Shown: piece after piece, positions 1 through 64,000 of the stretch
Layout: each line of letters begins with the position of its first letter
Position numbering within the stretch: position 1 is the stretch's first letter
NCBI GenBank assembly: GCA_001247695.2
Contig: LGRX02025816.1
Location: forward strand, 46,447-110,446
DNA from: Cymbomonas tetramitiformis
Lineage: Eukaryota; Chlorophyta; Pyramimonadophyceae; Pyramimonadales; Pyramimonadaceae
Direction: 5' to 3'
Length of the DNA stretch: 64,000 bases
The notes under the pieces: generated by a model
Databases searched by the model: none
The model's input: only the letters and a program-made list of their open reading frames with translations
Told to the model about the DNA's origin: nothing
Program-made: the position numbers and the translations under genes

Positions 1-40
1 GTCCGTACGTGTGTACTTAGTTATCCACCCGTGTGGACAG

Positions 41-3000
41 TTAGTGTAAGGAATTCTCATGTATCGTTTCCCAATGCTCGTGCAGACTCGCCAAGATTTC
101 TCAACTTCGTTCGCAACAAGTGGGACGTCTTTAAAGACCCGAGGAACATTGCCATCATGGCGTGTGCGGATGGCGTCCAATCCTTCAACGACGGCATACG
201 CACGGTGACTCCGCTGTGTTTTACGATTGTCAATTTCCCAGGAGAAATTCGCTGCAAACGAGAATACGTGATGACTTGGGGAATCTGGGATGGAAAACCG
301 AAAGTCAGCAGCAAGTTCTACGACATGTTCACCTTGGAGGTTAACAGACTGACTATCGGCGTACGCATGTTCGATGTGATTACCAACACGGTTTTCACGT
401 TCAAGCTCGTGCTGTACAAAGTGCTCGAAGACTACGTTGGCTTGAGCGACGCAGCGAGACGATTGGGAGCTAATTCGTACTTAGGTTGCCTAAGATGCTG
501 GATACGGGGTACTGAGAAATCTACATCTGGTCTAACGAAAATCATATATTCCTCACTACACCAAGGACTGCAACCAGGTAAACGCATGACCCCTTCGTTT
601 GTCCCCTTTCCTTCTTCGGCTGTACGTGTGCCCACCGTGTGGACACCCCACGGACAGCTCGTGGATTTTTAGCTTACATTATGTGTTAAAGAACACCCTG
701 TTCGGGCTAGTGGATACCGGCGTCCATACGCGTGGACGACGGAACCATATGTCATCCGTACGCGTGATTCACCGTCTAAGCGTGTTGTGTTGATTTTCTC
801 CGCCGGCATTGAGCAGGTGAATCAATTCCTCTTCGCACCAACAGCGAAGTCCGCGAAACCCAACAGCTCCACGCCAAGATGATCAGAGAGGGACGAGTGC
901 CTAAATCAATCATCGAGGAATTCATGAAGCAGAGCGGGGTCAAGGAACCATGCCCGATGTCAATCATTCCTGATTTTGACGTTGTAAAAGACTACCTTCT
1001 CGACTTGATGCACATCTTGTACAACCTGATTCACGGCGTCCACTGCGTGATTTTTGGTGATGGTTGGGGACCGAACACACGCAACTATGCGCGAAAGATG
1101 AAGGTCCATCGATCGTGGGTTATCGCACCCCCACCCAGAAATGTAAACGATCGAAGATCTGCTGCGAAGCGACTGGCAGGTAAGCTGGTAGGTCGTTTGC
1201 GAGTTTCTGCTGTTCCATACGGGTGGACACCTTGTTCCGTCCGGACGGACGTCCTATGCCACCGTTCGGACGACGTATGGACCCTCCACTGTATGCCTAA
1301 CAATGTAAATTCTTCGCAGACAAACCATCACCGTGGGGACTGTCACCGATCGCAAAGACCGGTGCAATCAAGTGGGTACGAAGTTTGAAGCTCCCGACAA
1401 ATATGGGACCTCTACCTAAGAAACTTTTGCAGGAGAAGTACAACAGCCCGAATAAGGTGCGGAAGATGAAGGCCGCGGAGCTGGTGGTATCCCTCACTTC
1501 TGGGATACTGGGCGTTATTGCATCCTGGCAAAATGCTGACGGGCAAGTTCTCCGTCCACAATACGCGAAGTTCGTCGGCGAATTTGCGGTGGTGGTTCGA
1601 GAATTAACCGCCCCCTCAATTGATCCAGAGGTACGTTAATTAGCCTAATCCACGTGTGCTTCGGTGTGGACACCGTACGGACGCCGCACGGACGACGTAT
1701 GAAGTCGTTGTCCATCCGGGTGTTCCTCCAGTATTCACACCTGTCATGTCCCGGTTCGAGATTAAGGTTGCCTCTCATTTTGCCTTTCAGGAAATGAACA
1801 AGCTGCAGAGCCGAGTCATGAAGTTGAGAGATGAGATGGAGCGGAACAACTCCCCTGAGGCGTTGGTGATTATGTCGCATCTTCTCGTGCACATTGTCGA
1901 CCAGCTGAAGGACAACGGCCCTGCACGGGAAATCTGGATGTATGTCTTCGAAGACTATTTCGGGTTGTTGAAGCTGTCCATCAAGACCCGCTCACAACCA
2001 GTCGCCAGCATGATGAAAGGATTGGAGTTGCGGCGAACGGTTTCCATGGTTGCGGGCATCAAGCAGATGCATCGAATTGGTCGAGCTCCGCATTATCGAC
2101 CTCCTGCAAAGCAGAACATCTTTACAACAAAATCAAGCACTGTGCGGCCATCCGCTGGTGAGCACATCCATAAGTATTATGTGTACCATGCATGTCAGTC
2201 TGTCCATGCGTGTGGATGCTTTGTAAGTACGTTTGCACGTAGTTGTTCACACGCGTGGACAACGATCCATACGCACGGACAGTACTTTACTATTGTCCGT
2301 TTGATCAATAGCACTTGTCCAAGCGCGTGGACGAAGGGCCTTCCGTGCGGACGACGCCGCCCACACGTGTGGAATACCTGTCCGTACGCACGGATAGGTT
2401 TTCACTATTGTCCGTTTTTCTCTCTTCAGTCTTCTTGTGAGACAACTAATTCACTTGCGCGGCGTCAATCGCAACAGATGACAGGGAAAAGATTCAAGTT
2501 TATCTTCGTACCGAGTTCCCCGAGTACGACATTCTGTGCAAAAATTTCGACGACAGACTCGCCTTATTCAACAGGTACCAACTCATATGCGTGTCTGTAA
2601 ATTGTGCAAATGCCATGTGGATGGCGTATGGACGGCGTACGGCCACCGTATGACAACGTACGGAACACTGAGTCCACCCGTGTGTACCTTGCGAATGCAG
2701 GAACGCTCTGCAACGGAATCGTCGCAACCGACGGGCGGGTCGTCGAAGGCCGATGACGAATGACGTGGTTCCGGTGTTTCTACAACCAGACACGTGGCGG
2801 AGGTGCCCAACAACTTTGCAGATTCAGCCTTTCACCGAGGAGGAGCAGGCCTTCGCCTTAGCCGGCATCGCCCCGTGGACGGAGTATCCTAGCATCAAGA
2901 TCGGGCGTGAAGATTTCCGAGTGCACGACAGCGACATTGGTTTGAAGAGCTGTCAACGGTATTTCAAGAGCATCTTTCGAACTCCGGGAGTGCCAACTCA

Positions 3001-3436
3001 AGCCCAACTTCTTACAGGCGAGATACCGGACGATGACGTTGAAGATAGGTATGGGGAAATCATGAAGATTGTCAAGCTTGACCTTCCCGGTCACGAGATC
3101 TTTCTGTTGAAGGCCCGTTGGTACCCAAAGGCGGCTGCGCTTGCGGACGACATCAGCAAGAACATTTACCTGCGCAAAGACATGCCATGGGACGTGTCTC
3201 AGCCATTCGTTCGCGCAAACAGCATTGAGAATCAAGTGGTAATTCAGGATGTTCCTTTCATGCCGGCTTGGCTTGCCCGGTTCAAAGGAAATGCTGTCCC
3301 TTTGGCCATTCGACGACGAACTGATTGCTTGCAAGTTGTGTTGGATCGCAAGGCGGATTTCTTCCGTGAACTCGATGGTAACAGTAGTAGCGAGGATGAC
3401 AGTAGTAGCTCATCTGATTCAGATGATTGCGGATGA
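41..3436 (+). CDS. CACTA transposase (tnp2 - DUF4218 - DUF4216), six exons seen, 5' partial
   Basis: Exons at about 41-577, 817-1179, 1320-1630, 1791-2157, 2478-2574 and 2701-3436 join with matching phases. Exon 1 carries the tnp2 transposase region (DGVQSFNDG near its start, then the basic KREYVM and the FKLVLYKVLEDY block before a Cys-rich end), expected to contain the catalytic core for cut-and-paste transposition. Exons 3-4 carry DUF4218 (LVHIVDQLKDNGPAREIWMY). Exon 6 carries DUF4216 (DRYGEIMKIVKLDLPG) and ends in an acidic Ser/Asp tail. No internal stop was seen in the joined frame, so the copy may be intact on this side. All five complete introns carry copies of the element's own palindromic motif. 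More exons must lie upstream, because 1-40 is the end of another motif-bearing intron that supplies the acceptor AG. The domain calls rest on remembered family patterns. Confidence 0.8.
578..2700. promoter_or_regulatory. Introns of CACTA-1 filled with the element's subterminal motif
   Basis: Introns 578-816, 1180-1319, 1631-1790, 2158-2477 and 2575-2700 each contain several copies of GTCC-x-TACG-x-GTGGAC palindromes or their halves. Examples are the copies near 720-740, 1219-1280, 1661-1700, 2250-2390 and 2625-2690. The exons between them are almost free of the motif. In CACTA elements such subterminal repeats are transposase binding sites, so these introns may bind the same protein; that is inference. 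Confidence 0.7.
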
Positions 3437-3489
3437 TACACGATGTAATATATATGTAAATAAACCGTATGTAGGCGGATACCTGTATT

Positions 3490-4575
3490 CACACGCATGA
3501 TTCCGCTAATCCATGCGGGTAAACTCTTATCCACACGCGCGGATGTATGTGTCCACACGCGTGTTTCAACAAACTCCAATTTCGACGTCCATACGTATGG
3601 ATTGGCGAATTCCGATCGTCCATACGTCTGTCCACACGGCGTCCGTACGCATGGGTTCGATCGGTGACACGCCTCCATGGTGCCCACATGGCTGATGAAG
3701 GGGCAGGAAATGCTCGGGCACACCCAGGCCCGGGTGCAATGGCTGTCCACACGTGCGGACAAGCGCAAACGAGTGGCGCAGCACGGGTCTCACACTGTCC
3801 ATACGTCCGTCCACACGTCGTCCGTACGCGTCCGTACGGTCCAGGGACACGTCCCCATGGTGCCCATGTGGCTGATGAAGGGGCAGGAAATGCTCGGGTA
3901 CACCCAGGCCCGGGTGCAATGGCTGTCCACACGTGCGGACAAGCACAAAAGAGTGGCACGGCACGGGCCTCACACTGTCCATACGCCCGTCCACACGTCG
4001 TCCGTACGCATGGGTTCGTCCAGGGACACGTCCACATGGTGTCCATATGGCTGAGGAAGGGGCAAGCAGTGCTCGGGTACACTCAGGCCCGGGTGCAATG
4101 GCTGTCCACACGTGCGGACAAGCGCAAAAGACTGGCACGGCACGGGCCTCACACTGTCCATACGCCCGTCCACACGTCGTCCGTACGCGTCGGTACCGTC
4201 CAGGGACACGTCCCCATGGTGTCCATATGGCTGAGGAGGGGTAGAAGCGGCATTCCTCGCTGTCCGCACGTGTGGACAGCAATTTCCAACGGTTCATGCG
4301 TATGGACGGCACCTATCCATACGGTCGGGCAGTGTACGGAGCGTCCACACGCGTAATAAAATCAGGTAAACTAGCATACGTCGTCCACACGGGAGCACAC
4401 GTATGGACGACGTGTGGATTTATCGTATGGACACCGTATGAACATCACTTTTGCAAATTAGACATTTTCACACGTGTGGATTTTGCAAAAAAAGCGTCCA
4501 TACGGCGTCCATCTGCAATCCACGCGTCGTTCATCTGGATTTCCACGCGTGTGGACAGGCCAATAATTTGTAGGG
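3490..4575. repeat. Right subterminal array of CACTA-1 including a 180-bp tandem repeat
   Basis: The stretch from the stop codon to the right end is dense in CCACACGTGCGGAC, CCATACGCCCGTCC and similar palindromes. Inside it, about 3670-4240 is a tandem repeat of roughly 180 bp in three copies; the marker GCCCGGGTGCAATGG recurs at 3728, 3908 and 4087. Long ORFs read across it in several frames on both strands, but they follow the repeat and are not genes. Confidence 0.8.
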
Positions 4576-5144
4576 CCTGCTGCGGGGCGTACGCCTGGGC
4601 TCCCCCTTTGCGGAGTCCTGGCCACCTCTGGTCCTGCGGGTATACTAACCGTGGCGTGATTTCGTGGGCTCCGCCGAGGCTCGGTTGCCGTTAGTGGCGC
4701 TCCTGCTGCGGGGCGTACGCCTGGGCTCGCCAGTGGTGGTGTCCCAACAACCTCTGTTGCACATGCAGTAAGGGAAATCACCAAGTCCGGGCGTTTTTTC
4801 TGGGATTCTTTGTTGAATGCGTTCACCGCCTGGATGTCACGGTTTTGACGCATTTCGATTGTGGTGCCCTTTGGGCCCAGATTACGCCGGTTGTTCAGAC
4901 GTCGAATGATCTTCGTTTTTGCAGTGGCTTCATCCAGCTCGGGATGCAGCTCTCGCAGCGTTTTCACGCACATGTCGAAACGCTCTTGGGCCGCGGCGTT
5001 GTTTGCCCAATACTTACTCGTGGTTTTGTCCACAATCTGCTTAGCCTCCACGTCGTATGCCACGGGGCATTTCCGTATAACACTTTCAACTTTCATATGT
5101 GGACCACCTCCCTTTCTCACACGGTTTTTTCCTGATTCGAGCAC
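4576..5144 (-). pseudogene. Unknown ORF truncated by CACTA-1 insertion
   Basis: An open frame starts at 5144, or at a second Met 15 codons in, and runs about 190 codons to the transposon edge at 4576. It begins basic (KNRVRKGGGPHMK), continues with a charged helical stretch (residues ~30-110) and ends in a Pro/Ala-rich part in which SPGVRPAAG occurs twice, encoded by a duplicated DNA segment at 4576-4603 and 4700-4728. Beyond 4576 the reading continues only into transposon sequence, so the original C-terminus is lost or displaced left of the element. I do not recognise the family. It could be a host exon or part of another mobile element. Confidence 0.4.
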
Positions 5145-6027
5145 CAGTGCGTGAACATCAGGGTATTCGTAAGATCATCAGGGGATCATTGGGAGTGAGA
5201 AGAGGGGGCTTCTTCACAGGTTGTGCACAACATGGGGCCAAAGGCATCGCATGAAAGCAACGGGTACCTTTTACTGCATTTGGTTTGGCTCCCTCCGCCG
5301 GCAGCGTACAAGACGCTGCGGAAATGTCACCGCTCTCGGTCTGCTGCGGCGGTTCCGTCTCCGCCGCGCTCGTTCGTGGAATATGGCTTGGGGCAAAGTG
5401 CACATGCCGGGTTAGGGGCACAACCCCAGGTCGATGCCCATAATCCATTGTACCCTGCGAGGCCCCATCACGTGCCCAAAAATTTACATACTATGTACAA
5501 ATACGTAGTACGCAGGCCGTATCATATAACATGTCGAAATGTTCGTGTTAACTATTTCTAATTATGCTATATATTTCTAATAATAATTAGTAGAAATGTA
5601 TACTATTTGTAAACACGTAGTACGCAGGCCATATCATATGGCAAAACACCAGGTTTGGGATACTTCTGATGGGATGAACATGATCGACGTGAGCGTGAGT
5701 GATGATCGAAGGGAAATTGTCGCGTGTCTTGCAAACAAGCTATAAATTCAAATAGCAGGGGTGGACCCTAAAGAACACAAATTTTTAGCCGATGCGCAGC
5801 GATGCCAAGACTCATGAAACGAAAACGAATCGTGAACGGAAAACTGTCATCGCAAACGAATCGTCATCGGTAATCCGGTATGCACGCTTGCATGATGACT
5901 TACATGGCCAACACGATCAATTACGGCCTAATGGAGATCTTGATCGATTGTGCTAGTATAATATGTATCTATATACACATTGCTAATATAATATGTAAAT
6001 ATATTTGTTGTAACTAAAATATAATAA
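5145..6027. other. No gene recognised; AT-rich spacer with a direct repeat
   Basis: The 42-base motif around 5485-5530 (ACGTAGTACGCAGGCC core) recurs at 5595-5640, about 110 bp away. Otherwise AT-rich, with no convincing coding region on either strand. Confidence 0.5.
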
Positions 6028-6885
6028 CTATACCGAGATGTTCTTAATGAAGTCGGCAGAATCTAACACCACTGCACACCGATGCAGGAGATCCATGTGT
6101 CCGTCTAGCGTGGCAGCCAAGTTACTCGGCTCAATGTTGTGCAGGGTCCTATATGACACACATGCGTCTTCCACGATGATAACACTGTATCCCAATTGCA
6201 CCGCCGCAAGGGTCGTGTGCAGCACACACTGTGAGACATACGCCCCCATGATAACAATTGCTGATGGTGTTGGGTGTTGAGAAGACACCGCATCTCGCAC
6301 GTTTCTATAGCAGGACTCGTGAGACATGGATATGTTTTCCGAGTCGAACGCATTCATGTTCCCACACAGAAAGGCGTGGTTCCGTAGTTCGTCAGCTGAA
6401 TGTGGCCCAAGGTCTGTCAGAAAATCGTCGGACTCTGGCGGAATTCCGGTGTGAGCGACACCGGCTGAAGAGGTCAAGTATCCTCTTCCATCATCAAAAA
6501 ATGCATCTGTGGCGGCCTGCGTTTGCCATGGCCGATACCACTGTGTCCAATTGATAGGGATGTTGGCATGGCGACAGGCAGTCAAAACTTTCTGAATCGT
6601 TTGTCGGTGTTCTGGTTTGAAGTCCGCGCCATGCGCAGCCTGAGCATCCAGGACGAGCACTGACAGGCAACGGGGATCTGCGTTGCCACTGCTGGAAGAA
6701 CGCCCTGGATATGCAACATTTGATACCCGGGGTGCTGGTGTGGAACCGGACGTGACCCGCATTTGGGAGTACGGCCACGCGATAGATCGCAGTCCTTTAC
6801 GGCATACACAGTTCCACGGTGGTGGCGCAACGGAAATGACAGTACTGGAAAGAGCCAGACCCGCTTGGCTGGAACCACGAACCAT
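6028..6885 (-). CDS. Isochorismatase-like cysteine hydrolase
   Basis: The 285-codon frame contains an isochorismatase-family fold from about residue 73 to the end. LSVLVLDAQ carries the expected Asp (residue 80), and GAYVSQCVLHTTLAA carries the nucleophile Cys (220), followed by LGYSVIIVEDAC. Members hydrolyse isochorismate, nicotinamide or related amides; the substrate cannot be told here. The catalytic Lys normally placed before the (S/N)AF motif is not evident in RNHAFLCGNMNAF, so activity is uncertain. The first ~70 codons overlap another frame with good coding character (6582-7328), so the true start may be an exon junction near 6690-6770 rather than the Met at 6885. It sits beside a kinase gene on the same strand. 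Confidence 0.65.
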   Translation of the reverse strand: MVRGSSQAGLALSSTVISVAPPPWNCVCRKGLRSIAWPYSQMRVTSGSTPAPRVSNVAYPGRSSSSGNADPRCLSVLVLDAQAAHGADFKPEHRQTIQKVLTACRHANIPINWTQWYRPWQTQAATDAFFDDGRGYLTSSAGVAHTGIPPESDDFLTDLGPHSADELRNHAFLCGNMNAFDSENISMSHESCYRNVRDAVSSQHPTPSAIVIMGAYVSQCVLHTTLAAVQLGYSVIIVEDACVSYRTLHNIEPSNLAATLDGHMDLLHRCAVVLDSADFIKNISV

Positions 6886-7328
6886 GCGTAGAAGTGATGC
6901 GGGGCGCTGAAATCGTCCCTTCTAGAATCGACTTCTAACACGGATACCAGGCTGTGACCGGCGAAAGCCTCATCCAGCACCCGCTGTTGGTGGTGATCAT
7001 GCTTGCGGAGGTGGGTGTCGTTATCAATGAGGAACTGCATTGCAGCCTCTTTCGAAGGACGGTCCCCGGGCAGGCCCTCCTTGGCGGTCTTCGCCTGCCA
7101 CAGTGCTTCCAGTAGGCAGATTGTCCGGACGGTGTTCAAGTCTAGGACATGCAGACCCTCCGGAATGCCCGGACAGACAAACCCGACATGGTATCGGAAG
7201 GTAGGCATCAGCTTTCGGTAGACCACCTTCCCCTTGAGCGCGGCAAGGCTGTCATCAGGGCAGACCCAATCAGGTTGAGCCGGGATGAACGAGCTTCGCA
7301 CGACATTCACCTGACCAGCAGAACCCAA
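6582..7328 (-). CDS. Unknown protein, upstream partner or 5' exon of the hydrolase
   Basis: This 248-codon frame starts at 7328. It reads convincingly through about residue 190 (to near 6760), with a conserved-looking core such as SAPHHFYAWFVVPAKRVWLF. After that it overlaps the hydrolase frame and becomes low in coding character. Either it is a separate gene or its 3' part is spliced into the hydrolase frame at 6028-6885. I do not recognise the family. Confidence 0.45.
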   Translation of the reverse strand: MGSAGQVNVVRSSFIPAQPDWVCPDDSLAALKGKVVYRKLMPTFRYHVGFVCPGIPEGLHVLDLNTVRTICLLEALWQAKTAKEGLPGDRPSKEAAMQFLIDNDTHLRKHDHHQQRVLDEAFAGHSLVSVLEVDSRRDDFSAPHHFYAWFVVPAKRVWLFPVLSFPLRHHRGTVYAVKDCDLSRGRTPKCGSRPVPHQHPGYQMLHIQGVLPAVATQIPVACQCSSWMLRLRMARTSNQNTDKRFRKF

Positions 7329-7549
7329 GTTGTGTAACCAGTAAGGTTATCGGCTATGGGTTATCTGTACCAAATACGAGAACACGCACCACGCAGAACA
7401 TTGCACAGAGTGACTATGACCACACTTTAATCAACAGTTGCTCACAACACGGGCATTACCACAACCAAGACTTTCGGCCAGACGGTAATATATTGTATAC
7501 AGGGACACTTATTATTACAAACTACCGCGCTACACACACTGATTATTAT
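7329..7549. other. Intergenic spacer between kinase and 7328 ORF
   Basis: About 220 bp, AT-rich, no coding signal. It could hold the promoter of the downstream minus-strand ORF, but no specific element is clear. Confidence 0.4.
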
Positions 7550-8668
7550 TTACAGAGGGTTAAAATGTCCAGGGACTAAACGCTCGTGGGGATCGACTCC
7601 TTTCCCCACAGAACACTTTTGTATCCGAGAGGCGCTGAACGTTGAGTGTAACTTGGAGGCAGCCGGTCTTTTTGCAGGATTGAAGTCGAAACACGAATTC
7701 ACGAGCATGGTGAGCTGTTTGGAAACTCTACTATCTTCTTTCCAAGGCGAAAATTTTCTGTTGTTGTCAAGCTGGCTGTTAGCCAACTGCAGCATGTCCT
7801 TCCAGGAAAGGCGACTGGCCATGAGTATTTGCATAGCGAGCCCGCCACACGCCCAGATGTCGCTGTGAGTGGTTTTGTTTGCAAATGATGACTCTGGAGC
7901 TGTATGAGAGGGCTGCCATGTTGCGGAAGGCAAGCTTACTGGGGGAAGCGGTGCCATTGAATCGGTGCGGTGGAAACGGGCCAACCCAAAGTCTATGAGT
8001 TTGAGACTGTGTCCACCAACATCGGGCAGATTTTCTTGCACAAGCACGTTGTTACCTTTCAGGTCCCCGTGCACGATTCCCGCGGCATGGAGGTCTGAAA
8101 TGCCGCGAAACAAATCGATGACCAGATGGCGCATCGCCTGGATTGGTATGCCTGATCCGCGGGAAGTAAGGAAATCGGCGAGGGTCTCCCCGCCATATTT
8201 CATGACGAGGAACGCGGAGTGATCAGGACAAATTTGGGCTCCGTATCCTAAACAGGGAACGACGGTTGTGGGAGCCGCGAAATGGGCCACGGTGTTCATA
8301 TACAACTCCACCGCACAGTGCCGCAGGCGACGGTGGAGGGCAGGGTCGGTGAAGTCCTTCAGAACGGCCCTCTCGGTTTTGTCAAGGGTGCAGTGTAGAA
8401 GGACGCTTCCGTAGGAGCCTTGTCCTGTAGCTTGGCTGTCCTGAGGAGCGCGGTACGTGACTACTTGCTGGCGTGAGACTCTTGGCACTCCACACTGTTT
8501 AGCAATTTTGTCAAGATTGCTGAGGCATGCATCCGGATCTCCACTCAGAAACCGTTTTGAAAGGGATTCCACCGATAGGTCGTGATGGAAACCAGGAAAC
8601 TGCAGAGGTGTGTTGAGGTGGTGGTGGGGTGCGGCATGAATATCTTGCGCTGCCGCCTGGGAAAGCAT
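7550..8668 (-). CDS. Serine/threonine protein kinase
   Basis: A 372-codon uninterrupted frame contains a full kinase domain from about residue 80 to 350. It has a glycine loop GQGSYGSV (82-89), ATP-binding Lys in AVLKDF (104), helix-C Glu (121), catalytic loop HGDLKGNN (200-207, His-Gly-Asp instead of His-Arg-Asp), metal site DFG (226-228), an APE-like APES and DIWACGGL of subdomain IX. All core residues for phosphotransfer are present. The HGD form means it is a non-RD kinase, so it probably does not need activation-loop phosphorylation. The N-terminal 80 residues are His/Gln-rich and unrecognised. It lies 221 bp upstream of the 7328 ORF on the same strand and has no intron, unlike the host genes elsewhere in the window. 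Confidence 0.85.
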   Translation of the reverse strand: MLSQAAAQDIHAAPHHHLNTPLQFPGFHHDLSVESLSKRFLSGDPDACLSNLDKIAKQCGVPRVSRQQVVTYRAPQDSQATGQGSYGSVLLHCTLDKTERAVLKDFTDPALHRRLRHCAVELYMNTVAHFAAPTTVVPCLGYGAQICPDHSAFLVMKYGGETLADFLTSRGSGIPIQAMRHLVIDLFRGISDLHAAGIVHGDLKGNNVLVQENLPDVGGHSLKLIDFGLARFHRTDSMAPLPPVSLPSATWQPSHTAPESSFANKTTHSDIWACGGLAMQILMASRLSWKDMLQLANSQLDNNRKFSPWKEDSRVSKQLTMLVNSCFDFNPAKRPAASKLHSTFSASRIQKCSVGKGVDPHERLVPGHFNPL

Positions 8669-8876
8669 CGCCTTTCGCTGGCGGTGTGCAAATCGGCGCC
8701 TAGCTGATCTTGAGGAATTTGGATTTGCTTGTGGGTTTGGGTGTGCAAGCTACGGCACAGAGAACACCAAATATACGGTGAGAAACAGTCGGACAACGGA
8801 CCCCCGGACGGAAGAGGGGGTGATGGGCAAGCATGAGGAATGAGACGCAGCTATGAGGGGATGAGGGGAAATGATT

Positions 8877-9248
8877 GACGAGCCAGAAGACATGCCTGTG
8901 GGTAACACACGCAAGCATTGGCTGCAAGTCGGATGAATGAATGTCCACCGCACCCATGATGAAGGGTGGGGAGAGCGACGAGCCAGAAGACATGCCTGTG
9001 GGTAACACACGCAAGCATTGGCTGCAAGTCGGATGAATGAATGTCCACCGCACCCATGATGAAGGGTGGGGAGAGCGACGAGCCAGAAGACATGCCTGTG
9101 GGTAACACACGCAAGGATTGGCTGCAAGTCGGATGAATGAATGTCCACCGCACCCATGATGAAGGGTGGGGAGAGCGACGAGCCAGAAGACATGCCTGTG
9201 GGTAACACACGCAAGCATTGGCTGCAAGTCGGATGAATGAATGTCCAC
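8877..9248. repeat. 100-bp tandem repeat (satellite A)
   Basis: The unit starting GACGAGCCAGAAGACATG recurs at 8877, 8977, 9077 and 9177, exactly 100 bp apart and nearly identical. Another partial unit lies at 10015-10090, after satellite B. Reading frames on the minus strand here are products of the repeat. Confidence 0.95.
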
Positions 9249-9256
9249 CACACCAC

Positions 9257-10007
9257 AGAATTGGCTCAATCATGTGGGCACCACCGGAACCTATCTATCC
9301 ACCCTCCAGTCCCCTCTTCCACTCGTTGCCCGTCCCGCCCGGGAGCTTTCTGCACCAGTATGGCGCGAACCAAGGGGTGCAGAATTGGCTCAAACCTGTG
9401 GGCACCACCGGAACCTATCTATCCACCCTCTAGTCCCCTCTTCCACTCGTTGCCCGTCCCGCCCGGGAGCTTTCTGCACCAGTATGGCGCGAACCAAGGG
9501 GTGCAGAATTGGCTCAAACCTGTGGGCACCACCCAACCTTGTCCACCCCACCATATCCACCCTCTCCCTCCCACGACACTTTGTCCCGCCCGGGAGCATT
9601 CTGCACGAGTATGGCGCGAACCAAGGGGTGCAGAATTGGCTCAAACCTGTGGGCACCACCGGAACCTATATATCCACCCTCCAGTTCCCTCTTCCACTCG
9701 TTGCCCGTCCCGCCCGGGAGCTTTCTGCACCAGTATGGCGCGAACCAAGGGGTGCAGAATTGGCTCAAACCTGTGGGCACCACCCAACCTTGTCCACCCC
9801 ACCATATCCACCCTCTCCCTCCCACGACACTTTGTCCCGCCCATGAGCATTCTGCACGAGTATGGCGCGAACCAAGGGGTGCAGAATTGGCTCAATCATG
9901 TGGGCACCACACAACCGTATCCACCCCACCATATCCACCCTCTCTCCCTCCCACGACACTTTGTCCCGCCCATGAGCTTTGTGCACCAGTATGAGGGGAT
10001 GAGGGGA
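9257..10007. repeat. 124/127-bp tandem repeat (satellite B)
   Basis: The marker AGAATTGGCTCAA recurs at 9257, 9381, 9505, 9632, 9756 and 9883, giving spacings of 124, 124, 127, 124 and 127. Two unit types (one with CTTCCACTCGTTGCCC, one with CCACGACACTTTG) partly alternate, so a higher-order unit is forming. The satellite is embedded between copies of satellite A. Confidence 0.95.
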
Positions 10008-10300
10008 AACGAGCGACGAGCCAGAAGACATGCCTGTGGGTAACACACGCAAGCATTGGCTGCAAGTCGGATGAATGAATGTCCACCACACCACATGATG
10101 AAGGGAGGGAGTTGGGGGATGATGAAGGGAGTGAGTAAGGGGGTGATGAAGGGAGGGAGTGGGCTGAATACGACGGGAGTGAATGGGTTCATGTTGAAGG
10201 GAGTGCGTGCTGACAGCTGTGCAATAGTTTTGCACAGCTCGCAGCGCTACTCAGGTGAGGGGTGAAGTTCCGGGATGCGGCAATCGACAACCGGATGGTG

Positions 10301-11348
10301 CCCGTGTTTGAGGCAGTTATGGCTCTAGATGTGGTGCTGCGGCACACGAGGGGTATCACTCCTAACTTCCTCAGCTTCCAGACCAAGCTCTTCCCGCCAC
10401 AACACAGCATGCTGGGGATGGCAGATGGTGGAGAGGTGCGCTCCGCCATGCATCTTGGGTGGGCTCGGGCCTGAAAGCAAGGGGGAGGGTGGGCAAGCAA
10501 GCGAGGAATAAGAAGGCCTGGGCCCTACCGGGTCTTGGTGCGCCTGGTTCTCCGTGGACTGGGGATTCACACCCCCAGCTGCCGCAGCAGCTGCTCCGGC
10601 AGCAGCTGCTGGATTCCCAGCGGCTCCGGCAGCAGCGGGCACTGTCACCGCTGTACGACTCGCCTGCGAATCACACATAGGGTACATGGGTGCATAGGGT
10701 ACATGGGAGGGTTGTACACTAGCGATGATGGATGACAACAAATCCGGTGATGGATGCTGTGAGGGTAGCCAGCAAATAGCGACGGTGATGGATGCTGTGA
10801 GGTTAGCCAGCAAATAGCGACAGTGATGGATGCTGTGAGGTTAGCCAGCAAATAGCGACGGCGATGGATGCTGTGAGGTTAGCCAGCAAATAGGACCGCC
10901 CGTGTTTGAGGCAGTTATGGCTCTAGATGTGGTGCTGCGGCACACGAGGGGTATCACTCCTAACTTCCTCAGCTTCCAGACCAAGCTCTTCCCGCCACAA
11001 CACAGCATGCTGGGGATGGCAGATGGTGGAGAGGTGCGCTCCGCCATGCATCTTGGGTGGGCTCGGGCCTGAAAGCAAGGGGGAGGGTGGGCAAGCAAGC
11101 GAGGAATAAGAAGGCCTGGGCCCTACCGGGTCTTGGTGCGCCTGGTTCTCCGTGGACTGGGGATTCACACCCCCAGCTGCCGCAGCAGCTGCTCCGGCAG
11201 CCGCTGCTGGATTCCCAGCGGCTCCGGCAGCAGCGGGCACTGTCACCGCTGTACGACTCGCCTGCGAATCACACATAGGGTACATGGGTGCATAGGGTAC
11301 ATGGGAGGGTTGTACACTAGCGATGATGGATGACAACAAATCCGGTGA
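10301..11348. repeat. 598-bp direct duplication
   Basis: The block 10301-10750 recurs at 10899-11348 with only a few differences, an offset of 598 bp. Frames of 162 codons appear identically in both copies on the minus strand with a Pro/Ala-rich translation. They have no recognisable domain, so I do not call a gene. Confidence 0.9.
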
Positions 11349-11500
11349 TGGATACTGAGAGGTTAGCCAGCAAATAGCGACGGTGATGGATGCTGTGAGG
11401 TTAGCCAGCAAATAGTGACGGTGATGGATGCTGTGAGGTTAGCCAGGAAATAGTGATGGTGATAGATGCCGTGAGGTTAGCCAGCAAATAGTGACGGAAG
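10740..11500. repeat. ~38-bp minisatellite blocks flanking the 598-bp copies
   Basis: The unit GATGCTGTGAGGTTAGCCAG plus CAAATAGCGACGGTGATG repeats four times at about 10744-10895 and again four to five times at about 11345-11500. It marks both junctions of the 598-bp duplication and probably drove it by unequal exchange. Confidence 0.85.
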
Positions 11501-13010
11501 GCCGCCGCCGCCACCCGAACGGAAACTCTAAAGTTTCGAAGACTCGCGGACCACAGTATCAGAGAACTGTGGTCCGCCAGTCAACAGAGAAACTATCTAA
11601 TAACGCACGCAAATCGATACGTACAGTGAGGGGGGGTGAAGGTTAGGCGCTGAGGGGGTGAGGGGCAGGGAGAATTTAGAAGGAATAAGAGAGGCATACC
11701 TCGAGCGCTCTTGCAGGGCGCGTGCTACCCACGCTCATCAGTCCTCGCGCCGGAGCAACCCCCTGAAAATACAAAAAAAAAGACAGTATCAGTTTGTGCA
11801 TGCACTTTTTTGGGAAAGGTTTAATGCGCGATCAAGAACACATTAACCTAGAGCGGATAACCTAAATACATTCAAGTACCTCAATGAAAGCTATGCAACA
11901 AACAAAGGCATATGTAGATAAAAAATATGCTAACGGCTTTCAAGCCTAGATTGTAGGCCGCAAGGAGGGCGCCACGCCCGAGCGCTAGAACCTCAAGGGA
12001 TCTAACCCCCTTACCTCCAGCGCTGTACCTTCAGGCCCACACTGTACAGCGCGCCCATGCAGGGCAACCCCGCGTGGGCCCCTTATCGTGTTTCCCTGCC
12101 CCAAAGCCATAAAGCAAGGATTCTCAAAAAACGTGAAAACAAACTTACCAAATCAAAGAGCGAGCAATTCCCCACCCAGTCCACACGCAATACGTACGCG
12201 CGTGAGCTATCCGGTCCCTTCTTAGAAGAAAAAAAAAGACTAACCTGCTCGAGTTTCTGACGCTTTTGTAGGTTATCCATATTTTTAAAAATAATTAAAA
12301 TATCCCGTAGGAAGAAGAGTTTTCAAACTCTCCCAGGTCAAACTCTTCTTCCTTAGAGCGAAGACTGCCAAATTTCCGAAAAACCGTTCGAATGTAAGTA
12401 ACCTTTCCTCTTGTCATCAGTCATATTGTCATATTGTCGCGACAAGTACGCGTTCAAAGACGTTCTCGCAATTTATACCCCTCGGCATGGCTTTCTCAGA
12501 AATTATATTCAGCGTTCCCTACTCGCTTAGGCCCTCTCAAAATTTATACACACTTTTTAGGCTCTCGATGTTAGATTCTCGCCATCATTTTCAGACTTCA
12601 GCGGTTTCCACAGGGCAAACCAGCCCCTAAAAGCCCCTAAATCCTATTTACCCAGGATTTAGGGGCTTTTAGGGGCTTCAATGAATTTTTAGGGAACTTT
12701 AGGAATTTTTAGTGTTTTTTAGTCAGAATCCTTGTTCAAGTGTAATCTAGTAGATGCAGCGGCCAATTCCTGCAGAAGTCTCAGCAATAAAAATAACATC
12801 AAACAGGTCGTGAGCCGATTGGCTAAAAGTGGTTGCGACCCACAATACGCGGAATGCCCTCTCCACCGGCCAGGTGAAACGTAAAAATAAGCCATAGCGA
12901 GCGACGATACTGCTGCCGAAAAATGCTCGAAAACTGATCTCCACTTCAAAAAGAGGCCATACCGCGAAAAGAAAACCACCGCCTAAGGGGGCGCCCACCC
13001 CATCTCTGTG
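11500..13010. other. No gene recognised; contains a perfect hairpin
   Basis: No reading frame has recognisable content. At 12622-12677 there is a perfect inverted repeat with 24-bp arms (AGCCCCTAAAAGCCCCTAAA...) and an 8-base loop. AT-rich stretches lie on either side. The right end merges into the LTR-like sequence of element A. Confidence 0.5.
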
Positions 13011-13207
13011 TCAAAACTTAGCCAATCATGGCAACAGCTAGGCGCTGTGCCATCAGAATTACCGGGAAAGTGGTGACGCGCATAACCTGCGAGAACAGGG
13101 GTTCCGCTCGGTGAAAACAAACTGGCTAAGCTCCATAAACAGTCCGGCCGAGTGCTTTTATCATGCATCTCGGAAACCCGGATAATACGAAATAATGACT
13201 GACAGTA

Positions 13208-13317
13208 CGAATATAAGGTGTCTGTGACCTAGGGATCTGTCACCTAGTACTGTACGAGTACTGGTACAGCTAACGGGAGTCAGATAAGTTATGACCTACG
13301 GGTCACTGAATCCAGCA
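13208..13317 (-). repeat. LTR-like block, left copy, element A
   Basis: This 110-bp block is nearly identical to 23159-23268. On the minus strand it starts TGCTGGATTCAGTGACC, and the terminal repeats of element B also start TGCTGGAT on the minus strand. An adjacent ~34-bp block (AACCCGGATAATACGAAATA, from 13175) precedes it here but follows it at 23268-23302, so the two blocks are permuted between the copies. Confidence 0.6.
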
Positions 13318-13540
13318 CACCACCCTGTGACTGTACATAGTGCTGTTACAGGTGGCAGAGAGCGGAGCACAGACAAAGCAAATTGTTCCGAAACAACAAA
13401 CAGCTAAGAGCTGGAAACTGCTAGAGGGAGGCCTGTGCTTTAGCCAGGGCGGTCCCTTCCTAAAACTGCTGCTAGGACACTGCTTGCAAGCTAAGTTCCT
13501 ACAGCTCAATTTGCAGATACTCAGCCACTTTGAAAGTGGT

Positions 13541-15937
13541 CTACAAAGTGCAGAGTTCACCAGAGTTGAAGAAGTTGTCAGTGTCAAAGAAGTTCAACCA
13601 GAACCAGAGTCCAGAAGTCATAACCCAGAACCAGAGTCCAGAGACCAGTGTCCAGAACCAGAAGCCAGAACCATAATCCAGAAGCCAAGACCAGAAACCA
13701 GAGGCAGGAAAAGATTCGTAGAGCAAAATTAGGAATTCCGAAAATTGAAAATCAGAATTCAAACCTGCCGAAACCACAGAAGGAAAAGAAATGCCGAAAG
13801 TAAAACAGTACGGCAAGGCAGACAGACTGTTGGCAGTCACCCCAGTGGGATGTACCGCTGCGGTGAATTCAGGGGCTCGATCGAGCACCACCGAACCCTG
13901 AACCGCTGACACACATGCAAGACACATGAGTGCGGGCAGGGCTAGAGATGCAAAGGAAAAGAATCTCGGCAATGTTGCCACACCGACACGTGACCGTGTA
14001 GCCGGTGGGGCCGAGTGAATCTCGTCTCCGGAAAAGGAATAACCGTCGGAGCCGTCGTCATCGTCGATCACGGAAAGCTCCCCCGGGTGAATCGGCTCGT
14101 GATCCGAGTCAATCGAGCACAATTTAAGGGAGGTGCCAGGGCATGTTGGCATTACCCGGTCCATAAAGGACACTCGCAGTGGCTCCTCGAAAGGAGACCC
14201 GAAAGAAGCGGGGTCCGATGCCGAAACCGGGTGGAGCCCAGCGTCGACCTCATGATCGGCAGGTGGTGGCGCATCGCACACCACCTGCGGCACAGACAAA
14301 GTGCCGATGTGCAACGGTGGTTGCTTACCAGCTGCACCAGCACCACCGACCTGTGCAGCCGTAGCCGCAGACCGCAGGGACTCGAGGACGCCCCGTGCAT
14401 CTGATAGCACACCCTCCATGCCGTCGCCCGAAGCACCATGACCCAAGCCCGCATAGTGGGCACGCAATCCCACGTCGTGCCGCACCGGGTAGGTGAAGGG
14501 CTCAGGATCGTTACGCACCAGTGGTTGGTCGTGTACGTGGCACAAGTCAGCGAAGTCTTCGTCGTTCTCCTCGTCGAAAGCGGTCTGGAAGGCCGAAACG
14601 ATCTCGTCCAAGTCCATGGCGGCATCGCAAAGTCCCACATCACACGAACCGCACACCATCGGGCAACGTGCCGTGTCGTGGAAGTGTCCAGGGCAGAGGG
14701 GGCACTCCTGTACGAAGGCCGAGGACGCGGAGTGGAAAGAAATGCTCCTAGCACCCTGCGGCTTCATGCCTTGAGGCCAATTCCCGCCTTTCGGGAGTGT
14801 GGAGGCCGCGAAGCGATGTTTCCATCCCACGTGACGGTTACGGCCGTGAAACTTACCGTCGGTCCGACGGTTCCGCTCGTCGCGCCACTTGGACGGTGGG
14901 AATTTGACACCACCGCCCCCATGCCTACGGGGAAAATCATTCCGTGGCGGCGGCGTGTCGCGTGCAACTTCGCGCTCGTCACTACGGAGGGAGGCAAGTA
15001 GGGTAGAGGCTTCACCAATGATACGAGCGAACTCCTCGAGGAAGTCCGAGATGCCACTCTGCTCGTCACCTGCGTAAGCCAGTCCGAGAGGCGTGTGCGT
15101 GTGGATAGGTGCGGCTGTCTTGGGGCGGGTGGGAGGGCCATTAGGGTTCGCACTCCACCACACCTCTAGAACGTGAGTGTACACCTCCTCGATGCTCACC
15201 TTCGCCAACTCGGTGTCCAGGCGGAGCGGGGTGATCACCTCCTTGTAAAAGTCGGCGTCCAGCGCTGCCAGGAGCTGCCTTTTGGCTGCTTCGTCATCCA
15301 GGGGACCCGCTCCGCTAGCCGCGATAGCTTTCAGACATTCGTCAAATTGGGCAACCAAGGGCTCAGGGTCATTAGACGACCCAAAAGTAATGCCTAAGAG
15401 CTCCTCGTGATGGCGGAGCGGCCGATGCCCAGGCGGCAGCAGCCGCTTGGTGATCTCTAGTAGGGCACGCTTACCGTCGCGCGGAGAGATCCGAGCGGAA
15501 GCGTCAACCCACCTTCGAGCTGGAGAGTGTGGCGTTGTCAAAGAGACCAACGCACGAAGTAAAATGTCGTTGAAGATCGGGTGAACCTCCTTGGTGACGT
15601 CCACGAGGTCAAAGATGTCCTCGTTGGCGCTGTCCTTGTTGACAAACGATGCCTCCAAGGCAGTAACCAAGGAATCCCAAAGAAGTTGTCGATGAGGTTC
15701 ACTTCCGGAAAATGAGGACGCCTTAGTACCTAAGGTGTCCTTCGCAACACGCTTCACAACGTCAACGTCCCAAGACGATTGCAAAACGGCATTGCCGCGT
15801 GTCTTGTCAGCAGCAGCGAGCGCGACATTCGCTGACTGCGGGGTGCTCTTGTAGCGAACACCCACGTTCCTAGCAAAAATTGAATCTAGGCGCATTCTAG
15901 CGCCCATGGCCGGTGTTCCAACTGAGGATGAAGTCAT
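13541..15937 (-). CDS. Retrotransposon Gag with zinc knuckle and Trp-rich tail
   Basis: The 798-codon frame has a helical N-terminal half typical of retrotransposon capsid (residues ~50-265) and a basic linker (330-375, RNRRTDGKFHGRNRHVGWKH). A CCHC zinc knuckle follows at 412-425 with the spacing CX2CX4HX4C, for packaging RNA. After it comes an acidic region, then a hydrophobic segment (SLALPALMCLACVSAVQG), and the last ~60 residues are Trp/Phe-rich repeats encoded by a short CCAGAACCAGAG-type minisatellite at 13595-13705. The homologous gag of element B also has a hydrophobic segment near its end. No protease or reverse transcriptase follows. The tail may be repeat expansion rather than function. 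Confidence 0.75.
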   Translation of the reverse strand: MTSSSVGTPAMGARMRLDSIFARNVGVRYKSTPQSANVALAAADKTRGNAVLQSSWDVDVVKRVAKDTLGTKASSFSGSEPHRQLLWDSLVTALEASFVNKDSANEDIFDLVDVTKEVHPIFNDILLRALVSLTTPHSPARRWVDASARISPRDGKRALLEITKRLLPPGHRPLRHHEELLGITFGSSNDPEPLVAQFDECLKAIAASGAGPLDDEAAKRQLLAALDADFYKEVITPLRLDTELAKVSIEEVYTHVLEVWWSANPNGPPTRPKTAAPIHTHTPLGLAYAGDEQSGISDFLEEFARIIGEASTLLASLRSDEREVARDTPPPRNDFPRRHGGGGVKFPPSKWRDERNRRTDGKFHGRNRHVGWKHRFAASTLPKGGNWPQGMKPQGARSISFHSASSAFVQECPLCPGHFHDTARCPMVCGSCDVGLCDAAMDLDEIVSAFQTAFDEENDEDFADLCHVHDQPLVRNDPEPFTYPVRHDVGLRAHYAGLGHGASGDGMEGVLSDARGVLESLRSAATAAQVGGAGAAGKQPPLHIGTLSVPQVVCDAPPPADHEVDAGLHPVSASDPASFGSPFEEPLRVSFMDRVMPTCPGTSLKLCSIDSDHEPIHPGELSVIDDDDGSDGYSFSGDEIHSAPPATRSRVGVATLPRFFSFASLALPALMCLACVSAVQGSVVLDRAPEFTAAVHPTGVTANSLSALPYCFTFGISFPSVVSAGLNSDFQFSEFLILLYESFPASGFWSWLLDYGSGFWFWTLVSGLWFWVMTSGLWFWLNFFDTDNFFNSGELCTL

Positions 15938-16084
15938 CAGAATAAATTCCTATAGGAGGGGGGTTGGGGAAAAGGCGAGTGTCAAATTGTAAAGTGGCGG
16001 GCGACCGTAATGCAGTTGCGGAGTGAGGAGAAGAAGGGGTCGAACGAAATCAACGAAGTCGAATACGCGGCGGCCAACCCTACA

Positions 16085-16545
16085 TTCTGGGAAAACCAGA
16101 AGACGCGTCTTCTGAACGTCTTCTGAACATCTTCTGAACGTCTTCTGAGACGTCTTCTGGGTCCAGAAGACACCCAAAAGACGTCCAGAAGACGTCTTCG
16201 GCGCGCATTCTAATGTCTACCATCTTCTGGTTTCCAGAAGACGTGCAGAAGATCTTCCGGGAAGACATCCAGAAGTTATCTTCTGGACGTCTTCTGCATG
16301 TCTTCTAAATCCCGGAAGACGTCTTCTTGATATCTTTTAGGCGTCTTCTGTACATCTTCCCGGAAGATCTTCTGGACGTCTTCTGAAACTCAGAAGATGG
16401 TAGACATTAGAAGACGCGTAGAAGACGTCTTCTGGATGTCTTCGAGATATCTTCTGGAACCCAGAAGACATCTTCCGGAATTCAAAAGATGTACAGAAGT
16501 CATGCAGAAGACGCTCAGAGGATATCTTCTGAATGCCTTCTGCAT
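16085..16545. repeat. Left subterminal array of CACTA-2
   Basis: About 460 bp densely filled with CCAGAAGACGTCTTCTGG palindromes and halves (AGAAGACG, CGTCTTCT). The matching right array lies at 22560-22830. Such arrays are transposase binding sites in this superfamily. Confidence 0.9.
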
Positions 16546-16929
16546 GTCTAATAAATTTCAACATTCGTATACGCATTCGCGAGGAATATTTTTAGGCTGA
16601 AATAAGCTTGCAAGAAGGATGAGTGCAAACAAGATGTATGGCATAATACACTTCTCGCCATCCTTAACAAACATATTCTCAATGTTTGATACACGACAAG
16701 AGATGATTTATTTGTGTGGAAGGCTAAGATGCTTTGGAGACTAAAATTGCTTTAACAATATTACTTTTCAATCAAGAACCTAATCATAAGGAGGGCCACA
16801 CATATTATTATCCTAACTAGCTAAGTGTCTAGAACTACTTCACATTCAAATTCTAAACAACTAGTCTAATTACCTAGAAACGATGTTCATCTAACATGCA
16901 CACATGGCATAGGTCTTGGACCACGCAAA

Positions 16930-17380
16930 AACATGGGTTTTCCACTCGCTCGTTTTTAACCGATCTGAAAAACAACGCACACCAAAATACCAACACTTAG
17001 TAAAGTGAAAACACACAATGAATACAAGCACAAATTCCTAGGAAGGGTAAGGTAAGTACCTTTACTCTTCTAGTTGTGGGCGATGGGCTGAAAATGCGCT
17101 TTTCCCACTTGCTCATTTTCAGCCAATCTGAAAAACAAAGCGCAACTCAAAACCAAAGGTTAGTAAAGCGGAAAAACACAACGCATAAAGGCAGTATTTT
17201 CTAGGTGTGACACTAGGGGATGATAGAGCAAATACCTTTACTTGTGGTGTTGAGGTTGGGCTGAAAATTTACCTTTTGGACTAGGTCATTTTCAGCCGAT
17301 CTGAAAAACAAAGCGCAACGCAAAACCAAAGGTTAGTAAAGCGCAAAAATAGTACGAGACGAAATACAAGATTACCGAAG
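16930..17380. repeat. ~165-bp tandem repeat, three units, inside CACTA-2
   Basis: Units built on a CTCATTTTCAGCC...ATCTGAAAAACAAAGCGCA...GGTTAGTAAAGCG core start near 16930, 17090 and 17260. The first is the most diverged. The tRNA-like sequence follows directly after the last unit. Confidence 0.75.
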
Positions 17381-17398
17381 GAAAACAAAAAGGCCTAG

Positions 17399-17470
17399 TG
17401 GTGTGAGTTGGAATCGAACCAACATCATCTCGTCCAAAGGACGAGCGAGAACACATGTCTCGTTCACACC
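17399..17470 (-). tRNA. tRNA-like gene, UUU in anticodon position, inside CACTA-2
   Basis: The 72-base minus-strand sequence folds as a cloverleaf. It has a perfect 7-bp acceptor stem (GGTGTGA/TCACACC), a 4-bp D stem, a 5-bp anticodon stem (CTCGT/ACGAG) with loop CCTTTGG, a 5-base variable loop, and a perfect 5-bp T arm GTTGG-TTCGATT-CCAAC containing a good B box. A TTTTT run follows six bases after the 3' end, as for RNA polymerase III. Oddities: C instead of U at position 33, loop bases able to pair with each other, and no GG in the D loop, so the A box is poor. It may be a decayed or specialised tRNA; Lys(UUU) is only the formal reading. Confidence 0.5.
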
Positions 17471-17479
17471 TCAATTAGA

Positions 17480-18600
17480 CGCTAAGCACGCCGAAGTGCG
17501 CGTAAAAAAACCAAGGCACGAAAAGCACCCGCAATCACTATTGAAGTATTGCGTTGTGCAACGTTTTTCTGTTAGACGAACTATTTTAAAAGGACCACTT
17601 CACCCAGCAGCAGTCCGCGGAAAACGAGGCTGCGGTGGAATTGAGTTGGATGCAGGTGTAAAAGTGGTAGATGCAAATTTCACTTCAACGTTAAATAAAA
17701 TTCAAACTCGAACGGTCATGTCGATGTGCGGTGCGGTGCTCGTGCTCACTCCCCTGCGCTGCGCTGGGCCTGACGATGCGATGCGATGCGATGCGATGCT
17801 ACTGTAATGCTAGCTGACGATGACGCCTGACCACGACCGCGACCACACGCCAGCGCCACACCAGCGCAGCGCAGCGCAGCGCTGGCAGATTTTCCGGGTT
17901 TGCTATCCGCGGTATCGTGCAGTCATCACGTCTCACGCGACTCACTGCGCGCGTGATCGACTGTTCGACCGTTGCTAGGAGGGATGGTGCTCTAAAACAA
18001 GAGCAGTTTCTTCTACCAAATTCGTCGGCCGTTTTAACTTAGTAACTTGGTACGTTTGCCCCTCTCCCGAACAAACCACTTGTTTTTTTGCACTTCTACC
18101 TACACCACACAATTATGCCCAATATTGTGCACCTTATATGTTTTTTTGTTTTTTCGCGATTTTTAAAGCTTTTTCAAAAAAAAAAAAAAAAAAAAACATA
18201 CGGAAGACACCCCAGATATCTTCTGTGCATCTTGTTACCCTCCAGAGATGTCTTTGAGGAAGACATGTCTTCTGGAAATTTGTAACTTGTAGAAGTTCCC
18301 GTCAACGTCTTAACACCCCTCTTCGGGGCGTCTTCCTCATTTTTTTGACGATCTTCTACGCGTCTTCTAATGTCTACCTAGGCCCTGTCTTCCGCGTGTC
18401 TTCTGTGTGTCTTCTGTGTGTCTTCCGCGTGTCTTCCGCACCTCTTCTGGGTTCAGGAAGACATATATTCCCCGAAGGTGTCTGGAAGATGTACAGAAGG
18501 TATCTGGGGTATCTTCCGCAAGCACAGTCAAGAAGACGTCCGGAAGATGTCGGGAGATGTCTTCCGCGTGTCTTCTGAGCGACTTCTGAACGTCTTCTGA
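17480..18600. other. Non-coding 5' region of CACTA-2
   Basis: No convincing gene. It contains short GATGC and CAGCG runs near 17770 and 17860, a poly-A run at 18177-18196, and a further block of GAAGAC/GTCTTC motifs at 18200-18600 just before the first ORF. The motif block may be the promoter. Confidence 0.5.
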
Positions 18601-18663
18601 GTGTTTGTCTTCAGGATGCCCTCCGCACTACCTTGGCCAAGTGTCCTTTGTATAGGAGATAGA

Positions 18664-19729
18664 ATGGCAAGTAAACGTGCCGCGCATCTCCAAAAGGGGG
18701 AAGCGCCCCCAAAGACCAAAATGTCGTCCTTCAAACGAGCGATGCTCACTAAACCCCCCCCCGAATCCGCGGCGGAGGTCTTCCGTCAATCCAAGCCGGA
18801 GGTCTTGAAGGGGAAGATGGCAGCGGTGCACGATTGGTTGTCTACGGTGTCGCCATCCCGCGAGCTGGATCATGAGATGACGGCATGGCTCGGGGAATCC
18901 GTCTACATTCATGAGCATTCCCCTGCAACAAGGTGCTTGCTTGTCTCCATAACCCACATGCATCTATCATGCACATTTATGCAGTTTGGAATGCATACAA
19001 CCGAAGATGTGTGGAGCATCTTCTGCGCAACTTCCGGACGTCTTCCACGTGTCTTCTATGAATTCACCATCACAATGTTTTCGCAGGGCTGAAGATCATG
19101 ACGCGGTTCGTATTTGCGTGCCGCGTCAAAGCAACCGGCCACCTTTCGGCTTAGCCGAGCCCACTAATGTGCTTTTCTCGGTTCAAGAGTTTTTTGGCTA
19201 TGTGCAACCAATTTCAGACTTGCATGAACCGGGCTTTAAGGAGCATACGTGGGAGGACATTTTCTCCGATCCATTGGACTTGGCCGATGATCCGGGCACG
19301 GTGCACTTTCGACAACATAAGTGGCTGCTTGAGCCTCCCATTGGCGTCAACCTCCAAGGAATGGTGTTGAAGATACGGGATGCAATCGCATCGGGCGAAC
19401 CATATCATCGTCCTCCGGAGCTTGTTGTGAGTGATGGGGATAGGCGGATGAAACCGCAAAGGCTTTCACCTTCACCTCCGGCCCCGATGGATAAAGTTGT
19501 GGACATGACCTATACCGAAGTCCATGAGCCCGAGGACCCTCCCCCGGAGATGCCAACACGAAGGTGCGAACCGGTTGCCACGGCATGCCCGTATCTCCAT
19601 GAAAGATGTATGCCTGCACGCTCCATCGGAAGTCGTTCCGAAGACGTTCCGAGCGTCTTCTGCGCATCTTCCGGGCTCGTGGACTTCGGTAAATCTAACG
19701 TAGAGCAAAATGACAATAGCAGAATCTGA
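18664..19729 (+). CDS. CACTA-2 ORF1, unknown function
   Basis: The Met at 18664 opens exon 1 (to 18932). A GT-AG intron (18933-19086) carrying the GAAGAC motif joins it in phase to exon 2 from 19087. The joined protein is basic at the start (MASKRAAHLQKG), then has an acidic, aromatic-rich central part (FGYVQPISDLHEPGF) and a Pro-rich end. Exon 2 may end at a donor near 19563 rather than at the stop at 19729, because GAAGAC motifs typical of this element's introns resume at 19620-19680. No tnp2 motif is visible, and I do not recognise the domain. Confidence 0.55.
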
Positions 19730-20480
19730 AATCAAGCATTCCAAAACTGAAATCTGAAATCCACCGTAGAGCAAAATCAGCCAAAACTGAAAATCGGAAA
19801 TCTAATGTGGAGCAAAATGACATATATAAAAATCTGAAATTGGTTTGTAAAATCTGAAATCAAGCATTCAAAAAACTGAAACCTGCAATCTAACGTAGAG
19901 CAAAATCAGCCAAAATTGAAATTTGGAAAATCTAACATAGAGCAAAATGACAAATGCAAAAGTCTGAAATGGAGCATTCCAAAAACTGAAAACTGACATC
20001 CAACATAGAGCCAAATTAGCAGGGTAGAAGTCTTACCGTGGCGGGCCGGCCCGGGGCCGCAGAAGCTCGCTCCGGGCCGAAACCGGGCCGAAGGGGCTTT
20101 CGCCCCCGGGCCGCACAAAAATATGAGCCGGCCAAACTTCGGCCAAAAATATAGGCATTTTATGCCCCTTTTTATCAAACCCCCATACTTAATTTCAAAA
20201 TTTCGCGCCTGCGGCGGGCATTGTTCTTCCTTGACCGTTTTGGCCGAAAGCGGGCCAGCGGAAATATAGTTTACGGGCCGTAGAGAAAATTGGAAGACTT
20301 CTACCCTGCAAATTAGCCAAAATTGAAAATCGGAAATCTAACGTAGAGCAAAATGACAAATGTAAAAAATCTGAAATCAAGCATTCCAAAAACTGAAATA
20401 AGAAAACTAACGTAGATCAAAATTAGCTGAGATTGAAATTTTGGAAATCTAACGTAGAGCAAAATGACATATGTAAAATT
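19690..20480. repeat. Degenerate short tandem repeats where tnp2 exons would be expected
   Basis: The words CGTAGAGCAAAATGA, AATCTGAAATCAAGC and CCAAAACTGAAA recur every 35-75 bp. The block is interrupted by the hAT MITE at 20020-20308. By analogy with CACTA-1 this is where transposase catalytic exons would lie. Confidence 0.7.
20020..20308. mobile_element. Non-autonomous hAT element (MITE), 289 bp
   Basis: Termini CAGGGTAGAAGTCTT and its complement are flanked by the 8-bp duplication CAAATTAG (20012-20019 and 20309-20316). An 8-bp duplication with CAGGG ends is the hAT signature. Its interior GGCCGGCCCGGGGCCG is shared with the larger hAT element at 42397-47076, so they belong to one family. 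Confidence 0.93.
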
Positions 20481-20654
20481 GCACTTTCGCATTTTCCCTT
20501 CAATTTCAACAAATGCAACAATCTTGATTATTGCTAATTAATTACAAATGGTCATCACAAATCACAATGGTCAAATGGGGGCAAGGCCATAAGAAGATGT
20601 TGCGTCCGAACGGCACGAACACCGGACCGAAGACGCTCAAGTGTCACGAAGGCG

Positions 20655-22237
20655 TTGAAAATGCTACAAGCGGGCATCATGAGCGTGCTAGCGTCTTGGG
20701 ATAGAGACGAGGGCTACTCGAAAAACATGCTTGAAGACTTGATCGGGCAGTTGACGGTCATAACGAGAGAGCTCACTTCGGAGCTTGTAGACTGTAAGGT
20801 ACGGAAGACATCTGGAAGACATCCCGAATACGTTCCGAGTACATTCCAAACGTCTTCCTTAATTACCTTTTATTTGGTGATTTTGCAGGATGTTCCTAAG
20901 CTTCAAAATCTGGTGGATGAGTTCTTCAAGTCACTCGAGCGCGATGGCTCACCTGACTGGCTGGTCATCAACACGCATTTGCTTTCCCACTTCCCCGACC
21001 AACTCCTCATGTATGGTCCAATACGGGGGACATGGATGTACGTGTTCGAATCATTCAACGGGAAGATTCGAAGGTGGGTGAAGAACAATGCATATCCGGT
21101 TCAGAGTGTTATGCAAGGCTTCGGGCGGTACCGGATGGTACATGTGGTGCGAGGGTTAATCTTGGTACTTCGTCGCCGGCGGGAGGCAACCACCAATCCC
21201 ACCCGGCCACCCGTGCTCCGGTTCTTGACCACCGCACCGTTGAGGGCGCCGAACACCGTGGTTTTGGGAACACAAGGCAAGCGCCATGTACTCTCCCGCG
21301 CTGAAACGAAAGCGCTGGAGCTGTGGATGCATGGCAACGTGCCCCAATACCGCAAGTTGAAGGCAAAATTCGACGAGTACGTCACCTACTGCAAGAGGTA
21401 AGTAAGAAATGAAATGTGCCATAAAGTGCCTGGAAGACGTTTCATATATCTTCTAGGCATCTTCCACACGTCTTCGGTAAATACATGTCCTGACACTGTG
21501 CACGTATACATTCGCAGGGAAAACCATATGGTTCGGAGACGTATTGGCGCACATGCCGGAGGGTCTCGCCTGATGCATATGCACGGTAGCGACCCCAAGG
21601 TCTGGCTGGGGAGACCATTCACGGAGAGTGAAGCGGCACTCGTCGAAGGGCCTCCTCGCGTGTGTCAATCTTTCGGCTCGGTCGTGGTTCGAGGAGTTTG
21701 CTACGTCGCACGGCAGCTCAGGACAAGACGAAGAAGACTTGTCAACGTTACTTCCGAGCCTTTTTCTCTGGAGAAACATCAAAGGCCCGAGGAAATCGAG
21801 ACTGACCGGTGCGTCCGTGCATTACGTTTTGGTGAATGTGCGCAGAATATGTACCGAATGTCTTCTGCGTGTCTTCTCGACGTCTTCGGGGATTCTTACT
21901 ATAGAGTATTGTGGCTCCAACTCGCAGGTACGCCATGGTAGATAGCATCCACAAGGTCGACTTGGCCGCGAAAGAGTACATTCTTGTGAAGGGAAAGTGG
22001 TTCCCTGAATTCAACCAAGCGACGACAAAACGGTTTGCCAAGCTAAACTCGAAGTACGGGCCGGACAATACCGCAAAGGTGGTGTACACATACGACCCGG
22101 ATGATCCCGAGACACCTTGGGACACTACTGATCCGTTTATCCTGGCGGCTCAAATTGAGCACCAAGTTGTAATCAAGAAACATCCTGTGATGAAGACGGC
22201 GGTGGTATTTGATTTTTTTCGAGTGCATCGACGATGA
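20655..22237 (+). CDS. CACTA-2 DUF4218/DUF4216 protein, five exons
   Basis: Exons 20655-20798, 20889-21397, 21518-21808 and 21928-22237 join with matching phases; coding probably also extends upstream of 20655. Exon 2 holds DUF4218 (LLSHFPDQLLMYGPIRGTWM) and exon 4 holds DUF4216 (VDSIHKVDLAAKEYILVKG). The first intron is at the same protein position and phase as intron 3 of CACTA-1 (after SELVDCK here, after SIDPE there), showing common descent. All three introns contain GAAGAC/GTCTTC motifs of this element instead of the CACTA-1 motif. Without tnp2 the protein is unlikely to cut DNA by itself. Confidence 0.75.
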
Positions 22238-22559
22238 TGGTTCACGACCGAAAGGTGCAAGACGCAAGAGGCGATCATGATAATACGCCGGGCATCGTAC
22301 TTAGTGGTCTGTATGTTGAATAGATGCAATCGTACATGTATGTGTAGATAGACCTATCAATTAACTTAGCCGTATATTATGTATCATAGCAACAGAGCAT
22401 GATGACAACCCTGAAGCTGTTAGGAAGATACCTGGAATGTCTTCCGCATGTCTTCCGTGCGCCTTCTGAATGTCTTCTGTGATTACGCGACTAGTGTACG
22501 TGTGGTATGAAGTAGCTATGTGGCCAAAATGTATAATCATCACATATGTGTCGATAACA

Positions 22560-22830
22560 CATGTCAGAATGTATTCTGGCCCAGAAGACATTCGGAACAT
22601 CTTCCGGGTATCTTCCGGGAAGACTGCCCTTTGCATGTCTTCCGGGAAGATGTCTTCCGAAATCCGGAAGACATTCCGCACATCTTCGGCACGTCTTCCC
22701 CGAAGAGTGTCTTCTGGTTTCCAGAAGACGTTCCCGTCAGAAGACGTCTTCTGGAAACCAGAAGACATCATTTCTCCGAAGACGTCTATAAGACGTTCAG
22801 AAGACGTCTTCTAGACGTCTTCTGATTTTC
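22560..22830. repeat. Right subterminal array of CACTA-2
   Basis: Dense CCAGAAGAC/GTCTTCTGG palindromes, the mirror of the array at 16085-16545, ending at the terminal inverted repeat at 22843. Confidence 0.9.
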
Positions 22831-23158
22831 CCAGAATGTAGGGCAAGGAGTTGTTGACAGGGGTGATCAAGCCCAGTCTAAAACACAATCCAACGCGGAC
22901 ACCCGAAGAAGTTGCCGAAAATCCCAACTCGCAATCTCACCGCAACATAGCGCAAACCGCGCGCCCTAAAGTGGCCAATTCAACACCTCGCGAGGCCCCA
23001 ACGCCCCGCCAAGCGGAAAAGCTTAGCCAATCATGGCAAAGTCAGCAGTGATAAAAGCGGGGTAATACCCCATAACCTGTGAGATATAATATAACGTATT
23101 ATATCGGGGCGGTCACTGAATACTTTTCATACAAGTGTAAACTGATTATAAAGATAAA

Positions 23159-23302
23159 CGAATATAAGGTGTCTGTGACCTAGGGATCTGTCACCTAGTA
23201 CTGTACGAGTACTGGTACAGCTAACGGGAGTCAGATAAGTTATGACCTACGGGTCACTGAATCCAGCAAACCCGGATAATACGAAATAATGACTGACAGT
23301 AC
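23159..23302 (-). repeat. LTR-like block, right copy, element A
   Basis: Bases 23159-23268 match 13208-13317, followed by the ~34-bp block that precedes the left copy. The two copies have the blocks in opposite order. Confidence 0.6.
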
Positions 23303-23500
23303 AATACTGCTGTACTGTCATCCTAGCTACTAGCGGAGTCACGGTTCCGATCAGAGACAGGTCAGGCTAGGGGCTATCAGAGCCCATAATAATAACCCTG
23401 AACCTAAAGTCCAGCAAAAACCACCACCAAAGCGTGCGCAATTTAAGCACTCCAAAGGTCACCCTATGCATGCAACCACAACTTGAAATATTCATTTGAC

Positions 23501-23932
23501 TCATAAATAGGATGGGTGATCGCACGTTGAACCAATTAAGTGATGTTTATGCGAGGAAAACACATTTGTACGTGGGTCCTTATGGTAGGACTTTGAATTT
23601 GGGTAGTAGCCATTAAACGAATCGCAGCCGGATCCGGGAAGGGCACGTCGAGGGGGCCCATTAGCGGCGAGCAACTCATCTAGTTTAGCATTCAGAGTCG
23701 CAACGTGACCTCCTTCTGCTCCTTGCTGAAGTTGTTGAGCGTAAGCAGCACGCACAATCCTACGGTCTTGCTCGGCTAACAGCGCAGACAGACGGGTGTT
23801 CGCAGTGTTCTCCTCGGCGGTGAAACTTGCAGACCCGTCTCCGGTAAGCTTCTCCATGAAACTCTGTAAGACCTTTGAGGTGCGCAGTTCCGCGATACGC
23901 GTGGCCAACGCTTCGTCGGTCAAGTTGTCCAT
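23501..23932 (-). CDS. Short helical protein, possibly N-terminal gag fragment
   Basis: From the Met at 23932 the frame runs 143 codons. It starts MDNLTDEALATRIAELRTSK and is rich in Ala, Glu and Leu to residue ~75, suggesting a coiled coil; the end is Ser/His/Tyr-rich. It lies just outside the right LTR-like block of element A on the same strand, so it may come from a neighbouring retroelement. I do not recognise a domain. Confidence 0.35.
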   Translation of the reverse strand: MDNLTDEALATRIAELRTSKVLQSFMEKLTGDGSASFTAEENTANTRLSALLAEQDRRIVRAAYAQQLQQGAEGGHVATLNAKLDELLAANGPPRRALPGSGCDSFNGYYPNSKSYHKDPRTNVFSSHKHHLIGSTCDHPSYL

Positions 23933-24725
23933 GACCGAATAAAAAATATAAAGTAAAAAGTTATGGATAAAATGAGAAGTCGGAAAAAACTCGTGACACT
24001 GAAAAAACTCAGTGCAACACGAACCAAAGTCTGAAAGACTAAGAGTGATGCCGAAAACCTTTTCGGCCGCCACTACATCATGCTCTGCTCCGCTCCCGCT
24101 AACTCAGATAACCGAAGTTATCAGCCGTTGATACGTCCCAGCCTACGGCAGGGACTCCTCACCGTCAGATAACTCTCGGTTTTGGGCACGCACCTCTCGG
24201 TTTTGGCATTTGGGCCATCGCATGATCGACGGTCGGGTGAGCGTCTGAAACTGAATTCGCTAAAACCGTAACACAATTCCTACAGTATTCTACGACCCTT
24301 CGCTAGAATTTATTTACTTTCGTAGAGGAGTTCTGTTGGCTACCACTGTGACCGGCTGACATTTGTGGCATATCGATAGCAATAGTAGAATACTGTGCCG
24401 TGAGAGCACAAGACGGCGCTCTAAGAAACTTCACTGGAACGAAGTTGGGCCCCTTACGCTTTCCACTTTAGTGTTTTCGTTAACGCGGCGAGTACAGTAT
24501 TTTGCACTTCGTGCTTTCGAACGCAATGCCATCACAATTTCTTATCTCAAATGCGGTATGCAGAAATGGGAAACACACGTGGTCATAATCCTATCCCTGA
24601 AAAGAGTTCCAATTTGAGCAACCTTCACCTGTGGTATTGGGCATAGAACCAAAACGCATAGCTCTGGCATATCCATGGTGAGGGCTTGAAACCTCCGAAG
24701 ATCTTGACTTTGAAACCAGATCGCG

Positions 24726-27700
24726 ATGCCGAAGAAAGGTAAAGACAAAGAAGAAAAAAAGGGCGGAGACGACGCTAATGACGACCTGGCGGAAAACGTC
24801 TCTCTCCTCGTCGATAATCTAATTGGAAACCAAACGGTGCCTACTTTAAACTCAAACGGTTTTGTTGCTTCCATGTATCTTGTTACACCTCATCAATGAC
24901 TTCATCCATTAAGCATGCTGGGACTGGCAGTTGGCGAAGCAGCAGCTTACGCTGACGAGGCCCGAAGCTGGGTATTACATATGGCGGCACTGCATCATCA
25001 GCGAGCCAAAGGTGAACTGCCTTCACCGTGGCCGCTTGCACAATGAGTGTGCAAGCCGTCCCATGAATGTTTGTGACCCGACGTCGCCTTGTTTTTTCAG
25101 TGGTCGCTTGTTTTGACAGGTAGATTCGGAAACACTTCACTGTTCGTTTCTTGTGGGAACACATGCACAATCTTTATCTTGTGAGCTTGAGCGCACGAAT
25201 ACTTTGGATTTCCGTATTCCTGGCGCACGCCCTTCTCTCTCCGCGAGCATCCGTCACCTATAGCTTGATATTCAGCAGCACTTGTCCCCCTTCGCGCTCA
25301 AGAGCCATGCGCACTCGCTCCCAAGCCCCTCATGCCATCTTCTCACTATTTCTCGCTGCTTCCGCAGAGGCAAGAAATCGCAAAGGGAGGGGCCATCCCC
25401 TGGATGTTTCACCTTGTCAAAGAGGAGGACAATCAGTTCGGAAACCTTGTTGGCGTCGGCTGCCTCCAGTTCCTCGCCTCGAGCGAAGAGGTCAAGCCGC
25501 TGGTTCTCGGTGAAGGCCCGACCGCCGGCAAGGTGCAGCCTCTCGAACTCTGTCCGCACCTGCCAGCTTCTTGCCGTCTGTAGCACGCTACAAATGATGT
25601 CACTCGGAGCGTGAAGCCACCTTTGCGCTTGTCCATTTGATAGTGAGACAGGTCAACCGACGAACAGCTCTCGCGCGCGCCCCCCGGCTGTCTCCTCGCA
25701 CCTTCGCGCTTGGTTCTAACGTCTGAACACCTCGTCTGTGCTGGTCCCCTTACAGAATCTCGCGAGCCTCATCGCGTTGCTCGGAAGAGAGCACGATAGA
25801 ACTAGGGTACGTGTGCCAGCGCTCATGAGAGCGTCATCTCCCGGGGCCTTCCCCAACAAAGAGCGGCCAAAGTCTAGTTCGCGGTGAAGCGGAGGAACCC
25901 GCTGCATATCGCCAGCGACCCGCGGCTAAGGCCGAGACCACGCGCGGTAGGAGTCGAATTAGGGACGTCTTCAAATTTATTTCGCACGTGGAGCTTCCTG
26001 CTTTGAGTGTGCCGCACAGTAACCTTCAGGCCGATCCTTCTCTTGATGTCGACACTGATACATCCCAGCGATACACTCATGCGTCACGCTCGGTCCGTGC
26101 GCCACGTACGGCTCGAGGCATATAGCCATTTACGCGCTACTGGTGAAAGGATTTGCACTTCAAGGGGTTTCTTTCAAAGTGTTTGTTACGTGGTCGCGTA
26201 GTTTTCGAGAAACGGCTTCCGGTGTACCTGTGCAACGCGTGGGGTTTCGAACTTACATCGTGAGCTGCTGGTGCTCGCGCCAAGCAAGTGGCACTTGAAG
26301 TGGCCGGACCGGCGACGCGTGGCGTCTTCACTGCAGCCGACTCTACTGTGTTGCGTTGCTGACGTTGGCGCCCCAGATGCAAGTGTTTTTTTCACTGTAG
26401 CTGACTTTGCTGTGGTGCGGCAGCTACGAGTGGCCTCGCTGCTGTACTCGCTGGCACAACAACCCGAAGTGGCGTTCAGGTTGAGGTGCGTCTGCTGGCG
26501 AAAATCCCCTCACCACTTTTTTCACGTGAGCACCTCCAGCGGCAGTGCGTGGCTGTTCTCTGCCTCCGCTAAGCCCTGGAACCCAGCCGAAGGGAATGAA
26601 GGCCAAATTTTAGGCTGCTATTGGCCGCGCCTAATGGGCCTGGAAGGGCGAGACATAGCAGGTGACGTGTGATACGGTGAGGAATTGTGAATTCTGCGCT
26701 GCTGCTGTATGTGAGGAGTCAGATCGGTACATGCGTTCGTACATGCGTTCGTACATGCGTGACCGTAAGGAGGTTGCAGTATCGGTGCTGTTGGTGTGTG
26801 TATCGACGGTGAGGAGTTGAGGTTTCAGGGCTGTCGGTGCACGTAGCGACATTGCGAAGCTCTGCAGTTTTAGTGCCGTTGGTGCACGCAGCGACACTGA
26901 AAATTTGAGGTTGCGGTGCTGTTGTGATTCGTTCCGTGTTGTTCTAGCGCAGTTGTTGCACGTGGCGATGGTGAGCGGATTGGAAATGGCTGTCTTCAGG
27001 GATTTTGTCCCCGATTTACTGCCCTGCTTGGGCATGACCGAGCACAAGTGGGCTGACACCGAGGAGATGCGTGCACTTATTACCGGTTGCCTACGGGTAA
27101 CGCCTAATGCTTCTTCGCTCCCCACCCACGCCCCTTCACATGCCCCTTCACGGCACAAGCATGAACTTCCTCTGAACAAGCATGTACTTGTGGAAGTGCG
27201 CTATGGCTGAACAAGTGGAGTAAGCTACGGGCACGAGTGGGATGCTCAGGTATGGCTTGGTATCGTTTGTTGCTCTTCACATGTATCCACTGAGACGTGG
27301 CAGCTTGCCCCACCTGAGGTCGAAGGGGGGTCAAGGTTCCCCTGTAGGTGTTGGATGACTATGCCACCAACTATTTGAGCTTTATGCAGGCCATGTATCA
27401 CGCACTTCATACCTCCCCATGCACACTGCATGTGTTTGAGCTTAGCTTCCACACTGCTTTCCCCACACCGAGATGAATGCGATCACACCCACACCTTCTT
27501 TAACCCTGAACTTGGTGGTCACTCCCCTGCCAAACACCGAGCCACCCTCTTGACCTTAAAGTGATGCTCCAGATCGATTGGAGGTATTGCCGAGGCACCT
27601 TTCAGTGGTCCGTACTTTCGAGATGCGCCGCACAGAGCTTTGGACACGATGTTCATTTGATATGGAGCCCAGCAATCGCTTGAATACTTGCGAACTACAA

Positions 27701-30700
27701 CCCAGCATGCTCGCGCAGCGTCGACTGCGAATTTGTGGGGGCTCCCCTAGTGGATGAGGGAGCAAGCACCGGAAGTGGCGGGGGGCACGGGTGCACATTC
27801 TGTGGGTTGTGAGCTGGGGGCAAGAAGTTGGAGGGGAGCAAAGTGTGGGAACCGGTACTGTTGTAGCGTGGCAAGAAAGGGATGCCCAGTCCGCCACTGC
27901 GGTGCGGTGCTCTTCTTCCTGAGAGGAGCGCCGGGTTCTCGGAGGATCGCAGTGCCTTGCTGCGGTGGAATTTATCCCGGAGACCACATCCTTCCGGGCC
28001 GAGGATGCAGCCGTCATCAGAGGTCCACCTCCCCCCATGCCGCTAGGGCAACTCACCGGAGCTGTGCCCCTTCCGCTGCCTTCCCTGGCCATGGTATGGC
28101 ATTATCGGCGCGAGACCTGGTGTGAGGTAATTAAACCGTCTATGATATTTCATGCATGTCACCGACGATTTTTGAACGCGAACTGTTTTCCAGACCTGAA
28201 GCCGTTCAGGGCACTGCGAACTGTTTTCCAGACCTGAAGCCGTTCAGGGCACTGCAAACTGAATCCTATCACTGCCAAAAGCAAAATCGGAGTTGGCGAG
28301 AAGTGCGAAATGTGGGGTTCTTCTCACAGATAACATGGTGAGCGGGGGAGTCATCCCTCCGATCGTCCACGTCCTCAAAACGGGAATCTCCCAGGGGCAA
28401 ATGGAAGCTGTGGGCACGCTTGCGCTGTTGCTGGTCTGGCCCCGCTCCTTCCACCTTCCCACTCCGGTGTCACCGCTGCCACCTGCTTCTCCTTTCTGCC
28501 GCCGTGTCGTCAACCGCGCGCGAGAGTTGTGTTCTCATCACGCTCGGCGTGGGCACTCCAGGGCAAGCCCCATGTGGGAGTTGTTTCAACCGGGGGGGGG
28601 GGCCGCAGTGCGGAGTCGCAGAGGCAACCCCTCGGAGAAAATATGCAGCCCGCTGCGTACGCGTCACATGCAACTCTGTGACATGGGTCATAGCGAATGC
28701 TGGCTACCCCCAAAACTTCAATATTTGAAAGTTGTAAGAGAGCAAGGTCCAAAGCGAGGGGAGGACCTGCACCTGTGGCAGGATGTGAACGAGGGAAGGA
28801 GGGGCAAACCTTCTGACATCTGTAGTTGGTTTATCCTGCATAGCACGCGCTTCCTGAAGCGAATATGGGACGGGTTGTATGCATCAAGTGCAGCGCAGTC
28901 CGTGGGGTCTTGTGTGAGAGGGAGCTTCTCGAGATGACGAAAACACAGATCACCTGGTAACTGCATGCATCCGATTCTGGTGATCACACTGGGTTGACTG
29001 CCGCACTCCATGCGGCGGGGGTGATGGCGGGTATGACGCCATGACGTGCAGGAGCAGGACGGCGTGCCCGCAATGTTAATGCAGCTCGACGCAGTTCCCC
29101 AGCTGGTGAAGCTCTGTGCGGACCACCACGAGGAGACCCGGGCGCACGCCGCTGCCTGCCTGATGCTGCTTGCGGCAAGCTCCCGATCGGCCCTCATCTT
29201 GTACTCCCGACGCTCGATTGGCCCTCATCTTGTACTCCCGACGCTCGATTGGGGGGATCTGTTGAAAGGATCAAAACGATGGGCGTTGATTTTGTGTCGT
29301 CCAAGAACACCGGGAAACAAGCGCTGCGCGAGAAAGCCGGGGCTTGAGCGGTGTTGAGGGAACACCAGGGATGTGTGCAGATGGGATCAGCCGCTCAGAG
29401 TGAGGGGGGGGCGGGTGTCGGAGGAGGCCCTGATCTGCTGCGGGGCGCTCTGCAGGTGGAGCCGGAGTGAGGGGTGGGGCGGGGTGTCGGAGGAGGCCCT
29501 GATCTGCTGCGGGGCGCTCTGCAGGTGGAGCCGGAGTGAGGGGGCGGGGGGTGTCGGAGGAGGCCCTGATCTGCTGTGGGGCGCTCTGCAGGTGGAGCCG
29601 GAGTACATCTCACGCATTCGAGACGCCGGGGCCATCCCCCCGCTGATCAATCTGCTGGTTCCACCGGCTGCACCCGCCGGTGCCACGAAGAAGAAGAAGA
29701 ACAAGAAGAAAGCACCGCCGCTCCCGCCGGCTATCGATCTCGCCATCCAGGTGAATCATGGAGACCCACCGCTTCATGCCTACCTTCAAGGGGGGCTTAC
29801 CCTCGACCAGGACAGATGGAGGAAAGAGATCTGGGTTGTGCGCCCACTGCGTCCGATGTGCTCCTGCAGGCCGCCTTTCGATTCACAGGCGCCCACGTGG
29901 AAGCACGGTTTAGGGATGCAAGGCATGTTGATTGGCGGGCAGTGAGGCTACGACGAGCCCAATGAGCTGGAACCGTGCAGGGGTGCCTGGGTGTGTCTGG
30001 GAGCCGTTGATGTTTACTGCGACGCGCTGTTGTTCCAGTTAGGATCCCGGCTGCTGATTAATCCAGCGCGGATGCTTCTCCGCGGGCGCTTCCACACGTG
30101 GCAGCTGCCGTGATGGTGTTCCCTTCAAAATTGTTTCTGTTCACACACGGGTATAGCATGCCGCTACATTTTCTGCCGGCCAGGCCAAGCCTCGCAACCA
30201 GCAGGTTGCTCGATCTGCTTCATTTGATAGCCAGTAGTCATATTCAGCATGACATGTGACACGGGTGGGAGCGGTTCGGAGCAGAACGCCTCCGGCGCAC
30301 TGATGCACCTAACTTACGATGACAAGGTGATAGCAGCGTTCTCGCTCTCTACCGTTCAATCTTTTACCAGAGGGCGCTGCCCACTCCTCTGCATGCCACT
30401 GGGACAACATTTCGTTTCCCCGCCTGTTTTCAATGCGCTCGTCCCCCATGCCGCCTGCAGATGCCCCCCCCTCCCCACCCTCTCTTGCTTGCTGATGAGG
30501 TTCCTGCTCCCGGCACGGAGCCCTAATGCGGCGCGTCCCCTTTCCGGCTCACTGGCCATCTTGGGCGCGTGAGGAGTGTTGCGTGCGAATAGTGTTGCGG
30601 CGATGTGAAGCAGCGTTCAGCAATTGGTTGACCACTCTCGTGAGAGACGGAGTAGGGTGAGAGGCGGAGTAGGGTGAGAGGCGCGCGATGCAACGCAAGC

Positions 30701-31246
30701 GGGCAGTGGAGACACGCAGCGGGGACTGAGCCGGGGGTGAGGGTCGGTTGCCTTGCTCTGCATCAGGGCGCAACCCTGATCGCCGACGCTGACGCCATCC
30801 CGCTGCTGGTGCCTCTGCTGGACAGCAAGAATATCATCACCTTTCAGGTACCAAACTGGCGCCCCGCAACGCGGTGCCTCCTGGACATGCTGCCGCGGCG
30901 CATTTTCCAAGACAAGCAAGTCTTGGCTTGGCCCGCCCTGACACGCTGCGCATACTCTCCAAATGCGATTCTGTGGCGCAACGAGCTGGGGGCTTCCGTG
31001 AGGGGGCCCTTCAAGGGGCAGGCAGGACGCGTGATAAACGAGCCCCCTTTTCCCGTGCGCCGCTCTTATGTCCGGCAACCCTCGCATCGCATGCTCGTTG
31101 TGGGGCCTGAGAGTGGAGTTCTCTTGAGGGGCCCTCAGAACTCGACTGGGGCATTGTATAACATCGCGATGGACCCCTCCAACTACGAGAAGCTGGTGGC
31201 GGCCAAGGCACCCAAGTACTTGCAGCAGCCTCTGCATGCGCGGTGA
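24726..31246 (+). CDS. Armadillo-repeat protein, multi-exon host gene
   Basis: Supported exons: 24726-~24837 (MPKKGKDKEEKKGG, lysine-rich start), 25368-25532, 25756-25806, 26424-26479, 27000-27096, 28330-~28430, 29052-~29200, 29592-29750, 30285-30326, 30767-30847 and 31139-31246. Most have clear AG/GT borders, and phases agree where both sides are visible. They spell ARM helices such as GGAIPWMFHLVKEEDNQFGN, GGVIPPIVHVL, AGAIPPLINLL, ADAIPLLVPLL and NSTGALYNIAMD, with one repeat split by an insert KKKKNKKK. Armadillo proteins are binding scaffolds; the partner is unknown. At least one exon between 24838 and 25367 and others between 27097 and 30284 are missing from this model. The stop at 31244 overlaps a good donor (GGTGAGA), so the protein might continue. 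Confidence 0.75.
29189..29250. repeat. 31-bp direct duplication at an exon end of the ARM gene
   Basis: GGCCCTCATCTTGTACTCCC plus eleven further bases occurs twice back to back. The exon starting at 29052 probably ends just before or within the first copy, so the donor region may be duplicated. Confidence 0.7.
29400..29602. repeat. 67-69-bp tandem repeat carrying duplicated splice acceptors
   Basis: The word CTGCAGGTGGAGCCGGAGT occurs at three sites (cag at 29453, 29522 and 29589). Only the third continues into the ARM exon; the first two run into TGA at once. The repeat therefore copies an intron-exon border. Confidence 0.85.
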
Positions 31247-34200
31247 GACAGCGCCCGATTCTGCCGCCACACAGCGTCTTGCACCCTCCCTCACCCCACG
31301 TTTTTGTATCACGTGGCTGACCATTGTGGCTCGTCTTTGCGGATCTTTTCTGCAAGAGAGCGCAGATCAGAGAGAACGTTTTTGGGAGCTCGATGATAAA
31401 TCCGGAGTTTCGAGTTCTGATTTTTGAACCATCTCTTCGCCTCCCGCTCGCAGCTCTCTAGGGACGCGTGTATTTTCAGACGTTGTCAGCAGTCCAGGAA
31501 CAGCCTGCCAGAGCCGAGAGGTGCTCGGAAGTTTCCACCGCCGAAATGGTGGGGGGAGGCAAAGGGGGGACGGGGGTTGAGGGTTCTGTCGTTGGCCCAG
31601 CACCAAAATAGCAAATCTGAGGATAAAAGGATTGGGCCAGTCCTCTGCATGTGGTAAAAGAAACACCAAAGAGGTGGTCTTTGCGAGGTGGTTTTTGAGG
31701 GCAAAATTGTCCGGCCCGTTGGAGCGCTGCGCAGACTGTATAGTGAAATGAGGGTGAGCCGCACGCGGGGCCTGTAAGAGGTCGACCTGCCCCCCCCTAC
31801 TCGTCAGTCGGTTGCCGCTCTTCCCACAAAGGTGCTGCGTGGTTCTCCGAGTTCCTGGTGCGGATGCGCAGAAGGCAACGCTGTGATCTCCTCGGTGAAA
31901 TGTGACATAAATTGTGATATATTGCCACAAAAATGATCGCTGTAGCAGTTCAACACTTTGTCTGTCATAACTGTCATAACTGTCATAGCAAGCAGTGCGA
32001 GCCGCTCTCATCGATGTGTCCTATGCCATGAGAAATGCCACCCAGAATTCCTCGGGAAGTGGTAGGAAATCTCACTCACTCAGATGGAGCTGTTGAGCGG
32101 ACAGGTCATTCGTGTGATGATCCTGGAAAGGTCCTTGATGACCGGCAAACTTTCCTTCATCGAACCTCAAAGCAATTTCCCCCCTGCCACGTCGGACAGA
32201 TTGCTGGGTCTGACCTGAGGTCCTATAGGTTGCACAAGGTTGTACCACGGTTTGTTGTTCTGGTGTCGTCTCGTCAGCATTGCGTCAGCATTGCGTCAGC
32301 AGGACAATATTTTTACCGACTGAAATGGTCATATTAGCAACACGTTGAAATCTGACGCCGTGGAAAAAAGGGAGGAAATCTATTATTCTCAAATGGCGTG
32401 CTTTATTTTGCCTGAGAACACTCGCAGATCATGTTTCCACAAACAAGAAGTGCGGTGTCTACCTAGCCCCTATAAAAGCATTCCCGAAGGCGTCCAGGTG
32501 TATTTTTTTAAACCGGGAACGTGGAGTTCTCATTGCAGTTGTTGTGGGTACTTGTTGTAGGTACTTGTTGTAGGAGGGACGCGTGAAGAACCCGCAATTG
32601 TTGCCATTGTTGTTGTTCGGAAGTGCTGCTTTTAATGTTGTGAGTGGTGATAGAGCGGTGCAGGGAATGTCTGATGCTCGGGATGACTCTGAGCCAGCAG
32701 ACGATTGGTGATGGCTGTGTCTGAGAGTCAGCAGATGGCTAATGAGGTGGTGCTGTCTGGGAGCTGGCAGTTGGCTGACTGTAAACCGCAATACCACGGA
32801 GGAGGTGGAAGAGGAGAATGATGGAGGAGGAGGAGGCATGTTCCTTACTCAGGGTGATTTCTCAGGTGGGAGGTCTTGCCCGGGCCCTACTGTCTGTTCT
32901 ATTTCCTCTGCCTCTATGGCTGTTCCGCGTTGTTTGCACAACAGTGCTCCGGGGTTTTGAGTGGGGACCTACGGTGATGGCGTCGGACTAATTCAAGTGG
33001 GAATGACGCAGGGATGTTGCCCAACATAGCTTGATTTTGGTAAATGCGAGATCATCATGGAAATGCTGTCCAATCCCAGTTTATGGCGTTATGCATAGAT
33101 CCCCATGCTGGAATACTTGTCCAAGGGGAACACATTGGAGTTCTTGTCGAACGCGAATGCTGTGGAACTCTTCCCGCCAGTTGGACATTGATATACATTT
33201 AAGGCTGAGTGAACTGATTTGGATAAACTACAGTATTTACCTAAGATTCAGACCTTGTATAATACAAAACCAGTTTATCCAACACTTAAAATGCCTCATG
33301 ACCCGTGCAACAATACACATGAAGCACGCCACACAGTGTGTCACAAATTGCATGTTCTAGGACTCTCGGTAGCACAATAATGCCTTCGATCAGCAGCAGC
33401 AGCAGTGTTGGCTTCAACATCCGTTTAGTTGACCTCTCTTAGCGAGTTGATATTTATGAAGGGTACCTTCAAGGTCGCTCGTTGGCCGGCTCGTCGCAAA
33501 GCATTAGAAAATTAAGTAGGAACCCACGATCTGATATATCTGGGAAATCTTGGAACGATCCATAGCGTTCGCAGGAAGAGATGAACATCGACAGATTCGA
33601 CTTGCATCGATGCGATTTTGTAAGGATACTTTTTGGGGTTCCCGATCCATACAATTCTGCCCAGTTTCAAACTCGCGAAAAGAAACTTTTCGAATCAATT
33701 CCTGTTAAATATGACATGGTGACCGTCATTTCGTCACCGATCATTCCCATTGTCAGATTCGTAGTCCAGTCGTGAATAACAACTCACGTGCTATTTAGCT
33801 TGCCAGTTTGCATATCTCTGCCCTTCTAATATCACAATATCCGAGTATGTAGCCTGCTTCTGCCTAACTAGCTTGCATATAGACCCTCTGTCCGCTTGGT
33901 ATATTATTACCCTCACGGTACAATGTTCAACAGGTTATGGTTCCACGTTACGCTTGCGTTTCGTCTTTGCAGGTTGGTTCATTCGTTGCGAGGCTTATGT
34001 GTTGCGTAGGATTTTTGCTGCCTTCGGCATCATTCCTCGGCCGAGGACGTGCGCTCACTTGCGCTTGCTGGGACGTCGGATTTGCAACCACTCGGTGCGA
34101 TCACTTATTGTCATCTCTTTCGGGACACGCATCTATCGCTACCCATTTCTCTGGATTTACGTTATCAGCATCTTTGTCGTAGCTCTCATTAGGTTGCGGT

Positions 34201-34552
34201 TTGGAGTAGAGCTTCGTGGTAGTGTGTGCCACAAGTTATTATCGTTTCGCATGCGATCGATTGTATGGTTCCGATGGATTTAGTGTCGTTCGGAGAGAGC
34301 GTTGCAGCTGCTTTGGGGCTACTGACACCCCATCGATGGTTCAGATCTTTTTCTTCTTCTCGGCTTCGCTTGGCGACTCTGCCCGACGTTATTTATTGTA
34401 TTCTTCACGTGGTGCCGGTTTATCATACCAGAATAAACGCGTTATGGGCATTTTAGGACTATTGGTTTACTTTGCTAGACGTAGTTTATTTTAGACGCTA
34501 TTGGAGGAATGGAGAATGTTGTGACCTCGTTTCTGTCGGGCAATTTTCTCTC
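31247..34552. other. No gene recognised
   Basis: This stretch probably holds the ARM gene's 3' untranslated region, followed by AT-rich sequence. Frames of up to 214 codons exist on both strands, but none shows a domain, splice structure or sensible composition. Confidence 0.5.
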
Positions 34553-35644
34553 GTCTCCATAGCTTATGGACTAAAATCGGCACTAAAAAAGGTGGTTTAG
34601 AGAGTTTGCAACATTCATTCTGGGGTCCATGAGTATCTCCGAGCCTCTTCAATCGACTGTAACGTTGACCCCCCGCGTGCTACAGACCGCACAGCGGCCG
34701 CGCTCGGAGAAGCTCTTGGAACATCAAGAGAAGGCGTAAAATAATGTTTCCGTTATTCGTTTACGCTAATAATATCTTTAAAATTGATCCGAGTATCCAA
34801 CTATGGTCCATGTACCATTTTTAAATGTCGCCGATGTTTGGCGTATGTCACCGAGCATATCGAACTAATTGAGTAATTTATAGTGATTCAGAAACTGTGT
34901 TCAACAAGTGGACCATTTACTTTATGAAATGTACAATTATATATTTGACTCGCCCAAAATATGAATATTTGATATATTCTGAAATCTGAACGATCTGTTA
35001 GAATGAATACAAATACGCCTGCTGAATTTCATTATTATATCCGCGCGATTCTGCCGGACGACCGGAAAGGTTGAACACAAATTCTGAATCACTGTGAATT
35101 GCTCAATTAGTTCGATATGCTCGGTGACATACGCCGTGATCAGGATAGAGGATTTCAGGACGTGTCACGGCAACTCATCTACTCTCTACTGCTAGGTCTA
35201 TCTGCTCGATACCTTCACCGAGTATGATATACTACTCTTATCCCCAGAGCTCATGGACGAAAATATGCATTTAGGGTTTGTAACATTCTGGGGTCCACAA
35301 GAGTTAGAGTATGATATTAGATATATACTACATCTCGCACTCACACGCAAGGGGTCATCGCCAGAAGACCAGATCACCATTTAAAAAATGGTACATGGAC
35401 CATAGTTGGATACAATTTTAAAGATATTATTAGCGTAAACGAATAACGGAAACGTTATTTTACGCCTTCTCTTGATGTTCCAAGAGTTTCTCCGAGCGCG
35501 GCCGCTGTGCGGTCTGTAGCACGCGGGGGTCAACGTTCCAGTCGATCGAAGAGGCTCGGAGATACTCATGGACCCCGGAATGAATGTTGCAAACTCTCTA
35601 AACGCCTATTTTAGTGCCGATTTTAGTCCATAAGCTATGGAGAC
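34553..35644. mobile_element. Foldback DNA element with ~270-bp terminal inverted repeats
   Basis: The left arm (34553-34827) starts GTCTCCATAGCTTATGGAC and is mirrored with about 90 percent identity by 35375-35644. A second inverted pair lies inside (about 34835-34900 with 35079-35140, GCATATCGAACTAATTGAG core). The 1092-bp element has no coding capacity. I found no clear target duplication. Long inverted repeats without a transposase suggest a non-autonomous Mutator-like or foldback element. Confidence 0.8.
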
Positions 35645-35791
35645 TGCGTAGGTTTGTCCTGCCGCGGTTTCCTAGGTTGATTTGACCTGGATGAGCCCTT
35701 CGCGGGGGCGCGCTATGAGGATGATTCCAGCTCCCTCTGTTCTTCATTTGCCTGCTTGCAGGATTACAACGGACTCGTGACTTTGTCATTA

Positions 35792-36038
35792 TGATGGAGG
35801 AAGTGACATCACTAGAGCTATGGCGTCTCGTAGGGCGTCCTCAATATCATAGCGGGCACCGGGAGTAGGACCCCCGGTGCCCCGGTTGAATAGGTTGGAC
35901 TCACTAGATGGTCTAGACGGTTGATTCCAACCTATTCAACCGGGGCACCCGGGGGTTCGACTCCCGGTATCCGCTATGATATTGAGGACGCCCTAGTCGC
36001 CATAGCTCTAGGGGTTAGCAATATCACTTCCTCCATCA
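35792..36038. repeat. 247-bp hairpin with tRNA-like T-arm sequence
   Basis: Arms 35792-35898 and 35927-36038 are inverted copies around a 28-base loop. The right arm contains GGTTCGACTCCCGGTATCCG, resembling a tRNA T arm and acceptor 3' strand, but two extra G residues break the canonical stem and no matching 5' half exists. The flanks resemble 47740-47920, which lacks the hairpin, so it looks like an insertion into an older repeat. Confidence 0.75.
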
Positions 36039-36221
36039 CATTATTCTCAGCGTAAATGTTGTATTATTATTATTATTATTTCACACCTCAAGGAAGCGCG
36101 CCCCCCTCCTCGCCATCGGAACACTTGCGACACAAGCTGCACAAAACGAGTATCGTGAGTTGGCACATATGCATAAACTGTTAGATATATACTGATAACT
36201 ATATATCGAGGAAGCAGCGTC

Positions 36222-36458
36222 TGTCAGATATATGGTTCCGCTGCAATATATATCTAGTTGGAGAGATAAACCCTGAGTTGAGGGTTACGATATCAGAACC
36301 GTAAAAAGTGTTTTATAAAAGTCAAGATACCATAAATACCTAACGGGTGTTTCCCGTCTACTGGTGACGGTCACCCAGCCTACTATAGGAAGTGACATGT
36401 GACAGTTACGGGCGTCACAGTGTCAAATCCAGCACACCACCTAGGGTGGTGACCGGAG
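36222..36458 (-). repeat. Terminal repeat of element B, left copy
   Basis: This 237-bp block is a close direct copy of 47138-47374 (same length, few differences). On the minus strand it reads from near TGCTGGATTTGACACTG to CTGACA, so TG...CA ends fit an LTR, although 24 bp beyond TGCTGG are also shared. Confidence 0.75.
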
Positions 36459-36790
36459 CCAGTGGTGAAACGAAGCAACAAACTCCCTACTCAACTTCAG
36501 GAGGAAACTGTAGCACAACTGGGGGCCTGTACTCTTGGTCAGGGCGGTCCCAGCTCACAGCAAGGATTGTCAGATATAGCTGTTAAGTGCTAAAACCCTA
36601 AACACAGCTCAAATTCAAAGAGCTCTTCCGCACATCTAGAAAGCTAATCACTAACCAATCTCTAGGCAGGCACGGTGTAAGCAATCCTCAGCCACTAGAG
36701 GTCCCCGGAACTGGCCGGCCAGCTCGGAGCAGCGTGAGGGTGCAGTAGTTGCCGGCCTCCGGGGCCGGTGGTAAATCATGCGTAGACGAA

Positions 36791-39313
36791 TGGCTACTGC
36801 CCCGTGGTTCGGTACTATCTCAAGTACCGAAGCTTATCATCATGTAGGCCATGCTATCAGGTTATATGGTCTAAATGGCATCGTAGAAAAATCATTTAGG
36901 ACCCATTTGATGTATTGTTTATGGTGGTTTCAACGACAACCGCCACTTTGCATGTGGAAACATGCCATGCTTTCGAGGGGTGCAATGCCTGAAAATTAAT
37001 TGTTTTGCTCGGTACTATCTCAAGTACCGAACACGCGGAGGCCCATTAGGCTTAGTAGGCGGTCATCCCAAGTCTTATACATCGGCATGTTTCTTCATTG
37101 GGACCTAATCTAAATGTTTGTTGCACATTATGCCACTAGAAGGTCAGCATGGCCTCCGCACCTACGCGTGTTAGCTCCACCCATGGGAAAATTCGAATTT
37201 CCCCCAAATTTCACGCTTGACTTTTTGGTAAACGGCCGTATGCCATCGTGCACAATGATCTGAAATCTCAATATATAGTGCACTTCAAGGTCTCCAAAAA
37301 TCGATATGTATGTATGCTTGAATATTCTATATGTGGGCAGCCTATATTCGTATCCTCTTGACCTCGCCGTACGATTCTCGCATCCCCACCGTGGCTTCCT
37401 TTAAAAACAAAATACACCCTCCAAGTGCAAACTCGAACCCAAACTCAAACGCTTGTAATTCCCTCAATTTTGAGAGTTGTCTGAGCTATAATCAAGTAAT
37501 ATATCATGATTATATGTCACACATGACATTTGAAAGATCACAGGGCATCTACATGACTCTCGTATGCTTTTTTGGCACGGCATAGCATTTTCCCGACATA
37601 ATCAGGGTGCCCCCGACAAAAAAAAATGAAAAAAATGAAAATCAGATTGGCGCTCACAAATAACGGTAAAAACCCATCATAGGACTCCATTTAGTTCATA
37701 TGTAACACTCGGCATGCGGAACATGTCCACATAATGCGAATGTTCGCTATGCGTACGTACCGCAGTACACAGTCAACCAGTCCCTGGCACCCTCCGAACC
37801 TCACAGATACACCTAGGACATCGCTCCTGATGCGTGCAATGCTCGTCGTAGTCTATAATATTATTACGAAACACATCAAAGCGATACACGACGCTAGGTC
37901 ACCCATAGGGACGATCGCTCGCATACTAGTTGTGTACGCGTACTAATGATGTGTCTGCTAGGCTCCGGCACCCTCCGAACCTCGAACATGCACCTAGGAC
38001 ATCGCTTCCCATGCGTTTGATGTTTGTCGTAGTCTATAATATCACTATGAAACGCATCAGAACGATACACGACGCTTGGTCACCCATATGGGCGATCGCT
38101 CGCATACTAGTTATGTATGCGTACTAATGCTTTGTCTGCTAGGCTCTGGCGCCCCCCGAACCTCAAACATGCACCTAGGACATCGCTTCCCATGCGTTTG
38201 ATGGTTGTCGTAGTCTATAATATCATTATGAAACACATCAAAGCGATATACGACGCTTGGTCACCCATACGGACGATCGCTCGCATACTAGTTGTGTATG
38301 CGTACTAATGCTCTGTTTGCTAGGCTCTGGTACCCTCCGGACCTCAAACATGAATCTAGGGCATCACTTCCGATGCGTTTGATGTTTGTCGTAGTCTATA
38401 ATATCATTGTGAAACACGTCAAAGCGATATATGATGTCAGGTCACCCGTAGGGACGCTCGCTCGCATACTAGTTGTGTACGCGTAGTGTTGATGTTGCTC
38501 TGTCTGCTAGGCTCTGACACCCTCCGAACCTCAAACATGCACCTAGGACATCGCTTCCGATACGTTTGATGTTTGTCGTAGTCTATAATAGCATTACGAA
38601 ACACGCTAGAGCGATATACGACGCTAGGTCACCCATAGGGACGATCGCTCGCATACTAGTTATGTACACGTACTAATGTTATGTGCGCCATGCCCTAACG
38701 CCTCTCTCGTTTTAAAATGTGTACCTCGGGCATTGTTCGTGGTGCGTTGGATGCGTTTCATAGTCCAGGATGTGGTGTGTAACGAAAAGCATGCGATATA
38801 TGATTGGAGGGCATCCGTAAGGATGATCGATGGTGTACTATGGGTGTGCCCGCCGATTAGCTAGATAGCTAGGTAGGTCGTTACATACATGTAGGGCGGT
38901 GGATCATTCGCACGTATATACAACGAATGTCATTATGCCAACCGGCCCATGGCCGCATGTACCATTGGCTATGACATATATCTTCAATCTGATTCATTGC
39001 CGAGCTGGTTTGGTTCCCAAATCCGCTTCAAAAAAATCGAAAGGAGCGCCATCTTTTTGAACGGCAAGTGAGAACCACCATGTATCCAAAAGTACTACCC
39101 ATGTGGCAATCTGCATCCATTGGGAACGCTACACGTGATATATTGACCAATGGCGCATAAGGCAACTCAGTTTGGGTCCCTGAGGCAACAATATATAAAG
39201 GGTAGCATCCACATATCAAAGGAGGGCATCGAAAAAAAATCCGGCGTTTCGGTACTTGAGATAGTACCGAAACGCGTTTCGGTACTATCTCAAGTACTGT
39301 GGGGCAGTAGCCA
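36791..39313. mobile_element. 2.5-kb TIR element carrying a satellite array
   Basis: The left end TGGCTACTGCCCC (36791) is matched by its complement ending at 39313, with CGAA on both outer sides (36787-36790, 39314-39317), a possible 4-bp duplication. Near each end lies the palindrome TTCGGTACT-atctc-AAGTACCGAA (36808, 37011, 39248, 39275). No transposase frame is present, and the centre is a 181-bp tandem repeat. The superfamily is not clear. Confidence 0.7.
37700..38860. repeat. 181-bp tandem satellite, five to six units
   Basis: The marker GTCTATAATA recurs at 37851, 38032, 38213, 38394 and 38581, giving spacings of 181, 181, 181 and 187; a diverged unit follows to about 38860. Frames of 60-70 codons repeat with the array and are not genes. 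Confidence 0.95.
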
Positions 39314-39318
39314 CGAAA

Positions 39319-42182
39319 TTAAGGAATCCTCGATCTCAGCCGCGGAGTCTCCAGAGCCCGGCGCCTCGTCCTCGGACGAGTACGGCGGCGGTGAGTAAGG
39401 CGGTGAAGAGGGAATTGGTGGATCAGGATCCACGAGCTCTGGCGGTAGCGGGAGAAAGCCGTAGAAGCGGAATCCCTGTCGTAGCTCTCGATACCGCGTC
39501 TGTCTCCGCGGCGGTATAGCATCCGACACTGCACCACCCACTGCGTCGCCCAGCACGCCACGGAAAGGCGCAGGCGGTGCGAAGTTGCCGCAGTCGGGAC
39601 TGCCGAGGCAGTCCACGCAGCACCACCGACCGGTGGAGCCGCGCATGCGCGTGCATCGGCACCACCGACACCGGAAGCGGCGTGTGGTGCGGCGGCAGCA
39701 CAAATTACGAAGAGTGCACACACCAAAGAGGAAGTGAGGAAAGACCTCCCCAAGCCGGGAATGCCCCCCCCACAGCCGTACCGTGGCCGCGGCAGCGCAA
39801 CCGAGGCATCTTCGTCGCCGTCGTCGCTTGCCGCGCAGGCTCCGGGCTCGTAGCTCATCACGCTCTCCGGCGCCTCGATCGCGGAGAGCATGTTCATGCT
39901 CACGGGCGGCTCGTCGGGCGCCCCCAATGCAATTCCCGTGCTCTCAATGAAGTCCCCAAAGGTGCAGGTGACGGGCGGGCAAAAGGGGTTAGGCGGACCG
40001 GTCCACTCCCCGTCGGATCCAACCGACGCGGGCGGGGAGCGCGCAGCCGGCCCCGACACCACCGGCATGCTGGCGGTGAAAGTGTTGACGTTGAAAGTCG
40101 ATGCCCCAGCCGTGCGTGCCAACTCCGAGAACTCAGTGACGGCGGACACGAGGGCCTCACCGCTCTCCTCGCAGAATGAGCACGCGGAGAGGTCGGCGAA
40201 GATGTCCGGCTTCCCGCCCGCGAGCATGCAGAGGGCGTCGAACTCCATGGCGTCGTCGTGGTCGATACAGTAGGTCGCGGTCTATAAGAAATGGTATCTA
40301 CAAGAAACCAACCGCTAGTTTTCTCTCCAAAAGTTAGAAAAAACGGTAAGAAATCACCCGCTAGATTTTCCATGGGAGAGGTCTTGAAAATTCTCCGATT
40401 AAGAAAAAACTGACGCTAGACGGATTCATCAACCTAGTCAGTATATATATAGTCCAAACATATAGGGTTTGTTTATCAATCATATAGGGCTTATTTGACA
40501 GTTAACAGTGTTCATCCACCGCAGTAATCGTCCGCCATACCATGCATCCCACGGGTGGCCGAATTACAAATGTGGAGAATAAAGTATCAGCCCGGCTCGG
40601 CAGATAAGAAACCAATGCTGAGATCCAAACTACCTGTCATCTCATGTCGAAATTAAGAAAAACTCGACGCTATGCGTGACAAATATGGCATCATCCAATA
40701 AGAAATTCGCGACGCTAGAGACGAGAATCTGGGACCGTCAGATTAAGCGACCAGCGCTAGCGAAATTTTTACTTTTTCTTATAGACCGCGACTTACTGTA
40801 GCATGCTGAAACTTGGCCGCCAACACCGAGTTCTCGGCCTCCTCAGCGAACGCGTAAGCCGAAACACCGCTCCTGCCCCCGTTCGGGCAGTCGCGGTGCC
40901 AATGCCACGCCTTCCCCTTCGCGCACACTTGGTTTTGGCAGTAGGGGACGGTCGCACCGGTGTCGCGATGGAAGGCCACCTTTTTGGAGATCGATTACGA
41001 CCAATTACCGCCCCTGGGAAGGGGGTCGGCCGCGAACCTGGTCTTCATGCGTCGGTCCTGCTTGTCAGCGCGGGGAGTAAACCCGCGCGGGGACGGCTCG
41101 GACCGTTCGGAGGCGACTAACGCAGCCAATTGCCTTTTCAAGTCCAAGACCATGGTGCGCAAGTCGGCGAGCTCACCCGGACCATCGGAGCTGTCGCCGC
41201 TCTCCTCCATGAAATGCGTCCCATGCGAATACCTGTGGGCAGACGCAGTGGCGGTTCCCGCCTTCACGTGGGCGGCGTAGCATTCACGCACCCATTGCTG
41301 GATGGTGAGAAGGTCATGACCGGCCCGTTGATCGTGGAGAAGTAGACGGGACACCACCGGCTGGTAGGAGACGGTGTCCAGCGCCTTGATGAAGAGGGCC
41401 TTGACGTCTTCGTCCAGGAGTGTGGCCCTCGTCCTCGCAGCCTTCAACGCGGCGTTGAAATCCCCGATCGCGTCATGGGGGTCCACGCCCGCAGAAATAC
41501 GAATGCCCAACATGTCTGCCTGTCCCTGAAAGGGGTCACCCGCCGGGATCATGCGGCGGGCAAACTCAAGCAGGACACGCTTACCGTCGCGGACGGGAAG
41601 CTGGAGTGCGAGGAGTCCATCCAATCCGCCGCGGGTGACATGGGGTCAACCATCAGCTCGAGCGTGGAGAACAACAAGCCGTTGGCCTCCACGCGGACGG
41701 GCAGGGTAGCATCGTCCAGCAGGAAAAGGGGTGCAAAGCCAATGTCCTCCGTGACAAATGCCGCCTGCAGCGCAGAAACCAGCCTGGTGAATAGCGCCGA
41801 AGCGTGGCACTCAGTCCCGGAAAATCGCCCGTTCTTGTCCTCGAACAAACCTTTGACGAACGGACTTGGACACTTTCATGTCGAAGTGCTCCCTTTGAAG
41901 GGTACGCACCGAGGCCAGGAACGTAGCTTCTGCTAAATTGGCAGCCGGTTGTGCTGCCGGCGGCGTGGCTGGAGTGTTCGCGTGCCTCGCAGCCTCTAAA
42001 TCAAAAATCGTAGATAATGCCCGTCGGCGATTCGCCATGTTAGCGGTGGCTCGAGCGGAAGCAACCATGATGAAAAGGACTGAAGGGGCGGAGTGAGGCA
42101 ATGAAACGCGAGAGATGTGGCAGTCGTGGGCGGCCAAGAAACGTGCGGGTCGCCGATACAACAACCGTGAGAGATCAAACAA
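39319..42182 (-). pseudogene. Degraded gag of element B
   Basis: Pieces of a Gag related to 13541-15937 lie in order on the minus strand: about 42182-41811, 41848-41549, 41624-40995, 40979-40800 and 40266-39319. The segment VRDGKRVLLEFARRMIPAGD matches the DGKRALLEITKRLLPPG region of gag A. A Cys/His cluster (CQNQVCAKGKAWHWHRDC) sits where gag A has its zinc knuckle, with altered spacing. Frame changes occur near 41830 and 41600, and a mariner MITE splits it at 40268-40798. A hydrophobic segment (FLTSSLVCALFVICAAAA) lies near the C-terminus, as in gag A. Confidence 0.7.
40268..40798. mobile_element. Tc1/mariner-type MITE, 531 bp, TA duplication
   Basis: Ends CAGTARGTCGCGGTC and complement are bordered by TA at 40266-40267 and 40799-40800, the Tc1/mariner signature. 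The interior has no coding capacity and repeats the word TAAGAAA...CGCTAG several times. Without the insert and one TA, the flanking gag segments are in the same frame. Confidence 0.9.
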
Positions 42183-42569
42183 TTCCGGGAAGTCGTGTGG
42201 GGTAGGCGGCCGATACGCAACGGTGTGGGATCCAACCAGAAAACTTAAACCAGTCCAACGTTAAATCCGTAAGAAAATTCTCTCCAAGCGCTGCGGCGTG
42301 CCGTAAATCAACCCACAAAATTTAGGCCATACCCGTGACTGCCGGCACTCTCACGCGCGGAGCGCCTCACTCCATCCCAGGCGTCCGAGCTTAGCCCAGG
42401 GAAGATATCTTCCTGGGATTGGCCGGCCCGGGGCCGTGTCACGGAGGCCCGGGCCGAAGGCGGGCCGAAGAAAAAGTTGCGGATGGGCCGAGTCGCATTG
42501 AGTGGAAAATCGATAAATTTCCAAAATTTTACCGATTTTTGACAGGGCGTGGTATCGGTTGGGCCGGAG

Positions 42570-42625
42570 GTGATCGATCGATAACGATAATTTTCACTTT
42601 CATATCGATCGATAACGATATTTGA
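42570..42625. repeat. Left ATCGATCGATAACG palindrome cluster of the hAT element
   Basis: Two to three copies of TATCGATCGATAACGATA. The much longer right-hand cluster lies at 46270-46900. Confidence 0.85.
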
Positions 42626-43041
42626 CCACATCCCCGTTGGCCATCCAGCCATACTACGGTGTACTACGCGGATTCGACGGATGACACATTTTCCGGTGCG
42701 AATGACGACACAGACCGTTTCCAAATATTAAACTGGCTCAAAAAACTATGTCGGTGGCTTCAGATGGGCCAAGATGGTGAAAAATAGTATTTTCGGGCGC
42801 AAAATAGACTGTGTTTTTGCTTGTCCCATCCTGTCCCACCTTGTCCCACCTGCCTTATAGTGGTCTTCCCCTTAGCGGACGGGGAAACCGAGTTCGCAGG
42901 CACATAGGACATGGCAAGGACATGAGAGAATAGCCCTCACTTGCCCGCATAGGAGCACCAGGAGAGTCGATGAAAATTTTGACACTACCAGAAGTTTGAC
43001 TAGGTAAATCTCGCGATCAATGGCGCACTTTATGGGTTCCT

Positions 43042-43713
43042 TGTGCCTATTCTACTAATCTTACGGTGGGTTAACCCGCCGTAAGAGGAATTTTCGGCGG
43101 CCTCTAGTGGTGGCGTTATGAGGTCTATGGTGTCAAACCTATCGATTTTCAGACAGTTTATGAGTTGAATGAAAGCTGAGGAACATACTATGGATGAATG
43201 CGATGTGCCCTATGTGTGTAATGCGCTCGCGAAGTGGGGGGGTGTAGCGGGTTCCGATCATATATGCTTACGGTGGGTTGCCACATAATTTTGTATATTG
43301 GTAGATATGTGGCCTTCCTCGATGGCCCTTTGGAAATTTGGAGACCCATGTTGTCAAGTTCTCGAGCTGCTCTTTCTGCAGTGTCTTGTCAAAATTTTCA
43401 TTCGAGGCCATCTTGACCCTCAAAATCTCACGCGAAGTGAGGGTGGTATGACGGTTTTTTACGCTATATGACACGATTTATATGCGATAATTGGTTTGCC
43501 GGTTTGGGTTTGGGTTTTCAGGTTAACAAACCCGGATACATCCGATATAATTCTTCGCGGATGCCTCTTGGGAGTGTCTAAAGTCATCCTGCCACCATGA
43601 ACATGACCAGGGGGTCGGTTTAGGGGCTGAAATAATCGGTTTACTTAGGGTTGGGTAACCCACCGTAAGGGGTCCTTACGGTGTGTAAACCCACCTTTCG
43701 TAGAATAGGCACT
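43042..43713. repeat. Nested inverted-repeat element inside the hAT
   Basis: GTGCCTATTCTAC at 43045 is mirrored by GTAGAATAGGCAC ending at 43713. Next to each lies TTACGGTGGGTT or its complement, repeated again at 43270 and 43650-43690. CTTG borders both sides. Probably a MITE; the class is not clear. Confidence 0.55.
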
Positions 43714-43927
43714 TGTCCTCTTGTTCAAGGTGAGTCTCACAGTGCGGTTGCTTGTAACTTTCAGAGGTAGTCTTCACGCACTGTGCCACACATTCGTGTG
43801 CGGTTTGCGGTATCTTTGCATCCAGATTCCGTTTAATCTTTTTTTCAGATACTTCGTTTATATTATTCACTGCATTAGACCCGCTACCAGCTCGCATCAA
43901 ATAATGGTTTTGTTGCTGTCTTGGCAG

Positions 43928-45172
43928 GAACGTCGACTATCCACGATTCCGCTGCTATCATTGGCGAAAGAAACACGCTATTTGAGGTGCGATCTGATAT
44001 TATAATTGCTAATGTAATGTATACTTGTGTCGTTGGAATACTTGCCCATATCCTTGCATACGTTGTTCTAGTGTCCATTAACTGTGCAACGTGTTGTCGC
44101 AGGAACCAAGACTGCTTCTAGGATACGACACTGCCTATATTTGGGCATCTCAAGCCTTGAATTTATGGCTCGCAAGTACTTTGAAGACGCCCTCCCTTTT
44201 GAGGATGCTAGAGCCATAGTCAGGGCTCTTGGGTTGCGGACTCAAGCAGATTGGCTGCGGTGGAGCGCATCTGGTGCCCGTCCAAACAACATTCCCGGGT
44301 GTCCGCACATGGCTCCGCCACGTGGATATGGTGGTATCGGCTGGAAGGGTCTGCGTGATTGGTTGGGGATGGAATCGCAGGAGCACAACAGTGCTCTTGC
44401 TATTCGCAACGATAGTGAGGTGACTCGCAATCTCGCCACAGTCTCGGAGACGGCATCGCCACCACACAGCAGTGCTATCGCTATTTGCGAAGATAGTGAG
44501 ATCGCAAATCATCTTGCCACAAGGCGGGAGAAAGAGCGGCTTCGAAAACAAAAACAGCGTGAAGCCAAAAAACGGAAAGCTGTGTGTGAACGGCCTTCCG
44601 AAATGGCGGCACCAATGGCGACCACACTCACACCACACATCACTGAGCCGCCAAGCCCTGCCATCGCACCCACTCCGAGCACTGGTGCCACTCCGAACAA
44701 TGCCACCCACGAGTCACTTGGTAGCACTGCTACCGGGAAGCATGCAAAAGGACGATTAGAAAGAGCAGCGGCGGGGGATGAACGAGCTGAGCACGCGTTA
44801 GTAATCCGGCGGGATAATCAACAAGCCCTTAGAGATAGAAGGAAACGTGCCCACGAAGATGAAGTGGAGTTGGAAGCATGTATGGCCAGCTCCAATACTG
44901 TGCGAACTCTTTCGTATGAAAGTGTTTCAAATAGTTGTAGGAGGTCCACACGTACCAAGCCTATGAAGATCACCGGTCAGGATGTACCAGATGTACCAGA
45001 GCGCACAGCACGTGAACAAGTCAGAGCTCTCGCAATGGACATAGCCAAGAAAGGGAAGAACTCTCCAACCAAGATGGGGAACTTGCTCGAGGGCGTGCTG
45101 AAGCACCCGTTGATAGCTCCAGCTAAGGTGATGATGCTTCCCTACCTTGAAAAATGCATAAACCCTAAATGA
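43928..45172 (+). CDS. Captured gene with an integrase-repeat-like (INT_rpt) motif
   Basis: A short exon (about 43928-43987) and an intron ending at 44102 lead to a long exon to the stop at 45172. Near its start the protein has LPFEDARAIVRALGLRTQAD, then W...GARPNNIP...GGIGWKGLRDWLG. This matches the repeat pattern known as phage-integrase repeat unit (PF14882), found in algal and giant-virus proteins as well as recombinases. After it come basic, coiled-coil-like stretches (REKERLRKQKQREAKKRK) and Ser/Thr/Pro-rich linkers. There is no tyrosine-recombinase catalytic domain. It lies wholly inside the hAT element, so it was probably captured; its function is unknown. The assignment is by remembered motif only. 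Confidence 0.55.
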
Positions 45173-45217
45173 GTGCCAGTCCCTTGATGCCCTTATGTGT
45201 TGAGCGAGAGTCTCGAT

Positions 45218-45482
45218 ATGTGTGACCGGCTGCACACATTCAACATCGGCATGGGACCATGAGCTCACAGCACTTTTCAGAAGTGGATTCGCATATCGGA
45301 TGCTCCTATGGCGGCCATTTAGGGTAGGGGGTACGGGGCGCATGTCACATGGGAGGCGAGCGCAGCATGCGGTGCTACAGGGTTCCTGCCGCTTGCAGTG
45401 CTGAGAGGGGGTCTTGCTATGTGTGACCGGCTGCACACATTCAACATTGGCATGGGACCATGAGCTCACAGCACTTTTCAAG
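45218..45482. repeat. 62-bp direct repeat, 200 bp apart
   Basis: TGTGTGACCGGCTGCACACA and the following ~42 bases occur at 45218 and 45418, just downstream of the captured gene. Confidence 0.85.
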
Positions 45483-45498
45483 AGGTTATTTATACAGT

Positions 45499-46165
45499 AT
45501 GTACCGATATGGCATATGATAGTGCCATGCGTGTCGTATCCCATCGTATTGGTATCATGGCTGCACTTTCTGAAAATTGGTTTTTGCTCATTTTAATTGC
45601 AAATAACATCCAAATCTCGTCTAACCGACATCATAGATCGATTCCCCATACGTCTAAGCCCCTAGGAACATACTGATATGGCATATGATAGTGTCGTGTG
45701 ATGGATCCCGACACATGGGTATTCTGTCTGCACTTTCTGAAAATTGGTTTTTGCTCATTTTCATGCGAATAGCATCCAAATCTCGTCCAATTGACATCAT
45801 AGATCGATTTTTCATACTACTAAACCACTAGGAACATACTTATATGGCATATGATGGTGTCGTGTGTTGGATCCCGACACATGGGTATTCTGTCTGCACT
45901 TTCTGAAAACTGATTTTTGCTCATTTTTATGCAAATGACATCCAAATCTCGTCCAACCGACATCATAGATCGATTCCCCATACGTTTAAACCCCTCGGAA
46001 CATACTTGTATGGCATATGATAGTGACGTGTGTCGGAACCCGGCACATGGGTATTCTGTCTGCACTTTCTGAAAATTGGTTTTTTTTCTCATTTTGATGC
46101 GAATAGCATCCAAATCTCGTCAAACTGACATCATAGATCGATTCCCCATACGTCTAAACCCCTTA
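45499..46165. repeat. 166-169-bp tandem repeat, four units
   Basis: The marker ATATGGCATATGATAG recurs at 45507, 45676, 45842 and 46008. Confidence 0.9.
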
Positions 46166-46269
46166 TACGCTATTAACATAGATTATATATGTTAACATGT
46201 TCGTTTAATTCGAGAAACCACCGGATCACCGGATGGCCAACGGGGATGTGGTCATTTGTTTTTTAAAGG

Positions 46270-46900
46270 CCTACGGTATCGATCGATATTAAACTTCTAC
46301 CGATCAATACCGATATGAGAAAATAGACACCAAATGCATATCGATCGATTTCGATAATTCGTAGCGAGTTATCGATCAATACTGATATTAAACAATTTTC
46401 AATCGATATCGATAACGATCGATAACATCGATATACCACTAGCAGGTGAGTCAAACTGGCAAATGAGTTACACACCTCAAATCACAGGACACAGTGTATA
46501 AAGAGCAAAATATACACATCGACACAAGGGGTTCCCCCGTCGTCCCCGACCAGAGTACTAATCCCGCCCAACGGTGCTCGTTGACTTCCGTGTGCTCATG
46601 GGGACGGGTATATTCACCGTGGTACGATCGATGCATGCCACGTCTTCACCCATACCCGTATATGTAGCCTCTTTTCTGGTTTCGATATCGATATGCGGCT
46701 TTCGATATCGATATCTAGAACGCAAAGTTGTTATCGATCGATTTCGATTAAACGAAAGTTGTTATCGATCAATTCCGATATGTCAAGTGTAGTTATCGAT
46801 CGATTCCGATTTATTCATGTCAGTTATCGATCGATAATGATAATTTCGATAATTCAATTTTCGTTATCGATCGATAACGATATTCCGATATATCGATTTA
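46270..46900. repeat. Right ATCGATCGATAACG palindrome cluster of the hAT element
   Basis: At least ten copies of TATCGATCGATTTCGATA-like or TTATCGATCGATAACGATA-like words. They mirror the smaller left cluster and are likely subterminal binding sites. Confidence 0.85.
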
Positions 46901-47137
46901 TCGGACTATCGGTACAACCGATACCACGCCTTGATTTTTGACAAATTGTCATACTTAAAATTAAAATTTTGCGCCTTCGGCGGGCAATTTTGGGTTCGGG
47001 CCGAGACGGGCCGAAATGTGGCCGAAGTAAATTCCCAATGCGGGCCGAGTCACCTCCGCGGAAGATATCTACCCTGGCTTAGCCACTCATAGTGGCAATC
47101 CCGCAGTGGCTAAATAAAGCGCAAGTGGGGCCAAACC

Positions 47138-47374
47138 TGTCAGATATATGGTTCCGCTGTAATGTATATCTAGCTGGAGAGATAAACCCTGAGTTGAGGG
47201 TTACGATATCAGAACGGTAAAAAGTGTTTTACAAAAGTCGAGATAACATAAATACCTAACGGGTGTTTCCCGTCTACTGGTGACGGTCACCCAACCTACT
47301 ATAGGAAGTGACATGTGACAGTTTCGGGTGTCACAGTGTCAAATCCAGCACACCACCTAGGGTGGTGACCGGAG
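47138..47374 (-). repeat. Terminal repeat of element B, right copy
   Basis: Direct copy of 36222-36458. It follows the hAT target duplication by about 50 bp. Confidence 0.75.
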
Positions 47375-47729
47375 TAGGCAACACACCAAAAACAGGCGAG
47401 GCGTATTTCTGTTAAACACCACGACCCGCATACAGTTGACATTTCGAGCAGTGAGACCATGACAGAAACAGAAGCTGTGCAGCAATCAAACGACTTTCTT
47501 CAAACCCTTCTGCAGTAATTTTCAAAAAGTCTTGCAATACGAGATGTTTCCAGTCCCCTAGGGGGGCCCTCCCCCCCTCCCCTCCCCCACCACCCCCCTC
47601 TCCCCGCCCACGACCCCTTTCCTCAACGTCTCCAAATACCCCCTTAATTCTTCGACTTCCTTCCCCACCGCTCAGATTCAGCCACCCCTCCACCCACCCG
47701 GCCATGGCTGCTTCTCCATCTTCTAGAGT

Positions 47730-47930
47730 TTTTTGCTTAGCACCTAGCTTTTTCTCTAGATGTCACCCTGCTGAAAAGTGGGTTGAGCCCCTTTGTGGGC
47801 GCGCTATAGTAGAGGGAGTAGCCCCTGGTGTTTTCACTAGCCTGCTTTGCAGGGATACCGCACTCTCAGGACTTTGTCCCCTTTGCTAGCGTAAATGTTT
47901 TATTATTATATTATTATTCAAATCCAACAG
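47730..47930. repeat. Dispersed repeat related to 35660-36080
   Basis: Shared words include GAGCCC...GGGCGCGCTAT, CCTGCTTGCAGG-like and GCGTAAATGTTxTATTATTAT in the same order. This copy lacks the hairpin present at 35792-36038. Confidence 0.55.
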
Positions 47931-48009
47931 CGTCAGAATGCTTGCACTTAAGATAACATAAGAAGTAAGTTATGTGACACAGCACCTCTCGTTCCACTCG
48001 TTGCACCTT

Positions 48010-48390
48010 GATCACGGGGAAGCCGATTCCCCCCCCACCGTATGGGGGCCTGCTTCTCCTTGTTTCACCCCTCGCCTTGAGTGCCTGTCATCTTGTCATC
48101 TGTCACCGCTCCGACCGTTCCGCACCGCTCTCGATAAAACACCTAAGTATTTTATCTTATGCAGTTTTTAGACCGACCGGATCACCACCTGTGTTTCCTG
48201 TGTTTCAGCGATATATATCCCTTATATATATATATATCACTCCTTTCGCATCATGTGACACATAACATCCAGTTATATTAACCAAAGCTCGGCTTAAGCC
48301 GGAAACCCTAGCCTGACACCCGTACTGTACAGAGTACTAGTACATATATAGGATTGTGACACGCACGGAGTGTCACATCCAGCGATAAAC
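48010..48390. repeat. LTR remnants
   Basis: 48020-48150 resembles parts of the gypsy LTR at 56166-56560 (GTTTCACCCCTYGCC, GCTCCGACCGTTCCGCACC). 48260-48385 ends GTGTCACATCCAGC, like the LTR edges of elements A and B, with CTATATATG as a possible minus-strand TATA box. No coding content. Confidence 0.5.
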
Positions 48391-49747
48391 AAACTGAAAA
48401 ATAGAAGCAGCCAAACACTTCCGAAATCCCTGCGCATAACACAACAACCACGACATCGTTCCGCCCATGAGGCGAAGCGAAGGACCGTTGAGAAAATTGT
48501 GAGTAGTGAATGTTGGTGCGCAGCTCTTTATCCTTGAGCTAGTCAACGCCAACGGCAATCGTATCCGCCATATCGATGGAAGATAAATAGATGATTTGTT
48601 TTAATAATCCTGGAAATTAAATTCACGATGACACGCGAGACGATGCGAGACGATATGACCGTCACGCTGGTTCAGAATTTTTTCGGGATTGAGACGGAAA
48701 CGACGTGTGAATTCCAGCGCGTATAACCCTTCCGTATTAGATAATGTTAATCTGACGAGGAAATTATCTCAGATTTTGGATCTTAGATCGAGGATTCCGA
48801 GTTTCCGACTTGGTTTCACTCCGCCAATCACGGCATCCAGATCGTCAGCGTGGACCTCGAACCGGTGAAGGAAGTGTTTTCAAGAGAAGTTTTCAAATTG
48901 CAAGCTGCGCTACACGTTTCCGTCGCGCGTGTCACGACAGAGAAAGTTGCAGCGACCTTCAACCTGGTTTCCGACAGCATTTCCAAGTTGATACTACATA
49001 TTCCTACTCAGAATAAAAGATTTCTTGATACGAAACGAACATGCAAGTCTCACTAATGCTCCTAGAGCACAATTCTTGCTGAACGAGGGGCCGAGCGGTG
49101 TCGGTGACGTGCGCATTCTAGAATATAATACTTCTTGCCAGGAAACGCAATGCAGACAGTAAGTCAAAGTAACTTGGGCTGCCTCATTCGAAATGGCAAG
49201 CGTGTTACGATCGTCAGACGCTTCTCATTCGGGGCGTCGAAACAAAGCAGATTGAAGCATATACCCAAAAAGGAACTCTGCAGCCAACTTCCAGGATGTA
49301 AGCAAACAAGATGCTGCTCGGGTACGTTTCCCCGAGATGATTGATAGAATTCGCACAGGTAGTGATCGACCAGAATACTATACCAGCTTTGAGCTTTGGA
49401 AGTGCTTCAAAGTAGCCCGTAGTCCCATCAACTGCGAGCGCCAACTTAAATACTGAGTTCTTTCGAAAGTGGTAGCCTCCGGCACTTTGAATCTCCACGC
49501 ACCCTGTATGTGCTCGCTAGACAAACTCGATTATTTTAAACGCCTAAGATCCTAAGACTCGTTCCTTCGCTTTGTTCAAACATGGCAGAATATGAGGTCT
49601 GGGTGCCTGAGAGTCTTGTGTGAAGGGGTTTATCAGGAAGCGAAAATCAAGGGACAGGCCAGGAGAAAACCGCGAAATCGTCAACTCCAGCCAATAGCCC
49701 GCCCAGTGTGTTGTCCGGAGCACTGACCTCTCCAGCAATCTTATCAG
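48391..49747. other. No confident gene; possible upstream exons of the next gene
   Basis: A frame at about 48839-49050 (LQAALHVSVARVTTEKVAAT) is preceded by an AG and could be an exon of the gene that follows, but I cannot join it with confidence. Confidence 0.35.
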
Positions 49748-51585
49748 CTGCCGTCGCAACTTTCATTGCTTGGGAAGTCGAATTCAGGTGATTCAGAATC
49801 AAGTGTAAGTTTTTTCGAACAACTTATCCCTCTTGAACCGAGCATGTGCCTTGATTCAGGAATGCGGCTGAGGCGATTGCAGTTGCTGATGATCTGCCGG
49901 ATGCCAACGAAACGCTGGAAATTTGGCCCTACCTTGCAGGTGTGCTGTCCTCCCACACGAAACAGGGGACGCTCCTTAGTGATAGAAAACGAGGAATCAA
50001 GCCCAGGCGAATATACAGCAAGATCAGAAGGACGTTTAAAGTGTCGCTTATCCTTGGGTGTAAGTCAAGACAATGGGCAAAATTAAGAAGGCCCTATCGA
50101 AAACACATATCAATCTTTTAGGGACCCTAACTGTGCCGGGGTTTTGGCTGCACCAGTCGGGTTTGTCGCAGGATATGCGGCTCGGCAGCTGACCGGCAAT
50201 GTACTGTTATACGTGAGCGTCCCATTTGTTGTGACCTGGGCAGCGCTGAATATCGGTCCAGATATCGGCCCAGCTCTCTCCAACCTATCTCCCGACTTCC
50301 CTTCGAGAACGCTGAACTCCCCTGATAAGCTCGAAGTGTCGAAAATACCCCGTGAAGCGCTTGCTGAGCTAAAGATGCCGCCTGAGCTTTGTACGGATAC
50401 CCAAGAGTCGCCGTCTGGCCTTTGCGTTGAGGTCTCATCCTCTCTGGCCATGGATACCACCGCATCCGCAGCGACGGCCACAGAGGTGCAAGCAGCAGCA
50501 AACACAACAAGGGCGGCAGCACAGGAGGGAGCTGCAGCCAAGGCGGCAGCAAGGGCTCAGCAGGAGGAGGCAGCGGCGAAGGCAGCACAGGTGGCGCAGG
50601 AGGAGGCGGCGGCAAAGGCAGCACAGGAGGAGGCGACGGCGAAGGCAGCACAGGTGGTGCAGGAGGAGGCGGCGCGAAGGCAGCACAGTTGGCGCAGGAG
50701 GCGGCGGCGAGGCAGCGCAGGTGGCGCAGGAGGAGGCGGCGAGGCAGCACAGGTGGCGCAGGAGGAGGCGGCGGGCGAGGCAGCGCAGGTGGCGCAGGAG
50801 GAGGCGGCGGCGCAGGTGGCGCAGGAGGAGGCGGCGGCGGCAGCGCAGGTGGCGCAGGAGGAGGCGGCGAGCGGCGCAGGTGGCGCAGGAGGAGGCAGCG
50901 AAGGCAGCGCAGGTGGCGCAGGAGGAGGCGGCGGCGAAGACAGCGCAGTTGGCGCAGGAGGAGGCGGCGGCGAAGGCAGCACAGCAGGCGCAAGTGGCGG
51001 CGAAGGCAGCACAGGTGGCGCAGGAGGAGGCGGCGGCGAGGCAGCACAGTTGGCGCAGGAGGAGGCAGCGGCGAAGGCAGCACAGTTGGCGCAGGAGAGG
51101 CGGCGGCGAAGCAGCGCAGTTGGCGCAGGAGGAGGCAGCGGGCGAAGGCAGCGCAGGTGGCGCAGGAGGAGGCGGCGGCGAAGGCAGCACAGGTGGCGCA
51201 GGAGGAGGCAGCGGCGAAGGCAGCACAGGAGGCGCAGGAGGAGGCGTTGGCAAAATCGTTGACGGCAGCACAACAGGAGGCAGCGGCAGAGGTGACAGCA
51301 GGAGGTGCACCAGAGGGATCCCTATCCAAGGCGAGCGAATCAATCAAGGAGCAACACGATACCGATCCCGCTGCATTCTCCATTCTTTCCTCCATAAAAA
51401 GCGCTTCTTCTTCGTTGTTTCATCCATCTCCTGAGCGTGGTGCAGAGAGCACTTCTGTAGAGGAGAAGATGGACGACGTTTCACCCGAGGCCCTGGACCT
51501 GGACGCACTCCTGTTTGAGCTAGAAGATATGGGCAATGCTTTGGATAAAAAACTAGCCTCCTCACAGTCTCACAACTCACAATGA
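49748..51585 (+). CDS. Unknown membrane-anchored Ala/Gln/Glu-rich coiled-coil protein
   Basis: Exons 49748-49787, 49860-49939 and 50157-51585 join in phase. The encoded start (AVATFIAWEVEF...NAAEAIAVADDLPDANETLE) is followed by two hydrophobic stretches (VGFVAGYAARQLTG and VLLYVSVPFVVTWAALNIG), then a soluble region. A long A-Q-x-A-Q-E-E-A-A-A-K repeat, predicted helical, spans 50520-51260. The C-terminal part (from about 51240, ending EDMGNALDKKLASSQSHNSQ) is in another frame than the N-terminal part, so several one-base changes inside the repeat break the frame. Earlier exons must exist. I do not recognise the family; membrane location is inferred from hydrophobicity only. Confidence 0.55.
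50520..51260. repeat. GC-rich coding minisatellite (~24-30-bp unit)
   Basis: Units of GCGCAGGTGGCGCAGGAGGA plus GGCGGCGAAGGCA vary in length. All six frames stay open for hundreds of bases, giving Arg/Trp, Gly/Ala and Pro/Leu/Cys readings that are artefacts. Confidence 0.9.
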
Positions 51586-53119
51586 TCATCGGGTAACGGC
51601 ATGTAGGTGATAGTTAAAGAAGGTGCGGGCACGGTTTTATACAAATATCAGCTAGTAATGAATGGCATAAGCTATGGTCCTTTTTTTGCGTACTTAGTGC
51701 CGTCATTAGACATCTCGTTACGGTTAGAGGCTAGCGACTTCTCCATCCATATTTAAGATCACAATTTGCCACGTCGCTTTCCATATGCATCCTATGTGTG
51801 ATGTCAAGAAATCCCCTCGCATTGTGTTTCGTTTAATACTGAACTCATATACAAATGTTTTCCTTTAGACCACCCAGTCGAAAGTCCGAAAAGCGGATCC
51901 AAATCGAAAAAGTACCGTAAGCCCTTAAAATAGTGGCTTGCAACGTGGGCTATCGCCTCCTGGCCTCAAAACAGGAAAACATATGTATACGAGTTCAGTA
52001 TAAAACAAAATCCGCTGTCACGGAGTCAGATCAACTAGCTGTCTTCAGCAATGTATTCGTTGAATTCCGTGATTATTATGCACGAAATGATTGCATGGAC
52101 GGATCATTTCAACGAGACTAATGCGGGTCTTTAAGCTTCTTTTCACGGTGCCGCTACCCCCCCTCGGGTTACCTTTCAGCGCCATATTCGTAATACAAGA
52201 TACAAACCCGGCCCCTTCTCGCCCGGACACGAGTAGTGTACATATCTATGTAGGCTGGTAATGCATATCGTGTATGTCCATATACAATAACTAATCCTAT
52301 GCTAAAAATGTGCATCGATTGACAAAAAAGATGCTTGGGATACCAAAGAGTGAAAGTGAGGACGTTCCCTGATCTCTCTCTCTCAAAACATGGCCGAACA
52401 CATCCACCTGTTTTTCGCAATCCTGCTCTGATGCACATAGCTTGCACACCTGTCGCAACAATAGTGCATCCAGGCACTCATACCAAATCCGCCAACAGAT
52501 CGTATGCTACCAAATGTTTTGAGGGAAATTATCAACCTCAACATATTTGTAAAGGCTGTAAACTTAAAAGTTGGGCAAATTTCCCCAGAATGCAAGAGCG
52601 CAGAAATAGGCCCAACTTTTAAGTTTACATTCTTTTTAGCAGGGATTTCAGCTGTATTCATTATTTTGTGTAGGCGCGTACACTTACACACACCCTTGTA
52701 TCCACTTCGACAAACCCGGAAACATGCAATTCTGAACATGATTCAATCTCACTCACTTCCCTTTATTCTTACATGGGGATCCTTGTGTGATGAAATACCC
52801 CGCCTGGACATGCAACCATGTACACGTGCACTACAAAAGTGTGAATTCAACTTATGGAAGTAAATTACTACAGCGTCCAAGGCAAGTCCCAGTCTCCCAG
52901 TTATGTATCTGCACTAGTGCTCTGTCTGGCAAAGTCTGGTGGAACCTTGAGCCACCTGGCATATGCCTAAGGCAAAGCTGAATAGTGCATAGTTCTCTTA
53001 ACACTAGGCGTGTACAGGTGACTCTGGGTTTTCTCTACATCCACAACTGTTTAAGAGCAGTTCCTTTACATCCCACATGATGTGGCATAAGAATTCAGTC
53101 CATCAATTGTTCAAAGTCA
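51586..53119. other. No gene recognised; contains a 20-bp-arm hairpin
   Basis: TGTAAACTTAAAAGTTGGGC at 52557-52576 is perfectly mirrored at 52610-52629, a possible small MITE. Frames here lack domains or splice support. Confidence 0.5.
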
Positions 53120-55555
53120 CTATTGAACATGCATGCCCACTCGTGACATTTTGTTGAGGAACTCTTGCTGCTCTTCCTTCTTCTGCTCTTTTGCCACTTG
53201 TGCATAGTTTGGTAAGATGTGCTTCTTGCTATCTTCATACTCAGCCATCAGTCGTTTATGAGCCTGGGCCACACATAGAAGGAAATGAAGTACAGGATAG
53301 AGTGGGAAACAGGGCATATCACCATAAGGGCAGATGTTGTTTGACTGTTCTTATAACTGCCTAAAAGAGCCACCAAACACAGTACATACAAAATTTGAGG
53401 GTCGGACTGTTGCAGCAAATCCACTGTGCTCATCTCCGAATGTTAAATTGTTGAGCATAGGAAAGGGTTAGATAGCTTGAAAATAGAAACAACCTTTGAA
53501 GCAGGGATACAGTTTCTCTTTCACAAAAAAAAACCCTCTTGACAAGCAGGAAATCCAAGCTACTAGCTTTATCCTGACAAGAGAGCTGACGCCTACAGGG
53601 AAGAGAAACAATGAGTCTACCTCTTCAAGAGTGATGTCCTCGCAAATAATAAGTTTAGAACGCACACTCCAGCCTTTCTCCACCTTCATTTGGGCAAGCC
53701 GGAGCCGAAGTACCTGGAAAAGAAATCAAGCCCGTGTTCAGACGCCTTCACTCGGGGCCCACATTTGGAGAGAAAGGGATTGGAGAAGATGAGGACTGCG
53801 AAATAATTAAACCACGAGATGTAATATGGGATAAGAAAGGAGTGCACACGTGGACTTTTTAGAGAAAATGAAGAACGTGCACGAACGAAAAGTGTAGGGT
53901 GATGTAGGGCGCAGTACAAGATAACAACGGCGGGCACAACAAGACTTCCTACAGTCTCATCAAAGGTGGACACACCTCGTTCACCACTACTAGATCTAGC
54001 TTGACATTCAAACCGTTAACCTCGTCTTGAGGAAAGTGCAACAGACAATAAGGCTACGCTATCAGTGCAGTTTGGCTGCCCTAACAAGGAAATCCGCTTT
54101 TCTCATCATCGTGAAAAGAAAATAGCAGGTTTCCCACATGTGCTACGAAGAGAGGATGCACGTCCGAACCAACAGGAAAGGCTGGAGATAAGCTGTACCT
54201 TGCCCAAGTACTCCGTGATCTTTTCGCCGAGGTCTTGCGATTTCGAGCCTTCAGTGCTCACCTGCAATCCAAGGTTTTCCAGCAGACTACGCAAGGTGAA
54301 AAATCTCCCTTTGTAAGCCCCGGTCACCAAACATTTCGTCAAAACAACTCAGGCCGGGAACGTTCAGGAGTGCACACGGAGGATTCTCGGACCTCCTAAA
54401 AATGCCTCTGGTGGAATATCGCACCTGGATCCCAACTTCGTCTGCGGTGACCCGAAGTATGGCAGCACTGCAGCAAACGCACAAACCCACATCAGTATCG
54501 CATAGTAAAATATACGTCTGCTACCTCACGGCGCTTAAACGAGCAAAACCCTAAGTCAAAGCCGAGAAGAAGAAGCAGGGAGGCCACTGCGAGCAAAACA
54601 GAATTTTCAGGAAACGCTCTCACCGGGGAGCCGAGTCGTCGACTTCAACGGCGATCTGTACGGTTCCAGCTTTTGTGGCTTGGATGCACGGCGGGATTGG
54701 AGGAGTCTCCTGCATTTTTCAAAAAAAGTTGCCCGATAGCGAACAAGACGCTGCGCGATGAGCGAAACATTCTGCCATCTTCACGAGTGCGGTGAAGAAA
54801 AGTTCAAAGCAACCTTTCTTTGAATACATTCCGCACCTTTGCTGCTCCGCTCGCTCCTTCCGCCGCCTGCTCCTCCACGTTGGAATACGCACTGACCGCG
54901 CCGTCCATAACGTAAATGTAGCGGCCCTTGGGCTCCGACTTGTAGGCAACAGGCAAAGCTCCGCAGGAGTACCGATACTGCTTTTCCACTTTTCCCTCGG
55001 GTCTATGACAAACCCCCAATACGTACGCATTACACGCAAATGGACGCGTGACGCAGAGCACAAGCCCATCAAGGTTTAAAACACCAGCTAGCAACCATGT
55101 TAGGTGATCCCAAGACTCAGGCTCTAGAATATTCGTCCAGAAAGTTATCCCGTTGATTCTAGGGCGAGATAGCGAAGCTGTGCTTACAGCTGGCGACGAC
55201 AACGGTGTCATACGAACAACTGAAAAGATCTGGGCATGGTATATCACCTTTTGAGGAGCTTTGCTCCAGATAGTTCCCCTTGCATTCTGACACTGTGCTT
55301 GGAAGTGTCGATGACTCGTGATTTGTCAGTACGCCTCACGGGCATGGAATCCAGAAGCGCATCTGTACATATAACGGACTCGTTGGTTGGTTGAGGCGAG
55401 ACAGCTGGACGATAGAACATGCATACATATACCGTAGCCTTCATACCTGTGATTAAAGCAACATTCCCTGAGAATTTGCAATAGTATACGTAGATCTTGG
55501 CATCGGTGTCTGGAGCGTCCTCGCTCGAGTACGTTTGAGTCGAACGCTTGGGCAT
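53120..55555 (-). CDS. STEEP1-like (CXorf56/UPF0428 family) protein, multi-exon host gene
   Basis: Exons 55447-55555, 55248-55362, 54837-55002, 54624-54709, 54425-54467, 54199-54261 and 53621-53713 all have GT-AG borders and consistent phases. The joined protein begins MPKRSTQTYSSEDAPDTDAK and keeps family landmarks: SMPVRRTDKSRVID, the R-PEGKVEKQYRYSCG block, YIYVMDGAVSAYS, a CIQ...VQIAVEVDDSAPR segment and KLIICEDITLEE. The overall plan matches the plant members rather than human STEEP1 in its C-terminal half. The human protein acts in ER exit of STING; the plant role is unknown to me. The paired Cys of the family are partly replaced (YYCKFSG, YSCGALP). The last exon is uncertain: a frame at 53120-53268 (AHKRLMAEYEDSKKHILPNY, ending in TAG) may be it or may be another gene. 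Confidence 0.8.
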
Positions 55556-56165
55556 CTCAACAGGTTTTCTCTTTGGAAACTATTGGTGAATATTTCTCAG
55601 GTCCTAAAGTGTCGGGAGGAGCACTGACTTATCAAAACGCGTCAAATCGGGCGAGAATTTGTATGTTTCACGAAGGGGAAATTGTCTGCAACGGTATATA
55701 TATATATACCAAGGCGCAACAAGCAACTCCGGTCGATTTCGCCCTTGTTGGCTTGAGAATTCCACCTTCGATTGGTGCCGAGGGGAGAAGATTCGAGAGT
55801 GGCACGCTTTTCATCTTTTCTCTTTCCACTTTCGGTTTTTGTCCATCTCGATCTGTTTCGGCTTGTCACGCGACATCCGACAGTCGCAGTCGCGTGCAGT
55901 GCACAGCAGCGTTGCGCAACCTGCCGGCGATTGCCTAAATCGCCGGCAGCAAATTCTAATCCGCCGGCAGCCGTGAAATTGCCTACACTCTTAAGTGTGT
56001 GCAAACTGGCGGCATGTCGCCGTGGATCTCGCTGTAATCGCCGGCAGCTCACTTGCACAGTCCAGTGACATGTGACGTAAATTAATTTTGTACGCGCGGA
56101 CCAAATCGCCCCCCGGTTACCATCGCATGCAAGGTCAAGGGCCAAGGGCACGTTCACGGAGAAGC
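55556..56165. promoter_or_regulatory. Upstream region of the STEEP1-like gene
   Basis: About 600 bp between the start codon and the gypsy LTR. GCCGGC palindromes occur four times at 55922-56045. Open frames on both strands show no domain. The gypsy element ends within this promoter-proximal region, so its LTR could influence the gene; that is inference. Confidence 0.4.
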
Positions 56166-56771
56166 TGACTTGGTCGTTCCCCCATTGTATGGGGGGGTCC
56201 AGCTCCTCCTAGTTTCACCCCTTGCCCTGAGTGGCCCTGTCATCTTGTTTGTCATCTATCATCTGCTTGATGAAGAAAGAGATATATATGAATATATATA
56301 TATGTAACTGCAGGGGCGGAAACGGACTACGTTCGGGCTTCCGGTAGTGTGCTAAGGTGAAGATAATAAAATACTGGGTGTTTTATTATCGCAGAGAACG
56401 GCGGAAAGCTGACTGCCTACGTGGCACCTCAAGGCGAGGGGTGACAGAAGAGGATCCACAACTCCGCCCAGTATGGAGTGAAGTTGGGATTCCCATCACT
56501 GCTATCGCTCCGACCGACCGACCGTTCCGCACCCGGCACCCGATAAATGTCGCGAACTTATGCACGAAGCGTCCACACAAAGCACAACTCTCTAGCCCTA
56601 CTACTAGACAGTCTTACTTATTGTCAGCGCTTCCACAACACTAGCTCGGCTTTGCATATGTTTCCTTATATGACTGCACAGTTGGCTTGCTACTGTAACT
56701 ATACAAAATCTCAAAATTTTTTATATCTCTTTATCTCTTCTCACAACTTATGCAAGCTCTTTTTCTCAACA
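56166..56771 (-). repeat. 3' LTR of the gypsy element
   Basis: On the minus strand a purine tract (CAGATGGGGGA, 56782-56772) is followed at once by TGTTGAG, a typical PPT-LTR border 24 bp after the last stop codon. The LTR runs to about TCA at 56166 (TG...CA ends). A TATA-like run TATATATATTCATATATATC lies at about 56288-56308 and a transcribed R/U5-like region beyond it. The far end is estimated, because the 5' LTR is outside the window. Confidence 0.65.
56288..56308 (-). promoter_or_regulatory. TATA-like element in the gypsy LTR
   Basis: An alternating TA-rich run in the LTR, suitably placed for a minus-strand RNA polymerase II promoter. No other element was identified. Confidence 0.4.
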
Positions 56772-56806
56772 TCCCCCATCTGTAGCTGCCACTGGTAGCA
56801 CAGACA

Positions 56807-57562
56807 TTAGACAAGAGCTTGCTCAGCATCTTCTGTCGTAACGCCATCCATTGCGAACTTGCCCATGCTGAAGGTAAACATACCCACTCCAGAGGCTTCT
56901 CCTCCTCGCAACATCCTGGCCCTTGTCAAAGGATTGCGAAACACCATGACCCACATGCATCTTCTGCCAATAGGTCCATGCTCCAAGTGCCCAATCACAT
57001 GTAAGCGTCCAGCGTGACACAGCTTACGAAAGTATTGTGCCCTGCTTTCTGTCATATCTGTCATGTAGTGCGATGGCACATGAATACAAGCCACCACTCG
57101 ACTGGCCAGTACTGCCAATGGCAACGCAATATCCAGCACTGCGAACCAGGGTGAGGTCACCACCGCGTCACACACCCCATACTTCTCCTTCCAGGCTCGA
57201 TAATTGCCCGGTTGTAAAGCATTGAGGGCTTCGTGCCATTTCAACTGCGGGTTCCAATCATTGTTCATAACCTTCAGGTGAGGCCATTCCAGCGACATAC
57301 CCTTGCCAATGACACCTGTGCCAGCCCAAGGATCCCATACCTGTGTGATCTTCTCCCAAGTCACCTCGTGCGCCAAACGTCTGACCTCCTGAGGAACTGT
57401 CATCACCAACTCTAAGCCCCAATCCAGTTGACTGGCAATCTTCACCTGAGCTCTGCTCAACGTTGCGTCACATCTCCTCTCTTCTGTACTTCCTCGGGGC
57501 TCATGGCTTGCACTGTGGATGCCTTGCGGAGACTTCTCGCGCGAGTGTGCTGCTCTGCACAC
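56807..57562 (-). CDS. SAM-dependent methyltransferase-like domain at the pol C-terminus
   Basis: From about residue 35 of this frame the sequence is a Rossmann methyltransferase. Motif I is VWDPWAGTGVIGKG (SAM binding, D77), an acidic strand end follows in VMNNDWNP, and motif IV is DAVVTSPWF (136-140), resembling the (D/N/S)PP(Y/W/F) motif of amino-methyltransferases acting on adenine or cytosine N4. Further downstream are HVPSHYMTDM and HGPIGRRCMWVMVF. It follows the PHD finger and a linker in the same transcript and ends 24 bp before the polypurine tract. The upstream 34 codons of this frame are probably out of phase with the true linker. The substrate is unknown; N6-adenine methylation is a reasonable but unproven idea. 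Confidence 0.65.
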   Translation of the reverse strand: MCRAAHSREKSPQGIHSASHEPRGSTEERRCDATLSRAQVKIASQLDWGLELVMTVPQEVRRLAHEVTWEKITQVWDPWAGTGVIGKGMSLEWPHLKVMNNDWNPQLKWHEALNALQPGNYRAWKEKYGVCDAVVTSPWFAVLDIALPLAVLASRVVACIHVPSHYMTDMTESRAQYFRKLCHAGRLHVIGHLEHGPIGRRCMWVMVFRNPLTRARMLRGGEASGVGMFTFSMGKFAMDGVTTEDAEQALV

Positions 57563-57930
57563 TTCCTGCTCAAGATGGTACGATGGCCCTCATGCCAGAA
57601 TCCTGGCATCACTTCTGTGATCACTCTGCTGAGCTCCTCCTGGTTTCCCCAGGCCACTCTGTCAGGAAGATCCCCCATGCTCCCTTCTTTTCTGAGCATC
57701 TGCCGCGATGTCAGCGCCTGCCATGGGTCTTCACGTCCCGGCCTCACTGCACGATGTGGACCCACGTCTGCAGGCAACAATACCACATCTGAGCCCAGCT
57801 TCTCTCTCAGCTGCAGCTCCATGGCAGCCATCTTGTCGACGATCGACGCGCTCACCTCGGCGGCAGCTGCCACCACGGTCCCACCTAAGCACTTGGGACA
57901 TTGCCAATCAATCCCCTTCAGGTACTCCAT
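57457..57930 (-). CDS. End of PHD finger and linker (displaced frame)
   Basis: This frame supplies the last two zinc ligands of the PHD finger (DWQCPKCLGG) that the preceding frame lacks, followed by an Ala-rich helix and a linker (QLREKLGSDVVLLPADVG...LSRVITEVMPGFWHEG). It is separated from the integrase frame by a GATT duplication near 57922-57929 that creates TGA. A further shift near 57480 is needed to reach the methyltransferase-like domain. Confidence 0.65.
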   Translation of the reverse strand: MEYLKGIDWQCPKCLGGTVVAAAAEVSASIVDKMAAMELQLREKLGSDVVLLPADVGPHRAVRPGREDPWQALTSRQMLRKEGSMGDLPDRVAWGNQEELSRVITEVMPGFWHEGHRTILSRKCAEQHTRARSLRKASTVQAMSPEEVQKRGDVTQR

Positions 57931-60007
57931 CCAGCGCTGGATTCAGACACCACGTGTGATAACCACGGTTACAGGTGTCACACAGCAACATGGCTGCCTC
58001 CCCATCTGTCCGCATGCACGCCTCACACGCGAGATGCTTGCTGGGGATGGCTGCACTGCAGTCGTACTGATCTTTCACTTGTAGGTGACATGGTGCAATA
58101 TTTTGCACTGTGCTCTTCTCCCGCAGCTTCGTGCTGTCCTCCAACACTACCACCCCATCTCTTTGCACCTTGACTATCTTTAGGATGGCTGGCTTGGTGG
58201 CCACCTCCATGCCAGAGCGCGGTTGTTGTCGTATATATACGAAATCGCCTGCCTTGAACTGGTGCGGCTTCGGCTCGTAGCTGCCACTCCTCCTGTGCTC
58301 GTACCGTAAAGTGTCGCGGTGCTGAGCGATCTCCAGGTTGCACCCTGCATGTACCATGAGCCTCTTCACGATGGCGGCTCGCTGTAACAGATCATCAGCC
58401 AGTGTCTTCTCCTCCTGCTTCCCAAAGTCCAACTCGGGTCGAGCACGAAGATCCGGTGGCACCGTGGCTTCCTGAGCGAACAGCAAGGTGAATGGCGCCA
58501 CTCCAGTGGACTGCTGCCTAGCTGCGTTGTAGCTGAGTACGAGTGACCAGAGCATCTCATCCCACTCGAAGTCCAGGCCCTTGTCGAGGGCCATCTTCTT
58601 GAAGCAAAACTTGAGGGTGCGTACCACCCGTTCAGTCAAGCCATTGCTCTCTGGGGAACTCGGTGAAGTCACTCTTCGGTCAATGAGACACTGCTTGCAT
58701 AGAGCAGAGAACTCACCTTCAAACTCTGTGCCCCCATCCACCAAACATTCTGCAGGCGCCCCAAACACGGATAGAACATGATAGCGAAATGCGCTGGCGA
58801 TGGTGGCGGCCTCCTTATCGGGGATTGGAACACACACGACGAATCGCGTATAGTGCTCAATCATGACCAAGACGCGTTGGTTCCCAGCCTTCGTGATGCG
58901 TTTCGTAGGCCAAGCTAAATCCAGGGACCAGCGGTACATGAAGGACTTGATTTCCAGCGGCGTGAGACTCGCCTCCTCCCGTGCATAGTGCGTCTTCACC
59001 CTCTGGCAAGTCTGGCACTGAGTGACCACTGCTCGCACATCCTGTTTCATGCCTGCCCAGTAATGGCGTTGCCACAACAGGTTCAGTGTCCGCCTGATGC
59101 CCCAATGGCCGGTCCTCTCATGGTGCTCACGCACCAGCTGAATCCTGTCACAGGGCTTGGGCACCAGCAGCTCCTTACCACTGACGGTGACCATGTATAA
59201 CTCGCCCATGAGCTCGTCCCAACGGTGACGCGCTGCTCTCTTCCTCACCCTGTGGTACTCCTCCTTGGGCACCTCCACTCTTCCTCCGGTCTTGACCCAC
59301 GCGAGGCATAGCTCGTCCTCGTGTATATCGGGGTATCTTTCTCGGAGTGACTCCTGGTTGGTTACGCTGGCTAGCATGGCAACCATTCTCGTAGTGTCAG
59401 GCAGCTTAGGCAGCCTCATCTCTTTCTCCTTTGCCACTGGTGCCCATTCTGGGGCTGAGCTCGTCTCTGCTGGCTTGCCTCCAGGTCTTGAAAAGGCCTG
59501 CCGGTGACGTGCCTCATAGCCCGCGAGCTTCATGGAGGCCATCTTCCACTGTCTGCGACGTGGAACAGCGTCGGCGGTGCCTAGCCCCTGTGTACCTTTC
59601 TGCCCCTGGCTGCACATGCGTTGCAGTCGTTCTTCCCAGTCCTGATGGCTGAGGCGTCGCGCGACTTGCTGGGTGTAGCCGCTGGAACTGGTGATCCACT
59701 CTGCTAGTTGTGCACGCACCGGCTCAGCCGTGTCCTCGGAGGTGGCAGCCACCTTGGTGGATTTCGCGATAGGGATGGCAACTAGCGTGCCATGCTCCTC
59801 CTCCTCACTCTCCTCACTCTTCGGCAGTTTGGTCGTGCTGACCTCGGCAATCGCATACAATAGCTCCATTGCTCTTCGATCCATGGCGAGGCCAAGCACT
59901 CCTGCCAATTCTTCGTCCTTCATGCCATGCGCCGCGCGCAGCTCACCCGCGCTGTACCCCATGGCAACTGCCTTCTCGTCCAGGTTAACCTCTCTGGTCT
60001 CCCCCAC
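57908..60007 (-). CDS. Integrase with C-terminal PHD finger
   Basis: The 699-codon frame begins acidic and has a retroviral-type integrase. A zinc site with His at 295-301 and C331/C334 (HHERTGHWG...CQTCQ) leads to catalytic Asp 363 (SLDLAWP), Asp 424 (CLVDGGTEFEG) and Glu 459 (SNGLTERVV), spaced as in D,D-35-E. An SH3-like segment follows (FKAGDFVYIRQQP...VVLEDSTKLR). Where many gypsy integrases have a chromodomain, a PHD finger starts at residue 661 (CEACMRTDG...LLCDTCNRGYHTWCLNP). PHD fingers read histone H3 tails, so it probably guides insertion. The frame stops at a GATT duplication inside the finger, before the last Cys pair. Confidence 0.9.
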   Translation of the reverse strand: MGETREVNLDEKAVAMGYSAGELRAAHGMKDEELAGVLGLAMDRRAMELLYAIAEVSTTKLPKSEESEEEEHGTLVAIPIAKSTKVAATSEDTAEPVRAQLAEWITSSSGYTQQVARRLSHQDWEERLQRMCSQGQKGTQGLGTADAVPRRRQWKMASMKLAGYEARHRQAFSRPGGKPAETSSAPEWAPVAKEKEMRLPKLPDTTRMVAMLASVTNQESLRERYPDIHEDELCLAWVKTGGRVEVPKEEYHRVRKRAARHRWDELMGELYMVTVSGKELLVPKPCDRIQLVREHHERTGHWGIRRTLNLLWQRHYWAGMKQDVRAVVTQCQTCQRVKTHYAREEASLTPLEIKSFMYRWSLDLAWPTKRITKAGNQRVLVMIEHYTRFVVCVPIPDKEAATIASAFRYHVLSVFGAPAECLVDGGTEFEGEFSALCKQCLIDRRVTSPSSPESNGLTERVVRTLKFCFKKMALDKGLDFEWDEMLWSLVLSYNAARQQSTGVAPFTLLFAQEATVPPDLRARPELDFGKQEEKTLADDLLQRAAIVKRLMVHAGCNLEIAQHRDTLRYEHRRSGSYEPKPHQFKAGDFVYIRQQPRSGMEVATKPAILKIVKVQRDGVVVLEDSTKLREKSTVQNIAPCHLQVKDQYDCSAAIPSKHLACEACMRTDGEAAMLLCDTCNRGYHTWCLNPALDGVPEGD

Positions 60008-60023
60008 TTCATCATCATCTCCT

Positions 60024-61220
60024 TTATTTCCTTACCACTGTGCCTGCGCGAGGCGCGCGAAAAGCACTAGAGTTTTGCGTCGCCAAGATGGTTGGCAATA
60101 CACTCATAGGCTCCCCCACAACGTTGGCGGTGTAGTGAGGCTTCCTGTCTCCTGTGACAACCCTGCGCGGCTTCCAGCCTCGCTGCAAAATATCGCGCAC
60201 GTATCTGTCTGGTGGTCTGTCCACCCGCTCCATCACCAGATCGAACTGCTGATTTTGAAACAGATTGCTCCAATATGCTCGTAGGCGATGCGCGTATGAT
60301 CCCGCGCGCGCCGCGTCAAAGGACACCGGCTGGCCCACCACGCTGTTGATGATGGGAAACACCTCCTTCCTGATCTTCGAGTTCTCCCTGTGTGACAACG
60401 GAGAAACGTTTTCTAGCACATATGCTGGCGGTCTCTGAGGCTGCAGCTGTTGCAGCGTGGAGAGGACTCGCACTGCCTGGTAGAACAGTCTGCTGTGCCT
60501 GCCCTCCAGACCAGCCAGCTTGCCAGCTGGTGACAGGTCCTGGCATGGATATCCACACACCATGACCCACTGCTCTCCACTCAATGCCCCTGCATGTACA
60601 AGGTCAATGAGGCTGGTGTCTTCGATGTTGCTGGGCAGTTGCTCCAAGTGGGCTGCCTCGGCACGGAACAAGTCAGGATGACGGCGGCTGAGCGCCATGC
60701 ACCTGGCCCTGGCTACCGTCTGGCTGGACTTCGAGATGTCCTGGTAGAGGTACTTGTTGACCTTAACTCCGCAGCGCAAGAGCATCTCTAGTCCAGCACA
60801 CAGGCCCCCACACGGCTCGTAGCAGACCACGCCCTCTTCCCTGGCTTCCCGGAAGAAGCTCTTGTCAATCACTCTCGTGTCGATCTTCTTCGGCACTTTG
60901 AGCTTGCCACCCTCCATGGTCTCGTCGCCGTATATCGCCGGTGAGCCTCCGGAATGCATACCCCTGATTGGCCGGACCTGGCTGAGGGCATCCCAGGCGA
61001 CTCGAGTCAACCTGCCCGAGCACCTGGCCACTTCCGGGTGGTCAGTGTCAAACATGACCCCCTTGTTACACTCCAGCTCTTCTTGGTAGTGCAAGTCAAA
61101 CAGTCGATGGACTGCGCTGGTCCCAGCTGCTCCCTGACCATGTTCTCGCAGTAGTTGGCCACCTGGGCTTCTGGGCTTACTTCGGGACCAAGTGGTGGCT
61201 CCCTGGTCACTTCCAAGCAA
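60024..61220 (-). CDS. DNMT3/DRM-type cytosine-5 DNA methyltransferase domain of the retrotransposon
   Basis: Coding sense begins near 61100 (FDLHYQEELECNKGVMFDTD); the first ~39 codons to 61220 are out of phase with the RNase H frame that runs into them. Motif I is YEPCGGLCAGLEML (134-147). Motif IV is GYPCQDLSPAGK with catalytic Cys 226, then GRHSRLFYQ. Motif VI is YVLENVSPLSH with Glu 270. SYAHRLRAYWSNLF (309-321) carries the R-x-R motif. The GxPCQDLS and AHRLRAYWSNL patterns are closer to DNMT3/DRM than DNMT1. All key catalytic residues are present, so it could methylate cytosine. The target-recognition region is short. The frame ends at TAA (60024), and integrase resumes in another frame. 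Confidence 0.9.
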   Translation of the reverse strand: MLGSDQGATTWSRSKPRSPGGQLLREHGQGAAGTSAVHRLFDLHYQEELECNKGVMFDTDHPEVARCSGRLTRVAWDALSQVRPIRGMHSGGSPAIYGDETMEGGKLKVPKKIDTRVIDKSFFREAREEGVVCYEPCGGLCAGLEMLLRCGVKVNKYLYQDISKSSQTVARARCMALSRRHPDLFRAEAAHLEQLPSNIEDTSLIDLVHAGALSGEQWVMVCGYPCQDLSPAGKLAGLEGRHSRLFYQAVRVLSTLQQLQPQRPPAYVLENVSPLSHRENSKIRKEVFPIINSVVGQPVSFDAARAGSYAHRLRAYWSNLFQNQQFDLVMERVDRPPDRYVRDILQRGWKPRRVVTGDRKPHYTANVVGEPMSVLPTILATQNSSAFRAPRAGTVVRK

Positions 61221-64000
61221 ATGATGTCTGTGAAGCAGCGCGTTGGCCTCTCGGCACGCCCCGCTTCCCTGGCTCGGTCCCCTTCACGGTCCAAACGGGC
61301 ACCAGTCTCGTCTGCGGTGCTGGGCAGTGGGTACCTGGATGGCACATCCGCGTTCTCATTCTTCGGACCTGGTCGGTACTGGACCGTGAACTCAAACTCC
61401 TGGAGGCTGATGGCCCAGCGTAGGTGTTGACCCTGCAGGTCCCCCTTCTCCATGAGTGTTGTGAGCGGCGAATGGTCGGTAATCAGCGTGAAGTGGATCC
61501 CGTGCAGGTACTGTCGTAATGTGCGGATTGCCCACACCACTGCCAGCATCTCACCCTGGAAGCTCGCGTACTGTCTCTCGGTCTTCGACAGCGAGCGGCT
61601 GATCACCACACAGATGTGCTCTACGCCATTCTCGTCCTTCTGACCCAGCACTGCGCCAATGCCATGGTTGCTCCAGTCCGTGTAGAGGAAGATGGGCTTG
61701 CTGTAATCAATGGGCTTCAAACATCTCCCCGAACATAGGGCGTCCTTCAATGCCTGCAATGCCTGGTCCTGATCCTTCCCCCAAGCTTCCTTGACATCCA
61801 ACACTTCCTTTCTGAGCAAGTCGTTCAATGGTCGTGCCATCTCTGAGTAGTTGGGTCCCATGGGTTCCCCCACCAGACCTTTGTAATAGTTCATGAGTCC
61901 AAGGATGGAGCGTACTCCAGTTTTATCCTCGGGCTTGGGCAGCTCTTGGATGGCCTTGCACTTGATGTCCTGCGCGCCAATGGTGTTATAGCCGATGCGG
62001 TAGCCCAAGAAGTCCACCGTGGCTGACCCGAAGGTCGACTTGCCCGAATGCAGACGTATCCCTGCATCCCCCAAAGTGCGAAGCACGGCTTCCACATCCT
62101 TGATGTGCTGCTCAGCGGTGTCTGAGTATATGCACACGTCATCGACGTACGCCACCGTGCAGTGTTGCAGGTGACGTAACTCGTAGTCCATGATCCTGAT
62201 GAAGGCTGCGGTCGCTCCAGCTGCTCCAAACGGCATGGATGTGTAGCGATAAAGCTGGTTGCCCCACCAGAACGCTGTCTTGTCCCTGTCCTCCTCAGTG
62301 GTCATGGGAATCTGGTGGAACGCCTTGGTCGCGTCCAGGGTAGTCTTGAACTTGGCCTTGGCCACGCGCTGGTAGAGCTCTTCTGGACGATGTGGTAACG
62401 TGTTATCCTTCAGCGACAACCGGTTCGTATTCCGGAGGTCGACGCAGAATCTCGTCGAGGTCCACTGTCCAGTGTCGTGATCCTTCTTCCCCGCGACCAC
62501 CACGTTGCTGGCGTGTCTGCAGTGCTGCGAAGCCGGCTCGATGAAGCCATATTCCAGCAGTTCCTTGCAGTGCAGGTCGATGATCTCCTGCTCTCCCGGG
62601 CTGTATTTCCTCGGTCGTTGGTAAGCTACCTTAGTCTCGTCCTTGAAAGGGATGGCGAAGGTCGCATGTGCCGCGCCCCCATGGTAGCCTTTGATGTCCT
62701 GCGGCTTGTTGGCGAAGCAGTAGCTGCACCTCCTTACCACGTTGCGCATCTCCTCCCAATTCTCCTCGGTGAACTCGGGATGTCCTCCAAAGGTGGCATT
62801 GAGCTCGGTGTCCAGCCACGCGGCCTCGTCCTTGGTGACCCTGGTCGTGCCCCCTGGCTGTAACGTGTCCAGCACCGTGTGCGGAAGCACCTCGTCTCGC
62901 TCTGCCACCATAGCCTCCCATCCGGTGTCCCATTGGCGCGAAGACCTCTGGTCTTCCCAGGCGGTCCTGACAGATCTGGTCGGCGAGCCCGAGCATGATC
63001 CCATCGTCAGCACGCCCTGAAACTCCCCAGGGGCCACAGCGGCCACCCAAGCAGCCACCGCTAGCAGCAGCAAAAGTTTTAAAATTCTGCTGGTACCCAC
63101 TGGTTTAACTGGAGGGTGAAGGGTCAGTATGCAAGTCAACATCCTCCACCCCCCTTGCATACGGCCCAGGCCTCCTCCCGCAGACACGTAGACCACCAGC
63201 GCCAAGACTGATGCCACATAGATACAGTGCGCCACCTGGTAGCAAGCGGCTGTGAACTGCAGGCGCTGCAGTCGGGCGGCAAAGCGCGGCTTCTGCATGC
63301 GCCGAGGAACAGCGGCCAGCGTAGCCGGCCCTGCGGCCAAGATTCGCTGGGCGACCGCCAGCGCACGACCTATCTGAGTCTCTAGCGTGGCGAACGCGCC
63401 ACCATTGTAAATCAAGCAGGAGCATGGCAACCCATGGTGGATAACGTGGGCGCCAACTGTCAAGACGCACCCCAGAGTGCCGACCACGTGCGTGAAGTGC
63501 ATGGCGAGCATGGCGAGACAGAACCGTAGCAATGGCACGTACCACAGCCCACGCCGGGCATGGTGGAGCCCAGCTACCTCAAGGGCCCCCTTGGTCAACA
63601 ACAGTAGGTGCCTAGCCAGCTCCAACAGCACTCGCAGAGGCGCCTGTTGATGTGCCCATGGTTCGAGTGGTGCTGTGTGCATGGCCCACAATGCGCGTGC
63701 CATGGCTCTGCGGGGCACCCCAGTGTGGAATGCCCAGCAGGCGACGCCCCCACCAAGAAATCTGGATACCTCCATAGCCATCCATACTGCCATTACTGCA
63801 AAATGAGGCAGCTGCGGCCAATGCAAGCGCACGAACACCCCCACGAGCAGGAAGCACACCTGAGTGCGCTTCGCCCGCCTATCATTGGCGGGCTGCGTGC
63901 CCGGCTTTGCGCCGGGGCTGCTTCTCAGTGACGGGCGCGCCGGGCTGCAGCTGGCCCGGTGCCCCCTTGAAAAGGCCCCAGTGCGCTCTCCCTTCTCCTC
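61007..64000 (-). CDS. Membrane segment block - reverse transcriptase - RNase H (5' open)
   Basis: The frame stays open to the window edge, so residue numbers count from the codon at 63859. Residues 1-280 contain about six hydrophobic stretches (for example FAVMAVWMAMEVS, LLRFCLAMLAMHF, IYVASVLALVVYVSAG, LKLLLLLAVAAWVAAVA). RT follows at about 345-640, with catalytic D509 (TLDATKAF) and YVDD (571-574). RNase H follows with D728, E770, D795 and D838. The RT class is Ty3/gypsy. A protease is not visible and should lie upstream. Membrane segments directly before RT are unusual. After about 61105 this frame becomes a shadow of the methyltransferase frame, one base back. Confidence 0.9.
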   Translation of the reverse strand, partial: EEKGERTGAFSRGHRASCSPARPSLRSSPGAKPGTQPANDRRAKRTQVCFLLVGVFVRLHWPQLPHFAVMAVWMAMEVSRFLGGGVACWAFHTGVPRRAMARALWAMHTAPLEPWAHQQAPLRVLLELARHLLLLTKGALEVAGLHHARRGLWYVPLLRFCLAMLAMHFTHVVGTLGCVLTVGAHVIHHGLPCSCLIYNGGAFATLETQIGRALAVAQRILAAGPATLAAVPRRMQKPRFAARLQRLQFTAACYQVAHCIYVASVLALVVYVSAGGGLGRMQGGWRMLTCILTLHPPVKPVGTSRILKLLLLLAVAAWVAAVAPGEFQGVLTMGSCSGSPTRSVRTAWEDQRSSRQWDTGWEAMVAERDEVLPHTVLDTLQPGGTTRVTKDEAAWLDTELNATFGGHPEFTEENWEEMRNVVRRCSYCFANKPQDIKGYHGGAAHATFAIPFKDETKVAYQRPRKYSPGEQEIIDLHCKELLEYGFIEPASQHCRHASNVVVAGKKDHDTGQWTSTRFCVDLRNTNRLSLKDNTLPHRPEELYQRVAKAKFKTTLDATKAFHQIPMTTEEDRDKTAFWWGNQLYRYTSMPFGAAGATAAFIRIMDYELRHLQHCTVAYVDDVCIYSDTAEQHIKDVEAVLRTLGDAGIRLHSGKSTFGSATVDFLGYRIGYNTIGAQDIKCKAIQELPKPEDKTGVRSILGLMNYYKGLVGEPMGPNYSEMARPLNDLLRKEVLDVKEAWGKDQDQALQALKDALCSGRCLKPIDYSKPIFLYTDWSNHGIGAVLGQKDENGVEHICVVISRSLSKTERQYASFQGEMLAVVWAIRTLRQYLHGIHFTLITDHSPLTTLMEKGDLQGQHLRWAISLQEFEFTVQYRPGPKNENADVPSRYPLPSTADETGARLDREGDRAREAGRAERPTRCFTDIICLEVTREPPLGPEVSPEAQVANYCENMVREQLGPAQSIDCLTCTTKKSWSVTRGSCLTLTTRKWPGARAG

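Follow-up and report, generated by a model that had tools for sequence, protein, structure and literature searches.

In the window, by which we mean the whole 64,000-nucleotide stretch of Cymbomonas tetramitiformis DNA that was analysed, the minus strand carries in order a reverse transcriptase (RT), an RNase H, a DNMT3-type C5 methyltransferase and an integrase, followed by a PHD finger and another methyltransferase-like domain of class I (named MT2 here); after these come a purine tract and an LTR-like stretch of 469 bp (Table 1). The protein modules had been listed on this strand in the earlier note, and the list was borne out by Pfam matches and, for the last frame, which matched no Pfam family, by the motifs DPWAGTG and TSPWF. 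The succession of RT, RNase H and integrase (H2C2 finger and DDE core) that marks Ty3/Gypsy elements is found here, though across broken frames. We read the locus as an LTR retrotransposon of Ty3/Gypsy type whose copy here has decayed, with proposed roles for its PHD finger, C5 and MT2 domains, and we give this reading a probability of roughly 60%.

Table 1. Features of the element in the window, in minus-strand order.
Feature	Position	Strand	Evidence and remarks
Reverse transcriptase, YVDD present	61991..62602	-	P0001 residues 467-670; own profile 6e-114; RVT_1 6.9e-22
RNase H domain	61322..61708	-	P0001 residues 765-893; RT_RNaseH 1.1e-32
Frame break 1, RT/RNase H frame overlaps C5 frame	61007..61283	-	between RNase H and C5
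DNMT3-type C5, motifs I to IX (GYPCQDLS, LENVS, AHRLR)	60033..60881	-	P0002 residues 135-417; DNA_methylase 1.3e-10; PDB DNMT3A 2.8e-5
Frame break 2	60024..60031	-	interrupts C5 between motifs IX and X
C5 motif X part	59837..59995	-	P0003 residues 13-65; own profile 3e-31
Integrase, H2C2 zinc finger and DDE core	58475..59155	-	P0003 residues 293-519; Integrase_H2C2 7.1e-17; rve 2.2e-07
Integrase C-terminal domain	58070..58315	-	P0003 residues 573-654; own profile 3e-40
PHD finger, interrupted by frame break 3	57889..58030	-	P0003 residues 668-707; PHD 2.3e-07; last Cys pair (WQCPKC) in next frame (P0004)
Frame break 3	57908-57942	-	frames overlap within PHD finger
PHD end and linker to MT2	57457..57942	-	P0004; includes frame break 4
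Frame break 4	57457-57589	-	ahead of MT2
MT2, DPWAGTG and TSPWF	56900..57418	-	P0005 residues 58-230; own profile 4e-93; structure model and fold matches
Candidate polypurine tract, GATGGGGGA	56772..56780	-
Candidate 3' LTR, 469 bp, TGTTGAG...GTTACA	56303..56771	-	one LTR in window; partner would fall outside

The reading frame shifts at four sites in this copy, two of them inside domains (C5 and the PHD finger), which gives no support to the earlier view of the locus as one transcription unit, if a working one is meant. Relatives (189 proteins) were gathered by protein searches seeded with the element's own modules: RNase H and C5 are joined across the first break in single proteins P0046, P0059, P0068 and P0189, the second break is read through by P0040, P0041 and P0110, and the PHD finger and MT2 lie within single proteins in P0006, P0014 and P0016. 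As relatives read through all four junctions, either the window copy is broken or its assembly contains indel errors. At the 3' end, the MT2 frame stops at 56807, 35 bp short of the LTR-like stretch, in which TATAAA is found at 56725 and AATAAA at 56387. The proposal that the element reaches 56166 was rejected, as the LTR-like stretch ends at 56303. Beyond the candidate LTR, positions 56179-56248 resemble 48032-48096. The 5' part of the element lies beyond the window; zinc knuckle and protease motifs, tried for gag and protease in three frames of 62500-64000, gave no match, and the element runs on past the window. No second copy was seen within the window, as the five window proteins match only themselves, and scans of viral_contigs for DNA copies returned 5 pattern matches with P0002 and 17 with the MT2 alignment, none of which was confirmed.

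In the integrase, the rve match reached 31.5 bits, under the cut-off of 32.6, and acidic positions are present near residues 369, 430 and 464 of P0003. In 90 of 104 cases a PHD finger comes after the C-terminus of the integrase, and its C4HC3 ligands are complete in 83 of the 98 stretches found by profile. Chromoviruses are Gypsy elements bearing a chromodomain at the integrase C-terminus; the window element likewise has a chromatin reader there, but uses a PHD finger, and it is not classed among them, as P0003 showed no match to a chromodomain at E up to 0.1. The PHD finger may occupy the place of the chromovirus chromodomain, from where it would steer insertion via histone H3, the predicted ligand, judged by the nearest solved relatives of the finger, being most likely H3 unmodified at K4. 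A comparable arrangement is found in Ginger1-9_HM from Hydra, whose Gypsy-like integrase/transposase has a PHD among its C-terminal domains, but which is described as a DNA transposon with an Ulp1 protease domain and not as an LTR element (PMC2836005).

The structure model of MT2 (positions 56810-57460; pLDDT 75.9) is Rossmann-like, motif I following strand 1 and motif IV following strand 4, and shows a class I methyltransferase fold, one that the modelled domain shares with amino-methyltransferases such as M.TaqI and METTL5. Motif IV of N6-adenine/N4-cytosine amino-methyltransferases is usually (D/N/S)PP(Y/F/W), as in NPPY or SPPF. Among 43 aligned MT2 rows, the motif reads SPWF in 30 (window included), SPPF in three and SPHF in one, one row ends after SPW, and the remaining eight are other or gapped; as SPWF mostly stands in place of the usual NPPY or SPPF, the activity of MT2 is only putative. 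The domain may methylate an exocyclic amino group, adenine being the first guess, or may retain a binding role only. Its substrate could also be RNA, e.g., the element's own transcript, and not DNA, an alternative that we regard as possible rather than probable. Weak matches to D12, an adenine-specific family of DNA methyltransferases, below the cut-off, in the divergent members P0173 (0.0015) and P0171 (0.0055) speak for DNA, as does the description of Dam-like DNA methylases in DIRS elements (PMC5890265, PMC6338049), but neither point is decisive. Those DIRS elements resemble the window element in bearing an adenine-type methyltransferase domain in a retrotransposon, but they are of the tyrosine-recombinase type, and MT2 gave no match to the Pfam Dam families at E up to 1 among the 21 members scanned.

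The C5 domain has a DNMT3-like fold, with DNMT3A and DNMT3B as the closest solved fold and sequence, ahead of bacterial or DRM enzymes. The enzyme had previously been called DNMT3/DRM-like; the first half of that assignment stands, but the second was rejected, since the motif order is linear (I-IV-VI-VIII-X) and the rearranged order described for DRM enzymes (PMC5890265) is absent. A C5 enzyme in Gypsy Pol is already known, and the precedent suggested in the earlier note holds: KnitGypsy-Dnmt3 from the green-lineage alga Klebsormidium nitens (de Mendoza et al. 2018, PMC5890265) likewise carries a Dnmt3-type C5 domain without DRM rearrangement in its Gypsy Pol ORF, and SymbioDIRS-Dnmt3 and SymbioLINE-Dnmt from Symbiodinium also encode C5 enzymes, but belong to dinoflagellate DIRS and LINE elements described as independent captures (PMC5890265). 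KnitGypsy-Dnmt3 differs from the window element in its DIRS-like repeat structure and charophyte host; moreover, the main text of the paper does not contain 'PHD', and its abstract and sections 6, 9, 10 and 11 name no second methyltransferase in the element, though its figures (Fig. 4c) may show more. The two elements are set apart here by description and not by sequence. In yeast, the SymbioDIRS enzymes were reported to methylate CG, whereas the Klebsormidium Gypsy domain gave no methylation, a result that is inconclusive because human DNMT3B failed as well (PMC5890265). A Klebsormidium label was found in none of the 32, 58 and 101 proteins listed, many rows of which have no organism label, and a C5-carrying Gypsy-type relative is labelled Chromochloris zofingiensis in one record. 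For the whole plan of C5, PHD and MT2 in Gypsy Pol, no report was found among the matches listed from the open-access PMC literature, subscription journals, Repbase and preprints being outside the scope of that search.

Within the element, C5 would methylate CpG either on newly made cDNA or at the site of insertion. Among 28 scorable integrases, C5 is present with 21 and absent with 7. Copies lacking modules had been named beforehand as an outcome that would speak against a single element, and this came true for C5 alone; its absence points to an optional module and not to unrelated insertions. That C5 is dispensable over evolution also agrees with a proposed role in self-limitation, as opposed to camouflage or cDNA protection: new copies would arrive methylated and be silenced, the cost to the host would be lowered and the element would persist. 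Self-limitation is discussed along with cDNA protection in PMC5890265, where CHH/CHG methylation is described on silent TE copies, including KnitGypsy-Dnmt3. However, both ideas predict an identical sequence pattern, and we hold self-limitation as a tentative and somewhat doubtful account of the domain.

It is rather improbable that C5 and MT2 are both relics of enzymes, kept as nucleic-acid-binding or scaffold parts. The prevalence of SPWF in MT2 fits such a loss, as do the altered motif IV letters of some C5 rows (e.g., GWECQDLS or GPECKDFS), but these C5 variants keep the Cys, SPWF is itself conserved, and SPPF survives in the three MT2 relatives mentioned above. Overall, the catalytic Cys is kept in 40 of 42 C5 rows, and 45 of 47 retain the Glu of motif VI, as counted in aligned columns, which were used in place of regular-expression motif counts because the latter miss many truncated rows.

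The relatives also bear on whether the modules belong together. At least two kinds of module are present in 144 of the 189 proteins, and 142 of these 144, from Cymbomonas and from divergent metagenome proteins, have them in the same order as the window. Several modules stand in window order within one predicted protein in P0110 and P0149 (in the latter, C5 was not called by Pfam), and three relatives combine C5 and integrase with PHD and with MT2 in whole or in part. MT2 is partial in all three of these four-module proteins, and in one of them, P0121, C5 consists of motif X only and the PHD match is a short piece. Moreover, integrase and C5 diverge together among relatives. In permutations, which treat related rows as exchangeable, the integrase C-terminus and C5 showed a weak signal in divergent rows alone (r 0.31, n 9, 36/999), and the integrase core and MT2 showed no significant co-divergence (r 0.22, n 9, 153/999), with three weak MT2 rows (P0146, P0184 and P0187). 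Strong MT2 rows co-diverge significantly with the integrase C-terminus plus PHD (n 22, 0/999), and the corresponding values were r 0.35 and 2/999 in divergent rows only (n 19) and 358/999 in Cymbomonas-like rows only (n 3). A comparison of domain order across copies had been set in advance as a check on the single-element reading, which came through it; that unrelated insertions or host genes merely abut a Gypsy element is hardly credible, given the shared order, the single proteins that span the junctions, the joint divergence of integrase and C5 and the short distance from the MT2 stop to the candidate LTR, even though frame breaks divide the modules in the window copy, P0085 and P0115 differ in order (2/144) and C5 is missing from some related elements.

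Taking the locus as one decayed Gypsy copy, a broader proposal can be put forward, namely that a green-lineage Gypsy clade combines a chromatin reader with a double DNA writer, in which PHD would read H3K4me0, C5 would write 5mC and the SPWF-type MT2 would write 6mA on cDNA or target; we consider this proposal unlikely as it stands. DNMT3 enzymes couple their C5 domain with an ADD finger reading H3K4me0. DNMT3A and DNMT3B are host enzymes with the finger ahead of C5, whereas the PHD of the window element comes after the integrase. If the proposal is true, a polyprotein with a reader and two writers would rebuild the read-and-write logic of DNMT3A-ADD in one protein. In the 2018 paper, Gypsy elements with C5 were described from a single charophyte; they are now found in a chlorophyte and in many metagenome sources, where C5 is tied to PHD and MT2 in a fixed order. 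Because C5 is present in some related elements and absent from others, what a retrotransposon gains from methylating DNA becomes testable, as does whether a PHD finger borne by the integrase directs insertions to a particular state of chromatin.

The element lies at the right end of the window in five overlapping minus-strand frames, which matched the Pfam families RVT_1, DNA_methylase, Integrase_H2C2, rve and PHD and two RNase H models, while its second, class I methyltransferase-like domain (MT2) matched no Pfam family. The YVDD motif and the H2C2 finger were found, as were the acidic positions expected in an integrase core, and the C5 methyltransferase domain (C5) is of the DNMT3 type, its motifs being given their customary numbers. 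By its Pol the element is classed as Gypsy-type, with a single candidate LTR in the window, starting 35 bp past the MT2 frame stop after a purine tract; its partner falls beyond the window edge. Chromovirus identity was rejected on the chromodomain test. In the window portion no gag or protease was recognised: a long frame upstream of RT had no Pfam match, and simple motif patterns for both also found nothing there.

Features of the element and of the remaining window
Feature	Position	Strand	Content
P0001	64000-61007	-	RT, RNase H
P0002	61283-60024	-	C5 motifs I to IX
P0003	60031-57908	-	C5 motif X, integrase, PHD start
P0004	57942-57457	-	PHD end, linker
P0005	57589-56807	-	MT2; frame stop at 56807
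Purine tract	between MT2 stop and candidate LTR	-	GATGGGGGA
Candidate LTR	56771-56303	-	469 bp, TGTTGAG...GTTACA, with TATAAA and AATAAA
Stretch just beyond candidate LTR	56179-56248		83% alike over about 70 bp to 48032-48096, 8 kb off
DUF4218	1644-2597	+	4.4e-10
DUF4218	20538-21398	+	7.1e-06, just below cut-off
Isochorismatase domain	6031-6921	-	2.3e-13; neighbour of kinase frame
Protein kinase domain	7553-8749	-	1e-27
Gag-like frame	13541-15949	-	802 residues
tRNA-Thr (ARAGORN)	14258-14334		within frame 13541-15949
Shorter gag-like frame	40995-41645	-	
Tandem array	37784-38678		181-bp unit, 4.9 copies
Tandem array	45502-46163		166-bp unit, 4.0 copies

Elsewhere in the window, DUF4218 is a domain of plant-type DNA transposons, and the two gag-like frames, without Pfam match, are similar by eye and resemble the gag of another retroelement.

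The earlier note had described one minus-strand unit with intact motifs. Strand, domains and catalytic motifs held, but four frame changes interrupt the copy, all at junctions that related proteins read through: RNase H to C5 (P0046, P0059, P0068, P0189), C5 motif IX to X (P0040, P0041, P0110), PHD (P0014, P0016, P0110) and PHD to MT2 (P0006, P0014, P0016). This points to a window copy that is broken, or to an assembly with indel errors, despite the presence of the catalytic motifs.

That the modules belong to one element, a test set by the earlier note, was borne out by their order in relatives. Eight module profiles, six from the window (RT; RNase H, RH; C5; its motif X, C5X; integrase core, INT; integrase C-terminus, INTC) and two from relatives (PHD from P0016, MT2 from P0006), were scanned over 194 proteins. 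Five of these are window proteins, and the other 189 came from three database searches for which MT2, C5 and the integrase-PHD region served as seeds; the seeds set which modules appear, not their order. All 189 relatives had a match, 144 of them to at least two module kinds, and the order RT-RH-C5-C5X-INT-INTC-PHD-MT2 was kept in 142 of these 144, P0085 and P0115 being the sole departures. Among the 189, RNase H and C5 occur together in 19, PHD and MT2 in 38, integrase and C5 or C5X in 28, these plus PHD in 17, and all four in three (P0110, P0121, P0149), with MT2 incomplete in each; in P0121, C5 is represented by motif X alone and the PHD match is a short piece. Adjacent Cymbomonas locus tags, whose contigs are listed at the same length, complete the set at four loci (CYMTET_16085/16086, 15581/15582, 56033/56035 and 55966/55967). 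NCBI and EukProt relatives are gene models, in which exon joining is possible. The model of P0189 (CYMTET_15581) carries ankyrin repeats ahead of RNase H, C5 and integrase, explained either by fusion within the gene model or by capture of a domain.

The distribution of C5 among related elements is patchy. In a rapidly built integrase tree of 75 rows, with 35 of its 72 internal branches open, 28 rows could be scored, 21 with C5, including the window row, and 7 without, that is, with integrase 98 to 214 residues past RNase H and nothing C5-like between; 3 changes, gains and losses counted alike, are enough to account for presence and absence, against a mean of 6.5 in shuffles. Co-divergence with integrase was strongest for C5 among the module pairs (r 0.94, n=11; divergent rows alone, r 0.93, n=7, 1/999 permutations, related rows being treated as exchangeable), and the integrase C-terminus gave r 0.85 with C5 (n=21, 0/999; divergent rows alone, r 0.31, n=9, 36/999). 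PHD co-diverged clearly with integrase (r 0.56, n=60). Relative to C5 and PHD, co-divergence of MT2 was weaker or absent (integrase core, r 0.22, n=9, 153/999; integrase C-terminus plus PHD against strong MT2 rows, r 0.49, n=22, 0/999).

The full ligand set is present in 83 of 98 PHD stretches, and PHD is found in 90 of 104 proteins with an integrase C-terminus, cut-off proteins being scored as lacking it. Among the best 60 of 81 matches, the solved fingers nearest to the P0016 PHD include those of MLL3, CHD4, KMT2D, WSTF, ATXR5, KDM5A, DPF2/3, BAZ2A, PHF21A, UHRF1 and AIRE. Several such fingers recognise histone H3 that carries no modification on K4, and so does the ADD domain of DNMT3A; a parallel between the element's PHD and this ADD domain is an idea suggested by analogy. 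In some related Pols (P0124, P0165, P0170, P0025), a short, basic tail that looks beta-rich by eye follows PHD, perhaps a second chromatin reader; P0170 carries PF21743, which we take to be a Tudor-like domain, and in P0025 a stretch ahead of MT2 resembles this tail by eye.

Cymbomonas tetramitiformis, a chlorophyte of the class Pyramimonadophyceae, supplies the closest MT2 proteins under its CYMTET_ locus tags (at most 86% identity over 96% of the query), and C5 relatives reach 94% identity over 43%. Metagenomes supply many relatives at roughly 35-48% identity; PHD follows the integrase C-terminus in Haematococcus lacustris (P0165, P0168) and the liverwort Calypogeia fissa (P0133), and C5 is present in P0064, whose label 'Chrzof1' we read as Chromochloris zofingiensis. 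The 2015 Cymbomonas genome paper describes three scaffolds at >10,000-fold coverage, taken as repeat-associated, that show homology to a chromodomain, an RNase H and a cytosine DNA methyltransferase (PMC5741210), and LTR elements are given as 15.3% of the 2023 assembly (PMC10675990).

The C5 enzyme has the retrotransposon precedent that had been suspected: a Dnmt3 domain under purifying selection inside the Gypsy Pol ORF of Klebsormidium, reported in 2018 (PMC5890265). In contrast to the Cymbomonas element, 'PHD' is absent from the main text of that paper, which saw no methylation by the Klebsormidium enzyme in yeast, a result it termed inconclusive, while SymbioDIRS-Dnmt3 methylated CG in yeast. 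According to a 2019 opinion paper, which proposes an antiviral role, DIRS and Gypsy elements, including those of green algae, carry methylases of the Dam and Dcm types (PMC6338049). PHD next to a Gypsy-like integrase is described for a DNA transposon, Ginger1-9_HM (PMC2836005). Judged by title, abstract or passages, no report of the whole RT-RH-C5-INT-PHD-MT2 plan was found among the open-access papers that the searches listed; a Dnmt3 domain in Gypsy Pol is known, and the arrangement as a whole is taken as a new variant.

With the anatomy, recurrence and folds of the modules documented, we infer their binding, substrates, timing and benefit as follows. The PHD finger, sitting at the tail of the integrase, would bind histone H3 and in this way let it guide the integration complex. 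From its place after RNase H and before integrase, C5 would come into contact with newly made cDNA or with the target. The part of MT2 would be to deposit a second mark or to bind nucleic acid. For the element, the benefit may be camouflage, protection of cDNA or self-limitation.
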